From NCBI GenBank assembly GCA_025174535.1, contig JALBUN010000017.1, positions 654,132 through 718,131 of the forward strand: DNA of 64,000 bases. Reading direction: 5' to 3'. Position numbers and translations under genes: made by a program. Below, piece after piece: positions 1 through 64,000 of this stretch. Positions within the stretch are counted from its first letter, which is position 1. The number at the start of each line of letters is the position of its first letter. The stretch is from Cantharellus purpuraceus (taxonomy: Eukaryota > Basidiomycota > Agaricomycetes > Cantharellales > Hydnaceae). The notes under the pieces were generated by a model. That model was not told the DNA's origin, searched no databases, and saw nothing but the letters and a program-made list of their open reading frames with translations.

Positions 1-1
1 C

Positions 2-673
2 CATTGATGTTCCATACACCTCAGTCATCAGCTGCATTAATTACTGTGCAGTTTCCACTTGACCCAATATAGCATACACCATGAACAAGTGTGTGCAGTT
101 CATGTCACATCTGACAATTGACCACTGGGATGCTGCTAGAAGGATCATTTGATATCTACAACACACAATGGAATTCTCTATCAAAAGGATGGAAAGGGAA
201 TCCAGGGATATGCAGTCTTCAAAGACGCAGACTTTGCAGGTGATGTTAACAATTGCAAATCAATGACAGGATGGATCTACACATACAACAGTGTGCCTCT
301 TCCTTGGGCTTCAAAGAAACAACCATGCATTTCACAATCATTGATGGGGTCTGAGCTGATCACAGGATCATTTGCATCAGCAGAGGGGATATGGCTGATA
401 AGATTGGGAGAGGATTTCATGCACATTTTTACTCCAATCCCAGTCTTCACTGACAATCAATCATTCATCATGTTTGCCAACAATGATGTCAGCAATAATC
501 AAATGAAACACATTGATATGCATTATCACTATACTCATGATCAGGTCTCAAAAGGCAACATTGTATTACATCATATTCTCATGCATGAAAACCCAGCTGA
601 CATTCTCACTAAACCACTATCTCTATGCAAGCATCAACACCTACTTGCTTCTCTTGGTATCTGTTGTGCTTGA
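2..673 (+). pseudogene. Ty1/copia Pol remnant (end of RT region and RNase H)
   Basis: Three-frame reading gives the junction between copia reverse transcriptase and RNase H, then the RNase H domain. The first part (about 3-160) contains PNIAYTMN and HWDAARRII. A frame change near 160 leads to the second part (about 150-673), with AGDVNNCKSMTGWIY, TDNQSFIMFANN, KHIDMHYHY and a terminal ADILTKPL block. These are standard copia RNase H landmarks. In-frame TGA codons at 60-62 and 150-152 sit where the family has arginine (ATRPDIAY and RYLKGT type motifs). The element runs off the left edge. It is non-functional because of two stops and one frameshift. The stop at 671-673 is followed directly by a polypurine tract and an LTR, as expected for a copia 3' end. 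Confidence 0.85.
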
Positions 674-966
674 GGGGGTGTGTTATTCAGGCAGCTGGAC
701 TTCCAGGGAGAAAGGAGGAGAGGAGAGGATAAAAGGGCATAGGAGCAGGGGGAGGATAGGAGTAAATAGGAGGCTCAGGGGGATAAGGGGGAGTAAGGAA
801 GCAAAGTGAAACAAATAAGAGGGGAAAGGAGAAGCTCCTGTAAGCTCCACAACCATCTGGACACTAACCCTATTTTTCTTTTGATTTATTTCATCATTTT
901 CCCCTAATTGACACTACCCCCATTTTGTTTTTATCACAGATCTCTTTCCCTTTATTCACATGTTAC
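671..966 (+). repeat. Copia polypurine tract and 3' LTR remnant
   Basis: The G-rich tract gagggggtg (672-680) follows the RNase H stop, and the next bases begin TGTTATTCAG, so an LTR most likely starts at 681. The segment is purine-rich in its first half and contains no ORF. It can be followed to about 964, where it meets a reverse-complement fragment of the LTR-A family. The right end, near TGTTACA, is not certain because no second copy of this LTR is present. Confidence 0.5.
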
Positions 967-1254
967 ACAGGAAGGTAATACATTTCTAAGCAGTAGAAAA
1001 TGAAAATGACTTCCAGAGTCTAGAGTTCATGGACACTTAGGGGTCCAGATATTCCAAAAAGAGGGGAATGCACTTAGAGACTAGAGGAAGAAGGTGGATG
1101 AATCCAACTGTCCAACCAGTGACACTCTGAAGTAGGTAACAGTGATGTGTGAAGTCTAGCAACTTCTTCACATGAGTTCAAGATTCTAATGCTCTGCAAA
1201 GGCAGTACACACTAGTAACTTAAACAAGAGCATTAATGGCAGGACTATCGACAG
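965..1254 (-). repeat. LTR-A fragment (R/U5-side segment)
   Basis: This is the reverse complement of the internal part of the LTR-A family, matching about 23628-23925 of the solo LTR on the same strand. Shared blocks include aggggtccagatattcc and atggcaggactatcgaca. Both LTR ends are missing. The right side is cut by the start of an LTR-C copy, so this fragment was already present when LTR-C arrived. Confidence 0.8.
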
Positions 1255-1534
1255 TGTTATATCCTGTAACACCATGTCTGATCTCCAGACTCCATCTCCA
1301 TCTACTCCACCTCTGTCAACTTCACCTCCCTTGACTCTGAACTCCATTATTGTTCTCCTTATAAGTAGTTTCTTCTTATGGGTCACAACAAACCTTCTTC
1401 TTTCATATTGCTTAGTATTAGTTTGGACTTGGGTCTGAACTCCAAACTCCTTTCCATGTTGTACTCCATATCTGTCTTATTGTCTTATCACTTTTAGTTT
1501 TATCATTCAATTTTCCACATGCTTATATGGGCCA
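1255..1534 (+). repeat. LTR-C fragment (5' part)
   Basis: Begins TGTTATATCCTGTAACACC and matches the complete solo LTR-C at 54548-55140 over its first ~280 nt, including the CT-rich run of tccatctcc units, a TATA-like region and tatatgggc. The rest of the LTR is absent because an LTR-A1 copy starts at 1535. Confidence 0.8.
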
Positions 1535-1810
1535 TGTATGAGAACTGGTTTTCCCTTAAAAGATCTTGTTTAAAGTCCCGAAACTGTACAATTTCACTTC
1601 ATGGCCTTAAAATATCAGCATATATGTGCTGCTTTCTTGATTCAGGGCCATTCAAATATTCTCTATTTTTTCATATTTTTTTGGGAATTTTCCATGCAGA
1701 AATGAGTCTACAAACTTATTGTTCTGCTGGGCAAAGTTTTGGGACCCACATGGACCCACAAACCTTCCCAGATGTCACCAGCCCCAAAGTCAGCCGGAGT
1801 CACCCGGACA

Positions 1811-2150
1811 ACTGACTCATTTTCAATCACATGACTCATTTTAATCTCCGACTCAATCTGGTCACCACTGCCAGTAAATGCTCAATATCTTCACAACCAC
1901 TGCACCTCCTGACTCCATTTTCAGTGGAGAGTTCAATAGAAGCCATGCCTACCCATAGCTGTGCTAATCAGCCTGGGAAATGAAGTATTGACCGAGTTAT
2001 TTGAGTAATGGTGACTCATGCTATGACTCCTTCCATGACTCATACTATGACTCCTGTGATTACTCATACTATGACTCCTGTGATTACTCATACTATGACT
2101 CCTGTGATTACTCATACTATGACTCCATCCATGACTCATGCCATGAGTCA
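1811..2150 (+). promoter_or_regulatory. Array of TGA(C/G)TCA sites and 24-nt repeats in LTR-A1 U3
   Basis: The U3-like half of LTR-A1 carries repeated TGACTCA/TGAGTCA heptamers, several within the exact 9-mer ATGACTCAT. They are embedded in diverged 12/24-nt repeats (unit like actatgactcctgtgattac, roughly three copies at 2046-2117). ATGA(C/G)TCAT is the established binding site of Gcn4/CpcA-type fungal bZIP activators. A TATA-like atataaaagg follows at 2281-2290. A role as an LTR enhancer is inference. Confidence 0.5.
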
Positions 2151-2280
2151 GAGCAAATCCAAGCAGCTCATTGGCTAGGAAACTTCCACCCCCTTCTTAC
2201 ATATTCCACTAGCTTCCAGTAGTTTCCATCTATTAATAGGTAGAAGTTTCCAGTAGTATTAGTCAGCTCCTGTAAATACA

Positions 2281-2290
2281 ATATAAAAGG
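2281..2290 (+). promoter_or_regulatory. TATA box of LTR-A1
   Basis: atataaaagg, preceded by tgtaaataca and followed about 25-30 nt later by ctgcctctgaataaat. The same arrangement occurs in the other LTR-A1 copies (33791-33800; about 59493-59502) and, as aatatataagg, in LTR-A2. Confidence 0.5.
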
Positions 2291-2970
2291 AGCCCATTCT
2301 GCCTCTGAATAAATAACCATTTTCTACCCCATCATTTGCACATCAGTGTGACTAGAGTGACATACAGTGTCATCCTCTATATCTCAGTAACTGTTGATTG
2401 TCCAGTTCAAGGGTCGCTTACAGTTGTGTAACTGTACTCGATTGCACTCGAAGTAGTGATTGTCCTGCTTTGGGCGTGAGTGTAGTATCTACCTTGCATG
2501 ACTACAAATCTACAGGGTGAGATTGTCTGTCGATAGTCCTGCCATTAGTGCTCTTGTTTAAGTTACTAGTGTGTGCTGCCTTTGCAGAGCATTAGGATCT
2601 TGAACTCATGTGAAGCAGTTGCTAGACTACTTCACACATCGCTGTTACCCGCTTCAGAGTGTCACTGGTTGGACAGTTGGATTCATCTGCCTACTTCCTC
2701 TAGTCTCTAAGTGCATTCCCCTCTTTTTGGAATATCTGGACCCCTAAGCGTCCGTGAACTCTAGACTCTGGAAGTCTTATTCATTCCCTACTGCTAAGAA
2801 ACGTATTACCTTCCTGCGTATTGTCTGCATTGACCATTACAACGGATTGTAACCAAAGTACAAACGTTAAATTGTTTCTGGAGTTGTGCTGCAGCAGGGT
2901 TTGATATTCTTCTCAGCTGTTCATTCAGGGAATTGTGGTGATTTAGAGTTTGCCCTAACACCATAATTTT

Positions 2971-4281
2971 TGTATGGGAATCACCTTTTCCCTATCAAAT
3001 TCCATTTATGCAGCACCAATGTGCTATTCTTTGCTTTTCCATTCCTAAATATCAGCATATATTTGATGCTTGTACCTGGAATGGACTTATTCAAATATTC
3101 TTTATTTTTCCATATTTTTTCCGGGAATATTCCATGCAGAACTCGGCCCAGAATCATTTATTTCTGCTGTGCTACAGTTGTGGACCCATAGGCGCCCACA
3201 AACCTTCGCGCAGCCGGCTCTCCCCTTTTGGACCAGGCATTTGGCCTCAATTCAAGCTCAGATGTCTCTGATCAATAAATATTCTGTAACTTAACAACCA
3301 CAGCCTCTCAGGGCACTATTTTCCGTGGAGATCATCACATGACATGTGGCTATCCATGGCTGTCCAAACCAGTGCAGAAAACAGGGTGGACACCCTTCTT
3401 TTTGCCTGATCAGTGCCTAGCTCAGGGATCAGATCAGCTGATGGGTGATCAAATCAGGTGATTGCCTTGGAATATTCTACCCCTTTCTTCCACCTTCCAC
3501 AACCTTCCAGTAGCTTCCATCTATTAATAGGTAGAATATTCCAGAAGCATTAGTCAGCCCCTGTAAATACAATATATAAGGAGGCCATTCTGCCTCTGAA
3601 AGAATAATATATATCATCATATTCTACCCATCTTCTGCACACCAGTGTGACTAGAGTGACATACAGTGTCATCCTCTATCTCAGTAACTGTTGATTACCA
3701 GTTCAAGGATCTTTTACAGTTGTGTAACTGTACTTGATTGCACTCGAAGTAGTGATATTCCTGCTTTGGGCGTGAGTGTAGTATCTGCCTCACGTGACTA
3801 CGAATCTACAGGGTGAGATTGTCTGTCGATAGTCCTGCCATTAGTGCTCTTGTTTAAGTAACTAGTGTGTACTGCCTTTGCAGAGCATTAGAAGCTTGAA
3901 CTCGTGTGAAGCAGTTGCTAGACTACTTCACACATTGCTGTTACCCGCTTCTGAGTGCCACTGGTTGGACGGTTGGATTCATCCACCTACTTCCTTTAGC
4001 CTCTAAGTGCATTCCCCTCTTTTTGGAATATCTGGACCCCTAAGCGTCCGTGAACTCTAGACTCTGGAAGTCTTATTCATTTCTTGCTGCTAAGAAACGT
4101 ATTACCTTTCTGCGTATAGTCTGCATTGACCAATACAAAGGATTGTAACCAAAGTACAAACGTTAAATCGTTTCTGGAGTTGTGCTGCAGCAGGGTTTGA
4201 TATTCTTCTCAGCTGTTCATTCACGGAATTGTGGTGATTTAGAGTTTGCCCTAACACCATAATTTTGCGGGTTCCAAAACA
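2971..4281 (+). repeat. 5' LTR of gypsy-A (LTR-A2 subfamily)
   Basis: 1311 nt, TGTATGGGAATC...TTCCAAAACA. The last ~700 nt (from the TATA region on) closely match LTR-A1, whereas the first ~600 nt differ and carry TGATCA-rich sequence instead of the TGACTCA array. TATA-like aatatataag at 3571-3580 is the likely promoter. Matches the 3' LTR base for base except about seven substitutions. Confidence 0.93.
3571..3580 (+). promoter_or_regulatory. TATA box driving gypsy-A transcription
   Basis: aatatataag lies in the same relative position as atataaaagg in LTR-A1, preceded by ctgtaaatac. Transcription would start about 25-35 nt downstream, near ctgcctctgaaag. Position and conservation are seen; the start site is inferred. 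Confidence 0.5.
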
Positions 4282-4283
4282 TT

Positions 4284-4301
4284 TGGTGGACGCTCTGGGA
4301 A
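4284..4301 (+). other. Candidate primer-binding site of gypsy-A
   Basis: tggtggacgctctgggaa starts with TGG two bases after the LTR end (CCAAAACA at 4274-4281), the usual place for a site complementary to a tRNA 3' CCA end. I could not assign the tRNA species. The same run follows no other LTR in this window, because the others are solo or truncated. Confidence 0.5.
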
Positions 4302-4579
4302 TTGCTTAAGCAGTGTCTAGAGTGTAGATTCTAAGCACCATTGCAGATATAACCCGACCTTCTATCACTAAGTCTTTACTCAATATAGTTTCTCGTAATC
4401 TGGAACAAACCGATTTGGAATTTCCAGAAGACAAGTTCTATAGTCACACTCGTCTGCCCTCCTCCTCTAATCCTAACTCTCCTCTTTATCTAAACCCTTA
4501 TCCAACACCAACTCGTATACAAACTCGTTTCGAATCGTATCGACCTCGTGACAAGTTGACCTCATTCAAGCTGAGCAAC

Positions 4580-7500
4580 ATGTCTACTTCAACAATTCGA
4601 CAACAACAACAACTCGAGGACGACCCGTCTACTCCTTTGGCTGCTCAACCAGAGCGACCTATTGCCCCTATCACTCCTGGCTTCTTGCACACTAGATCCC
4701 CACTCACTCCTGTGAATGATCTTGACCAGACATTTACTACGGATGAAGAGATTAGTGCTGCTGATGCCTCTTTTGCTGTGGAAGTTGATCAGACTAACCA
4801 TGCACTTACCAATTGGACTTTTGATGGACCCCTGATCACAGGACCATTACAAAATGTCTTCGTAGTGCCTGGTAAGCCTTTGAAAAGCTTCAGTGCAGCA
4901 AGAGTACGGAGAGAGGTCAGACTTGATCCCCTACTCTCTTCCAGAAGAGATTCACTCCTTAGCATTGCAGAGATGAGCTTTAATCGTGCGGAAGCACCAG
5001 GTACTAGAGCTCTGAATCGTCTTGCTACTGGACTCTTCAGGAAAGAATTAGCATTACTCAATGTGGTACTGCTCGGACATCCTGGACGAGTTAGTCAGCA
5101 TGGTAGTACGGGGTATTATCTTGATCCATGGAAGTATAAGCAACTGTTAGACACTCTTAATCATATTGCAAATGAGAGAGAAAGTGTTCTGCAGCAGATG
5201 AAACTTCCTCCTCCTACTGTCCCTACATTGCCTTCGGAATGGCCTAGTGACTCCCTTTGGAGTTCCAAAGACCTGGAAGTGCTTTGTGTTACACTACGTG
5301 AAGATGTAGAAAACTTTTTGGCATTTTATTGGGATGCTGTATCCAAGTACAAGGGTTCTTGGAAACCAGTAAAGGATGACTTTCTGTCTCCTGCTCTCCC
5401 AGACATTTCTGAGATGTCTTCTGACATTAATGGTTTCAAAATTCGCTTCGCTGCTGCCCAAGCTGCTTTGCAGAGAAAGGTTGCTGCGGATACTAGTTTT
5501 TATGAAGCTAAAGTCATTAATGCATCGGTGAATCCTGTCCTTGGACATGATCTTCCCACTCTTGCAGCTATGCCTGTCAGGGATGCTCAGCAGTCAACTG
5601 TTGCCTATACTGTTAAGGAAGCTCCTTTGATTTCCAGATTGGATCAAGGAGAAAAATTTCCAGTTGATCATGAACGGATTAGACAGAGACAGTCTGCGGT
5701 TTACAACCGTGGTCCCAGACCCTCTACTCTTTTCAATTCTCCTTACCATCAGGATCCTAGTAAACTTACGGGATCTGCAGGTTTGGAAGAAATGTTCTAT
5801 ACTCCTCCTCAAGTTCAGAGCAGGGGTACTTTAGGCATTCCAGAATCCATTAGGGTTCCTCACGGAACTTATGGAGCTTCTGGAGGAGGTGCTCCACCTC
5901 CTGGAGGAGAACCTCCTGATGATGACGGATCATCTGGTCCCCCTCATACACCTAATCCATTTTTGCCTAGACCATCATTGCCACATAGAAGTGGAAGGAG
6001 TAATCCTCCCCCTCTGGGTAGGCATGGAGGCTCAGGTCCTCCTGATGGAGGTGATGGTGGAGGTTACGGTCATAGTCCAGACTGGGGGGATCTTGATCAG
6101 AGAAATCCTAATCTCGGATTAGGCGCTCCAGTGACTCAGAGCAAGCTGGAAGCTTACTTTGATAACAAGTTGCGTCAGGACTTAGTCCCTGAGTGGGATG
6201 GAAACCCTGACAGTTTGGCTCAATGGATATTGAAAGTAAATCATTTGGCTCAGCGATCTCCTATGGTCTTCAAGCAATTGGGACAAATTATCCCTTTGCG
6301 GTTGCGTAAAGGAGCTGAGAGATGTTTTTTCTCCTTACCATTGTCATATCGCCAAGAAGCAACTGAGGACTGGAAGTCCATCAGAGAAGTCATTGGTTCA
6401 TACTATATGAACAGAGCCTGGTTGGATAGGCAGAAAGCTAGAGCAACTCGTGCTACTTTCAGAGAGCCTGGCTTTACTAATGAGACTCCTAGTGAGTATT
6501 ACGTTAGAAAGTCAGAGCTATTGAGACTGGTCAGCAAGCTGTCAGACTCAGAGCTTATATTGGAAATCATGAATGGTGCTCCACCATATTGGCACACAGT
6601 CATTGATGCTCACAGGTGTTCATCTGCAGTGGAATTCCAAACTGCTATCAAGTATCACGAGGAATCATTGTCACATGCTCCTTTCTCTTCAGGAGACAAC
6701 CTGGAAAGACGTATTAGAAATTTGGAAAATTCTTTGCATCAAACCAAACCTAGGTTTGACTCGAACAGATCTTTTAGAGATGCTAGAGCTCATCTGGTTG
6801 GATGGTCATCCAAATTGAATCCTCCAAAATTCCCTCGGGATGATTCTAATGTGTCTAAAAATTCCACACCTGAATCCAAAGGAGCTAGACCTTGCAGGCA
6901 TTGTGGCAGTAACAAGCATTGGGATAATGAGTGCAAACATGCCAGTTCAGCATCTCGCTCTGCCCATACACGTTACACGGTTTCTAATGAAGAAGCTAAT
7001 GCAGACCTTGCCTATGAGGATATGTACCTTGAATCACTTCATGAATCAGAAGTGGATTTAAGTTCAGACAATGCTCATGTTAATAATGTTGCAACTGAGA
7101 ATATCCCTGAAGAACCTTCATCGGATCAACAGGAATCTGCTCAGGATACAGAGGCACATTGTCAACTTGCTAAACCAGCCATGAGCTTGCTGGAAAGTAT
7201 GTCCCGACTGGGGGGATCCATACCTAATAGAGAAAAATCTTCTGAGCCTTTGTCTCTGGAAAACTCTTTTTCTGAGACATTCACTCCTAAATCTCGTCAA
7301 GAGAGGAGAAGGTTAATGAAAGATTCCAAACATGTAGCTGCTTTCCTAAGGAATTCTAAGCTTATTAGTTGGGCTCCTAACTCCTTGATTAAACTCAAGC
7401 GTTTCATGTCCAGACCAGCAGGCTGTGCCTTCCTTGGATCTTCTGCAACCACTACTAATGTTTGGCTGGGAGAATATGGAAAGAATCAAACTACCCTTGT

Positions 7501-10500
7501 AGCTGATTCTGGTTCAGACATAACCCTTATCTCTCAGAAAGCTCTTTGCTCTATGGAGAATCCTCCTAAGATCAAAACAGGTCAGAAAATTAACTTGATA
7601 CAAGTTACTGGCACATCCAAAATTTCTGGATACGTTACGGTGCCCATTTACTTTGACTCTGACTCTGGACCAGTTCAGATTGAAGTTGAAGCTTATGTGG
7701 TCAAAGGCATGACTACCCCTGTCATTCTTGGGAATGATTTTGCTGATCAGTACTCTATCTCACTTATAAGAGAAGGCTCAGATAGCTATCTTATGTTTGG
7801 TAATACTGGACGGAAAGCCAAGATTGAGAACTCAGTGAGCTCACCCTTATTGGATGAGAATGGTCACACCTTTAAAATAAGAGCCCTTCCTGACCTTGCA
7901 TCTCTAACTGCAAAGTTCAAGGCTCATAGACGTATTAAGAAATCTCTGAAACGGATTAGAGCACGCATTTCGGATTCAAGTGTTAGGGCCTTACATCCCG
8001 TCACAATTCCTCCTGAAACTGCTTCTCTAATTCCTGCTTCTATCTATTTCCCTGGGAATAGTAATGAAGTTTATGTGGAAAAAGTGCTTCACTCCAATCA
8101 TGGGCCTGAAGATTTCTATGGCATCTCAGATGCAATTGTATCTCTGAATAACCCGTGCCTACATGTTAGCAATTTTTCATCACAACCAGTTACTATACAT
8201 CAAGGACAACTTCTGGGTCATGCTAGAAATCCTTCCAATTGGCTGGATCGGACTTCTAATTTGAACCAGACTCAATTAGAGACTTGTCTCTCTCACGCCA
8301 GACTCATAAAAGCTCTTGCTCAACAGAACTTTGAGACTGGTGCGGTACCTACTGTTGCCTCTCTTGAATCAGATGGAGAGGTGGTACAAGGAGGACCTAA
8401 GGCTCAGGAAATTCCCCCTGAGGATGTTCCTGAAAACCAACTGTTGGATGAAATTGACTTCTCACCAGAGCTCAATGATGCCAATAGGAAGGCTCTCCAA
8501 GATACAGTTCTGGCACATAAAGACGCATTTGGTCTTGATGGCAGACTTGGCAATTATGATGCAAAAGTTGAAATCAATCTCAGGCCTGAGGCCAAAGAAA
8601 TTTCACTACCTCCTTATAATGCCTCACCTGCCAAAAGGGAAGTCATTGACAAGCAAATGGATGCTTGGCTCAGTCTTGGAGTCATTGAACCATCCAAAAG
8701 TCCTTGGGGTTTTCCAGCACTTATAGCCTATCGTAATGGGAAACCAAGAATGTGTATAGACTATAGGAAACTCAATGAGATTGCTGTCCCGGATGAATTT
8801 CCCTTGCCAAGACAAGATTCCATTTTGCAGGCACTCACTGGATCTCGTTGGTTATCCACCTTGGATGCATTAGCGGGTTTCACACAGCTGCAAATGTCAG
8901 ACAGTGCCAAAGAAAAAACTGCATTCAGAACTCATAGAGGACTGTATCAGTTCAAACGGATGCCCTTTGGGTATCGGAATGGACCTGCAGTCTTTCAAAG
9001 AGTGATGCAAGGTGTCCTAGCACCTTTTCTATGGGTGTTTGCCCTGGTCTATATTGATGATATTGTCATATATTCCAAGACATTCAAAGAACACTTGGAT
9101 CATCTAGACAAAGTGTTCGGAGCTATAGAAAAGTCTGGAATCACCTTATCTCCTGCTAAGTGCCATTTGGCCTACCAGTCATTGCTACTGTTAGGACAAA
9201 AGGTATCACGGTTAGGTCTATCAACTCACAAGGAGAAGATAGATGCTATACTGGAATTGGCAGAACCAAAGAATGTGCATGACCTACAAATCTTCCTCGG
9301 AATGGTGGTATACTTCTCCTCATATATACCATTCTATGCATGGATTGTAGCTCCCTTGTTTGAATTGCTCAAAAAGAATTCAACTTGGGAATGGGGCAAT
9401 ACTCAACAAGAAGCCTTTGATTTGGCTAAAAATGCCCTTGTCAGTGCGCCAGTCAGAGCGTATGCCATTCCTGGTCTCGGATATAGAGTCTACTCTGATG
9501 CATGTGATGTCGGAATCGCTGCTATACTTCAGCAGATTCAACCTCTCAAAATCAGAGATCTCAAAGGTACCAAAGGGTATGAGAAACTCAAATCAGCTTA
9601 TGACAAAGGATTACCTGTACCACAATTGGTGATTCCTGTGTTAAAAGATGAAACTCTCCCTAAGCCAGGTACTTGGGATAAAGACTTTGAAAACACTATG
9701 GTTTCAGTAGAACGAGTCATTGCTTACTGGTCTCGTACCTTGAAACCAGCTGAAAGGAATTACTCTCCTACAGAAAGGGAGGCGCTTGCATTACGAGACG
9801 GTCTTATCAAATTTCAACCCTACATTGAAGGGGAGAAAGTAGTAGCCATCACAGACCATGCAGCCCTCATCTGGAGTCGGACCTACCAAAATGTTAATCG
9901 GCGGTTATTAACTTGGGGAACTGTATTTGCTGCATACCCTGAATTAAAAATCGTACACCGAGCAGGACGGGTTCACTCTAATGTAGATCCTATTTCCAGA
10001 CTCAGAAGGAATGTTCCATATCAAGATGGGCCTTCTTCTGATGACTCCATTCCTACTATCCTGGACTCGGAACAGGATCCACTTGTGGATTTTTATTCTG
10101 ATATCTCTCCTCACTTTGAAGCCAGAACTTTAATGTTAATGGCTGCATATGAAGAAGAGAACCAGAGAATTCCACTGAGCGTGCATGCTTCTTCCATCCA
10201 AGTCAATACCAGCCTGGAAGAAGATTTCACCATTCCATACGTGACAGCCAAAGGCTATAATCTAGTCTCTAGCCTTGCTCAGGAAGAGATTCAGAAAATA
10301 GTTGATGCGTATGCCAAAGATCCTTACTTCAAAAGGGTCAGATCTGAATTACGACAGGAGTCTAATTGGATCAGTCCGAAGCATCCACTCTTTTTTGAAA
10401 ATGAGGATGGATTGCTTTACTTTGAAGATTGGAATGGCAATTACAGGCTATGTGTACCCAAGGCTGAGCAATCTAATCTTCTAAGTGAAATTCATGATGA

Positions 10501-11878
10501 AATCACTGAAGGAGCTCATGCGGGTTATCATAAAACGTACAACAAACTGGCTTCTACCTTCTATTGGCCTAGAATGAGTAGAGATGTCAAGAAGTTTGTT
10601 GTAAGCTGTGATATTTGCCAGAAAGCCAAACCAAGGCGACACGCACCTATTGGACTGTTGCAGCCCATACCTATTCCAGAAAATCCTTTTGAAGTTATCA
10701 CCATGGACTTCATTATGGAATTACACGAGAGCAATGGGTACGATTCCATCCTGGTGATAGTGGATAAACTTACAAAGTTTGGCATCTTTGTCCCTACTCA
10801 AAGCACTATTAATGAGGAGGGAACTGCTCGGATACTGTTTGAACATGTGCTATCCAAATATGGAATTCCCAAACAAATTATATCCGACAGAGATCCCAGA
10901 TGGACCAGCACCTTCTGGAAAGAGATATGCAAGCAAATAAATACTAGAAGAGCTCTAACTACAGCCTATCACCCTCAAGCAGATGGTCAAACTGAGGTGT
11001 TGAACCAGACGCTTGAAACCGCGCTATGTTCTTATGTAAGCCCGACGCGCGACAACTGGGCGGCTCTCCTCTCTCCATTTGCTCTATCCTACAATAACCT
11101 CCCACACTCCGCGACTGGATTCGCGCCGGCATTTCTACTGTATGGCTACCATCCACGCACTCCATCTTCCTACATTCATTCATCTACTCACGGCGTTCAC
11201 CGGCCTTCCAGCCCGCCGGCCCCGCGACCAGTTGGATCGGTCGATCACGTTGATTTAATCAAGTCCCCTGCCAATGAAGTTGAAAGTACGAAAGCTATGG
11301 ACTTCCTAAGTGAATTAGCTACTTACCGATCTCAGGCTAGAGAAGCCCTGCAATTTGCGCAGGTTGCTCAGCAAAAGAATTTCAACACCGGTCGTCTGGC
11401 TCAAGAATTCGACGTTGGCGATCGCGTTCTCATCAATCCCCATTCCCTCAGTCTATTGCATGCTCAGAAAGGCCTAGGTAAGAAGCTCCAAATGAAATAC
11501 GATGGCCCCTTTGATATCATACAAAAATTAGGGCCGGCTACCTATCGCCTTCGCATGCCCGTGTCATACGGGCTCCACCCTGTCCTTAACATCGCTCACC
11601 TCGAACTCTACTCCTCCTCACCCCCTTCCTTCGGTTCACGACCTCTCAGATCTCTCGAACGTGCTGATTTCACGCAACTCCCAGAATTCGAGGTCGAGTC
11701 CATCATCGGTGAACGATGGCGAAAGGCCCGTAATGGCCGGCGTGTCCAGGAGCTCCTCACGCGTTTCATCGGATACGACTCATCATATGACGAGTGGCTC
11801 CCGCGAAAGAACCTTCGCAACGCTCCCGACCTCCTTCGCGATTGGGATCGACGCGATCGGGGTATCTCTTGCCACTAG
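4580..11878 (+). CDS. Gag-Pol polyprotein of gypsy-A (chromovirus)
   Basis: A 2432-residue polyprotein from ATG at 4580 (acATGtct context); the frame is open upstream to 4415 but without ATG. Domains in order: N-terminal region; Gly/Pro-rich linker (about 430-510); capsid-like retrotransposon Gag; CCHC zinc knuckle CRHCGSNKHWDNEC (about 772-785); aspartic protease ADSGSDITLIS (catalytic Asp 976); reverse transcriptase with YIDD (1491-1494); RNase H (YSDACDVG, Asp about 1640); integrase with an HHCC zinc module (His 1980/1984, Cys 2010/2013) and catalytic triad Asp2043-Asp2103-Glu2139 (35 residues between the last two). The C-terminal chromodomain-like segment (about 2370-2425, FEVESIIGERW to YDEWLPRKNL) probably targets integration to modified chromatin. 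Gag and Pol share one frame with no shift. All catalytic residues are present, so it may be functional. Confidence 0.95.
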   Translation: MSTSTIRQQQQLEDDPSTPLAAQPERPIAPITPGFLHTRSPLTPVNDLDQTFTTDEEISAADASFAVEVDQTNHALTNWTFDGPLITGPLQNVFVVPGKPLKSFSAARVRREVRLDPLLSSRRDSLLSIAEMSFNRAEAPGTRALNRLATGLFRKELALLNVVLLGHPGRVSQHGSTGYYLDPWKYKQLLDTLNHIANERESVLQQMKLPPPTVPTLPSEWPSDSLWSSKDLEVLCVTLREDVENFLAFYWDAVSKYKGSWKPVKDDFLSPALPDISEMSSDINGFKIRFAAAQAALQRKVAADTSFYEAKVINASVNPVLGHDLPTLAAMPVRDAQQSTVAYTVKEAPLISRLDQGEKFPVDHERIRQRQSAVYNRGPRPSTLFNSPYHQDPSKLTGSAGLEEMFYTPPQVQSRGTLGIPESIRVPHGTYGASGGGAPPPGGEPPDDDGSSGPPHTPNPFLPRPSLPHRSGRSNPPPLGRHGGSGPPDGGDGGGYGHSPDWGDLDQRNPNLGLGAPVTQSKLEAYFDNKLRQDLVPEWDGNPDSLAQWILKVNHLAQRSPMVFKQLGQIIPLRLRKGAERCFFSLPLSYRQEATEDWKSIREVIGSYYMNRAWLDRQKARATRATFREPGFTNETPSEYYVRKSELLRLVSKLSDSELILEIMNGAPPYWHTVIDAHRCSSAVEFQTAIKYHEESLSHAPFSSGDNLERRIRNLENSLHQTKPRFDSNRSFRDARAHLVGWSSKLNPPKFPRDDSNVSKNSTPESKGARPCRHCGSNKHWDNECKHASSASRSAHTRYTVSNEEANADLAYEDMYLESLHESEVDLSSDNAHVNNVATENIPEEPSSDQQESAQDTEAHCQLAKPAMSLLESMSRLGGSIPNREKSSEPLSLENSFSETFTPKSRQERRRLMKDSKHVAAFLRNSKLISWAPNSLIKLKRFMSRPAGCAFLGSSATTTNVWLGEYGKNQTTLVADSGSDITLISQKALCSMENPPKIKTGQKINLIQVTGTSKISGYVTVPIYFDSDSGPVQIEVEAYVVKGMTTPVILGNDFADQYSISLIREGSDSYLMFGNTGRKAKIENSVSSPLLDENGHTFKIRALPDLASLTAKFKAHRRIKKSLKRIRARISDSSVRALHPVTIPPETASLIPASIYFPGNSNEVYVEKVLHSNHGPEDFYGISDAIVSLNNPCLHVSNFSSQPVTIHQGQLLGHARNPSNWLDRTSNLNQTQLETCLSHARLIKALAQQNFETGAVPTVASLESDGEVVQGGPKAQEIPPEDVPENQLLDEIDFSPELNDANRKALQDTVLAHKDAFGLDGRLGNYDAKVEINLRPEAKEISLPPYNASPAKREVIDKQMDAWLSLGVIEPSKSPWGFPALIAYRNGKPRMCIDYRKLNEIAVPDEFPLPRQDSILQALTGSRWLSTLDALAGFTQLQMSDSAKEKTAFRTHRGLYQFKRMPFGYRNGPAVFQRVMQGVLAPFLWVFALVYIDDIVIYSKTFKEHLDHLDKVFGAIEKSGITLSPAKCHLAYQSLLLLGQKVSRLGLSTHKEKIDAILELAEPKNVHDLQIFLGMVVYFSSYIPFYAWIVAPLFELLKKNSTWEWGNTQQEAFDLAKNALVSAPVRAYAIPGLGYRVYSDACDVGIAAILQQIQPLKIRDLKGTKGYEKLKSAYDKGLPVPQLVIPVLKDETLPKPGTWDKDFENTMVSVERVIAYWSRTLKPAERNYSPTEREALALRDGLIKFQPYIEGEKVVAITDHAALIWSRTYQNVNRRLLTWGTVFAAYPELKIVHRAGRVHSNVDPISRLRRNVPYQDGPSSDDSIPTILDSEQDPLVDFYSDISPHFEARTLMLMAAYEEENQRIPLSVHASSIQVNTSLEEDFTIPYVTAKGYNLVSSLAQEEIQKIVDAYAKDPYFKRVRSELRQESNWISPKHPLFFENEDGLLYFEDWNGNYRLCVPKAEQSNLLSEIHDEITEGAHAGYHKTYNKLASTFYWPRMSRDVKKFVVSCDICQKAKPRRHAPIGLLQPIPIPENPFEVITMDFIMELHESNGYDSILVIVDKLTKFGIFVPTQSTINEEGTARILFEHVLSKYGIPKQIISDRDPRWTSTFWKEICKQINTRRALTTAYHPQADGQTEVLNQTLETALCSYVSPTRDNWAALLSPFALSYNNLPHSATGFAPAFLLYGYHPRTPSSYIHSSTHGVHRPSSPPAPRPVGSVDHVDLIKSPANEVESTKAMDFLSELATYRSQAREALQFAQVAQQKNFNTGRLAQEFDVGDRVLINPHSLSLLHAQKGLGKKLQMKYDGPFDIIQKLGPATYRLRMPVSYGLHPVLNIAHLELYSSSPPSFGSRPLRSLERADFTQLPEFEVESIIGERWRKARNGRRVQELLTRFIGYDSSYDEWLPRKNLRNAPDLLRDWDRRDRGISCH

Positions 11879-12075
11879 GGCTTCCTCTATCTATGACTCT
11901 CTTATCTCGGCCTTCTACCCTATTCCTTCCCCTTCCTAGCTATTCCAGATCCTTTCCCTACTGTTCTATAAACCCAATATCATGATGTCTTCATTTTACT
12001 CAATCCCAACCGCATCTAACTTTTGAAAAACCTCAGCAAATCTTTAGTCTTTCCACCTATCTACTTCTTTCCACT

Positions 12076-13104
12076 ATGGCTAACTACCCTGATGTGTCTG
12101 TCATTGACTTCGTGATTCATAAAGAAAACGATACATATATACAAGGTGGAGTTCCTGTACCTAACTACGGACTCCAATTCACTTCCAACTTCGACTTCTA
12201 CCAACCCAATCGTTTTGACTTCATCTATCTTGAAGCACCGGCAAGTGAGTATGCCATACTACGCAATGACCTTGCCAGCAGCTTCTGGGAGATGTTGAAG
12301 ATGAAAACTCGATACATTCTCGCAGCTGCTCACGGATGGGACGGCGAGTCAGCCCTCGAACCTCTCCCTTCTGAGATTCCTCTTGGAAAGCTCCAGGAGA
12401 TAGATATGATTCCCCCTCCTTTTCCAGCTCGTAACCAACTCTCATTCAACTTCTTCCTCCTCCCAGAGAAACCCTCTGTCATACGTGAATGGATCCGTGC
12501 TTGGCAGAATCAGTCTCGCCAGCTCTCTGCATGGATCTGCAAATCCAAAATCAATAGTGCACGCCTCCCAGGCTGCTCCTGGAGGTGGCCAACTTCACCA
12601 CTCTACTCCCATCCTTTGGATGACATGTCAGAATTTGATGACGGAATCTCCCAAGCCACTGAGGTGAACTCCACTATATCCGAGTCCTCTCTCCCCTCTC
12701 TCCCAGTCGTTCATGCTTTCAGAGCCCATGCTGAACCTGATGGTCTCAAAAGACCCCGCGGGTCGTCCCCTTTCGAGGCCAATCGTGATGGTGACGATGC
12801 CAACAAGAAACAACTTGTGTTGTGGCAACCTTCAGCGACCCAACTTCGAGAGATGTACCTTTCCCTTTCACGTGGATATGTTAGCTCATACTCTGCTCCC
12901 ACGTCTTCTATCACCACTCCTCCCAACTCACCAGCTCCTCCTCCCTATCACAAAAACTCAACTCACTCCTATGATCCTCGAGTTCCTAAACCTATATTGA
13001 CTCGTCGGACTCGACTCACGACTCGTGTGTTCAAAAATCCTTATGCCACGGGTAACTCTGGAGGATATGAGAGGACGGAAGGGAGGAAAGATGTGCGTGA
13101 CTAG
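12076..13104 (+). CDS. Post-pol ORF of gypsy-A, 342 aa, unknown function
   Basis: An uninterrupted ORF between the pol stop (11878) and the 3' LTR (13137), on the same strand. It starts MANYPDVSVIDFVIHKEND in a reasonable context (ccactATGgct). The N-terminal ~150 residues look globular, with aromatic runs such as NFDFYQPNRFDF and SFNFFLLPEKP. The rest is Ser/Pro-rich and ends in a basic stretch (TRRTRLTTRVFKNPY). I see no signal peptide, membrane segment, zinc motif or protease site, so it is not a typical envelope protein. It is separated from pol by about 200 nt and could be translated from a subgenomic or spliced RNA. Its GC-rich third positions resemble the last ~850 nt of pol rather than the earlier part. 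Function is unknown; survival intact in a young element suggests it is used. Confidence 0.7.
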   Translation: MANYPDVSVIDFVIHKENDTYIQGGVPVPNYGLQFTSNFDFYQPNRFDFIYLEAPASEYAILRNDLASSFWEMLKMKTRYILAAAHGWDGESALEPLPSEIPLGKLQEIDMIPPPFPARNQLSFNFFLLPEKPSVIREWIRAWQNQSRQLSAWICKSKINSARLPGCSWRWPTSPLYSHPLDDMSEFDDGISQATEVNSTISESSLPSLPVVHAFRAHAEPDGLKRPRGSSPFEANRDGDDANKKQLVLWQPSATQLREMYLSLSRGYVSSYSAPTSSITTPPNSPAPPPYHKNSTHSYDPRVPKPILTRRTRLTTRVFKNPYATGNSGGYERTEGRKDVRD

Positions 13105-13122
13105 GTCAGGGAAAGAATATTT

Positions 13123-13132
13123 GAAGGGGGGA
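13123..13132 (+). other. Polypurine tract of gypsy-A
   Basis: gaagggggga, four bases before the TGTATGGG start of the 3' LTR. This is the expected plus-strand primer position in Ty3/gypsy elements. Confidence 0.7.
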
Positions 13133-13136
13133 TGAA

Positions 13137-14334
13137 TGTATGGGAATCACCTTTTCCCTATCAAATTCCATTTATGCAGCACCAATGTGCTATTCTTTGC
13201 TTTTCCATTCCTAAATATCAGCATATATTTGATGCTTGTACCTGGAATGGACTTATTCAAATATTCTTTATTTTTCCATATTTTTTCCGGGAATATTCCA
13301 TGCAGAACTCGGCCCAGAATCATTTATTTCTGCTGTGCTACAGTTGTGGACCCATAGGCGCCCACAAACCTTCGCGCAGCCGGCTCTCCCCTTTTGGACC
13401 AGGCATTTGGCCTCAATTCAAGCTCAGATGTCTCTGATCAATAAATATTCTGTAACTTAACAACCACAGCCTCTCAGGGCACTATTTTCCGTGGAGATCA
13501 TCACATGACATGTGGCTATCCATGGCTGTCCAAACCAGTGCAGAAAACAGGGTGGACACCCTTCTTTTTGCCTGATCAGTGCCTAGCTCAGGGATCAGAT
13601 CAGCTGATGGGTGATCAAATCAGGTGATTGCCTTGGAATATTCTACCCCTTTCTTCCACCTTCCACAACCTTCCAGTAGCTTCCATCTATTAATAGGTAG
13701 AATATTCCAGAAGCATTAGTCAGCCCCTGTAAATACAATATATAAGGAGGCCATTCTGCCTCTGAAAGAATAATATATATCATCATATTCTACCCATCTT
13801 CTGCACACCAGTGTGACTAGAGTGACATACAGTGTCATCCTCTATCTCAGTAACTGTTGATTACCAGTTCAAGGATCTTTTACAGTTGTGTAACTGTACT
13901 TGATTGCAATCGAAGTAGTGATATTCCTGCTTTGGGTGTGAGTGTAGTATCTGCCTCACGTGACTACAAATCTACAGGGTGAGATTGTCTGTCGATAGTC
14001 CTGCCATTAGTGCTCTTGTTTAAGTTACTAGTGTGTACTGCCTTTGCAGAGCATTAGAATCTTGAACTCGTGTGAAGCAGTTGCTAGACTACTTCACACA
14101 TTGCTGTTACCCGCTTCTGAGTGCCACTGGTTGGACGGTTGGATTCATCCACCTACTTCCTTTAGCCTCTAAGTGCATTCCCCTCTTTTTGGAATATCTG
14201 GACCCCTAAGCATCCATGAACTCTAGACTCTGGAAGTCTTATTCATTTCTTGCTGCTAAGAAACGTATTACCTTTCTGCGTATAGTCTGCATTGACCAAT
14301 ACAAAGGATTGTAACCAAAGTACAAACGTTAAAT
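13137..14334 (+). repeat. 3' LTR of gypsy-A, truncated
   Basis: Collinear with the 5' LTR from TGTATGGG to acaaacgttaaat (offset 10166, no indels), then switches at 14335 to unrelated sequence. About 113 nt of the LTR end is missing. Differences from the 5' LTR cluster in the second half (about 13900-14220). Confidence 0.92.
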
Positions 14335-15336
14335 TAAACGAGCACAATGCAAGTGAACATCTGTCATATAGACCCAATACTCCGCATCGCTTCGCAACAA
14401 ATTCAATGCTTCACCGACCCTGATCCACGCAACTGATTCCTGTTTCATCATCTCCATCTCACTGCCACTGCCAAGGCCAGCCACTCTTGAGTCTCCAACC
14501 CCCGTCCGAGACATCTACCATAGCCGCCAGACCGTGTAGCGCATTGGTAGTGCATTGAGACAAATAAAACTTATTGTCTTAGATCGATTGTAGGAATACG
14601 AATAGAACACCCGTGTGAGTGCCACGTCGAGTCGTGTGTACCCGCTGAATGTCATGTCCTGCCCGGTGGAGGGGCGTCCCTGGCCTGCGGAGTGAGAGAC
14701 CAAGATGGAGTGACGAGCCCCCGCAACAACTGTAGGCCCTGCGCGCGGACACTGATGATGGGGTCTAGGGGTATTTTTATATGTTGCGTGTAGCAACTCA
14801 GTCTCGGTCAGTGTCGTACGCCGCAATGTGAATCCAGATACAGAGGTAGCGGCAGGCGTTGACGCCATCCGACGCATCAACATGAGACGCACTTCCTGCG
14901 TGGGTCGGAGACGTATGCGAAGTGCTGCTTGAGAGATGTGATGATGTCACCTAAATCCCAGTGATTTTGCAGCGAGGGTTCGGTATTGGCTATTGATTGA
15001 GAGTCAGAAATGATGTGCCTTATTAACAACCGCATATTACCTTCAAGGGGCTAGAGTAAAAGCGTGAATGCTATCACAAGCACCTCATCCTTTCCCCACC
15101 TCGTCTTCATCTCTATCATTGGCTTCAGGAATACTCCCTTCCAAAATACGTCGATCACTCATCCCGAGTCCTTTTCGAACGCGGGCTCGACTGAGGGACG
15201 ATTGATCGAAGACGGCACCGAGTATAGTGCATTTTTAATAATAAGAACATATTCCGGTTCAGACAGCACAGTTGTTGACCACTGGGTCTGCACCCGAAGG
15301 ATCAGCTGCAGGTACAACAATGCCCTGTCGTCGTAC
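14335..15336. other. Non-repetitive DNA, no recognised gene
   Basis: Higher GC than the surrounding LTRs, and no match elsewhere in the window. Open frames (for example minus 14515-14892) show no domain I recognise. A tRNA-like D-arm pattern followed by a strong hairpin lies at about 14530-14590, but no proper T-arm follows. This could be intergenic host DNA or part of an intron-containing gene. Confidence 0.4.
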
Positions 15337-15347
15337 CTATCAAAACA

Positions 15348-15641
15348 ATGTTCTATTACGCCACTGACAAGAGGGAAAAAAAACACGGACCTAATTGGTT
15401 GTTCTACGCTCATTTGTTCAATCCTTATACTCACCCAAAAATACCTCCGAAGAGATATCCTTCCTATCCGGAGCTGTCGCAAGGGTACAAATTCCGAAGA
15501 ATCCGGCCGGAGGTTAGAAGGACTAATTTCATATCAGCCTCGTCACAGGAACTCACATCGATGTCAGCTGCAGCAAGCAAAATGTTTGGTGGTGGGGGTA
15601 CTAGTATTTACCGACTTGATAACAAGAGAACCATCAGATAG
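15348..15641 (+). CDS. Hypothetical ORF conserved in both duplicate copies
   Basis: 97 codons, basic, containing PYTHPKIPPKRYPSYPELSQ and a Gly-rich end (KMFGGGGTS). The 80-residue part starting at FYAHLFNPY is identical in copy 2 (50843-51085), so the frame is kept. No domain recognised. Conservation may simply reflect recent duplication, and it may be a chance ORF or one exon of a spliced gene. Confidence 0.25.
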   Translation: MFYYATDKREKKHGPNWLFYAHLFNPYTHPKIPPKRYPSYPELSQGYKFRRIRPEVRRTNFISASSQELTSMSAAASKMFGGGGTSIYRLDNKRTIR

Positions 15642-15783
15642 ATAGACGGTGTGCATACCTACTCGATCACATAAATCCATCCAAAGCGCAGCTCTCAGAT
15701 CCCACCAGAGCCAGTGATGATCTTTCAAAGACCGTCAATGCACGTGCCAATCAGAGCATTGAGAAACTGGCGGACACTTGGAG

Positions 15784-15826
15784 AGCTGTATACGCTTTAG
15801 GAATAGTAAGGCTAAAGCGTATAGCT
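15784..15826. other. Conserved hairpin in the duplicated block
   Basis: The arms agctgtatacgctttag and ctaaagcgtatagct pair over 15 bp with a 2-nt bulge and an 11-nt loop. The same structure is present, unchanged, at 51228-51270. It lies between the plus-strand ORF and the minus-strand genes; a terminator, small RNA or cruciform are all possible. Confidence 0.6.
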
Positions 15827-16271
15827 CTAATCGACGTGCATAGTTTAAGAAAGGAGCCTACATGAAGCAGGAATGGCTCTAGAGTTTGTAAGCCTTCCAT
15901 AGGCGTCAGACGCAATGTAGACTGGCTATTAGACTAGCAAGTCCAGATTTAGTAGTTGGAAACATAAAAGGTTAACGGAGGGAGGAAATAGAATTTCAGA
16001 CGTGATAGCACAATGTTGAGAAGACGTTGGAAGCATCAGGGAAAGCGGGAATGTCGCCGCTCTTTTGTGTGATTGCAGACTTTGCTGTTGCGAAGTAGAG
16101 ATGGAAGGATAATGGAGAGTCATTACAGGCAGCTTCTCAAATTCAAGCAGTTTCTCTGACAGGTCGTGATACGAGTTCGCCAGACATGAGCGACTCGTGA
16201 ACCTCGTAGCCTAGGAGATTAAGCTCAAGTCTCGCTATTAACGATGCAAAACCCCATTTAAAGACAACAGA

Positions 16272-16738
16272 TCATAATGTATGGACACGGGAGAGCTCGC
16301 CGGTGCCGAGGAACGGGAGTCGGGATCCGGAGCCAGAGCCAGAGCCAGACAGGATGGCGTCGTCAGAATCGGACAGGTTCTGTACTTTCAACGACTCCTT
16401 CGCAGTGATGTATTGGACGACATAAAAGCCGCTCCATGAGACGTTGGCATATTGTTCGTCTGTCTCCAATATTTCACGAGCGCCCGCCAGGCGGGACTTC
16501 AACACCGTGATTAGGTCTGGAGATTGGGTCTTGTTCTCTAATCCTGGTAGAACGGTGGCAGCAGAGATGGGTATGTTGATAAGGGTCTACCATTTAGCTT
16601 GTGCAGCTCACTGTGAACCTATCTTTGAAAATGTTGAGGAAGGTGCCATCGGACCCGGCCGCTAATTCGAACCCCGACGTGTGGCACCATATCACGGACC
16701 ACGATGCCACTGGCTTGTTTACTTCATCCCCATTCATT
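16272..16738 (-). pseudogene. Hypothetical small gene, copy 1 (probably spliced or broken)
   Basis: Two coding-like stretches: one near 16738-16640 starting MNGDEVNKPVASWSV, and one at 16505-16272 ending REILETDEQYANVSW to SRLPFLGTGELSRVHTL. Copy 2 (51720-52178) carries the same two stretches. Between copies there are 5-nt and larger indels that shift the frame near DGTF, so at least one copy is broken. A (Ser-Gly) run comes from an agccagagcc simple repeat. No domain is recognised; the stretches may be exons of one gene with a short intron. Confidence 0.3.
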
Positions 16739-17201
16739 TAATGAGTTCTGAAGCCAAAGTTCTATGCATTAGAAACTGTGAGGCGCCTGTGTCGTAATTT
16801 TGAAGGCAGGTAGTTGTAAGTCAGCACGTTGAGCAGAACATATCATCCCGCGTCATACTGATGTGTTTCCACAGTAACATTGCCCGCTGCATTTTGCCAC
16901 AAAGCGACATCAACGCCAATTTTTTCCAATACTGTTTACAACATCATCAATTTGACACTACAGCAACGTGCCACTCTAGCTTTTTTACAGGCTATCCACG
17001 TATAAATGTTTGTGCAGCCTCTTGACTATACAGGTTAACAACACAACACTCTCTCCCTCGTTATCGACTGATCTTGTTTTTACAACATATTTACATATGT
17101 CTTCAAACGGTAAGAATATATATCTCATGCCACTCTACATCGGGAATGTAAAAAAGTAAAAATGAACAAGACCAAGACAATGCTCGAGAAGAAGAGGAAA
17201 A

Positions 17202-18623
17202 CTACGAGGTGGGTGTGTTATTTACCTGTACAAGGTCGCATACAGGGGCTGACACTATCCACTCTGTTTCCGCTGTCGTTGCCGCCGCCGCATGATATGC
17301 GTTCGAGTCCCCTATACCCATCCCCATCCCCATACCAAATTCTATTCCCATACCCAAATCCATCCTCTCCTTGCTCATTCCCATTCCCATGCTCATGTCC
17401 ACCCCTATAGGGCCCACATGGTCGATATCCGTCCCCATATCCAACGCCCTCGCAAGCTGCCCCAATTCTTGCTCCGGTGCCACCCTCATTCTCACCGTTC
17501 TATCGCTGTCCACCAGATGCTGACACCCGGTGCTGGGTGATCCGTAGCCAAAGTTGTAACACATGCTCACTGGCACTGGCTCTAGAACGTGGGGAGGAGG
17601 GGGATGGGGAACCCCGGCGCTTTGCTCCGATGACTCGATGATGTGGGGTATTACGGGTTGGGGGTGGCTCTGATTCACCCCCATCTGCCATTCGAACGTC
17701 AGAGGGTAAGCATGTTGCGTTGATACCGGCGGGAGGGTGTATGTATGTCCATGCTGTGTAAAGTCGTGAGGAGGGACACCTGAGGGATGGACTCGTGTCC
17801 CTTCGAAAAGATGTTGGGGGAAGGGGGGCTCGGCGCGCTGTTCCAGAGCGTCTATGGTGGGCTTCAATGCACTCTGAGAACAACGGCGACTCCAATCCTC
17901 TGATGGGGGCGCAGAGGTGTCATCGAACAGGAAGGGGTGTAAAACGGGGTCTGGGAACAGAATTGATGAGTCTAGCGTCCAGGGCTCTTCTGCCTGCTGG
18001 GCGCAATCCGGCGATAACGAGCTCGCTGCTTGTGCACTAGCAGGCGGGGGGCGAATGAGCGGATCAGTGAAGACTTGCTCACGCTGAGGGGCGGTGGAAC
18101 ACGACGGGACCATCTCCTGCGTGTCGTGAGGCGAGGGTTGCGGGGACAGATTGGACTTGTGGCCGGTCTTCCTCTTGCCGCGGCGGGGAACTGACGTACT
18201 ACTTTGTGGTATGGGACCCGCTTTGTCCGGCATGTACTTCTTGAGGAGGGTCTCACAGTCCTGCAATTGTTGCTCCCTCGTCCGCGCCTGACGACGCCGC
18301 TTGACGGGTCCTTTCGGCGTCGGTTTGTACTTGAAATCGGGGTATTGTCGATAATGATCCTCCTTTATCTCCTTCGCATGCTCTGTCCACTTTGCTACTT
18401 CTGTGGGGGAAAGTTGTCTCCAGCACATGCCAGCCATGCGAGACTTGTCCTGCTGGGTAACGCTGGGTGGGAAATCCCTCAGGAAGGCGGACCGGAACAA
18501 CATGAAGGCGTTTGGGGGGCGGGGGATGTGGCCTTCGGGACGCCCCCGACCGTGGTATTTGCCTTTTTGCTGCGATGACCAAGAATTGGCGGTCATATAT
18601 TCTGTGTTGGAGGCTGAGGTCAT
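17202..18623 (-). CDS. HMG-box transcription factor (MATA-HMG type), copy 1
   Basis: 473 residues. The HMG box spans about residues 34-108: IPRPPNAFMLFRSAF, then MAGMCWRQLSPTEVAKW and YPDFKYKPTPK, matching the fungal sequence-specific HMG class (mating-type and related regulators). A basic stretch (GPVKRRRQARTREQQ) directly follows and may be a nuclear signal. The remaining ~340 residues are Ser/Pro-rich and probably disordered, with a Met-Gly repeat near the C-terminus (GMGMGMGIGD) made by a cccatc simple repeat. The start is the first ATG before the box and no intron is needed, though a splice site close to the 3' end cannot be excluded. Expected to bind and bend DNA in the nucleus. Fungal homologues act in mating, fruiting or iron and stress control; which applies here is unknown. 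Confidence 0.88.
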   Translation of the reverse strand: MTSASNTEYMTANSWSSQQKGKYHGRGRPEGHIPRPPNAFMLFRSAFLRDFPPSVTQQDKSRMAGMCWRQLSPTEVAKWTEHAKEIKEDHYRQYPDFKYKPTPKGPVKRRRQARTREQQLQDCETLLKKYMPDKAGPIPQSSTSVPRRGKRKTGHKSNLSPQPSPHDTQEMVPSCSTAPQREQVFTDPLIRPPPASAQAASSLSPDCAQQAEEPWTLDSSILFPDPVLHPFLFDDTSAPPSEDWSRRCSQSALKPTIDALEQRAEPPFPQHLFEGTRVHPSGVPPHDFTQHGHTYTLPPVSTQHAYPLTFEWQMGVNQSHPQPVIPHIIESSEQSAGVPHPPPPHVLEPVPVSMCYNFGYGSPSTGCQHLVDSDRTVRMRVAPEQELGQLARALDMGTDIDHVGPIGVDMSMGMGMSKERMDLGMGIEFGMGMGMGIGDSNAYHAAAATTAETEWIVSAPVCDLVQVNNTPTS

Positions 18624-18886
18624 CAGATACGTTTTAGGGCAGATATGGATTAGTACACACTAGGTTCCATGTTTTATACGATATAGTGGGGAGAGATGAG
18701 ACGGACACGTTGATAAGAGAATTCAAGGGAGATCGCAACTCTTTGGCAGTGTGCACTGGCAGCAGCCATCAAGTTGCGTGCACTACTTATATGGGTGGGT
18801 TATCATGAGAACCCGTGTAGACAAGCATGCATGTTGCAGGGTCAACCAAAGGTGATAACCCCATGGTGAAATGTGAAGAACAATGA

Positions 18887-19930
18887 GCATACTTCTCGCA
18901 ATCCATTCCTGGATTTACTTCCTGCTACAAATTACCACCTTTGGACGACCATAGATGCGCCCAGCGCCAGTCTTTTGGTTAGGATACTCGTCTGGCTCTT
19001 TGCTTTATTCCTCCTTCCCCCTGATATCACTCTGAAAATACGCGCATTATAATCATGTAAAGTAGCCTGTAGCTCTACTATCCTGCATAAAATGGGCTCA
19101 GAACCGTCGATGGCGTCCTCTAGAGCCGTTGGATACTGTTTAAGGAGTATCTGCGCCCAGCAGTCGGGCTCTGAGCCGCCTCTTGGGCACGAACCTGCCA
19201 TTCTAGGAGGGGTACGCCTCCCTCTCTTGGATAATCTTTGTGTAATCTTTTGGCGTGAGTTCCTTCCCCCATCATCACGAGGTGTGGGGCCCCTCAATAT
19301 CACCCCCCGGAATTTTCCTTGAGTTTAGATGTTCCGCTGTCGTGCGGCCCAGTTCATTAATGCCCACATGATTCTACTTCTCTCCGAGGCGTTTGGAACT
19401 GAACACGGTTCCCATGATACATGGACACGCTTGCACCTCCATTGAGGGCACCATCTGTGTCAGGTTGTTTGTAACTGTTCCCGGCCCCTCGTGGATTGCT
19501 GGCCGTGCTGCCATTTTTACGGCCGTGGTTTCTATCTCCCATACACAGCTGATATGTGGCACACGATCGAGATCCACCAGCAGTTTGCCACCTCACTATC
19601 ACGCAGGACAACAACACACTGTCTATTCATCACTATGCACAACGCTATGCAAGGCGGAGTTTGGGACATGCATCTCAAGCGGGTGTTTACATGCAGGCGC
19701 AGTCTCCGGAACCAACCCCTCGTCCTTGAATTCGCGCAATCACACAGCAACGCGCATGATGATAGTGCCAATCTTGGAATTACCGCCAGCGCCACAGTGC
19801 CATTTCTAGAACAATAAGATCCAGGCTGTATCTGGCTTCCCACATTCTTCTTGTCTATTGGTCCCATATTTCTGGATCAGTGACATGTACTACAACAGCC
19901 TTCAACCATCATCTCATCTCATGATTTATT
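18887..19930. other. Non-repetitive DNA; weak coding candidate at 18932-19303 (minus)
   Basis: No match to the transposons in the window. A 123-codon minus ORF (19303-18932) contains GGSEPDCWAQILLKQYPTAL and IVELQATLHDYNARIFRV, which read like a real protein segment, but I recognise no family. Overlapping plus ORFs look like shadows. Possibly an exon of a host gene. Confidence 0.25.
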
Positions 19931-20129
19931 ATCTGCACTCCCTCAACCACCACCACATCTCACTAGACTAGTTCTCATAGGATAATTTTAAAGTGACCTG
20001 TGTTTATTCTGAGCCACTCTCTTGGAGCGGAGATCAGCCATCTGGCTGCACACACCATGCATACACCACTCTACGGAGAAACTAGTGGGGCGGGAATCGC
20101 CCAATCCCCGAACACCTACACCTACTCCT

Positions 20130-20720
20130 CTAGACACCGGAATCTGGCAAGGTCAAGGCTTCTGGACGTTCGCACGTTCCTGGACTCCGCCATAATATCC
20201 TCGCATATTTCCGTGCACTCACCCGCTCGATCTGCTTTATCAGGCGCGCACGTTCTCACACGGTGCATATCAAAAAGGACGAGGCGGTGTACATCTAACA
20301 CAGGTTCTCTCAAAGGGTCACGCATGCGGCCAGGCGCTAAAAATCTGGCAAGGCGAAATATTGATAGACGCGAGAAATCTGGCAAGGCGAAATATACAAT
20401 TGATAGATGCACCCGGACTTTGAAAAACGTCTATCGGTGCATCAAGGAGCTAAAAATATAGCAGCCAGACGTGGAATGCGCGCTCGTGATAAAAAAAAAA
20501 AAATTTTTGTCGCCACTAAGGCATAAAATGCCGAGCTAATATCCTCCAAAAAAACAATTCAAACATTCCGTACGCCGGGATGCTAAATGTGGCAGAGCCA
20601 ATTTACTGATAGATCGGAACACACCATGGCGTCTATCCTCAAAGGTCATTTATGGCGCCAGGCCGTGTGCTAAAAATCTTCAACTAGTGATAGAATACAG
20701 TGGGGGGATAGATGAACGGA
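20130..20720. repeat. Degenerate short repeats around a ggcaaggcgaaatat motif
   Basis: Variants of gctaaaaatctggcaaggcg followed by aatattgatagacgc recur at about 20336-20371, 20371-20410, 20582-20617 and 20670-20700, with an outlying aatctggcaaggtc at about 20142. Spacing is irregular. A poly-A/T run lies at 20492-20507. No ORF of note. Confidence 0.45.
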
Positions 20721-21052
20721 CCGAACAGAGTGCCTAAGGCCTGCCAGTGAGGTTTCTGCGTGGGATATCACCTGGAAGGCCATATCACTCCATATGCAAC
20801 CTTGAAAGTGTCGCAATACAATTATCCTCGTGCCCGCAGTCTACATTTGGAGCCTTGTGCATGAGCAAATCAGATCCTTGGACAGTGACCAATACCCTGG
20901 AGGGGGGCGCATCCAGTAGTCATCGATCCCGGCCGGGCGCCCCGGTCTGCCCGATGTGCCCCGATGCGGACCGATATCTGCAGGCCGCAAGCATTTGGCG
21001 CGGTTCCCACACATTGTAGTCAGGATCTGGCAGACCAAGTTTCATAAGGGGC

Positions 21053-21123
21053 CACCTAAAATGAGATCTATCATATCTATTCTGAGATAGAAAAGGCACC
21101 GATACATCATGCCTTTTTAGGTG
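21053..21123. other. 71-nt foldback structure
   Basis: Outer arms cacctaaaa (21053-21061) and ttttaggtg (21115-21123) enclose inner complementary pairs such as ctatc/gatag and ggca/tgcc. Single occurrence in the window; function unknown. Confidence 0.4.
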
Positions 21124-21574
21124 ATCATAAGTGTCCCGGAAAACACTCTATGTGCGCATGTATGTGCTTGTGTGGGAGCCAAAGCCTTACCGTTATTGAG
21201 GCCGAATATGCCGTAGAGTCCGGGAGTTGCCGTGTGCGAAATTTGCTTGTTGAGGTCGCGGAGTCATTCAGATTGTCAAAGGCTTCCCAGCGATGGTTAG
21301 CTTCCTTTGACTTCGGGCTTTAATAACGCATGCCGTGCTTGTTCCAGCCAGCGTGGGGCAGACAGAAGGCGCTGCGTGCGTGCACCTTGGATCCTTTTCA
21401 AGAACGTGGCCGGCTTGCATGTGTTGCGTCACCAACGAATCGCGGATATATCCGTTCTACTAGAAGAACACTATGAGGGTCCTTGAAAGCGCATGGGAAG
21501 TGGAGATCAATTGACGCCGCCGTGGTTCCTGACGTTGAACGAGACTCGGGGGAGAAGATGCGGCAGATATAAAA

Positions 21575-21905
21575 CTCGCTTTTTCGACTCCGAGTCTCTG
21601 TAAGCCTCAATCCCGGCATTCATAAAAACAGCCCTATTTTGGTGTGCATCTCCCATTGAGCTCGATATTCTATGAACCAATTTAGTCCTTGAGACCAAGA
21701 TTTGATTAAACTGGTGTTGCCATGATGGTCGTTGAACGTTGAACACTACAGAGATCCCTGAAAGAGAGAGATGAGAAACATGGCTTTAGATGGCTTGTCG
21801 ACTCCGGGTCTCAGAACCTGTCTGCTTCCATTTTGGCATTCATGAAACCACCACTCTTTCATTTCTTGATGTACATCTCCCATTGAGCTTGATATTATGA
21901 GTTGA
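21575..21905. repeat. Degenerate direct repeat, ~95 nt, two copies
   Basis: Copy at about 21575-21672 and copy at about 21796-21900 share cgactccg-gtctc, ggcattcat and gtacatctcccattgagct. They are roughly 70-75% alike by eye and about 220 nt apart. No coding signal seen. Confidence 0.45.
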
Positions 21906-21987
21906 TGGTGCTTCACTGTCCATCACATTGTGAAGGATTGGATGTGCAGTCTGTCAGTCAAAGCAGATTGTAGAGGACTTGATTCAA

Positions 21988-22200
21988 TGTTACTAGTAGC
22001 AGAAATCTACCTGCTTTTATACAAGTCAACTATTCCACTCCACTCTCAATTTGACATGTCAGATAATAAGAAACTTTTGTCCATCTTATTGTCCAATCCA
22101 CTATTGTCTTGTTGTCCCTACCCTTCTTTTTATTCTCTCCTATTGTCTGTCCACTCTAACCTTCCTTGAATGTCTGATCTGTTGGCACTCCCCCTCAAAT
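21988..22200 (-). repeat. Copia-type LTR plus polypurine tract
   Basis: On the minus strand a purine tract (atttgagggggag, plus-strand 22188-22200) precedes TGCCAACAGATC. The segment ends with ...CTAGTAACA, giving a TG...CA unit of about 200 nt (21988-22187). The copia RNase H remnant upstream on the same strand (22498 on) is compatible with this being its 3' LTR, but 300 nt of uncertain sequence lie between. Confidence 0.5.
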
Positions 22201-22497
22201 TGAGAGGTCTGAGTAACCTATCTTTCTGTGAAGATATTGGTGTTGATTTGGCTCCAGGCCCTAACAAAACCAGATAGCAATACATTGTGTTAGGATCCCT
22301 AAATTGAAGTAGCGTTCAGAGTAAAGTGTATGATTGGAACACTTTTTACGGCTTATTGGCTCTAGGATAATCGTTTGTTGTTTTGTCCTTGTTTACATAA
22401 GTACAGTATGTAGCAACTCAGGTGTTGCATCTCTATTTCTTTTACATGGCCAAAAGCTATGCTTGCTCCCTGCCTCTGACAAGGCCCCATCAGCCTT

Positions 22498-23214
22498 TCA
22501 GTTTCCATCACTCCCACTCGAGTGAAGCTGGAGGCCCATTGCCTGCACAAACTTCCAGTGCTTTTCACACCCCAACACTTTGGTCAACATGTCCGTGACC
22601 ATATCTTTGGTTGGCACATATCTGACAACCACCTCTCCCATGGCCACTAAGTTGTCATGGAAGTAATGATATTTACATTGTATGTGCTTGGTCCTGGCAC
22701 AGTACTGCACATCCTTGCTCAATATTATTGCAGCTTGGTTGTCACATGGTTACCCCCTTTTGGATATGCCCTAGCTCTGTGAAGAAAGTACATAGCCAGG
22801 CAATGTGTTGTCCAGCATTGCTGAAGCCTATATATTTGGATTCGGTAGATGAGAGTGCTACCATTGACTGGCGTTTACTTGCCCATCCTATCACTCCTCA
22901 GTTGCTGATAAACACATATCCTGATGTTGATCGTGAAGTGTCAGAGTCACCAGACCATCAGTGTAGCCATGGAAATTCATGTCCATTGAGACATCTGAGC
23001 CGTTGAAGCTAAGTTCCATATCTCGAGGCCCTTTCAAATACCTTAGTCCGCATTTTGCTAGCTCCCAGTGGCATGATTTAGGATTTGCGTTGTAATGTCT
23101 GAGTACTCCCATAAGGAATGCAATGTCCCTTGCATTGCATACATGAGTGATCCCACTACGCTTGTGTATGACACCATCTTTCCTCTGATTTCCATCTTGG
23201 TCACGACAGGGTCC
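22498..23214 (-). pseudogene. Copia Pol remnant (RT end and RNase H)
   Basis: The minus strand encodes GVLRHYNANPKSCHWELAK and GLRYLKGPRDMELSF (23112-22891), then a frame change, then HIQCKYHYFHDNLVAMGEV and TKDMVTDMLTKVLG (22722-22498), the end of copia RNase H. The middle of RNase H is scrambled by frameshifts. The upstream end is cut by an LTR-A copy that starts at 23215 after ggtcc. Confidence 0.75.
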
Positions 23215-23462
23215 TGTTTTGGAACCTGCAAAATTATGGTGTTAGGGCAAACTCTAAATCACCACAATTCCGTGAATGAACAGCTGAGAAGAATATCAAA
23301 CCCTGCTGCAGCACAACTCCAGAAACAATTTAATGTTTGTACTTTGGTTACAATCCTTTGTATTGGTCAATGCAGACTATATGCAGAGAAGTAATATGTT
23401 TCTTAGCAGCAAGAAATGAATAAGACTTCCAGAGTCTAGAGTTCACGGACGCTTAGGGGTCC
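23215..23462 (-). repeat. LTR-A fragment, interrupted by a second LTR-A
   Basis: Starts TGTTTTGGAACC (the minus-strand LTR end) after ggtcc and runs to cttaggggtcc, where a second LTR-A begins again with TGTTTTGG. Intact copies continue with agatattcc, so the second LTR inserted at the ggtcc inside this one. The displaced remainder is not found on the other side. Confidence 0.85.
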
Positions 23463-24889
23463 TGTTTTGGAACCCACAAAATTATGGTGTTAGGGCAAAC
23501 TCTAAATCACCACAATTCCCTGAATGAACAGCTGAGAAAAATATCAAACCCTGCTGCAGCACAACTCCAGAAACAATTTAACGTTTGTACTTTGGTTACA
23601 ATCCGTTGTAATGGTCAATGCAGACAATACACAGGAAGGTAATACATTTCTTAGCAGTAGGGAATAATAAGACTTCCAGAGTCTAGAGTTCACGGACGCT
23701 TAGGGGTCCAGATATTCCAAAAAGAGGGGAATGCACTTAGAGGCTAGAGGAAGTAGGCAGATGAATCCAACCGTCCAACCAGTGACACTCTGAAGCGGGT
23801 AACAGCGATGTGTGAAGTAGTCTAGCAACTGCTTCACATGAGTTCAAGATCCTAATGCTCTGCAAAGGCAGCACACACTAGTAACTTAAACAAAGAGCAC
23901 TAATGGCAGGACTATCGACAGACAATCTCACCCTGTAGATTTGTAGTCACGTGAGGCAGATACTACACTCACGCCCAAAGCAGGACAATCACTACTTCGA
24001 GTGCAATCGAATACAGTTACACAACTGTAAGCGACCCTTGAACTGGACAATCAACAGTTACTGAGATATAGGGGATGACACTGTATGTCACTCTAGTCAC
24101 ACTGATGTGCAAATGATGGGGTAGAAAATGGTTATTTATTCAGAGGCAGAATGGGCTCCTTTTATATTGTATTTACAGGAGCTGACTAATACTACTGGAA
24201 ACTTCTACCTATTAATAGATGGAAACTACTGGAAGCTAGTGGAATATGTAAGAAGGGGGTGGAAGTTTCCTAGCCAATGAGCTGCTTGGATTTGCTCTGA
24301 CTCATGGCATGAGTCATGGATGGAGTCATAGTGTGACTCAGAGCAGGAGTCATGGTATGAGTCATGGAAGGAGTCATAGCATGAGTCATGGCAGGAGTCA
24401 TTGCATGAGTCACCATTACCCAAATAACTCAGTCAATACTTCGTTTCCTGGGCTGATAAGCACAGCCATGGGTAGGCACAGCTTCTATTGAACTCTTCAC
24501 TGAAAATGGAGTCAGGAGGTGCAGTGGTTGTGAAGATATTGAGCATTTACTGGCAGTGGTGACCAGGAGTCGGAGATTAAAATGAGTCATGTGATTGAAA
24601 ATGAGTCAGTAGTCTGGGTGACTCCGGCTGACTTTAGGGCTGGTGACATCTGCGAAGGTTTGTGGGTCCATGTTGGTCCCAAAACTTTGCCCAGCAGAAC
24701 AATAAGTTTGTAGACTCATTTCTGCATGGAAAATTCCCAAAAAAAATATGAAAAAATAGAGAATATTTGAATGGCCCTGAATCAAGAGAAAGCAGCACAT
24801 ATATGCTGATATTTTAAGGCCATGAAGCGAAATTGTACAGTTTTGGAACTTTAAACAAGATCTTTTAAGGGAAAACCAGTTCCCATACA
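23463..24889 (-). repeat. Solo LTR-A1 (minus)
   Basis: Complete unit, 1427 nt, minus strand TGTATGGGAACTGG...CCAAAACA. Contains the TGACTCA/TGAGTCA array (plus coordinates about 24300-24610) and the TATA box. Left flank ggtcc and right flank ttcat do not match, so the flanks have been rearranged. Confidence 0.88.
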
Positions 24890-24954
24890 TTCATCATCAG
24901 GTCTGCTGAATTCTCCTTTGACTGGATGTAGGTAAGTGCTGCTTCATTTGAAGC

Positions 24955-25482
24955 TGTTATGCACTGGGTCCGATTGGGGGTCAGAACTTGGATTGGAGTC
25001 AGGGGTCAGAGTTGGAGTGGGGATTGGGGTGTGTTGTGGGGTCAGAATGGACTTGGCTTCAGCTTATGTGCTGTGCCCTCACTAATACCTGTGTCTGAGA
25101 TTTCAGAGACAGAGTATGACTTAGATGGTTTGGATCAGACTTAGAAGCTAGGCATGATTCGATATTCAAACTGGGGAATGAAGTCCCCAGTCATACAGCT
25201 TAAATACATATTTGAAATCTAATAATAGTTACTCCAGTGATGGGTCTCTGAGGCCAGCGGCCTTATGTGAATATGTCCAAGTCTGACAGGGATGGATGTC
25301 CAGGTTCCTATGGTGATGCTGATGCATTAATCAGAACTGGAGGCGGATGAGCAAGATCAATGGTGATGATCAGACAGACTAATGGAGATGTGAGGGTTTC
25401 CAAATGGAGTATAGATTTCATGTGTGCAGGGATCTGGGTGGATCGAATGGGGATCTGGGTGTTGATGAATATAGTCATAACA
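24955..25482 (+). repeat. LTR-D (solo)
   Basis: TGTTATGCACTGGGTCC...AGTCATAACA, 528 nt with short inverted ends TGTTATG/CATAACA. Same family as the solo LTR at 46826-47365 (opposite strand) and the fragment at 63122. Flanks do not show a target duplication. Confidence 0.8.
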
Positions 25483-25679
25483 GTATCTCTCTATTAGGGC
25501 TGAGCCCTTGAGGCCTCATGTCTGTGGATTGAACAGGTGAGATGGTTGGGTGCAGTTGGAGTTATACTGGGGTCTGGAGACATATAAAAGGAGAGACATG
25601 CTGAGGTCTTATCCTCAATGATATCAAATCCCTTTGCAAATCTGAGTGTGGCTGAGCTTGAGCAGTTGCTCCTGGCCTG

Positions 25680-27369
25680 ATGGAAGGAAGAGGAAGAGGA
25701 ATGGAAACAGAAGGAGGAGGAGGCAGAGGAATGGAGATGGAAGGAGGAGGTGATGGTGAAATGGAGATGGAAGGAGGAGGTGATGGTGGAATGGAGATGG
25801 AAGGAGGAGGTGGTGGTGGAATGGCAATGGAAGGAGGAGGAGGTGGTGGAATGGAGATGGAAGGAGGAGGTGGTGGTGGAATGGAGATGGAAGGAGGAGG
25901 GGGAAGAACAGAGATGGAAGGAGGAGGAGGAGGCAGAACAGAGACAGAAGGAGGAGAAGGAAGCAGAGCAGAGGCAGAGGGAGGAAGAGGCAAACGCAGA
26001 GCAAGCGTGCAAGGTCAAGGAACTTGTGGCTGCAAGGCTGAAGGAAGTGGAAGAACAGGAACATAAGTTAGAGGTCACCATGGAAGTAGAGGAGGGGGTG
26101 ACCAGGGTGGGGGCAACTAGTCAACTGGGGAGTCCAAGCATGCCAATACAGGCACAGACTCCTGAGGTTGCCATTATCTCGGTTGCATGGATGGAGTTGA
26201 CCCGTCCAACACCTGTCCCACCAGTAGACTCACCAGTGCATTGGCAATCATGGCCATTGTTTGTGGCGGGTGCAGCTGAAGATGATGTGGTGGAGGCAGA
26301 GGAGGCAGAAGTGGAGGCAGACCCTGATGTGGACATGGAGCTCAATGCAAATGTGGAGCCTGAGCAGGTATGGATGTCGGGATGGATACAGGGCCTGACC
26401 TGACCTTGAATTATTACGAGGAGATGGCCTGGGTAGCCACAGTTGAAGCTTGCAAATGGGCAGAGCTATATGCTGCTGCCACCAAGAAGAACCTCAAGGT
26501 CACAGTCTTCTCATTGAAGGCATACCCGAGTGCTGATACAGAGAAGCGGGAGGCAGATTGGAGGATCATATGGCACAAGGCAGAGGATCACTTATTAGTG
26601 ACTCATAAAAAGGAGTTGCATGTTGCTAGGTCAGCAATTGAGCTTCATAAGCACAAGATGGAGAAGGCTGCAGTGGAGCAGCAGGACAAGGAGGAGGAGA
26701 GGGAAAACTTGGAGGCCATGTTGAAAAAGAGTAGACCACTCAAGGCTCTGGCTCCAATGGAGCCATTCAGCAGGCCTGGCATAATATGCAACTTGTGTTG
26801 TGACATGGGCGTGGAGTGTGTATGGCCCACTGGTCCAACCCACTGACTTCAGTCCTGTGATTGTTGTTGGGTTGGAAAGGAGGGTGTAGGATCAATGGCA
26901 AGTTTGATCCCTGAAGTTGGAGCATCAAGCCATGACCAGTGATCCAAAGAGGGGTGGAGAAAGAATCAGAAGGTCATCCGACCACAAGGCAGTGGAGACA
27001 GGTGCTGTGGCAGCTGGAGGTAGTGGTGTCAGATCAGAGGGAGCAACAACTGGGGCAGGTACAGGGTGCATCTCTCCACCCAACAGTACTGTGGGCCAGC
27101 TTATCAGGGTGGTTAACATACAGTCAGAGCATCTCCGGTGAATGGAAGGGTTGTTAGTGGACTTGGTCAAGACAATGAAATGGAAGGAGGTTCTGGAGGG
27201 TCGGCAGACTGCTGAGTTGCATCAACTGCAGAAGTTCATGGCCTCTCTGGATGAGGATTCAGACATGGGGGATGAAAAGGATTGGGTGTCAGATGTGGAG
27301 AGTGATGATGAGTCAGAGACAGAGGCTGAGGTAGACAAGGGGAAGGGAAAAAGGAAGTGTGATGTATAA
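25680..27369 (+). pseudogene. Degenerate coiled-coil / Cys-rich ORF of unknown family
   Basis: Three frame segments read together: 25750-26403 (Glu/Lys/Trp-rich repeats, then EEEANAEQACKVKELVAAR, predicted coiled coil), 26370-26846 (VEACKWAELYAAATKKN, a long charged helix, then CNLCCDMGVECVWP), and 27142-27369 (acidic tail, DSDMGDEKDWVSDVESDD). The Cys pattern C-x2-C-x6-C before a Trp-Pro resembles ORFs common in mushroom genomes, but I cannot name the family. Frame changes near 26380 and 26850 suggest decay. It neighbours gypsy-G, in convergent orientation. Confidence 0.4.
25711..25915 (+). repeat. 30-nt purine-rich minisatellite
   Basis: The unit begins atggagatggaaggaggagg and repeats at 25731, 25761, 25791, 25821, 25851 and 25881 with a 30-nt period, so it stays in frame (10 codons). 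One strand is almost pure purine and could form triplex DNA. Confidence 0.8.
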
Positions 27370-27549
27370 TTTATAAAAATGAAAATGAAAATGATTGTAA
27401 TATTTTGGAACAGATTTGAGAATAGCGGAAGCTTTGACTTGTAATTTTGAAGGAGAAAAAGCAGGTTGGAGTGAGGTTTTCAGAGGTTGGGTAGACTTGT
27501 AGCTTTTCTCTGTGAATCATAATAACCAATGATGCAGAATGATAGGAAC

Positions 27550-28190
27550 TTAAAGATTTGTAAGAGGACTAGGTTTGTCTGGATAAGCAGAGTGAAAATC
27601 AGAGACAGATTCCAATGCATGATTGAGTTTGGACATGGAGATCCATGAGGACTCTTCATCGGTGCCCTCATATCCAGTCCATTTGACCAGGTACTGGAGC
27701 TTGCACTTGTACCAACGATCAATCTTTGAGTCCAGGATCTCAGATATCTCATATTCATTATCTCCCTCGATGATGAATGGAGGGGGTGGAGATTGGATGT
27801 GGCCAGGGATCTTGTTTGTAGTAGCAGGTTCAAGCATTGATATATGGAAGACCAGGTGAACTGCTTGGAAGTGGTCAGGGAGTTGGAGGGCGAAGGACCT
27901 ACTGCCTGCATGAGCAATGACCTCATAAGGACCTAAGTATTTCTCAGAGAGTTTCTTCGATGGACAGGTGGTCCAGAAGTGTTTGGCCTTGACAAATACT
28001 TTGTCTCTGATCTGTAGGTCCAGAGCTGAGATATGGTGTCAGTCTGCAGAGACTTGGTATTGTTTCTGGGCATAGGAGATGGCTTCTCAGAGATGTTGGT
28101 GTAGTTGGTCAAGGTTGGTTATGAATTGGTGGGCTTTGGTGGAGGTGAGTTCCTTCTCCAGGTGGACAGAGATGTTTGGATGGAGTTTTT
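27550..28190 (-). pseudogene. Gypsy-G integrase C-terminus and chromodomain
   Basis: The minus strand reads LHPNISVHLEKELTSTKAHQF, KVFVKAKHFWTTCPSKKL, KYLGPYEVIAHAG and HLVFHISMLEP, then a chromodomain YEISEILDSKIDRWYKCK with VKWTGYEGTDEESSW. This is the standard chromovirus C-terminus that reads histone marks. Stops at plus-strand 28087-28089 and 28039-28041 (TGA) fall at expected Arg positions (HL-x-EAISYAQ; AD-x-H). Confidence 0.88.
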
Positions 28191-28809
28191 GACATTTGTT
28201 TAGAAATATATTAAATATGTATATATAACCCATTTCTTTAAATTTTATATAATATATTTATAATAAAACATATTTTGATATTTCATTCATGATTCTCAAA
28301 TTTATATAATTTACTTAGATTTAAAACATATTTTGATATTTTGACATGATTCTCAAAAATAATTTTTTTTTTTTTCATTTACTGGTGGCAACTGCTTCAA
28401 GGGAATATTCTACTCCTGCTACACTTAATTTCTTTCACTCAGGCTTTCTTGTACTATACTGGTCAAATAATCTAATGTACCTTGAATCCTCACCTGGTAT
28501 TTGTATATCTAAATATTCTATATTATACCAATAATATTAATATATACATTACTGTTATATTCATATAAATAATTATGTTCAAACATCTTATCTTTTAAAG
28601 TTTATTTGAATATGAAATATATATTTATATTTATAAAAATTTAAGATATCCAAAAAAAATTCAGATATCTGAAATCTTTAAAGATATCCAGATTGTAACT
28701 CCCTATTTTTATTATCATTATTAAAATTCTGATGTATATCTCATATATTCTGATGTACATCTCATATACATCAGAATATTGTATAACAGCATCATTCCGA
28801 ACAAGTGTC
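28191..28809. mobile_element. MITE copy 3 (older), inside gypsy-G integrase
   Basis: 619 nt, very AT-rich. Ends GACATTTGTTTAGAAAT and ATTCCGAACAAGTGTC are the diverged terminal inverted repeats of the MITE at 30835-31399. Homology is visible along its length (aacatattttgatatttt, ctggtggcaactgc, cacctggtatttgtatatc). Flanked by TTT on both sides. It splits the integrase between FFANK and LHPNISVH. Confidence 0.75.
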
Positions 28810-29740
28810 TTTATTAGCAAAGAAAGGAGAGATGCCAGTAGTCATGTTCCAAGCATTGTTGTAGGCAAACTCTGCCATTGGAAGTAGATCAGCCCAGTTG
28901 TCTTGTTGATAGTTACAATAGACTCAGAGATATTGTTCCAGGGACTGATTTATCCATTCTGTTTGTCTGTCTCCCTCAGGATGGTATCTGGAGGTGAAAT
29001 GAAGCTTCATGTTGAGAGCCTTTCCTAATGTGCAGAAGAAGGAGGAGACAAACTCTGAGCCCCAATCAGATGTGACATGTGATGGAACTCCATGTTTAGA
29101 GAACACATGGAGAATGAACAACTTAGCTAGTAAGGTGGAGGTGATGGTGTTGTGTGTTGGAATGAATAGTGACTGTTTAGTGAACCTGTCAACAATCACA
29201 AGTACAGAAGTTGCTTAAGTGTTCCATAGGGTTTGTGCCTTTGCATTTTTGAGCACATACATGTGGTACAAGAATTACAGTAGTGTTGAATATACTCTTG
29301 CATTTTTGGCCGTACATAGTCTCATCAGATTAACCCTTGTGTGTTTTGCCCAAAGTGGCCAGAAATTGGGTGATCATGATAGTACTGCAAAACTTGGAGT
29401 TGGAGACCGTTGGCATTGCGGATGTATATCCAGTCATTGTGTTGGAGGTGTCCTTTGGGGTCAAGTGACCACTTTGGATCAGAAAGGTCATCCAAGTGTT
29501 TAACTGCAACAGGGTCAGATCGGAGTGATGAGCAGATGTCAGAGCAGAGTTGGTCAATGTCCATGATGGTGACAGCTCAGAGGGTGGGAGTCATGAGGGT
29601 GGATGCTCATAGGGATGATGCCAGCTGCTCATTAGTGAACACAGGACAAAAGTTGTGTGGATTTACAGTGGCATAGTCACTACTCCCTTCTTTAGGGTAG
29701 ACCTCCCAGGATCTAGTTAATGCATCAGGCTTTGCTCCAA
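28810..29740 (-). pseudogene. Gypsy-G integrase (zinc module and catalytic core)
   Basis: The minus strand encodes YYHDHPISGHFGQNT and CNSCTTCMCAQ (HHCC module), then MIVDRFTKQSLFIPTHN, SKHGVPSHVTSDWGSEFV (second Asp) and RYHPEGDRQTEWINQ (Glu), then FAYNNAWNMTTGISPFF. Stops: two consecutive TGA codons at plus 29322-29327 exactly where the family has Arg-Arg before DYV, and TGA at 28924-28926 in QYL-x-VYCNYQ. Non-functional. Confidence 0.88.
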
Positions 29741-29741
29741 G

Positions 29742-30540
29742 TCAACCAGGGTGGAAGCAGATAACGAGGTTGAACTGAGACAGGTATTTGGACCATCGGA
29801 CTTGTCTCCAGGTGAGTAGTTTCATCATGGAGAAGTATTCCAAGTTCTTGTGGTCTGTTATGATGTCAACCAGATTGGAGGGGCCTTTGAGGTAGTGTCT
29901 CCATATCCAGAAAGTTTCATATGTGGCAAGGAGCTCTTTGTCATGGACATCATAGTTCAGTTTGGGGGGTGTAAATGTGTGTGAGTGAAAAGTGATTGGA
30001 TGGACTTGTCTGTCATGTGGAGAGATGATGGACAGGATCACGGCAAGTGCATAGTCAGAGGCATTGGTCTCTAATAGGATAGGGACGTCTGGAACCCAAT
30101 GAGTCAGTATCGGAGCAGAGGTAAAGGCCTTTTTCAAAGTCTCAAAGCTCTGTCTACATTTGTCAGTGAAATTCCATTGGATGCCCTTCCTAGTAAGCCA
30201 GGTGAGTGGAATGGTAATATCAGTGTAATTGTGAATGAATCGTTAGTAGAAGTTGGTGAACCCTAGGAAGGACTGTACGTCTTTGACTTTCCGCAGCTCT
30301 GGCCATTCCTGTATGGCTTTGATTTTGTCATCAGACATTGTCAGTCCTGTGGGGGAGAGGATATAGCCTAGGTACTCAACTGAGTTGGAGTGGAATTTGC
30401 ACTTGTTGGCGCAGGAAAAGAGGCCATGTTGGTGGAGACATTGGAGTACCTCCTGGATGTGTGTCTGATGTTCGTCTTCATTTTGTCACATGGGGAGTAC
30501 CAATGCAGCCCTCAGCCTGTATGGAGGCTAGAGGACTGCT
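29742..30540 (-). pseudogene. Gypsy-G RT thumb and RNase H
   Basis: The minus strand encodes HQTHIQEVLQCLHQHGLFSC, CKFHSNSVEYLGYILSPTG, QSFLGFTNFY (then a stop) RFIHNYTDI and QWNFTDKCRQSFETLK, continuing into the RNase H ORF 30137-29742 (LETNASDYALAVILS, ELLATYETFWIWRHYLKG, TDHKNLEYF). The catalytic palm of RT is absent because of a deletion at the gag junction. Confidence 0.85.
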
Positions 30541-30542
30541 TA

Positions 30543-30834
30543 CTAATTTTTTTTTTGGTCCATCACCTTGGTGTCAGACTTGTCCATTGTAGCATTGGCT
30601 GCACAGCCCTTTGCTTTTGTGGCGGACAAGGTTGCCTTGTTGCAATCCTTGGCTTGGTGACCAGGCTTTCCACAGAACAGACAGAGGTTGTTGTCCATGT
30701 GGCACTGGCATTCCTGCTGGGTAAGTTTGCCATCCTTTCCCAGCTTGGTGGAGAGGTCCAGAGTACTCTTGCAAGCTCTGGAGTTGTTGCCAGGGCTGGA
30801 GTTGTTCTGACTGGAACCAGAAGCAGTGGCATTA
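30543..30834 (-). pseudogene. Gypsy-G Gag C-terminus with CCHC knuckle
   Basis: NATASGSSQNNSSPGNNSR followed by LSTKLGKDGKLTQQECQ and the zinc knuckle CLFCGKPGHQAKDC. The same Gag type with CLFCGQVGHIAKDC occurs at 60205-61950. Continues across the MITE into 31400 and beyond. Confidence 0.85.
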
Positions 30835-31399
30835 GATGCTTGTTCAGAAATACAACAAATACGTATATACAACCTATTTTCCTCAAATTTTATACAATAC
30901 ACTTCAATTCAAACTTATTTTCATATTTCAACATGATTCTCAAATTTTACACAATATACTAGATTAAAACATATTTTGATATTTTGGCATAATTCTCAAA
31001 AATAATTGTTTTTTCCCCATTTAGTGGTGGCAACTCTCTTGAAGGAACATCCAAATATCATTGATTCTTTCTTATACAATACTTGTAACATAATTTGAAC
31101 TATCTTTAATCCCCACCTGGTATTTGTATATCTAAATACCCTATATAATACCAATTATATTCATATATACATTCCTATTATATCCATGTAAATAATTATG
31201 TTCATCTCAACCAAATATCTCATCTTTTAAAGTTTATTAAAATATAGAATATATGTTTATATTTATGAAAATTTCACATATCCGAAATCTTTTAAGATAT
31301 CCAAATTGTAACTCCCTGGCTTTATGTATCATTGAAATCCTGATGTATATCTCCTATACATCAGAATATTGTATACTGACATGATTCCGAACAAGCGTC
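30835..31399. mobile_element. MITE copy 1, precise insertion in gag (TSD TTA)
   Basis: 565 nt, AT-rich, no ORF. Terminal inverted repeats GATGCTTGTTCAGAAAT / ATTCCGAACAAGCGTC. Flanked by TTA at 30832-30834 and 31400-31402; removing the element and one TTA joins the two gag segments in frame. A 3-bp TTA duplication and this type of end fit PIF/Harbinger-derived MITEs. About 98% identical to the copy at 32475-33040. Confidence 0.85.
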
Positions 31400-32332
31400 T
31401 TACCAGTGTTTGACTTCTGGCCAGAGTTGGTGGTGGTCTTCTTATCGGACCCCTTGTTGGACTTGGGGGTCTTGTCTGACAATTTGTCTGACTTGTTGTT
31501 AGCCAAATTTTCATGGGAGACCTCAGATTGATGTTCCCAATAATGGGTGTCCATGGATTGGGCAAGCTTGCAAAGGTTAACCAGAGTATCCAACTTACCA
31601 ACGCATGATATCTCATCCTTGATTGCGGGACAGGAGGCCAATGTAAAATTGGTGTTGGAGTGCAGTGTCACCCCATTGGACCTTCAGAACTAGCTACTGG
31701 AAACTCACAATGTATTTTGCATTCTTGTGATTTTCCTTCATCCAAAGTTGATCAAGTTCATTCTCGGCATCAGCCTTGGGGTTGTAAGGACTGAAATTGG
31801 TCCAGAGTTTGGAGATGAAGTCAGAGTAGTCCTCTGACCATATTGGGTCATCAGAGTTGTCCATGAGTGCTGGTTTGAAGTAGTCCATAGGACATGGCAA
31901 AGGTGACCTGAACCCAATCAGATATAAATGCATTGGGGTGGTCGTGGAAGTTCAACTGGCATTGTACCAGGAATGGTTGGAGTTTGCATGGATCAGAGCC
32001 GTCAAAAGGGTCAGGTTCCCAGACCAAGGTCTGGGACTTAGGAGCTTGTGGGCACAGATGCTGCTGGCGAGCAGGGAGATAGCTGGCACCAGATTTGGGG
32101 AGGGTGGAGTATCGTCTGCTTCATTGACAGCCTCTATATGACCCATTGGTTGTTTGATGACCTCAGGGATGGTGTCGATGCTGGGAGTGAGCACCTTGAT
32201 GGTTTGTGCACATTGGAATTGGTGGTGGATCGTGGCATTGGGGTAGAAGTGAGTGCAGCAGTTTGAATATACTGTTGCTTGTCTTAGTTCACACCATTGC
32301 ACAGAACTCAACCAAGTATATTGGTTGGGCAA
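31400..32332 (-). pseudogene. Gypsy-G Gag N-terminal part
   Basis: Segments 32332-31952 (LTPSIDTIPEVIKQPMGH, NLVPAISLLASSICAH), 31933-31694 (YFKPALMDNSDDPIWSEDY, SDFISKLWTNFSPYNPKAD) and 31671-31400 (SCVGKLDTLVNLCKLAQSMD, HYWEHQSEVSHEN) form a Ty3/gypsy Gag in changing frames. The order and spacing match the better preserved Gag at 60205-61950. Confidence 0.8.
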
Positions 32333-32334
32333 TG

Positions 32335-32471
32335 TGTTGTATAGTGTGGTAGTTAACTAAGTTCTATCTACTACATGTGGACCCACACATGTACTTGGGT
32401 CCACTGGCTTACATAATAACTATACATATGCACCCTATGGGTGCATATATCTACCAAGAAGACAGCATTCC
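32335..32471 (-). repeat. Gypsy-G 5' LTR fragment
   Basis: The minus strand ends ...CACACTATACAACA directly before ttgcccaacc and the gag leader, so an LTR end is likely at 32335. The rest of the LTR is cut at 32472 by MITE copy 2. Contains the palindrome-rich stretch tgtggacccacacatg. Confidence 0.45.
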
Positions 32472-32474
32472 TTA

Positions 32475-33040
32475 TGGCGCTTGTTCAGAAATACAACAAA
32501 TACGTATGTACAACCTATTTTCCTCAAATTTTATACAATACACTTCAATTCAAACTTATTTTCATATTTCAACATGATTCTCAAATTTTACACAATATAC
32601 TAGATTAAAACATATTTTGATATTTTGGCATAATTCTCAAAAATAATTGTTTTTTCCCCATTTAGTGGTGGCAACTCCCTTGAGGGAACATCCAAATATC
32701 ATTGATTCTTTCTTATACAATACTTGTAACATAATTTGAACTATCTTTAATCCCCACCTGGTATTTGTATATCTAAATACCCTATATAATACCAATTATA
32801 TTCATATATACATTCCTATTATATCCATGTAAATAATTATGTTCATCTCAACCAAATGTCTTATCTTTTAAAGTTTATTAAAATATAGAATATATGTTTA
32901 TATTTATGAAAATTTCACACATCCAAAATCTTTTAAGATATCCAAATTGTAACTCCCTGGCTTTATGTATCATTGAAATCCTGATGTATATCTCCTATAC
33001 ATCAGAATATTGTATACTGACATGATTCCGAACAAGCGTC
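32475..33040. mobile_element. MITE copy 2
   Basis: 566 nt, nearly identical to 30835-31399. Left flank TTA (32472-32474); the right flank is disturbed because a solo LTR-A1 starts at 33043. Same terminal inverted repeats (GCGCTTGTTCAGAA / TTCCGAACAAGCGTC). High identity between copies suggests recent mobilisation. Confidence 0.82.
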
Positions 33041-33042
33041 TA

Positions 33043-34495
33043 TGTATGGGAACTGGTTTTCCCTTAAAAGATCTTGTTTAAAGTTCCAAAACTGTACAAT
33101 TTCGCTTCATGGCCTTAAAATATCAGCATATATGTGCTGCTTTCTCTTGATTCAGGGCCATTCAAATATTCTCTATTTTTTCATATTTTTTTTGGGAATT
33201 TTCCATGCAGAAATGAGTCTACAAACTTATTGTTCTGCTGGGCAAAGTTTTGGGACCCACATGGACCCACAAACCTTCCCAGATGTCACCAGCCCCAAAG
33301 TCAGCCGGAGTCACCCGGACTACTGACTCATTTTCAATCACATGACTCATTTTAATCTCCGACTCAATCTGGTCACCACTGCCAGTAAATGCTCAATATC
33401 TTCGCAACCACTGCACCTCCTGACTCCATTTTCAGTGGAGAGTTCAATAGAAGCTGTGCCTACCCATAGCTGTGCTAATCAGCCCGGGAAACGAAGTATT
33501 GACCGAGTTATTTGAGTAATGGTGACTCATGCAATGACTCCTGCCATGACTCATGCTATGACTCCTTCCATGACTCATACCATGACTCCTGTGATTACTC
33601 ATACTATGACTCCTGCTCTGAGTCACACTATGACTCCATCCATGACTCATGCCATGAGTCAGAGCAAATCAAGCAGCTCATTGGCTAGGAAACTTCCACC
33701 CCCTTCTTACATATTCCACTAGCTTCCAGTAGTTTCCATCTATTAATAGGTAGAAGTTTCCAGTAGTATTAGTCAGCTCCTGTAAATACAATATAAAAGG
33801 AGCCCATTCTGCCTCTGAATAAATAACCATTTTTCTACCCCATCATTTGCACATCAGTGTGACTAGAGTGACATACAGTGTCATCCCCTATATCTCAGTA
33901 ACTGTTGATTGTCCAGTTCAAGGGTCGCTTACAGTTGTGTAACTGTATTTGATTGCACTCGAAGTAGTGATTGTCCTGCTTTGGGCGTGAGTGTAGTATC
34001 TACCTTGCATGACTACGAATCTACAGGGTGAGATTGTCTGTCGATAGTCCTGCCATTAGTGCTCTTGTTTAAGTTACTAGTGTGTACTGCCTTTGCAGAG
34101 CATTAGGATCTTGAACTCGTGTGAAGCAGTTGCTAGACTACTTCACACATCGCTGTTACCCGCTTCAGAGTGTCACTGGTTGGACGGTTGGATTCATCTG
34201 CCTACTTCCTCTAGCCTCTAAGTGCATTCCCCTCTTTTTGGAATATCTGGACCCCTAAGCGTCCGTGAACTCTAGACTCTGGAAGTCTTATTATTCCCTA
34301 CTGCTAAGAAATGTATTACCTTTCTGCGTATAGTCTGCATTGACCATTACAACAGATTGTAACCAAAGTACAAACGTTAAATTGTTTCTGGAGTTGTGCT
34401 GCAGTAGGATTTGATATTCTTCTCAGCTGTTCATTCAGGGAATTGTGGTGATTTAGAGTTTGCCCTAACACCATAATTTTGCAGGTTCCAAAACA
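33043..34495 (+). repeat. Solo LTR-A1
   Basis: Complete, 1453 nt, TGTATGGGAACTGG...TTCCAAAACA. Contains the TGA(C/G)TCA array at about 33324-33665 and TATA at 33791-33800. Flanks differ (cgtcta / cctta). It sits between MITE copy 2 and the LTR of gypsy-F. Confidence 0.9.
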
Positions 34496-34586
34496 CCTTA
34501 ATGGAATGCTGCATACATTAATTATGACCATATAACTACATACTATAGTAAGTAAGTACCTTGAGTTCTTACACCCTCCCCTTTTT
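34496..34586 (-). repeat. Gypsy-F 3' LTR fragment and polypurine tract
   Basis: On the minus strand aaaaaggggaggg (34586-34574) is followed by TGTAAGAACTCAAGG, which resembles the TGTAAGTACCCAAGG at 44417. The LTR is cut at 34496 by the solo LTR-A1. Confidence 0.6.
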
Positions 34587-34617
34587 GAATGAGACATGAT
34601 CTCATTCAGTACTTCTT

Positions 34618-36466
34618 AATCATACAGCTCCTTATGAAGCTGTTCTGATGAGTCAGTGTCCATATGGTCATCTTGTTCATATGGTTCCAGAGGGGGATGG
34701 CTCTCAGTCGTCCCTGACATGGTTGCGGTATCCTCATCCACTTGAATGGATGAGGAGGATGCAATTGCTACTGCAGCATCCTGGTCAAGTTCATGATTCA
34801 ATTGACCATGACCTAAACGCTCAGCAAGAGAGCATTTAGCAGCTTTATGAGCTGCTTGGGAGCCTCCTTGAGTCTCCTGCTTTTGCTTACCAACCTTAGC
34901 AGGCTGGTTAAAAGCTGCTCCAGAGGTGATGTCTAATTCAGTATGTTCTTTGGGGGAGCAATTCCCCCAATCATATGCCCCGGTGACTGAAGCATGAAAG
35001 GTGTCACCAAGAGTTGGTCAGAACTTTTGACCACTGGTCAATAATCCCCAGTGGCTGGGATTCTGGAAGATAGTCCAGAGGTTCTTCTTGAATGCAGAAG
35101 AACCCTTCTTGGGAGTGGCCTTTTGCAGCCACATCCAGATGTCCACATCAGACAAGTTCATAGTACCATCCGACTCCTGTTGGATGGCCAGGGGGACCCC
35201 ATTAGGGTTTACTTGCCACCCCTGTATGAGGGCAAGTGTGTCTACTGGTGTGGTCGGTAGAGTGACAATAAGACTCACATTATTAGCGTGAGCCAGCAGA
35301 GTCATTCTCTTGATGACTCTGCACATTGTTACAGCCCATTCTGCAAATGGCATGGCCAAGGCCTTTTTATGGAGTGATATGAACTCCAGAGTGTCCATAT
35401 CAGAGATGTTGAACCAGTCTGCCCTGATAGGGGTGGACTTGGCCAGAGGTTGTGGCAGGTGGCCAGTGACTGCTCTGGGAGGGTCAGCTGCAGTCATGAA
35501 CCATGGTACCCATTTGGGGAATGATTTCCCTGCATTGGCATGCTTGAGAGCATGCCCAAATCATCCCAGTGTTTGCGATAATTTGTATGCTGGGCTTCTT
35601 CCAGCATCTTCAACGCTGGGTCTTTTAATGTATGGCTGGCATCACCAGCCATATATTCCTTTTGAAGCTGATCAATCTCAGCTTTGATTTCAGATAGGGC
35701 AAACTCAAAGAGTTTGCCTGGTTGCTTAGCACCCTTGGGGATGCTAGCCAGGAGGAGACCACAACCATGGTTGTATCCCTCCCAGATTGGGTTGGTGTCA
35801 TCCCAATTTTGACCCTTGAACCCTCAAGGGTTGACCCAAGGCAATTTGCTCGGGAGATCGTCCTCTTTGGTGAGGTCGATTGTTTCCTGTGATGATGAAG
35901 CCGTGGGTTGTGAAGTCATAATGGCAGGCAATGATTTGCCTGCTGTAGCACACAATAGTGATGCTACTGGGGCCAAGCACACTGTTGTGAGCTTGGTTTT
36001 GAATGTAGGAGGTGCTCTATCAGCAGCCTCCTTCAGTGTCTTTAACTTGTTTCTGAGATGAGTTACTTTGGACTTCTCATTGTCAAGAAGTCCTTTGAGT
36101 TCTTGGACCTGTGCAAACAGGTCCAAGTTATCCTTGTACATCTTATCATAGTCTTCATGATAAGGTGTCGCAACATCATCTTCAATGTCATGTAAGTTGC
36201 GGCCACACAACTCTTAATGCTCTTTCCACCAAAGCATTAGAAAGATATAGTTGACCCCCATTTTGGGCCTCAATTAAGTGTGACACATATGCATCGCACT
36301 TGTTGCACCCATGAGGATGATGGATGGCAGTGCCACCATGCCATCTGCCAATTTTCCAGGTCATCTCATCTTGATGACCTCTGATCATATCTGCAGAACT
36401 TGTTGCTGGTGCTGCCACTGTGGGAGTTTGTTCAACTTCCATCATCTCCCTTCTGAGAGATGACAT
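34618..36466 (-). pseudogene. Post-pol ORF of gypsy-F, unknown function (broken)
   Basis: Starts at 36466 (MSSLRREMMEVEQTPTV, good context, with ataaaaggc about 45 nt upstream). Segments: WHGGTAIHHPHGCNKCDAYV (possible metal-binding His/Cys cluster); a coiled-coil stretch YDKMYKDNLDLFAQVQELKG to KVTHLRNKLK; PPTFKTKLTTVCLAPVA; NHGCGLLLASIPKG; VIKRMTLLAHANNVSLIVT; and an acidic tail ending QLHKELYD (34618). Broken by at least two frameshifts and a TGA at about 35822. Partial copies at 54360-55615 and 63420-64000 keep the same protein, so this is a real family. No domain recognised. It is downstream of pol and upstream of the polypurine tract, hence part of the element. Its own promoter is possible. 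Confidence 0.6.
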
Positions 36467-36884
36467 TTTGATGGAGGGGGGTTGTGGTGGTTCAAAGAAG
36501 CACTGCTAGCCTTTTATGGCTGAGCTTGAAAATTCTTTATTGAGGATTTTTCCAGTGACTATGTCACATGGGTGTAATGTGATTAATTATTGCTTACCCC
36601 TTTTGTGCTACTATGAGTCGATGGTGAACTGCTCCCTATGGGAGCAGTTTTTTCTGCCATCAAGCTGCCTGTTGTTATGGTAGCTCTATCCTTATCTAGG
36701 AACCACCATTAACTGAGGTAGTTCCTCCTCCCCTCATTGAGCTACTGTCATTGATGGTAGGTCGTTGTTGCATCCCACTAGAAGCTACCTTTATTCTCGG
36801 TAGCTCCACTTCTCCCCCTTGAGCCCCATTAGACCTTTGGGGCTCTGTCTCTCTAAGAACTACTGTCTATGAGGTAGTTCTTGC

Positions 36885-37519
36885 ACTCAAGTCACCCCTC
36901 AAAGCTCTAAATAATTGTCTAGAGCTTCTAGGTCCTTACACAATGTGTAAGGTTCCCAGGTGACATCTCCCAATGTTCATAGAACTTGAAATTCAAGTTC
37001 TTTATTGCTTATCCATCAATGAGCCACTCTTGCTTGTCATCGTTCCCAACATTGTAAAATGACTTTGCTTCCTGTTTTGGGAATCTCATCTCATCATTCA
37101 GCACATATGGTCAAATGAGACTGATGTGGAATGTAGGCATAATGTGCCTACTAGTCAGTTCTGGTGGCAGTTCCAGTGTCACTGTTGAAGCTTTATTATG
37201 GGCTTCAATTACTTTATAGGGCCTGATATACTTGGGCACTAGTTCTACCCTTAGGTAGAGTCAAGTTTTTCATTGAGAGGTAGACTTTGTCACCTCTCTG
37301 GAAGGTTGAACCTTCCCAACATTTCTTATTGGCATGAAACATCCAAACAACGTGACTTTCTATAATTGCATCATGCACTGCTAGCAGGTTTGTTTGAGCC
37401 TGCTGTGTGAATTGTTTGACACCCTTGAACTTGGTGTCATTGTTCATGGGCATGCCTATTCTAGGCATATACCCATAGTTAAGCTCAAATGGAGTAAACC
37501 CTGTTGTTGAGCTTATGTT
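36885..37519 (-). pseudogene. Gypsy-F integrase C-terminal part
   Basis: Reads NISSTTGFTPFELNYGYMPR, then FTQQAQTNLLAVHDAIIESH, FQRGDKVYLSMKNLTLPKG, then after a frame change LPPELTSRHIMPTFHISLI. This is the segment after the integrase core in Ty3/gypsy Pol. Interrupted from the core by the solo LTR at 37525-38916. Nearly identical to 44568-45100 on the plus strand. Confidence 0.85.
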
Positions 37520-37524
37520 GGAGT

Positions 37525-38916
37525 TGTTTTGGAACCGTGAACTTCAACCTAAACTGTGGTGTTAATCACAATCTAAGTTTAGCCCGAGGATGTATGACCT
37601 TTCAAGGCTAGCAATAAGCTTGAAACTATTTTAACGGAGAACCCAATTAAGAAATTATACTCCGGTGAACAATCACAATCAATATTGCCACAGCAAGTGA
37701 AGCAATAGAGATTTATGCTTGTCACGTGTAGTTCACGCTTTACTGCTGATGCAATGTAAAGTCAAAGATTGACAGGCGTTCAAGGGTTCAGATACTTCAA
37801 AGGGGGAAGTAACCTAGTGCCTTAGTACTGCGGGTTGAGTGGATTAAAGCTAACAATAATCCCTTCAACGTAAAAAGATAGATACGCACTTGAACACTTC
37901 CTTCTGAACAAGCGTATTCACTGTACGTGTTTATCCATGATAGAATCAACAGTCAAGGGATAATCTCGTCTCAAAGAGGTGAGTTAATAGACTGTGTTGT
38001 TGATTTATTGAAATGCCCACAATTGAACCAACTGATCAATAGCAAAGTACGTGTTAACCTGACTAACCTCAGAGTCTCAATTAAACATGCAGTATTCTTG
38101 ACCAATCAATAGCCTAGTACGTATTAACCTGACTAACCTCAGAGTCTCAATTAAACGTGCAAGATTCTTGATTATAACCAATAGCCTGATACGTGATAAT
38201 TTGACTAACCTCAGAGTCTCAATTACACATGTAAGGTTCTTGATCAATGAATAACAATTAATACACTTCAAGTTACTGCTCTGAGTGGGCTTGTAGTGTG
38301 TTAATTACTAATCAGTTACTCTGTATTAACCTCTTCTCCGAGTTTGATTAATATTAGAGCCTGCTGCGCTTGTAATATAATAACTTCTGGCTTCTCCAAG
38401 AGTCAATCAAAGTTAATATACACTAAGAGTAGCTGATATAAGCATGATGCTTATGTGATGATTACTCAATGCTTGAGTAGACACTGCTGTGTGTGTGTGG
38501 TAAAAAGATCTTATTTTTGCACTGCTGTTGCAGCCCTTTTTATATACATGGACTATCTAGCTTATGTAACTAATCAGAGAACATTCCTGGCGCTTAGGGA
38601 AGCCCCTGGAAGGAAAGAGAAGGCTGGGGAACCTTGTGGAAGGTCCAGGAAGGTGTCAGAAGCTTCTGTGGCTGCTTTTGGCTGAAGTGTGCGAACTCTG
38701 ATGATTATGTAATGTGGGCATTGTTCACTCGCGCATGAGTGCTCGTCGGAGTTGAATGACAGATTATATCAGCAACCGACCCCTTGTGTACACTTGTGGG
38801 CTCAAATACACAAAAATGTGAAATATAAGTACATTCAATAGAACATTTGGAATACCTTTAAACTACTAAATAATAGTCCTTATTTGAAGTAGTTTAGAAC
38901 TGCATATACCCCAACA
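37525..38916 (-). repeat. Solo LTR-B inside gypsy-F integrase (TSD ggagt/ggaat)
   Basis: 1392 nt, minus-strand TGTTGGGGTATATGC...GGTTCCAAAACA. Its last ~12 nt match LTR-A, otherwise a different family. Flanked by ggagt (37520-37524) and ggaat (38917-38921), a 5-bp duplication with one change. The uninterrupted target is seen in the inverted copy at 44558-44582. Contains a ~71-nt tandem repeat (about 38040-38250) and a minus-strand TATA (plus ccctttttatata, about 38533). Confidence 0.88.
38035..38250. repeat. Three tandem ~71-nt repeats in LTR-B
   Basis: The block gactaacctcagagtctcaa recurs at 38061, 38131 and 38203, with surrounding aatagcctagtacgt-type sequence diverged between units. Confidence 0.8.
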
Positions 38917-38921
38917 GGAAT

Positions 38922-41900
38922 TTAGTGTGAACTCCACCATTGGACACTTGTGTGCCCAATCTTTCTGATCACTTCGTACAATGGTACAAAGTATTTGGCC
39001 AATGGAACGATTTGCTCGTTCTGTCACTCCATCCATTTGCAGATGGAACACTGTGGACATGAGGAGTTTCACTCCCATTATCTGCTGTAGTTCACACCAA
39101 AAGATAGATGTGAATTTTGAATCTCAATCAGACACGATTGAGTCTGGTACACTGTGAAGGCATATAACTTCTTTAAGGAATAGCCATGCTACTCCTTTCA
39201 CTGTCACATGCATGTTCGTAGGTATTATATGTACCTGTGATGTGAAGTGATCTATGACTACCAGTAGGTAGTCATAGTCATTCAATTTTGGTAATGGACC
39301 CATAAAGTCCATACCTATCACTTGCCAGGGCCGCTCCAGCACTGGCAAGCTATGAAGAAGCCCTGTGGGTTTCTTCGTACTGTCTTTATTCATTTGGCAC
39401 TTCTGGTCATGCCTGGCCACCAGTACAACCGTCAAATGTAATTTGTGGTCTTTAGTTGACCAAAATGGCCAACTACTTGGTGTGCATGGTCAATTATTAT
39501 CTCAACCAGCCTCCTCCCTTCAGGAATGCTGAGTGGGGTATACAGACGACATTGCATTTGTATATATTTTTGGTCCATATTAGACTGTCATGCACACTGA
39601 ATCATGCATGCTCTTTAGGTGCTTCCAGCACCTTAGAAAGGACAGTATCCTTTCTATATGTGCCTTGTACAATCTGCATGAGGTTGATCCCATGCTCGAC
39701 ATGGGATTGCAATGGTGTTCTGTCATCATCTGATGACATCACTCCAACATCCTCTATTTCTTTAGAGGAATTAGAATCATAATTCAATGATTCTGTTTGA
39801 ACATTGAGTGCTTCAGCTTCTAGTGCTCTGTTTTCTTTTTTCTCAAGCAGTCACCTTTGGGTGACTGCTGCTGTCCTGATCTCAATAAACCATTCTGTGG
39901 GGGGCAGTTCTCCTTCAGGGTCGAGACGTACATTTGCATTCATGTAGATGTAGTTGGGATGACTCTCTGTTGGGGAGTCATCAGTATAGTAGCATGATAC
40001 AATCCGCTACTTTGTTCTCTACCCCATCTATATGCAGGGTAGTAAAGTTGAAATGGGATAAGAACTCCCACCACCTAATCTGTCTAGGAGACAGGTTCTT
40101 TTGGGTCTCAAAGTATTTGAGATCCTTGTGGTCAGCTACTAGGACAAACTTTTGTCCTAGTAGCTTATCTTCCCATCTCATTAGGGCTTCAAGCACAGCT
40201 ATAGTCTCGTGCTCATGGGTCTTATAGTGCTGTTATGCAGCACTAAATTTCTTGGATAGAAATCTGGCAGGCCAACAGGTCTGCCAATCTTTTCCTTGCC
40301 CATAGATGGCTCCAACTCCAGTTTTGGAGCTGTCAGTAATAAGCCAAATAGTATTGGGATTATTAACATTGATGGGCTTCAATATTGGAGCCCTACACAC
40401 TAGGAGCTTGATGCTTTTGAAGCATTTCTCCAGCAGCGGTGTCCATAAGAATGGATGATTATTATGAGCACAACCCAATAAAGGGGTTGTGTATGCAGTT
40501 ATATCTGGCATATAGTGTGCCAGATACTGCACTAGTCCAAGAAAATGTTGGACTTCATGGTACAACCTAGGTCATCTCCACTCTCATATTTGCTACATTT
40601 TATCAGTGTCTGCATGCACACCTTGGTCATTTATTAGGTGACCAAGGCAATCCATACTTGTTGAGTATAGATTGATCTTATCCTTGCTCAGGAACATATG
40701 TGCTTTCCTGAGCTCAGTGAACACCATCTCTAGGTGGTGTTTGTGCTCTCGTATAGTATGAGAGTACACAAATATGTTGTCCAGATATACATGGACGAAT
40801 CTTCTGATATATTCTTGAAAGATGGCAGTCATGAGTCCCTGAAATGTTGAGGGGGCATTGCAGTCCCCTTGCTGCATGACTTGACTGACAAATGTCCCCA
40901 AGATGGTTGCAAACACCATCTTGGGTATATCCATCAGTCTGACATATCTGTTTGCATGCCTCAGACGTATCAAGTTTAGATCGATATGTACAGCAGGCAA
41001 CATCGTGGCTGATGTTGTCCTGATTGGGGAAGGGCGTTATGTCCTTCACCGTATTATCATTCTGTTTGTGCAAGTCGAACACAGTGCAGAGCTTCCCATT
41101 TTTTTTTGGGAATGCATAGCATTGGTACAGCCTGCCAGGCTGTAGCCAATAACCACCATTTAGCAGTGGTGTATCACAGAACTTTCTCTGAAAGTTCTGC
41201 TCAGTAGTGCTTTGGACACTTAGGCAAGCAATAATGTATTCACTTGTCAGGATCCACAAGATTAATCTCATGGTTAACTTCCCTAAATGGGGGAAGTTCT
41301 AAGGGTATGCTGCCAAATAGGTCAGTGTACATTTCTTTCCATTGATTTCTCAACTGAGGGATCTGACCAGCTGTGTAAGCAGTTGATCCTTAACGAGATG
41401 AAGCTATTCACATCATGCTCTTATTTGGATCCTCCATTGGGGGGTCCTTTACTGAGTCTAGTCCTTTTTTTAGGAAGGACTGCATTGTGGGTAGCTCATG
41501 TTTAGAGTTACCCCCTTGGTGTCATTTATTCATGCCAATAATCCTTCTTCATATTGAGTTTATACCCCATGACAGGGTACAAAGAGCATCAGTATTATGC
41601 TCTTCATTGGTGGGGACTTCTTCAGTTTCCATCATGATTTGGCCTGGGCCATTAATGTCCAGGCATATTCCTAGCTTTCGTAGGAATGGGGTGCTGAGTA
41701 TTACATCGTAATACTCAATGTTGGTGATATCAAAGTATTCTTCAATGTCCCAACTACCAAACTTTATGGTAGTGTGAGTACCATAATTTATGGTACTCCT
41801 GCTCCCAACACACACTAATTGCAGTGCGATGGGTTGCTCTAGCGTGAAGGTTTTCATACCTGTTACAGGTGTGAATTCAGGGGATATCATTATCCTGTCA

Positions 41901-41960
41901 CTCCCACTGTCTAATAGACAGTGAGCTAGTGTTCCACCAATCTCCCAATACCCAGAGATT
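38922..41960 (-). pseudogene. Gypsy-F Pol: protease, RT, RNase H, integrase core
   Basis: Protease LLDSGSDRIMIS (about 41920-41880) through TPFLRKLGICLDI. RT: GRLYQCYAFPKKNGKL, TVFDLHKQNDNTVKDITPF, QQGDCNAPSTFQGLM, then YLDN where the family has YxDD, so a catalytic aspartate is lost. RNase H: FLGLVQYLAHYMPD, LITDSSKTGVGAIYGQG, THEHETIAVLEALMRWEDK. Integrase: PWQVIGMDFMGPLPKL (first Asp), DSIVSD (second Asp), MDGVTERANRSIGQ (Glu). At least five frameshifts or stops separate the segments. The order and motifs are unambiguous for Ty3/gypsy. Confidence 0.88.
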
Positions 41961-42400
41961 GTTTTATTGTCTATGTGTGGTCTATCTGGTCATGCTGTCA
42001 ACTTCTGTTGGCTCCTATGATTATACATAGGTTTGGCTAATCTGTCAACACTGACAGCAGCTATATGTGGCTGTCATGATTCCCTGCTTGTTGGGAATCT
42101 TGTTGCACTACAGAAATGCACTGCATAGGTGTGCTTCAGTTTCAATAATTGGGTCGAATTCATATCACATTAGAGCAATACATTGGTGTAGCCTCCTTTT
42201 CGGGGATGTCATCTTGGTCATCCCATTCATCAGCCACTTCTATAGCTGGCATTTTTTTGTCTAGATGGTCCTTGGGATCATCCATTGCTTCTTCATGTTC
42301 TCCCTCTATGGGGAGAATCCATCTACATTGTCCTCCACTATGTGTGAGGACATGTCCTTTCAGACTGCAGCCGACCTTACATTGCCCTTTAGTTTGGGGC

Positions 42401-44118
42401 AGCTGGATCACATGTGACCTGTCTGGCCACATTCATAGCACACAATGTTACTAGTAACGTTGTTCGATCAATCACCACTCATGTGTGCTGGTGGCTTCAA
42501 TTGATAATTACCCTTGAAAAGGTAATTGTTGGAATTGGACCTGGAGCTTCCATTACAGGGTTCCAACCTTGACACACTTGCTTGTCATGAGTATGTGTTG
42601 GGAGCCATATACATGCATCCATGGGGTGTGGGGTGACTCCCTGTATTCATCATACCAGTAGTTTAATTGACTACTGGTCTATGGGTTGAGGAGGACGTGT
42701 TAGTCGCATTCTCCAGGCATTGCATACTGTGGTGGTATCATATCGCTTCCTCTATCATTTGAGCAGTTTCGTACAACTGCTCGATACTGCTAAACTCGGC
42801 ATTGAAGCCCTTCTTGAGGACTTCTTGTCTCAGAGGTTTGCGCATTGCAGTTACAAACCTCTTCCTGTACATGTATGCGTCTGGCAGCATTATCACGCAA
42901 CCCACATACTTATCTAGGTCGTTCATTAATTCATGAATGGTCCTTTGACCCTGTATTACAGAGTCAAATTTATTTGATGCATGGTGATGTGTCAGAGTGT
43001 GTAAGAATCTACGTTGCAATCCTTGGATTGCAGTTTCCAGGGTCCAGTCTTGGACTGCCCTATCATAGTGTTCTACATTCCTGTAGAACCATTCCTGGGC
43101 CTCACCTTTGAGGTGAGTGCCTAAGTACAATAGCTGAAACTTTGTACTTGATGGCCCTAGGAGATTATTCATCTTCAGCCATCGTAGCATACCTGCTACA
43201 AAGATCTTGAACTCTTTGAGATCTGTGCCTCCTGCATATTGCTCAGGAGGTGATACTTTAATGCCCACCTTGGCAAGTACAGACTTCTCTGGGTCTGTGT
43301 CTCTATTATTGACTATGGCTACTTGCACCATGCGAGTAATGCTGTTGATAGGATCAATTGTGTCCAATTGATCTGGTATGCCTTGACCTTCTTGGGTCAA
43401 TGGTGCTGATTGTTCCTTGTTATGGGGAACGTCTTCTTGAAGTACCCATTGGGTATCTTGTTGTTCATGGTGGGTGTCTCCTGAAAGGCCTGCCACTTGT
43501 ACATGCTGATAACTGTTCAGTGCATGTCACAACTGTCGATTTAAATTGACAGCCACATTGAGCTCTTGCTGGGGCCACTGCTCTCTAAACATCTGGCTGA
43601 GCTCCTGCTCTGTATGTTTAGCCTTCTGTTCGAGGGCTAATCTATGTTTACAAGAAGCCTCAACTTCTCATTGTTTCCATAGCTTGATCTCTTGATCGAG
43701 CTCCTTTGCCATAGATTGAGGAGTTTCCTCTTCAATCTGGATCAGTAATCCTTGCCTCACTGGGATTACTGGGTCTCTAATTCCCTCCATTGGGGGAATT
43801 TCTGTCTAACTGATCATTCAGTTGGACCCTCTCACCCCAGGGAGGTCCAGACTCTCCAGATTCAGATTCTTGTCAAGAATCTGATCTTTGGCGATGTGAC
43901 TTGCATCGCTCAGAGTTCTCTTGGAGTGATTTTAACATTGTTCCTAGCTCTGAAATTTGCTGCCCCATAGTAGTGGCAGCATACCCTGCTTCAGCAGCCA
44001 TCTTAGCTGCCTGAGCACTAGCTTTGCTAATGCTCTTCATCTCATATTGATTATGCATGAGTTGTTCAGTCAATCTTGTGATTGACCTGTGGGTTACACA
44101 CCGCTCTGTGCTGCACAA
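42401..44118 (-). pseudogene. Gypsy-F Gag with CCHC knuckle
   Basis: N-terminal helix 44118-43873 (MHNQYEMKSISKASAQAAKM). Main capsid ORF 43496-42738 (SPPEQYAGGTDLKEFKIFV, LLYLGTHLKGEAQEWFYRN, TLEGxIQGLQRRF-like region, AQMIEEAI). Zinc knuckle at about 42440-42400 reads CYECGQTGHM, stop, SSC, where the stop (TGA, plus 42408-42410) is at an Arg position. This spacing is C-x2-C-x4-H-x4-C. Frame lost between 43870 and 43500. Confidence 0.85.
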
Positions 44119-44149
44119 TTCCCTAGTAGAAGTATTGCTACTTCTACTT

Positions 44150-44417
44150 GCTACTTGTACTTGTGCTCATATATTGAGCACGTTCCTTTCCTTTAAGAAT
44201 GTTGGAGACAGTGGATGACTGTCTCCTCCTTTCTTCTCTAATCGAAGAACCACTCGATGAAGGGTTCTTGTTTGACAGACGATCTATTGTGCAATTGTCT
44301 GTGCAGTCTCATGATCGTGGCAACTCTCTTCTAGAGTCTTCTTTACGAGAAGTCCCTATGACTTCTCTAGGGATTATACTTATATGTTATAGTAAGTAAG
44401 TACCTTGGGTACTTACA
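44150..44417 (-). repeat. Gypsy-F 5' LTR / leader (boundaries uncertain)
   Basis: The minus strand begins TGTAAGTACCCAAGG at 44417, matching the LTR start at 34573, and runs to the gag region. It is rich in perfect inverted repeats (for example arms around 44206-44225 and 44317-44340). I cannot place the LTR end or primer site. Confidence 0.4.
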
Positions 44418-45229
44418 GAAACTCCTCATGTCCACAGTGTTCCATCCACAAACAGATGGAGCAACGGAATGAGCAAATCGTTCCATTGGCCAAATACTTC
44501 ATACTGTTATATGAAGTGATCAGAAAGATTGGGCACACAAGTGTCCAATGGTGGAGTTCACACTAAACTCCAACATAAGCTCAACAACAGGGTTTACTCC
44601 ATTTGAGCTTAACTATGGGTATATGCCTAGAATAGGCATGCCCATGAACAATGACACCAAGTTCAAGGGTGTCAAACAATTCACACAGCAGGCTCAAACA
44701 AACCTGCTAGCAGTGCATGATGCAATTATAGAAAGTCACGTTGTTTGGATGTTTCATGCCAATAAGAAATGTTGGGAAGGTTCAACCTTCCAGAGAGGTG
44801 ACAAAGTCTACCTCTCAATGAAAAACTTGACTCTACCTAAGGGTAGAACTAGTGCCCAAGTATATCAGGCCCTATAAAGTAATTGAAGCCCATAATAAAG
44901 CTTCAACAGTGACACTGGAACTGCCACCAGAACTGACTAGTAGGCACATTATGCCTACATTCCACATCAGTCTCATTTGACCATATGTGCTGAATGATGA
45001 GATGAGATTCCCAAAACAGGAAGCAAAGTCATTTTACAATGTTGGGAACGATGACAAGCAAGAGTGGCTCATTGATGGATAAGCAATAAAGAACTTGAAT
45101 TTCAAGTTCTATGGACAGTGGGAGATGTCACCTGGGAACCTTACACATTGTGTAAGGACCTAGAAGCTCTAGACAATTATTTAGAGCTTTGAGGGGTGAC
45201 TCGCATGCAAGAACTACCTCATAGACATA
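44418..45229 (+). pseudogene. Inverted gypsy-F integrase fragment
   Basis: The plus strand repeats the gypsy-F integrase region found on the minus strand at about 36880-37519 plus 38922-39070: VEFTLNSNISSTTGFTPFEL, KKCWEGSTFQRGDKVYL and on to the post-pol spacer. About 97% identical by eye. It lacks LTR-B, so it shows the empty insertion site. Both ends are abrupt; the left end abuts the gypsy-F LTR, giving a head-to-head inverted arrangement. Confidence 0.88.
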
Positions 45230-45426
45230 AATGCAGTGTTAGATTATTTAGAAACTCAGAGAAGCTTCCTCGTACTGCTCCGCCAAATTGGACACCTCCC
45301 TCGCCATCACTTTCACCATGCCGTCCCCATCCATAGTAGCCACATATACTAACAGAACCCCCATCTGAGCAACGCCGCAGGAGTTGCGCCTTTGCGCATT
45401 TCTACACCTGTGATCTGGGTTAGAAA
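45230..45426. other. Short non-repeat segment, possible host coding fragment (minus)
   Basis: Does not match other repeats in the window. On the minus strand one frame reads GVAQMGVLLVYVATMDGDG and VMAREVSNLAEQYEEAS before a stop, which looks protein-like, but another frame is also open and neither is recognised. It is the only host-like sequence between gypsy-F and copia-H. Confidence 0.2.
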
Positions 45427-45515
45427 CATAGAAAAAACTATATTATTACTTTTAGGCGGAGCTTAGAATTTACAGTGAACTCATACTATGTCAGAATATA
45501 CTCTACTTTTTAACA
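45427..45515 (-). repeat. Copia-H 3' LTR
   Basis: The minus strand starts TGTTAAAAAGTAGAG after a purine tract (ctggagtgggag). About 80 nt are nearly identical to 50700-50785; the distal end diverges before a clear TG...CA boundary. Confidence 0.75.
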
Positions 45516-46180
45516 CTCCCACTCCAGTGAACTGTCATTCCCAACTTCAAGACAAAATGTTCATGTTTCACCTTCCCAAGGCTTTCCGTCATAATATCCA
45601 CTGTCATCTCATTTGTTTGGCAATATCTGACCTGTAATTGACCGGATGCGACCACTTCTCTGATATAATGGTATCTCACTGCGATATGCTTCATTCACAG
45701 ATGATTTCCAGGATTCTGAATTAACGTGAGAGCTCCCTGGTTGTCACATTGCAGTTCTGTGGGTTCATTCTGTTTGTGTCCAAGTTCATCCAGTAATTGT
45801 CTGAGCCAGATTGCTTCTTGAGTGGCATGACTTGTGGCAATATACTCGGCTTTGGTACTTGACAGTGTGGGTGAAGATTGGATCTTACTGCTCCAGCTAA
45901 CCGCAGCGCCTCCCATCAGAAACACATAGCCTGCAGTTGATTGACGAGTATCCGTATTGCCAGCCCAGTCTGAATCTGAGTATCCATGCAGAAGTTGCAA
46001 GACAAGTCCACCATCCATTGCATTTGAGTTGCACCTCAATATGTGGTCTCTGGTTCCAATGAGGTAACGTACTATGCGTTTTGCTTCAAGCCAGTGCCAT
46101 TGTCCTGGGTTTGTGGTGAATTTGCTTAGTGTTCCCACAGCAAATGCAATATCAGGCCGTGTTCCTAGCATCACCCACAT
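45503..46180 (-). pseudogene. Copia-H RT end and RNase H
   Basis: MLGTRPDIAFAVGTLSKFTT, HWLEAKRIVRYLIGTRD, YSDSDWAGNTDTRQSTAGY, SSTKAEYIATSHATQEAIW, LQCDNQGALTLIQNP, then a TGA (plus 45695-45697) at the expected Arg before MKHIAVRYHYIRE, ending QTNEMTVDIMTESLGK. Apart from that stop the domain is well preserved. Confidence 0.9.
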
Positions 46181-46412
46181 CAATCCTCCAACCACATCAA
46201 TCCTCCAACCACATCAATCCTCCAACCACATCAATCCTCCAACCACATCAATCCTCCAACCACATCAATCCTCCAACCACATCAATCCTCCAACCACATC
46301 AATCCTCCAACCACATCAATCCTCCAACCACATCAATCCTCCAACCACATCAATCCTCCAACCACATCAATCCTCCAACCACATCAATCCTCCAACCACA
46401 TCAATCCTCCAA
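46181..46412. repeat. 17-nt minisatellite, 13 full units, within copia-H pol
   Basis: The unit caatcctccaaccacat is repeated 13 times without a visible change (46181-46401), plus an 11-nt partial unit. The ancestral single unit encodes part of the GGLMW motif of RT/RNase H. The 221-nt expansion is not divisible by three and breaks the reading frame. Confidence 0.95.
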
Positions 46413-46820
46413 TGAGGTTTGCATATGGTGTCTTCTTCATCTCATTTATCTCCACTGACGATGTTGGACAGTCATCCACAGATAATTTGGTGCCGGCAGT
46501 GAGCGGGGTTGGTGCAGGCTTGGCATTGGTGAGTCCAAAGCATGCTCCCAACTCCTCGAGTTTGTGACAGCATGATGGCCCCTTTCTCACAGGTGATTTG
46601 CATGCCAAGGATGTACCTTGCATCTCCAAGGTCCTTCAGTTTGAATTGCTCGCCCAGGTGTGTTTTGTGCATTCGCATGGTTGTGAGGCAGTTTCTGAAC
46701 ATGAGCATATCATCAACATATACCGCCAAGTAGACTATGGCATCTCCATGTTGAAAGACATATATGCAAAAGTCAGAGTTGCAGTGGTGATACCCAATTT
46801 GCTCCAAAGCAGAGTTCAGT
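46413..46820 (-). pseudogene. Copia-H RT, C-terminal half with YVDD
   Basis: LNSALEQIGYHHCNSDFCIY, then VYLAVYVDDMLMF (catalytic YVDD), GEQFKLKDLGDARYILGMQI, then a frame change to GACFGLTNAKPAPTPLT and TPYANLIGGLMW, where the minisatellite begins. Confidence 0.9.
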
Positions 46821-46825
46821 AGGTC

Positions 46826-47365
46826 TGTTATGACTATATTCATTAACACCCAGATCCCCATCCGATCCACTCAGATCCCCACACATATGAAATCTATACT
46901 CCATTTGGAAACCGCTACATCTCCATTTACCTGTCCGATTGTCACCGCCGATTCCGCCCATCCACCTCTGGTTCCGATTGATGCATCAGCATCACCATAG
47001 GAACCCGGACATCCGTCCCCGTCGGACTTGGACATACTCATGTAGGGCCGTCAGCCTCGGAGACCCATCACCGGAGTAATTATTATTAGATTTCAAATAT
47101 GTATTTAAGTTGCCCGACTGGGGACTTCATTCCCCAGTTCGAATATCGAATCACGCCTAGCTCCTACATCCGATCCTAACTCTCTAAGTCATGCTCCGTC
47201 TCCGAAATCTCGGACACTGGTATTAGTGAGGGCGCAGCACATAAGCTGAAGCCAAGTCCGTTCCGACCCCCACGATGTACTCCGACCCCGACCCAACCTC
47301 CGACCCTAACTCCAACCCAACCTCCGATCCAAACTCCGACCCCCAATCGGACCTAGTGCATAACA
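46826..47365 (-). repeat. Solo LTR-D in copia-H RT, TSD aggtc
   Basis: 540 nt, TGTTATGACTATATTC...CTAGTGCATAACA in plus orientation. Exact 5-bp duplication aggtc at 46821-46825 and 47366-47370. Removing the LTR and one repeat rejoins RT between QASRVWND and LNSALEQIG in frame. Confidence 0.95.
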
Positions 47366-47370
47366 AGGTC

Positions 47371-48534
47371 ATTCCAAACTCGTGAGGCTTGCTTGAGTCC
47401 GTAGAGTGATTGTTGCAGTCGCTTGATCTTTCCAGCCCCTTCAATACCATCAGGAAGGCAAAGGTAAATCTCTTCCTCTAAAGGGCCATTCAGAAATGCT
47501 GTTTCCACATCTAGCTGATGAATGTGCTGCAAATTTTCCTTTAGTGCGAGTGCAAGAAGCAATTGGAGTGACATTAGCTTGACCACAGGAGCAAATGTCT
47601 CATCATAATCAAGACCTGGCATCTGGGAGAATCCCTTTGCAACGAGGCAAGCCTTGAATTTTTCTACACTACCATCTGCATTTTGCTTGACTTTCAGGAT
47701 GATTTTAGCACCGATGGCCTTGTGTCCTGGTGGGAGAATTGCATCAACCCACATTCCATTGTCTGCAAGTGCCTGTAGTTCCTTTTCAACAGCTGGTTTC
47801 CAGATCTCTTCCCAATCAGGTCCTTGCATGGCTTCACAGAGAGACTGGAGTTCATTGCAGCTTCTGGTGGACATTGCTGCTGCTGTGGCAGTGAAGGTGA
47901 CCTCAGCAAATTGGTCTGGTAAGTCCATTCCTTCTTCTACAGGTTCCTCTGCTATGATGTCTTGTGTGTGCTGAGACTCACAGATTTTCCAGGTTGGACG
48001 TATGGTGTGGTGTTGTGGGAGCTCTTGTGCTGGTCCCAATAGATCCATTTCAGTGTGACGTCTGCATGGGACACTTGCAGGGGGCATTGGTTCTACATGA
48101 TCTGCCAAGGTGAGTGGGGCCTCTGGTGTGTCTATGTCTGCTCCCACTGAATCATGGGTGGACAATGCTGCATCATCAGATTCATCGGTATTCTCTCCTG
48201 GAGACATCCTGGGGTTCATGACTTCATTTGGCCAATGGAATTGTAACTTTTCTGTTCGATGGCCATTCTTGGGTATGTGTGTGTGTTCGTCAAAAACAAC
48301 ATCACGAGACTTGATGATCTTACGTCTGTCAGGGTCCCAGAGATGGTAAGCTTTAGTTCCTATCATGTAGCCCATCATGATACACTTTTGTGTTTTTGAA
48401 TCTAGCTTTTTGCACTTATGTTTGGGAAGATGCACATATGCTGAGCATCCAAAGGGGCGAAGACCCACAATCCAAGGCTTTTGGCTGGTCCATGCTTCAT
48501 GAGGGGTGTGATCAGCTAGTGCTGTCATTGGGCT
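47371..48534 (-). pseudogene. Copia-H integrase C-terminus and RT N-terminal half
   Basis: HTPHEAWTSQKPWIVGLRPF, GCSAYVHLPKHKCKKLDSKT, KIIKSRDVVFDEH (integrase end), an acidic linker, then RT: NGMWVDAILPPGHKAIGAK, KARLVAKGFSQ-like region, YDETFAPVVKLMSLQ, HQLDVETAFLNGPLEEEIYL and QSLYGLKQASRVWND. Uninterrupted for 391 codons. Confidence 0.92.
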
Positions 48535-49437
48535 TCAATTGATAAGATAAGTCGCTGTGCCAACCACTTCTGCCCAGAAACCATCTGAGAGTGTGGTGGA
48601 GAGGAGCATGCTGTGAGCTTGTTCAACTAGGGTCCGGTTCATTTTTTCAGCTAGTCCATTCTGTTCAGGTGTGTCTGGTGCCATTGTTTCATGAAAGATA
48701 CCACTTGTTTTTAAAAATGTTTTGAACTGTTGATCAACATACTTGCCACCATTATCTGTGCATAGGCATTTGATCTTGCATCCAGTTTCAGTTTCAACCA
48801 TTGACTTGAACTCTATGAAGGCTGTGAAGGCGTCGGACTTCCTTTGAAGGAAATAGAGGGAAAGGTGGTGTGTATTGTCATCTATGAATGTAATGAAATA
48901 TTTCTTTCCACCAAAAGATGTGGGGAAAGGTCTGCAGAGATCTGAGTGGATCAGGTCAAGTTTATTGCGGGCATGCTTCCCTGATTTAGGGAAGGGTAAG
49001 CGACGTTGCTTTCCTTTTATGCAGGGTTTGCAGAAACTGACACTTCCTTGTACAGCATCCACTCCTTCCACAAGACCCTTATCAACAAGTCATTTTATAT
49101 TGTCAATGCCAAGGTGTCCAAGGCGGCAGTGGAGTAGGTTTATGTCAATGATGCGTAACACTCCTGCAAGATTGGCATTTGCCGCTGAAGTGAGGGGTTT
49201 GCCCTTGAGGCGGTAAAGTCCACTGGATGTTCTTCTGGCTTCTGCAACAGCTCTGAGTGTTGGCTTATAGATGATCTGGCAGTTTGGGCCATCGAACTCC
49301 ACCTTGTGGTCCCATTGGGTGAGGTGTGAGACTGATGAGGGTTGCTGCAAGCTCAGGGACATATAGGGTGTCTGGTAAAGTGGCCTTAAATAATTTGCCA
49401 TTGACTTCCATATTGTAACACAGGGAGCCTCTCCCAC
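48535..49437 (-). pseudogene. Copia-H Gag-pre-integrase and integrase core
   Basis: GLYRLKGKPLTSAANANL and LLHCRLGHLGIDNIK (pre-integrase His motif), TGA at plus 49090-49092, then SFCKPCIKGKQRRLPFP, LDLIHSDLCRPFPTS (first Asp), CLCTDNGGKYVDQQF (second Asp), PEQNGLAEKMNRTLVEQAH (Glu) and a TGA at 48535-48537 in YLIN-x-SPM, where copia elements have Arg. Confidence 0.92.
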
Positions 49438-50580
49438 TGGCTTCTATGACTGTTGCATCACCAAGGGGAATAAGGATTGGTTTCGCGAGGACAGTAAATG
49501 AAGATTCGTCGAACCAGTTGCGGTGTGGGCTCATGTGTTGGGAACACCCTGAGTCTATGAAGGAATCATCAGTTGACACTTTTGCAAGGTTTGCCATTAT
49601 ATCCATAGCAACAAATACATGGATTTTGTCATCATGCAGGGGATTAGAATGGGCGATTGACCAGACAGCAACCATGTTGGCATGCTCTGAATTGGAGTCG
49701 CTAGAAGCCTCCACTGCATTTGCCTGGGTCTTGTCGTTCATCTTCTCCTCTTTTTCTGTCTTGTCTGCCTCCTTTTTGCGACACTTGTCCTCAGTATGCC
49801 CAGGGTATTTGCAGTATGTGCACTTGATTCACTTTTTATCCTTTGACTTTTGCCCCTTTGCCTTGTCTTTGGTGAGGAGTGCTGAGTTGGATGTTGCTGT
49901 GGATGCGTTGCCAGTAAGGTGTGTTGCTTCCTGCAGCAGGCAAGCTGAGACATCATGCGTATTGAGTTTCTTTGAGTCGGAAGCAGATTGTAGGAGTGTG
50001 ATGGTGATGGTTTCCCAAAGGGATGGTCATGGAAGTGACCTGAGGAGGATCTGTGCCATGAATTCATTGTCAAATGCCTTTCCAGCCGCCACAAGTTTAT
50101 TATTTTCATGGAGGAGGAAGTCAATGTGCGTTTGCATGGGTTCACCTTCTTCATACTTCTTCTTGAGTATGCCTATTTTAATATGGAATGCAGCAATACC
50201 CGTGTGTGCCTCTTCATGTACCTTTTTAAGACTGTCCCAAATGTCTTTAGCACATTTATAATTTTCAATGTGATGTTCTTGATCCTCTTCGATGATCTCT
50301 ATGAGAATCCCAGCTGCCTTTTCATCTCGCAATCACCATTCTCTGATCTCCTTCTCCATTCTGCTGTGCCAGATTTTATCTTCGGTAGTGTTTTGAGTGG
50401 ATGATAATGTAGGTCGGATGTCATAACCTTCAACAACGCCCCAAACACGGTTCTTCATCAGTCTCCCACTCACCTTGAGTTTCCAGGAATGGTAATTCCC
50501 ATGGGTGAGCTTTTTGAAGGATGCAGTGTTGGTGTCGTCGGACGTGATGGTATGTGAGTTGAGTGTTGACAGTTGAGATT
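49265..50580 (-). pseudogene. Copia-H Gag and protease
   Basis: Gag starts near 50580 (THGNYHSWKLKVSGRLMKN), stop TGA at plus 50333-50335, then EDQEHHIENYKCAKDIWDSL, YEEGEPMQTHIDFLLHENN and MAQILLRSLP (UBN2-type copia Gag). The zinc knuckle CTYCKYPGHTEDKC (about 49830) follows a TGA at 49829-49831. Protease: SFIDSGCSQHMSPHRNWF. Frame changes occur between Gag and the knuckle and after the protease. Confidence 0.88.
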
Positions 50581-50637
50581 ATCAGTGATTTCCAGGGCAA
50601 TGCACAGGGCAGGTGATCTTGAGCGATTAGCGGTCCC

Positions 50638-50654
50638 CGGGGCCCATAACCTAT
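50638..50654 (-). other. Candidate copia-H primer-binding site
   Basis: The minus strand ataggttatgggcccc lies just inside the 5' LTR. Copia-type elements use the anticodon half of initiator tRNA-Met, whose complement is GGTTATGGGCCC. The match is strong; the exact LTR boundary (about 50655) is inferred from it. Confidence 0.65.
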
Positions 50655-50785
50655 TGAAATCGGAAATCTAGTCGGGGCGCAGGCGACGACGTTGAGAACA
50701 GAAAAAACTACATTATTACTTTTAGGCGGAGCTTAGAATTTACAGTGAACTCGTACTATGTCAGAATATACTCTACTTTTTAACA
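50655..50785 (-). repeat. Copia-H 5' LTR
   Basis: Minus strand TGTTAAAAAGTAGAG... to about ...CCGATTTCA. The first 85 nt match the 3' LTR with few changes, and the rest has no counterpart there. Confidence 0.7.
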
Positions 50786-51227
50786 AAAACAATGTTCTAT
50801 TAAGCTACTGACAAGAGGAAGAAAAAACACGGACCTAATTGGTTGTTCTACGCTCATTTGTTCAATCCTTATACTCACCCAAAAATACCTCCGAAGAGAT
50901 ATCCTTCCTATCCGGAGCTGTCGCAAGGGTACAAATTCCGAAGAATCCGGCCGGAGGTTAGAAGGACTAATTTCATATCAGCCTCGTCACAGGAACTCAC
51001 ATCGATGTCAGCTGCAGCAAGCAAAATGTTTGGTGGTGGGGGTACTAGTATTTACCGACTTGATAACAAGAGAACCATCAGATAGCTAGACGGTGTGCAT
51101 ACCTACTCGATCACATAAATCCATCCAAAGCGCAGCTCTCAGATCCCACCAGAGCCAGTGATGATCTTTCAAAGACCGTCAATGCACGTGCCAATCAGAG
51201 CATTGAGAAACTGGCGGACACTTGGAG

Positions 51228-51270
51228 AGCTGTATACGCTTTAGGAATAGTAAGGCTAAAGCGTATAGCT
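51228..51270. other. Conserved hairpin, duplicate copy 2
   Basis: Identical to the hairpin at 15784-15826 (15-bp arms with a 2-nt bulge, 11-nt loop). Confidence 0.6.
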
Positions 51271-51719
51271 CTAATCGACGTGCATAATTTAAGAAAGGAG
51301 CCTACATGAAGCAGGAATGGCTCTAGAGTTAAGCCTTCCATAGGCGTCAGACGCAATGTAGACTGGCTATTAGACTAGCAAGGGTCCAGATTTAGTAGTT
51401 GGAAACATAAAAGGTTGACAGAGGAAGGAAATAGAATTTCAGACGTGATAGCACAATGTTGAAAAGAGGTTGGAAGCATCAGGGAAAGCGGGAAGGTCGC
51501 CGCTCTTTTATGTGATTGCAGACTTTGCTGTTGCGAAGTAGAGATGGAAGGATAATGGAGAGTCATTACAGGCAGCTCCTCAAATTCAAGCAGTTTCTCT
51601 GGCAGGTCATGATACGAGTTCGCCAGACATGAGCGACTTGTGTACCTAGTAGCCTAGGAGATTAAGCTCAAGCCTCGCTATTAACGGTGCAAAGTCCCAT
51701 TTAAAGACAACAGATCATA

Positions 51720-52178
51720 ATGTATGGACACGGGAGAGCTCGCCGGTGTCGAGGAACGGGAGTCGGGATCCGGAGCCGGAGCCAGAGTCAGACAGGACGG
51801 CGTCGTCAGAATCGGACAGGTTCTGTATCCTTTCAAGCAAATGCAACGACTCCGTCGCAGTGATGTATTTGACGACATAAAAGCTGCTCCATGAGACGTT
51901 GGCATATTGTTCGTCTGTCTCCAATATTTCACGAGGCGGGACTTGATTAGGTCTGGAGATTAGGTTTTGTGCTCTAATCCTGGTAGAACTGCGGCAGCAG
52001 AGATGAGTATGTTGATAAGGGTCTGCCATTTAGCTTGTGCAGCTAACTGTGAATCTATCTTTGAAAATGTGATGAGGACGAAGGTGCCATCGGACCTGGC
52101 CGCTAATTCGAACCCCGACGTGTGGCACCATACCACGGACCACGATGCCACTGGCTTGTTTACTTCATCCCCATTCAT
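51720..52178 (-). CDS. Hypothetical small gene, copy 2
   Basis: A 72-codon stretch from MNGDEVNKPVASWSVVWC through KWQTLINILISAAAVLPG (52178-51960) and a second stretch REILETDEQYANVSW to SRLPFLDTGELSRVHTL (51940-51715). They are in different frames and could be joined by a short intron near 51940-51960. The hydrophobic run LINILISAAAVLPG may be a membrane or buried helix. No family recognised; copy 1 carries a frameshifting 5-nt difference. Confidence 0.3.
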
Positions 52179-52644
52179 CTAATGAGTTCTGAAGCCAAAG
52201 TTCTATGCATTAGAAACTGTGAGGCGCCTGTGTCGTAATTTTGGAGGCAGGTAGTTGTAAGTCAGCACGTTGAGCAGAACATACCATCCTGCGCCATACT
52301 GATGTGTTTCCACAGTAACATTGCTTGCTGCATTTTGCCACAAAGCGACATCAACGCCAATTTTTTCCAATACTGTTTACAACATCATCAATTTGACACT
52401 ACAGCAACGTGCCACTCTATCTTTTTTACAGGCTATCCACGTATAAATGTTTGTGCAGCCTCTTGACTATACAGGTTAACAACACAACTTTCTCTCTCCC
52501 TCATTATCGACTGATCTTTGTTTTTACAACATATTTACATATATCTTCAAACGGTAAGAATATATATCTCATGCCACTCTCCAGCGGGATGTAAAAAAGT
52601 AAAAATGAACAAGACCAAGACAATGCCCGAGAAGAAGAGGAAAA

Positions 52645-54095
52645 CTACGAGGTGGGTGTGTTATTTACCTGTACAAGGTCGCATACAGGGGCTGACACTA
52701 TCCACTCTGTTTCCGCTGTCGTTGCCGCCGCCGCATGATATGCGTTCGAGTCCCCTATACCCACCCCCATCCCCATACCAAATTCTATTCCCATACCCAA
52801 ATCTATCCTCTCCTTACTCATTCCCATGCCCATGCTCATTTCCACCCCTATAGGGCCCGCATGGTCGATGTCCGTCCCCATATCCAACGCCCTCGCAAGC
52901 TGCCCCAATTCTTGCTCCGGTGCCACCCTCATTTTCACCGTTCTATCGCTGTCCACCAGATGCTGACACCCGGTGCTGGGTGATCCGTAGCCAAAGTTGT
53001 AACACATGCGCACTGGCTCTAGAACGTGGGGAGGAGGGGGATGGGGAACCCCGGCGCTTTGCTCCGATGACTTGATGATGTGGGGTATTACGGGTTGGGG
53101 GTGGCTCTGATTCACCCCCATCTGCCATTCGAACATCAGGGGGTAAGCATGTTGCGTTGATACCAGCGGGAGGGTGTATGTATGTCCATGCTGTGTAAAG
53201 TCGTGAGGAGGGACACCTGAGGGATGGACTCGTGTCCCTTCGAAAAGATGTTGGGAGAAGGGGGGCTCGGCGCGCTGTTCCAGAGCGTCTATATTGGACT
53301 CCAATGCGCTCTGAGAACAACGGCGACTCCAATCTTCTGATGGGGGCGCGGAGGTGTCATTGAATAGGAAGGGATGTAAAACGGGGTCGGGGAACAGAAT
53401 TGATGAGTCTAGCGTCCAGGGCTCTTCTGCCTGCTGGGCGCAATCCGGCGATAACGAGCTCGATGCTTGTGCACTAGCAGGCGGGGGACGAATGAGCGGA
53501 TCCGTGAAGACTTGCTCACGCTGAGGGGCGGTGGAACACGACGGGACCATCTCCTGCGTGTCGTGAGGCGAGGGTTGCGGGGACAGATTGGACTTGTGGC
53601 AGGTCTTCCTCTTGCCGCGGCGGGGACCTGACGTACTGCTTTGTAGTATGGGACCCGCTTTGTCCGGCATGTACTTCTTGAGGAGGGTCTCACAGTCCTG
53701 CAATTGTTGCTCCCTCGTCCGCGCCTGACGACGCCGCTTGACGGGTCCTTTCGGCGTCGGTTTGTACTTGAAATCGGGGTATTTTCGATAATGATCCTCC
53801 TTTATCTCCTTCGCATGCTCTGTCCACTTTGCTACTTCTGTGGGGGAAAGTTGTCTCCAGCACATGCCAGCCATGCGAGACTTGTCCTGCTGGGTAACGC
53901 TGGGTGGGAAATCCCTCAGGAAGGCGGACCGGAACAACATGAACGCGTTTGGGGCAGTTGTTGGTTTAGCTCAAATAAGAATAAAACGGGGCGGGGAATG
54001 TGGCCTTCGGGACGACCCCGACCGTGGTATTTGCCTTTTTGCTGCGATGACCAAGAATTGGCAGTCAGGCATTCTGTGTTGGAGGCTGAGGTCAT
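52645..54095 (-). pseudogene. HMG-box transcription factor, copy 2 (35-nt insertion in the box)
   Basis: Same protein as 17202-18623 but a 35-nt insertion at 53955-53989 breaks the frame between GHIPRP and NAFMLFR, the first helix boundary of the HMG box. The downstream 431 codons remain open from MLFRSAFLRDF to the same stop. Translation from that Met would lack the N-terminal strand of the box, so DNA binding is doubtful. The remaining substitutions are mostly frame-preserving, including a 6-nt deletion near VLEPV, so the break is probably recent. Confidence 0.85.
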
Positions 54096-54359
54096 CAGAT
54101 ACGTTAGGGGGCAGATGCGGATTGGTACACACTAGGTTCCATTTTTTTATATGATATAGTGGGAAGAGATGAGACGGACACGTTGATAAGAGAATTCAAG
54201 GGAGATCGCAACTCTTTGGCAGTGTGCACTGGCAGCAGCCATCAAGTTGCGTGCACTACTTATATGGGTTGGGTATCATGAGAACCCGTGTAGGCAAGCA
54301 TGCATGTTGCAGGGTCAACCAAAGGTGATAACCCCATGGTGAAATGTGAAGAACAATGA

Positions 54360-54547
54360 TCCAAGGTCATCAAGAAGAGATGACCTGGAAGATCAGCGGA
54401 TGGCTTGGAGGTGCTGCCATCTATCACCCTCACAGGTGCAAAAAGTGTGATGACTATGTCTTGCACTTAATTGAGGCTCAGAAAGGGAGCTGACCATACC
54501 TCTCCACTGCTTCGGTGGAGAGAGCTTTGAGAACCGCATGGCTGCAG
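54360..54547 (+). pseudogene. Gypsy-F post-pol ORF fragment (5' side of solo LTR-C)
   Basis: Matches the His/Cys part of the post-pol ORF (gatgacctggaagatc; the HPHGCNKC region appears here as HPHRCKKCDDYVLHLIEA). Interrupted by LTR-C with TSD tgcag and continues at 55141. Confidence 0.75.
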
Positions 54548-55140
54548 TGTTACATCCTGTAACACCAAGTCTGATCTCCAGACTCCATCTCCATCTCCTT
54601 CTACTCCACCTCCATCAACTCCACCTCCATCAACCCCAAACTCCGTTATTGTTCTCTATATAAGTAGCTTTCCTCTTATGAGTTACAACAAACCTTTATC
54701 TTTTATATTGCTTAGTATTAGTTCAGACTTGGGTCCAAACTCCAAACTCCTTTCCATGTTGTATTCCACATCTGTCTTATTGTCCTATCACTTTTAGTTT
54801 ATCATTCAATTCTTCACATACTTATATGGGCTACTCTCCATATGTTACAGTAGTTTGTATATCAACTAAGATTTGCCCCATCAACTTCTTGGTTGCTAGC
54901 TTCTTGACAAGTTGAACTCTGGTTCTTAATCCAACTCTGTACTCTGAACTCCAAAATATTGGACCAACGATCTGAGGGGGTGCAACACACAAGTTGAAGC
55001 CAAGTCCACTCAATCTGACTCAATAGTTATTGTCCCCACTCTGTCTCCAGTTGAACTAGAACAGTGAAGTCCCCTCCTTTCTCTCACTAGCATCTGAACT
55101 CCAGTTACTCCATTGAACCCCTAGTATCCAGCACTTAACA
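54548..55140 (+). repeat. Solo LTR-C, TSD tgcag
   Basis: 593 nt, TGTTACATCCTGTAACACC...CAGCACTTAACA. Exact 5-bp duplications tgcag at 54543-54547 and 55141-55145. A TATA-like tctatataag lies at about 54656. Reference copy for this family. Confidence 0.93.
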
Positions 55141-55615
55141 TGCAGTTGATTCCTGACATTGAAGATGATGTCACTAGTGCTCATCATAAGGATTATGATA
55201 GGCTGTTCAAGGACAACTGGAACCTGTTCATACAGGTTCAAGAACTTGAAGGATTTCTTGAACAGGAGAAATCCAAGGTAACTCATCTGAAGGATGGGTT
55301 AAAATTATTCAAGGAGGCTGCTGCTAAAGTGCCTCCTACATTCAAGACCAAGCTCACAACAGTGCTCTTGGCCCCAGTAGCACTGTCATCATGCACTATG
55401 GCAGGCAAACCGTTGCCTGCCATTAAATCATCTCAACCTGTGGCATCATCATCATGGGAAATGATCAACCTTACTAAAGAGGACAATCACCTGAGCGAAC
55501 CACCTCAGATTGACCCTTGAGAACTTGAGGGTCAAGAATGGGACAATACAGACCTGATATGGGAGGATTACAACCATGATTGTGGTCTCCTCCTGGCTAG
55601 CATCCCCAAGGGTGC
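55141..55615 (+). pseudogene. Gypsy-F post-pol ORF fragment (coiled-coil part)
   Basis: LIPDIEDDVTSAHHKDYDRL, LFIQVQELEGFLEQEKSK, PPTFKTKLTTVLLAPVA, TKEDNHLSEPPQIDP then a TGA, then NHDCGLLLASIPKG. Same protein as 36210-35740 on the minus strand, with different codons in several hairpin arms. Cut at 55616 by LTR-A2. Confidence 0.75.
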
Positions 55616-57045
55616 TGTTTTGGAACCCATAAAATTATGGTGTTAGGGCAAACTCTAAATCACCACAATTCCGTGAATGAACAGCTGAGAAGAATATCAA
55701 ACCCTGCTGCAGCACAACTCCAGAAACAATTTAACATTTGTACTTTGGTTACAATCCTTTGTATTGGTCAATGCAGACTATATGCAGAAAGGTAATACAT
55801 TTCTTAGCAGCAAGAAATGAATAAGACTTCCAGAGTCTAGAGTTCACGGACGCTTAGGGGTCCAGATATTCCAAAAAGAGGGGAATGCACTTAGAGGCTA
55901 AAGGAAGTAGGTGGATGAATCCAACCGTCCAACCAGTGGCACTCAGAAGCGGGTAACAGCGATGTGTGAAGTAGTCTAGCAACTGCTTCACACGAGTTCA
56001 AGATTCTAATGCTCTGCAAAGGCAGTACACACTAGTAACTTAAACAAGAGCACTAATGGCAGGACTATCGACAGACAATCTCACCCTGTAGATTTGTAGT
56101 CACGTGAGGCAGATACTACACTCACACCCAAAGCAGGAATATCACTACTTCGAGTGCAATCAAGTACAGTTACACAACTGTAAAAGATCCTTGAACTGGT
56201 AATCAACAGTTACTGAGATAGAGGATGACACTGTATGTCACTCTAGTCACACTGGTGTGCAGAAGATGGGTAGAATATGATGGATATGTTTCTATTTCAG
56301 AGGCAGAATGGCCTCCTTATATATTGTATTTACAGGGGCTGACTAATGCTTCTGGAATATTCTACCTATTAATAGATGGAAGCTACTGGAAGGTTGTGGA
56401 AGGTGGAAGAAAGGGGTAGAATATTCCAAGCCAATCACAGGTTCTGATCACTGCATTAACACTGATCAGGAGCTGAATAATGGTTCTGGAAAGTTCTATC
56501 TAATAATAGAAGGAAACAGCTAGAATGTTATGGAAAGGGTAGAATATTCCAAGGCAATCACCTGATTTGATCATCCATCAGCTGATCTGATCCCTGAACT
56601 AGGCACTGATCAGGCAAAAGAAGGGTGTCCACCCTGTTTTCTGCACTGGTTTGGACAGCCATGGATAGCCACATCTCAGGTGATGATCTCCATGGAAAAT
56701 GGTGCCCTGAGAGGCTGTGGTTGTCAAGTTAGAGAATATTTATTGATCAGAGACATCTGAGCTTGAATTCAGGCCAAATGCCTGGTCCAAAGGTGGAGAG
56801 CCGGCTGTGTGAAGGTTTGTGGGTGCCTATGGGTCCACAACTGTAGCACAGCAGAAATAAATGATTCTGGGCCGAGTTCTGCATGGAATATTCCCAGAAA
56901 AATATGGAAAAATAGAGAATATTTGAATAAGTCCATTCCAGGTACAAGCACCAACTATATGCTGATATTTAGGAATGGAAAAGCAATGTATAGCACATTG
57001 GTGCTGCATAAATAGGATTTGATAGGAAAAGGTGGTCCCCATACA
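55616..57045 (-). repeat. Solo LTR-A2 (minus)
   Basis: Minus-strand TGTATGGGGACCACC...GGTTCCAAAACA, 1430 nt. Longer than the gypsy-A LTR by about 120 nt because of a diverged internal duplication at about 56425-56545 (repeated ggaaagttctatctaataatag-type block). Flanks ggtgc / tcagt do not match. Confidence 0.88.
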
Positions 57046-58310
57046 TCAGTAGGAAGACTGGCAGATGACAATATGAGTATTATTTTTGAAAGGAACAAAT
57101 GCACTATCCGAAACAAATCAGGAAAAATTGTCGCTGAAGCCATGCATAAACAACACAGCCTATATACTCTTGTGGCGACTCATCAATACTCAGAATATCT
57201 ATTCCTGGCTTGTGCTGTTCCAACACTTAGCACATGGCATAAACGGCTTGGTCATATCAGCTATCAATTGATAATCAACATGTCAAAACAAAAGATGGTT
57301 AAAGGTATGCCTGTAGACCTCTCGAACTCCCCTCCTGTATGTGAACACTGTATCTTTGGAAAGCAGGCTAAAACACCAGTTCCACACATACGGGAGGGGG
57401 AGAGGGCAAAGGTGCCTTTGGATATAGTCTACTCGGACTTGACAGGCCCAGAGGATGTCCCTTCTGCCAGGGGAGCTGTCTATCTAATGAATATTATAGA
57501 TGATTATTCTAGTTATCCATGGGGGTTTGCTCTCAAAAAGAAATCAGAAGCTTCTCACATCTTTCAAGAATGGAAATCCCAAGTTGAGCGAGAGACTGGT
57601 TGAAAACTAGGCATCATCCATACCAATGGAGGGGAAGAATATTCTTCCACTAACTATGAAAATTTTTTACGAAAGGAAGGTATAACACATCAGACTACAG
57701 CTCCATATACATCTGCACAGAATGGAAAATTGGAACATTTGCACTGCACAATTATGGGTTGAGCATGAGCAATGCAATTAGATGCAAGACTACCTCCAAA
57801 TCTTTGGGCTGAATATGCACTGGTGGCTTTTTATTTGGTGCAACGGACACCAACCCGGGCACTCCGTGGGATGACACCTTATGAAGCCCTCTATGGAAAA
57901 AACCCCGAATCTCACACCTACATGAATATGGTTGCAGGGCATTTGTCCTGATCCAGAACAAAGTCAACCTGAAGATTTACAAACGGTCAGAGGAATGTGT
58001 ATTAGTGGGATATTCACCAAATTCCAAAGCCTACCAATGTTGGAATCAACAAACTATGCGCATAGTCTTGTCGTATAACATTGCCTTCATCGAATCACAA
58101 GACTCTATCCCTCACCTCCAAGCCACAGCACTGGGTTCTGATGAAAATGCTGATGAGAACATGGATAACACAGAAGATGAGCTGGGAGAAGAGGATCAAT
58201 TACTAGATGACAGAGATGGAACAGGAGAAATACAACCTCAGGATCATAGGATTGAGGGGGAGACCCCTCCCACTCTAATTCCTGATTCAACACAGCCCTG
58301 ATGCTCAAGC
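57046..58310 (+). pseudogene. Copia Pol remnant (pre-integrase and integrase)
   Basis: FLACAVPTLSTWHKRLGHIS (His motif), VCEHCIFGKQAKTPVPH, LDIVYSDLTGPEDVPSARG (first Asp), NIIDDYSSYPWGFALKKKS, then TGA at 57601-57603 before KLGIIHTNGGEEY (second acidic site altered). PYTSAQNGKLEHLHCTIM is followed by TGA at 57760-57762 and 57766-57768 in a region where copia elements have Arg-x-Arg. Then LPPNLWAEYALVAFYLVQRT and MTPYEALYGKNPESH. Frame lost after 57930. Left end cut by LTR-A2. Confidence 0.88.
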
Positions 58311-58329
58311 CGAGAATCATGAGCATCAG

Positions 58330-58740
58330 CAGCTGGCACAGCTATGCAGGGCCTCACATATAACAGTAGATTGGATCGGGTGAGAGAAGAAGTATGGGCC
58401 AGCACTAATTGTGTACTCGACCGTGCTTTTGTGGAAAGAACATTTGTTGGCTCAAGCATACAACTTGTGTTTCCGGAGTCGGAGGAGGACTTCATGGACA
58501 TGGTTGCTGTGTTCTTTGGAGGTGTCGGAGTATATCAGGATATCATCCAAGTACATGAGGATGCATATATCCAGGAGGTTGGAGAAGATGTTGTTCATAA
58601 GATGCTGGAATGTTGCTGGAGCATTGGTAAGTCTGAAGAATTGTATGGCTTGTGAGTGGGTAGGGTATCAGCACAGGTTTTGCTAAAAACGTCCATGAAT
58701 TCATGATATTCTGTCAGAACATTCCTCATGTCAACCAGAG
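58330..58740 (-). pseudogene. Gypsy RT fragment with internal deletion
   Basis: The minus strand reads VDMRNVLTEYHEFMDVFSK and TLPTHKPYN, then jumps directly to [20 protein letters not shown] and [16 protein letters not shown] (YLDD). About 100-120 residues of RT fingers/palm between these motifs are missing. It joins the Gag/protease at 60203-61990 across the solo LTR-A1. Confidence 0.88.
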
Positions 58741-58745
58741 GGTCC

Positions 58746-60197
58746 TGTATGGGAACTGGTTTCCCTTAAAAAGATCTTGTTTAAAGTCCCAAAACTGTAC
58801 AATTCCGCTTGATGGCCTTAAAATATCAGCATATATCTGCTGCTTTCTCTTGATTCAGGGCCATTCAAATATTCTCTATTTTTTCATATTTTTTGGGAAT
58901 TTTCCATGCAGAAATGAGTCTACAAACTTATTGTTCTGCTGGGCAAAGTTTTGGGACCCACATGGACCCACAAACCTTCGCAGATGTCAGCAGCCTCAAA
59001 GTCAGCCGGAGTCACCCGGACAACTGACTCATTTTCAATCACATGACTCATTTCAATCTCCGACTCAATCTGGTCACCACTGCCAGTAAATCCTCAATAT
59101 CTTCACAACCACTGCACCTCCTGACTCCATTTTCAGTGGAGAGTTCAATAGAAGCCATGCCTACCCATAGCTGTGCTAATCAGCCTGGGAAACGCAGTAT
59201 TGACCGAGTTATTTGAGTAATGGTGACTCATGCAATGACTCCTGCCATGACTCATGCTATGACTCCTTCCATGACTCATACCATGACTCCTGTGATTACT
59301 CATACTATGACTCCTGCTCTGAGTCACACTATGACTCCATCCATGACTCATGCCCTGAGTCAGAGCAAATCCAAGCAGCTCATTGGCTAGGAAACTTCCA
59401 CCCCCTTCTTACATATTCCACTAGCTTCCAGTAGTTTCCATCTATTAATAGGTAGAAGTTTCCAGTAGTATTAGTCAGCTCCTGTAAATACAATATAAAA
59501 GGAGCCCATTCTGCCTCTGAAATAAATAACCATTTCTACCCCATCATTTGCACATCAGTGTGACTAGAGTGACATACAGTGTCATCCTCTATATCTCAGT
59601 AACTGTTGATTGTCCAGTTCAAGGGTCGCTTACAGTTGTGTAACTGTATTTGATTGCACTCGAAGTAGTGATTGTCCTGCTTTGGGCGTGAGTGTAGTAT
59701 CTACCTCGTGTGACTACAAATCTACAGGGTGAGATTGTCTGTCGATAGTCCTGCCATTAGTGCTCTTGTTTAAGTTACTAGTGTGTACTGCCTTTGCAGA
59801 GCATTAGAATCTTGAACTCGTGTGAAGCAGTTGCTAGACTACTTCACACATCGCTGTTACCCGCTTCAGAGTGCCACTGGTTGGACGGTCGGATTCATCC
59901 ACCTACTTCCTCTAGCCTCTAAGTGCATTCCCCTCTTTTTGGAATATCTGGACCCCTAAGCGTCCGTGAACTCTAGACTCTGGAAGTCTTATTCATTCCC
60001 TACTGCTAAGAAACGTATTACCTTCCTGCGTATCATCTGCATTGACCATTACAATGGATTGTAACCAAAGTACAAGCGTTAAATTGTTTCTGGAGTTGTG
60101 CTGCAGTAGGATTTGATATTCTTCTCAGCTGTTCATTCACGGAATTGTGGTGATTTAGAGTTTGCCCTAACACCATAATTTTGCGGGTTCCAAAACA
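58746..60197 (+). repeat. Solo LTR-A1 with TSD ggtcc
   Basis: 1452 nt, complete. Exact 5-bp duplications ggtcc at 58741-58745 and 60198-60202. TGA(C/G)TCA array at about 59026-59360, with eight heptamers and four exact ATGACTCAT. TATA at about 59493-59502. Inserted between protease and RT of a minus-strand gypsy. Confidence 0.95.
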
Positions 60198-60202
60198 GGT
60201 CC

Positions 60203-61990
60203 TTGGAGTTCCTTGGAACTGTGGAGGAAATGAATAACTTGAATGTTTGCGCGTTGGCTTGGAAGGAGTCATGGGCGAAGGTTGCCACATTGACAAAAGC
60301 AATTTTTGGAGCAACAAGTGGAGATGGAGTTACAGAGTTGAGTGGAGCTGATGCTACCAACTCAGATGGTGCCAAGGATTTAGTCTCTATCAAAGTTTGG
60401 AATGAGATACTGCCCAATACCCAGTCAATCAATGGATTGTAGTGGGTGTGCCAGTTGTGTCCCAGAACTGCCAAGCAACTAACATCCAATGGAGTTACAT
60501 AAAAAGTAACAGAGTGGGTTTCTCCTGTAGGAAAACAGAGTGGCAAGTCGATTGTGGATTTGATAACAGAGTTAGAGGATCCATTGAAAAACTGTAACGG
60601 AATCGGAGTGATGTCTTCAGTCCAGAGATGATGTCCAGAGACAAACAATGAGTTGAGGAAACAATGAGTGGAACCAGAGTCCACTAGGGTTGGGATTGGA
60701 GTTAAAGGGACGAGATCAGAAGTGAGTCGGAGTGTCAAGGAGTTAGGGTCTGAAAGAGCGGATGTGTTGAGACATAGCTCCGCAAAGGCACCAGTGAGTT
60801 CAATGCAAGCCTTGTCTGGTGCCGGAGCCAGAGGGTTGCTGGTTATTTTTTTGGGCTCCATAGCCTTGGCTTCAGAGCTCTTGTCAGACTTGTTGTCTGT
60901 TGTAGCAGCACAAGCCTTTGTAGCTGCTGAGGTGGTCTTCAGACAATCCTTGGCAATGTGACCTACTTGTCCACAAAAGAGACAGAGGTTCTGTTTGATA
61001 CGACGCTGTCATTCCTGTGGAGTAAGTTTACCATCTTTACCTAGCTTGGTAGAGGGGCCAGGGGTCTGCTTCAGAGTTCCAGAGGTAGAGGCTGTAGGGG
61101 GGTTGGATCTAGGGTTACTGGATTTACTGGAGTTGGACTACTTCTTGTTGTTGCTGCCCTGGGTGTTGGAGGAAGAAGTGGACTTGCCCTTGTTGTGAGA
61201 CTTGTCCTGATTCTTGCCTGAGGAGGTCTCTCAAGCTACCTTGGAGCATCGTTCCCAGTACCAAGCATCGATGGACTGTACTAAAGTCCTAAGTTTGGAT
61301 AGGGTGACGGGTTTGAATACTCTGGCAACTTCATCCTTGATTTGGGATGGAAGGCCATTGTATAATTGGTGTCGGAGTGCAGCATTCCCCCATTGGACAT
61401 GAGCAGCTAGTCAATTGAACTCAACTAGATACTTAGTGATCCTCTGGTTATCACGCATTCAGAGATTCTTGAGTTCAGCATCAGCTTTGGCCTCCAGGTC
61501 ATGAGGTCTGAAATTGGTCTTTAATTTGGACACAAACTTGGAGTAGTCGTCTAGCCAAGAGGCTTCAGAATCGGAGGTCAGGGTGGGTTCAAACCAATCA
61601 AGTGCAGTTCCCTTTAAATAAGATAGAGCATAAGTAACTTTAGCACTACCATTGGAGAATGCATCAGGACAGTCATGGAAGTTGAGGGTGCATTATGTAA
61701 GGAAGGGCTGGAGTTTGTGGGAATCAGATCCATCAAAGGTATCTGGTTCTTGGACCTTGGTCCGAGCAGAGGACTTCTTCAGAGACAACATGGAGTTAGC
61801 CAACATACTGAGGGCTTCTGCAAGGTTAGGGATTGGAATGGATGAGGGATTGGCTGGAGGAGTGCCTTCCTGGAGTTCAGCCTCAAGCTCCTGATTGGAT
61901 ACTGGAGCTTCTCCAGAGACTTCCTCAATGGTGGCAGGTGGTACTCCCACTCAGATGGAGGTTTGGGTGCTTCAGGGGGGCATGATGATC
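60203..61990 (-). pseudogene. Gypsy Gag and protease (gypsy-G-like)
   Basis: Gag: KVQEPDTFDGSDSHKLQPF at the N-terminus, WFEPTLTSD and KFVSKLKTNFRPHDLE in the capsid region, VFKPVTLSKLRTLVQSIDAW, then the zinc knuckle CLFCGQVGHIAKDC (about 60990-60950). The ORF 60861-60133 contains the protease PTLVDSGSTHCFLNSLF. Several stops interrupt Gag. The protein is a close relative of gypsy-G Gag at 30543-32332 but better preserved. Confidence 0.88.
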
Positions 61991-62012
61991 GAGGGTAGTA
62001 GTCCATATATAC

Positions 62013-62633
62013 TGTTAAGGGGCTGGAATGCTCGGAATTTCAAAAGGAGTAACCAGAGTTAGGCTGCTAGTAATAGAGAGGAGTGGGACTTTACTGTTCC
62101 AGTTCAACCGGAGACAGAGTGGGAGCAATACTATTGAGTCAGATTGAGTGGACTTGGCTTCAACTTGTGTGTTGCACCCCCTCAGATTGTTGGTCCAATA
62201 TTTCAGAGTTCAGAGCATGGAGTTGGATCAGGGATCCAGAGTTCAACTTGTCAAGAAGGTACTTGTCAAGAAGCTAGCAACCAAGAAGTTGATGGGGCAA
62301 ATCTTAGTCAATATACAAACTACTGTAATAGACAGAAGGTAGCCTGTATAAATATGTGGAGAATTGAATGCTAAAACTAAAACGAAAAACAATAAGATGG
62401 ATATGGAGTACAACATGAAAAGGAGTTTGGAGTTTGGACCCAAGTCTGAACTATACTAAGCAATATAAAAGAAGGGGTTTGTTGTACCCCATAAGAAGAA
62501 ACTACTTATGGAGAACAATAAGAAAAGGAGTTCAGAGTTGATGAAGGTGGAGTTGATGGAGGTGAAGTAGGGAGATGGAGATGGAGTTGGAGATGGAGTC
62601 CGGAGATCGGATTTGGTGTTACAGGATGTAACA
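62013..62633 (-). repeat. LTR-C, probable 5' LTR of the adjacent gypsy
   Basis: Minus strand TGTTACATCCTGTAACACC...CAGCCCCTTAACA, 621 nt. It directly precedes the Gag leader on the same strand, so LTR-C may belong to the gypsy-G-like family. Flanks tatac / tggta do not form a duplication, as expected for an element end rather than a solo LTR. Confidence 0.75.
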
Positions 62634-63121
62634 TGGTACCAAGATAACACCATATCAGGATTTCTCTGGCAAACAACCAGATGTGTCATGACTGGAACAA
62701 AATGTTGGGTCATGGTACCAGACCAACGCTGTGCTAAACTTGATCCAAAAGCTGAGGAACATTATTTTATTGGGATCACTGAGAATGCCAAGGCCTGGAA
62801 GTTTTATAACAAATTTACAAGGCATGTGCAAATTTCATGGAATATTACATTTGATGCAGGCAATACAAAGCTATTTCTGATACCCAATGAGAACAATGAA
62901 CCAGAACTGCCACTCAAGGGAGAGATACAGTCACCTGAGCAGCAGCAGGACCATCCCCCAGACCCAGGCACACTGCAGACCTTGGCAGCAGCATCCACCT
63001 CAGACCAAGCACAGCCTGATTCCCCACATGTCTGGCACAGTAGTCGCATCACAAACTGGCCAGATTACTGGCAGCTCAATGACTCTGCATCAAGGTCAAT
63101 GGATCCCATGTATATCAGCCA
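62634..63121 (+). pseudogene. Copia integrase C-terminal fragment
   Basis: RCAKLDPKAEEHYFIGITEN, KAWKFYNKFTRHVQISWNI and TFDAGNTKLFLIPNENN correspond to the end of copia integrase; the Pro/Gln-rich linker and PHVWHSSRITNWPDYWQ precede RT. Open for 173 codons. Cut on both sides by LTRs. Confidence 0.8.
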
Positions 63122-63397
63122 TGTTATGCACTAGGTCCAATGGAAGGTCAAAGTTGAGGTTGGATTTGGGTCAGAGTCAGAGTCAGAGTGGTGATCAGAA
63201 CGGACTTGGCTTCAGCTTATGTGCTGCACCCTCACTAATACCAGCATCCAAGATTTCAGAGATGGAGTAGGACTTTAACCAGTTTTGGATCAGACTTAGG
63301 ATCCAGATGTGATTTGATATTTGAATTGGGGAATGAAGTCCCCAGCAGCATGACTTAAATACATATTTGAAATCTAATAATAATTACTCCAGTGAGG
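63122..63397 (+). repeat. LTR-D fragment
   Basis: TGTTATGCACTAGGTCC start; matches the first ~280 nt of 24955-25482, then breaks at ccagtga. Confidence 0.8.
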
Positions 63398-63419
63398 AGT
63401 GTAAAATATTATAGATATA

Positions 63420-64000
63420 TACTGTAACTCATTTCAAGGATGAGTTAAAATCACTTAGGGAGGCTGCAACAAAGGCACCTCCTATGTTCAAAACCAAGCT
63501 CACAACAATGTGCTTGGCCCCAGTAGCACCTTCACCACATGCTATGGCAGGCAAATCATTGCCTGCCACCATTCCCTCACTACCCATGACCTCATCATCA
63601 CAGGAAATAATTGTCCTCACCAAGGAGAATGATCATCTGGGCAAACTGCCTCAGATTGACCCTCAAGGTTCAAAAGTCAAGATTGGGATGATACCAACCA
63701 CAAATGTGGGGAAGTCCTTCCCCAACTGGGCACTGTGGTTTCTAACTGCAGCTGACCTCCCCAGAATGGTCACAGGCCACTTGCCTCAACCTCTGGGCAA
63801 GTCCATCCCTATTAGGGTGGACTGGTTTGATATTTGTGATACAGACTCTACTGAGTTCATATCATTGCATAAAATGGCATTGGCCACTCCATTCACAGAA
63901 TGAACAGTGCCAATGTGCAGAGTCATTAAAAGAATGACTCTGCTGGCTCATGCTGACAATGTGAGTCTTATAGTCACTCTACCAACTATGCTGGTAGATA
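63420..64000 (+). pseudogene. Gypsy-F post-pol ORF fragment, runs off the right edge
   Basis: PPMFKTKLTTMCLAPVAPS, ENDHLGKLPQIDPQGSK, NVGKSFPNWALWFLTAADL, HLPQPLGKSIPIRVDWFDIC, then a TGA at 63901-63903 (Trp in the other copy, TGG to TGA) and CRVIKRMTLLAHADNVSL. This copy keeps CAA (Gln) where the other two have TGA in the IDP/VNP region. Confidence 0.78.

What the first reader, a model, noticed from the sequence alone, without database searches (positions are those of the whole stretch)
34600..45200. Gypsy-F is saturated with perfect short inverted repeats
Reading gypsy-F, I find a near-continuous series of perfect stem-loops in coding sequence. Examples (arm / arm): 40134-40148 / 40151-40165 (15 bp, 2-nt loop); 40897-40907 / 40915-40925 (11 bp); 36102-36112 / 36117-36127 (11 bp, 4-nt loop); 34731-34740 / 34747-34756 (10 bp); 35296-35305 / 35313-35322 (10 bp); 36627-36636 / 36640-36649 (10 bp); 36981-36990 / 36992-37001 (10 bp); 36934-36942 / 36944-36952 (9 bp); 40621-40629 / 40639-40647 (9 bp); 35698-35706 / 35710-35718 (9 bp); 35631-35639 / 35645-35653 (9 bp); 36855-36863 / 36874-36882 (9 bp); 39321-39328 / 39342-39349 (8 bp); 39687-39694 / 39700-39707 (8 bp); 37300-37307 / 37309-37316 (8 bp). 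Between 36600 and 37320 there are about ten in 720 nt. I do not see this in gypsy-A, gypsy-G or copia-H coding regions, nor in the LTR-B inserted at 37525-38916. The transcript would be a chain of hairpins. Possible meanings: genome-scale ordered RNA structure, as in some RNA viruses, for packaging or escape from RNA silencing; or a reverse transcriptase that converts imperfect palindromes to perfect ones by template switching. I know of no such description for a fungal LTR element.
Basis: seen in the sequence. Interest (0 to 1): 0.92.

Follow-up and report, generated by a model that had tools for sequence, protein, structure and literature searches.

The report
Retrotransposon folded into hairpin chain
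A family of old fungal jumping genes carries, along its whole length, a near-continuous row of tiny perfect hairpins that selection seems to have kept while the element was active, giving it more predicted RNA folding than the two tightly folded RNA phages it was compared with.

Summary
All 15 listed inverted repeats are exact. Gypsy-F carries 6-7 perfect repeats per kb; dinucleotide shuffles give 0.05-0.55. The inserted LTR-B, the gypsy-A ORF and five other gypsy loci sit near background. It is a family trait: 42 loci of one genome (several overlapping) show 3.7-10.2 per kb. Pooled copies give 63 recurrent hairpins in 3.7 kb, covering 37-45% of it. LTR and 5' UTR have them too. Predicted folding excess (MFED) is 32-44% on the coding strand; phages MS2 and Qbeta give 28-29%, other gypsies 2.5-10%.

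The stems look selected. Between two subfamilies they differ at 3.8% of sites, loops at 10.6%, linkers at 7.8%. Changes private to one copy show no such deficit, so the constraint acted while the element was alive.

Best explanation: genome-scale ordered folding of the element's nucleic acid, most likely its RNA. Shielding from RNA silencing is my leading, untested guess at its purpose. Palindrome making by the reverse transcriptase is not excluded as origin. No DNA from other species could be examined.

The parts
34496..37524 (-). 3' part of the gypsy-F copy: end of integrase, extra ORF (ORF2) region; 21 perfect inverted repeats
38917..44371 (-). gag-pol part of gypsy-F (integrase start, RNase H, RT, protease, gag); 35 perfect inverted repeats
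32280..32474 (-). LTR part of gypsy-F (inferred from copies), separated by later insertion; 3 perfect inverted repeats
34496..34574 (-). other part of the terminal sequence of gypsy-F at the break point (LTR, inferred)
44418..45227 (+). second, inverted fragment of the same family (integrase region); 5 perfect inverted repeats
42741..43526 (-). gag (Ty3 capsid-like, PF19259)
41552..41989 (-). aspartyl protease (RVP_2)
40596..41036 (-). reverse transcriptase, C-terminal part (RVT_1 profile positions 111-203 of 205)
40236..40571 (-). RNase H (RT_RNaseH_2)
39127..39489 (-). integrase core piece (rve, below cut-off)
35021..35560 (-). piece of ORF2, a protein without Pfam match but with 10 database homologues at 59-67% identity
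40134..40165 (.). longest hairpin, 15-bp arms, 2-nt loop
36102..36127 (.). hairpin, 11-bp arms; the pair 36106/36123 is G-C in gypsy-F and A-T in subfamily 2
36070..36093 (.). hairpin; the pair 36073/36090 is C-G in gypsy-F and T-A in subfamily 2
40621..40647 (.). hairpin inside RT coding sequence, 9-bp arms here; perfect over 8 or more pairs in 18 of 19 rows
32377..32404 (.). LTR hairpin, 9-bp arms, found in other copies' terminal sequence
32426..32448 (.). LTR hairpin, 10-bp arms, found in other copies' terminal sequence
54356..54532 (+). fragment of a related subfamily (78.5% to gypsy-F)
55154..55616 (+). fragment of a related subfamily (77.4% to gypsy-F), hairpin-rich
63424..63983 (+). fragment of another related subfamily (78-81%), hairpin-rich

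Best explanation
Gypsy-F belongs to a Ty3/gypsy LTR retrotransposon family whose whole length (LTR, 5' UTR, gag-pol, ORF2) evolved into a chain of short hairpins. Stems are mostly 8-13 uninterrupted Watson-Crick pairs, loops 0-11 nt, spans near 24 nt, recurring about every 50-65 nt. Shown here: the chain is present in every family locus tested, is far beyond chance, and its stems were constrained while the element was active. Inferred: the selected object is folded nucleic acid, most likely the transcript. The transcript would be largely self-paired but never in a duplex of about 20 bp. My preferred purpose, also inferred, is concealment from RNA silencing: stems too short for Dicer, few open target sites for Argonaute, and sense and antisense strands that each fold on themselves rather than anneal.
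For: Density: 42 family loci (several overlapping, window copy and its duplicate included) at 3.7-10.2 perfect repeats/kb against 0.04-0.56 shuffled; five other gypsy loci at 0-0.55. Pooled copies: 30 and 33 recurrent centres in 1601 and 2101 bp. Codon shuffle: 1.75 expected, 23 seen. MFED, coding strand: 32-36% for the window copy, 36-44% for ten other loci, 41% for one subfamily-2 locus; MS2 27.6%, Qbeta 28.9%, four other gypsy loci 2.5-6.8%, gypsy-A 9.7%. Selection: stems differ between subfamilies at 26 of 683 sites, loops 18 of 170, linkers 83 of 1067, and 0 of 5000 circular shifts were as low. Copy-private changes are not lower in stems (0.178 and 0.177 per column; linkers 0.158 and 0.135; loops 0.129 and 0.142), while shared variants are (0.018 and 0.021 against 0.026 and 0.037 in linkers). 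177 of 185 testable stem pairs stay Watson-Crick in subfamily 2. Two stem pairs are fully compensated. Host: RdRP genes and Piwi-domain pieces present. GORS transcripts are poorly sensed by vertebrate cells (PMC3950689, abstract seen), an analogy only.
Against: No strand signature of the mRNA. G.T against A.C one-mismatch sites lean to the non-coding strand (57:21 over all sites; 15:5 at majority level, p=0.08, and p=0.20 and 0.17 at other thresholds; 3:3 among changed pairs). Energy shows no consistent strand difference, though MS2 and Qbeta show no wobble excess either (3:4 and 2:2). The stem deficit is uneven: it is clear in 35.7-36.2 and 36.6-37.0 kb but nearly absent in 36.26-36.59 kb (7 of 109 against 11 of 140) and absent in the integrase piece when only L054 and L055 are used (10 of 239 against 26 of 528). 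The deficit of shared variants within the family is weak (p=0.078 and 0.060). Compensation is rare (2 of 14). Stems lack the bulges and wobbles usual in selected RNA folds (recalled). Piwi pieces contain in-frame stops, so introns or pseudogenes, and Dicer was not searched. There are no expression, probing or small-RNA data; silencing escape is a guess.
Confidence: 0.6

Rival explanations
1. Mutational origin: the element's reverse transcriptase folds its nascent strand back on itself at weak palindromes and copies it, so imperfect hairpins become perfect. The chain is a by-product of replication, tolerated where the protein allows.
For: Stems are single perfect blocks with abrupt ends (2 of 34 continue), are Watson-Crick on both strands, occur in coding and non-coding parts, tend to avoid the codon register in which wobble positions face each other (17, 13, 6; p about 0.08 by a hand chi-square), and single mismatches lean to G.T on the non-coding strand, the nascent first-strand cDNA (57:21).
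Against: Two subfamilies share hairpins at the same places (24 of 26) rather than turning over. Stems diverge less than loops and linkers, whereas by my reasoning arm-to-arm conversion would not lower the number of changed sites. Compensated pairs are few (2 of 14). Five other gypsy loci, with RT of the same order, lack the feature.
Confidence: 0.2
2. Selected folding for packaging, compaction or dimerisation of the genomic RNA in virus-like particles, as in the compact genomes of ssRNA phages, rather than for hiding from silencing.
For: MFED is above that of MS2 and Qbeta; structure covers LTR, UTR and coding parts alike; the constraint on stems fits equally.
Against: Nothing ties the hairpins to Gag; no common loop or motif was tested for. 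Ty3 and Ty1 RNAs are packaged with up to 30% stable, highly structured regions (PMC11381356, abstract and passages seen), and I saw no such chain described there.
Confidence: 0.25
3. DNA-level role: the hairpins act in single-stranded cDNA or as cruciforms in double-stranded DNA (for example for integration, recombination control or chromatin).
For: Stems are almost purely Watson-Crick and about equally stable on both strands, as a DNA-level palindrome would be; some loops are 0-1 nt.
Against: Such small cruciforms are not expected to extrude from duplex DNA without strong supercoiling (recalled). MS2 and Qbeta show that true RNA folds can also be near strand-symmetric.
Confidence: 0.1
4. Chance, base composition, codon use or an assembly artefact.
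For: None of weight; the assembly does repeat the end of contig C17 at the start of C49.
Against: Dinucleotide and codon shuffles give about 25 and 13 times fewer repeats; the hairpins are shared by many loci that differ from the window copy by about 10%.
Confidence: 0.01

Closest known systems
[quoted passage not shown]
   Same: Hundreds of sequential, mostly unbranched stem-loops over coding sequence; raised MFED; no very long duplexes; paired sites less variable than unpaired sites.
   Different: Here the carrier is a fungal LTR retrotransposon; MFED is 32-44% against 15% for SARS-CoV-2 and 23.4% as the highest given there; stems are perfect blocks; and pairings are homologous between subfamilies (24 of 26), whereas SARS-CoV and SARS-CoV-2 mostly use non-homologous pairings.
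Compactly folded ssRNA phages MS2 and Qbeta (fetched)
   Same: Very high predicted folding on both strands (MFED 22-29%).
   Different: Only 0.84 and 1.43 perfect repeats per kb against 6-15 here; different life cycle.
Yeast Ty3 and Ty1 genomic RNA structures by SHAPE (PMC11381356, abstract and passages seen)
   Same: LTR retrotransposon RNA genomes with dispersed stable regions; Ty3 is of the same superfamily.
   Different: There stable, highly structured regions make up to 30% of the genome; I saw no chain of perfect hairpins described in what I read.
Quasi-palindrome correction by polymerase template switching (recalled)
   Same: Would make short perfect inverted repeats with small loops.
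   Different: Known to me as scattered mutations, not as a genome-long conserved array.

Membership tests
Ty3/gypsy LTR retrotransposon | gag and pol domains in the order PR-RT-RH-IN | tested here: met
   PF19259, RVP_2, RVT_1 and RT_RNaseH_2 over their cut-offs; rve below its cut-off (E=0.02), but the piece is 46% identical to the ORF after RT in another gypsy locus; order by coordinates
Ty3/gypsy LTR retrotransposon | long terminal repeats | tested here: inconclusive
   The same terminal sequence is found next to gag in L051 and next to the 3' part in other copies; no complete LTR pair was shown and target-site duplications were not looked for
Genome-scale ordered RNA structure | folding energy well above dinucleotide-preserving shuffles over the whole genome | tested here: met
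   MFED 32-44% on the coding strand over the window copy, ten other loci and one subfamily-2 locus; four other gypsy loci 2.5-6.8%
Genome-scale ordered RNA structure | many local stem-loops rather than a few elements | tested here: met
   63 recurrent centres in 3.7 kb
Genome-scale ordered RNA structure | constraint on paired sites | tested here: met
   3.8% against 10.6% and 7.8%; copy-private changes not reduced; uneven between pieces
Genome-scale ordered RNA structure | the folded molecule is the genomic RNA in the cell | not testable with these tools
   No transcripts or probing data; strand tests indecisive
Genome-scale ordered RNA structure | link to persistence or reduced sensing of the RNA | not testable with these tools
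   Only the presence of RdRP and Piwi-domain sequence was checked
Template-switch palindrome correction | arms kept complementary by copying, so that about half of the changes or more are compensated | tested here: not met
   2 of 14 changed stem pairs compensated; this tests upkeep, not origin

The most novel reading that the evidence does not exclude
A fungal LTR retrotransposon lineage rebuilt its whole genome, coding and non-coding, into a chain of hairpins of about one helical turn, so that both strands fold on themselves, never form duplex long enough for Dicer and leave few open targets for Argonaute: a sequence-encoded stealth coat against RNA silencing, and the densest genome-scale folding in this comparison.
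Probability: 0.3. Interest if true: 0.92.

Novelty: new variant of a known kind. Interest (0 to 1): 0.8.

Why it matters
In the papers I saw, genome-scale RNA folding is discussed for positive-strand RNA viruses. A stronger form in a retrotransposon that lived inside a genome with RNA-silencing genes would make it testable whether folding is a general defence of selfish RNAs against silencing. The many decayed copies act as a natural control: they separate selection during active life from neutral decay afterwards, which alignments of living viruses do not offer.

Tried and rejected
One search was a mistake: loci from minus-strand matches were not reverse-complemented, which made half the copies look hairpin-free. 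One search replaced it, and no conclusion rests.

Wobble test for the selected strand: I hoped it would name the folded molecule. Counts lean to the non-coding strand, but MS2 and Qbeta, whose RNA folds are real, show no wobble excess by a like count, so I treat the test as undecided.

Covariation over all stems against slid partners: 5 doubly changed Watson-Crick cells (3 sites) against 0.7 expected, but unchanged cells were about as many as in the control (814 against 796). Each copy's post-insertion decay swamps the signal there, so I moved to states shared within each subfamily.

Rows and columns dropped before counts: the duplicates or near-duplicates L004, L024, L019, L020, L021 and L035 and in most pieces; searches dropped only L004 and L024. 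In the two integrase pieces (38960-39890), L005, L034 and L035 were all eligible, and L005 and L035 overlap on the same DNA; leaving those two pieces out, stems differ at 20 of 490 and the rest at 75 of 774 (hand sums). CpG-type columns were left out of all substitution counts, and columns with under 70% agreement out. One search used six of the eight pieces and hairpins seen in two or more copies. One search used ten loci that I picked.

Searches for relatives' DNA in viral contigs and prokaryote genomes found none. The notion that hairpins are small inserted palindromes was dropped because several lie inside conserved protein domains without lengthening them (judged by eye).
Full report
OBSERVATION. 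All 15 of 15 listed inverted repeats are exact. With arm >=8 and loop <=15, gypsy-F has 21 in 34496-37524 (6.9/kb) and 35 in 38917-44371 (6.4/kb). The LTR-B inserted in it has 1 (0.7/kb), the gypsy-A ORF 2 (0.27/kb) and window 1-31000 17 (0.55/kb). Shuffles that keep dinucleotides give means of 0.05-0.55 per kb in the 34-45 kb bins (20 per bin). Shuffling synonymous codons in seven stop-free pieces (gag, PR, RT, RH, IN, two ORF2 pieces) gives a summed mean of 1.75 against 23 observed; two of five control ORFs, copies of one another, show a small excess (3 each against 0.3 and 0.2). Between 36600 and 37320 I count seven, not about ten.

ANATOMY. The coding strand is the minus strand. Gag (Ty3 capsid-like), protease, RT, RNase H and an integrase piece are found in order; tblastn with ORFs of other gypsy loci of the genome agrees and shows frame breaks. 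A further protein region (ORF2, 34.6-36.5 kb) has no Pfam match in the pieces tested, but its longest piece has 10 database homologues at 59-67% identity. Gag has 238 homologues at E<=0.001; of the 120 listed, 119 carry only jgi or ena as source, which I take to be mostly metagenomes, and one is from Gautieria morchelliformis. The host is therefore probably a basidiomycete (inference). An LTR part is split off at 32280-32474, 34496-34574 is its other part, and 44418-45227 is a second, inverted fragment. Stretches at 54.36-54.53, 55.15-55.62 and 63.42-63.98 kb are fragments of related subfamilies.

A FAMILY TRAIT. The window lies in a 40.15-Mb genome. DNA searches gave 55, 56 and 44 matching pieces for three parts of the element, nearly all 79-94% identical apart from the window copy and its duplicate; only the 40 best candidates were scored each time, so these are lower bounds. 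The duplicate (C49, 99.8-99.9%) repeats the end of contig C17. All 42 loci (several overlap, and up to 1500 bases of flank on each side are included) hold 3.7-10.2 repeats/kb against 0.04-0.56 shuffled, and L043 (80-88% DNA identity) holds 4.7. Five gypsy loci of other lineages hold 0-0.55. Against the gypsy-F RT piece, L044-L046 are 42-45% identical in amino acids.

GEOMETRY. In the aligned copies hairpins sit at the same places: 86% and 87% of stem cells are Watson-Crick over all copies of the two pieces. About two thirds of the differences from the window copy fall in CpG-type columns (1647 of 2462 and 1982 of 3008), and so do most unpaired stem cells (472 of 629 and 430 of 652). So decay of former CpG sites broke many stems after insertion. 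Pooling distinct copies, 30 centres recur in 1601 bp and 33 in 2101 bp; arms are 8-13 bp (one 15), loops 0-11 nt, mean span 24 nt, and hairpins cover 45% and 37% of the two stretches. With CpG-type columns as wildcards, 34 stems of 9 bp or more remain (Markov control means 0.45 and 0.75); 31 of 34 have arms of 9-11 bp, the others 12, 13 and 15, and only 2 continue for three or more pairs past their first mismatch. The inferred LTR and 5' UTR of L051 hold seven such hairpins in 570 nt.

SELECTION. I compared states shared by gypsy-F copies with states shared by subfamily-2 copies (L054, L055, L057, L058, two to four per piece), leaving out CpG-type columns. Stem columns differ at 26 of 683 (3.8%), loops at 18 of 170 (10.6%), linkers at 83 of 1067 (7.8%); none of 5000 circular shifts of the stem mask was as low (Fisher 1.7e-4 for stems against the rest). 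The effect is uneven: 11 of 155 against 36 of 242 in 35.69-36.24 kb, 1 of 153 against 18 of 169 in 36.60-37.01 kb, but 7 of 109 against 11 of 140 in 36.26-36.59 kb and 6 of 193 against 26 of 463 in the integrase pieces. The control is the set of changes private to one copy, which arose after insertion. They are not lower in stems (0.178 per column against 0.158 in linkers and 0.129 in loops; 0.177 against 0.135 and 0.142). Variants shared by three or more copies are lower in stems (0.018 against 0.026 and 0.050; 0.021 against 0.037 and 0.036; p=0.078 and 0.060 by shifts). So the constraint acted while the element copied itself. In six of the pieces 177 of 185 testable stem pairs are still Watson-Crick in subfamily 2, and 24 of 26 hairpins keep at least 80% of their testable pairs. 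Two of 14 changed pairs are fully compensated; a third lineage (L056) has G.T at both.

WHICH MOLECULE. Undecided. One-mismatch stems lean to G.T on the non-coding strand (57 to 21 sites; 15 to 5 at majority level, p=0.08), changed pairs are 3 to 3, and local energies differ clearly between strands only in the 39.9-42.0 kb piece (-1.45, SE 0.52 kcal per 100 nt, favouring the non-coding strand). MS2 and Qbeta give 3:4 and 2:2 on a like count, so this count does not detect a true RNA fold. Copy-private mutation is roughly strand-symmetric (C>T 48 and 49, G>A 49 and 61).

MECHANISM. Shown: a hairpin chain over the whole element, with stems constrained in its active life. Inferred: that it is folded RNA. 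Inferred further: that folding hides the RNA from silencing, since the stems are short of Dicer size (recalled), both strands fold, and the host has RdRP genes at several loci and Piwi-domain pieces, some with in-frame stops (Dicer not searched). Packaging is the nearest rival within selection. Palindrome making by the reverse transcriptase may have supplied the raw material: the perfect, unbroken stems look like that, and the codon registers (17, 13, 6) fit either view.

NOVELTY. Ten literature searches (four of them returned no paper) listed no LTR retrotransposon with such a chain; I read listings, one abstract (PMC3950689), and abstract plus passages of two papers. Subscription papers are mostly outside that library. 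Ty3 and Ty1 RNAs have been mapped by SHAPE (PMC11381356), with up to 30% stable, highly structured regions. I file the find as a new variant of a known kind: genome-scale ordered structure in a new kind of carrier and in a more extreme, block-like form.

LIMITS. One genome only; the window copy has frame breaks and I did not look for an intact one; no transcript, probing or small-RNA data; relatives' DNA was out of reach.

Noticed in passing
window pieces at 35.6-37.2, 39.9-42.0, 42.7-44.4, 55.1-55.6 and 63.4-64.0 kb; G000:C49 from about 12.6 to 41.1 kb: Every piece of the end of contig C17 that I searched is repeated at 99.8-100% near the start of contig C49 in the same order: overlapping contig ends or a recent segmental duplication.
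   Followed up: partly
46121-46460: A 17-bp unit repeated in tandem lies beside reading frames that look copia-like to my eye (names recalled).
   Followed up: no
34619-36500: ORF2, a protein region after the integrase with no Pfam match in the pieces tested, conserved at 59-67% in 10 database homologues; its role in the element is unknown.
   Followed up: partly
17202-18623 and 52645-53940: Two ORFs in a 3.2-kb repeat (95.7% identical) have 3 perfect inverted repeats each against 0.3 and 0.2 by codon shuffle: a small excess outside the gypsy-F family.
   Followed up: no
2971-4168 and 13137-14334: A 1.2-kb direct repeat at 99.4% flanks the gypsy-A ORF, so this element looks young while gypsy-F copies look old.
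   Followed up: no
1534-2970, 23463-24890, 33043-34495, 58746-60197: A roughly 1.45-kb repeat present at least four times in the window at 94-97% identity; one copy lies in the break of the gypsy-F terminal sequence.
   Followed up: no
30838-31400 and 32479-33041: A 563-bp direct repeat at 98.8%, probably the LTR pair of another inserted element, each with the same 10-bp-arm palindrome.
   Followed up: no
whole gypsy-F family: About two thirds of the differences between copies lie at TG/CA or CG columns on both strands, as expected from CpG methylation and decay rather than classic RIP (the cause is inferred).
   Followed up: partly
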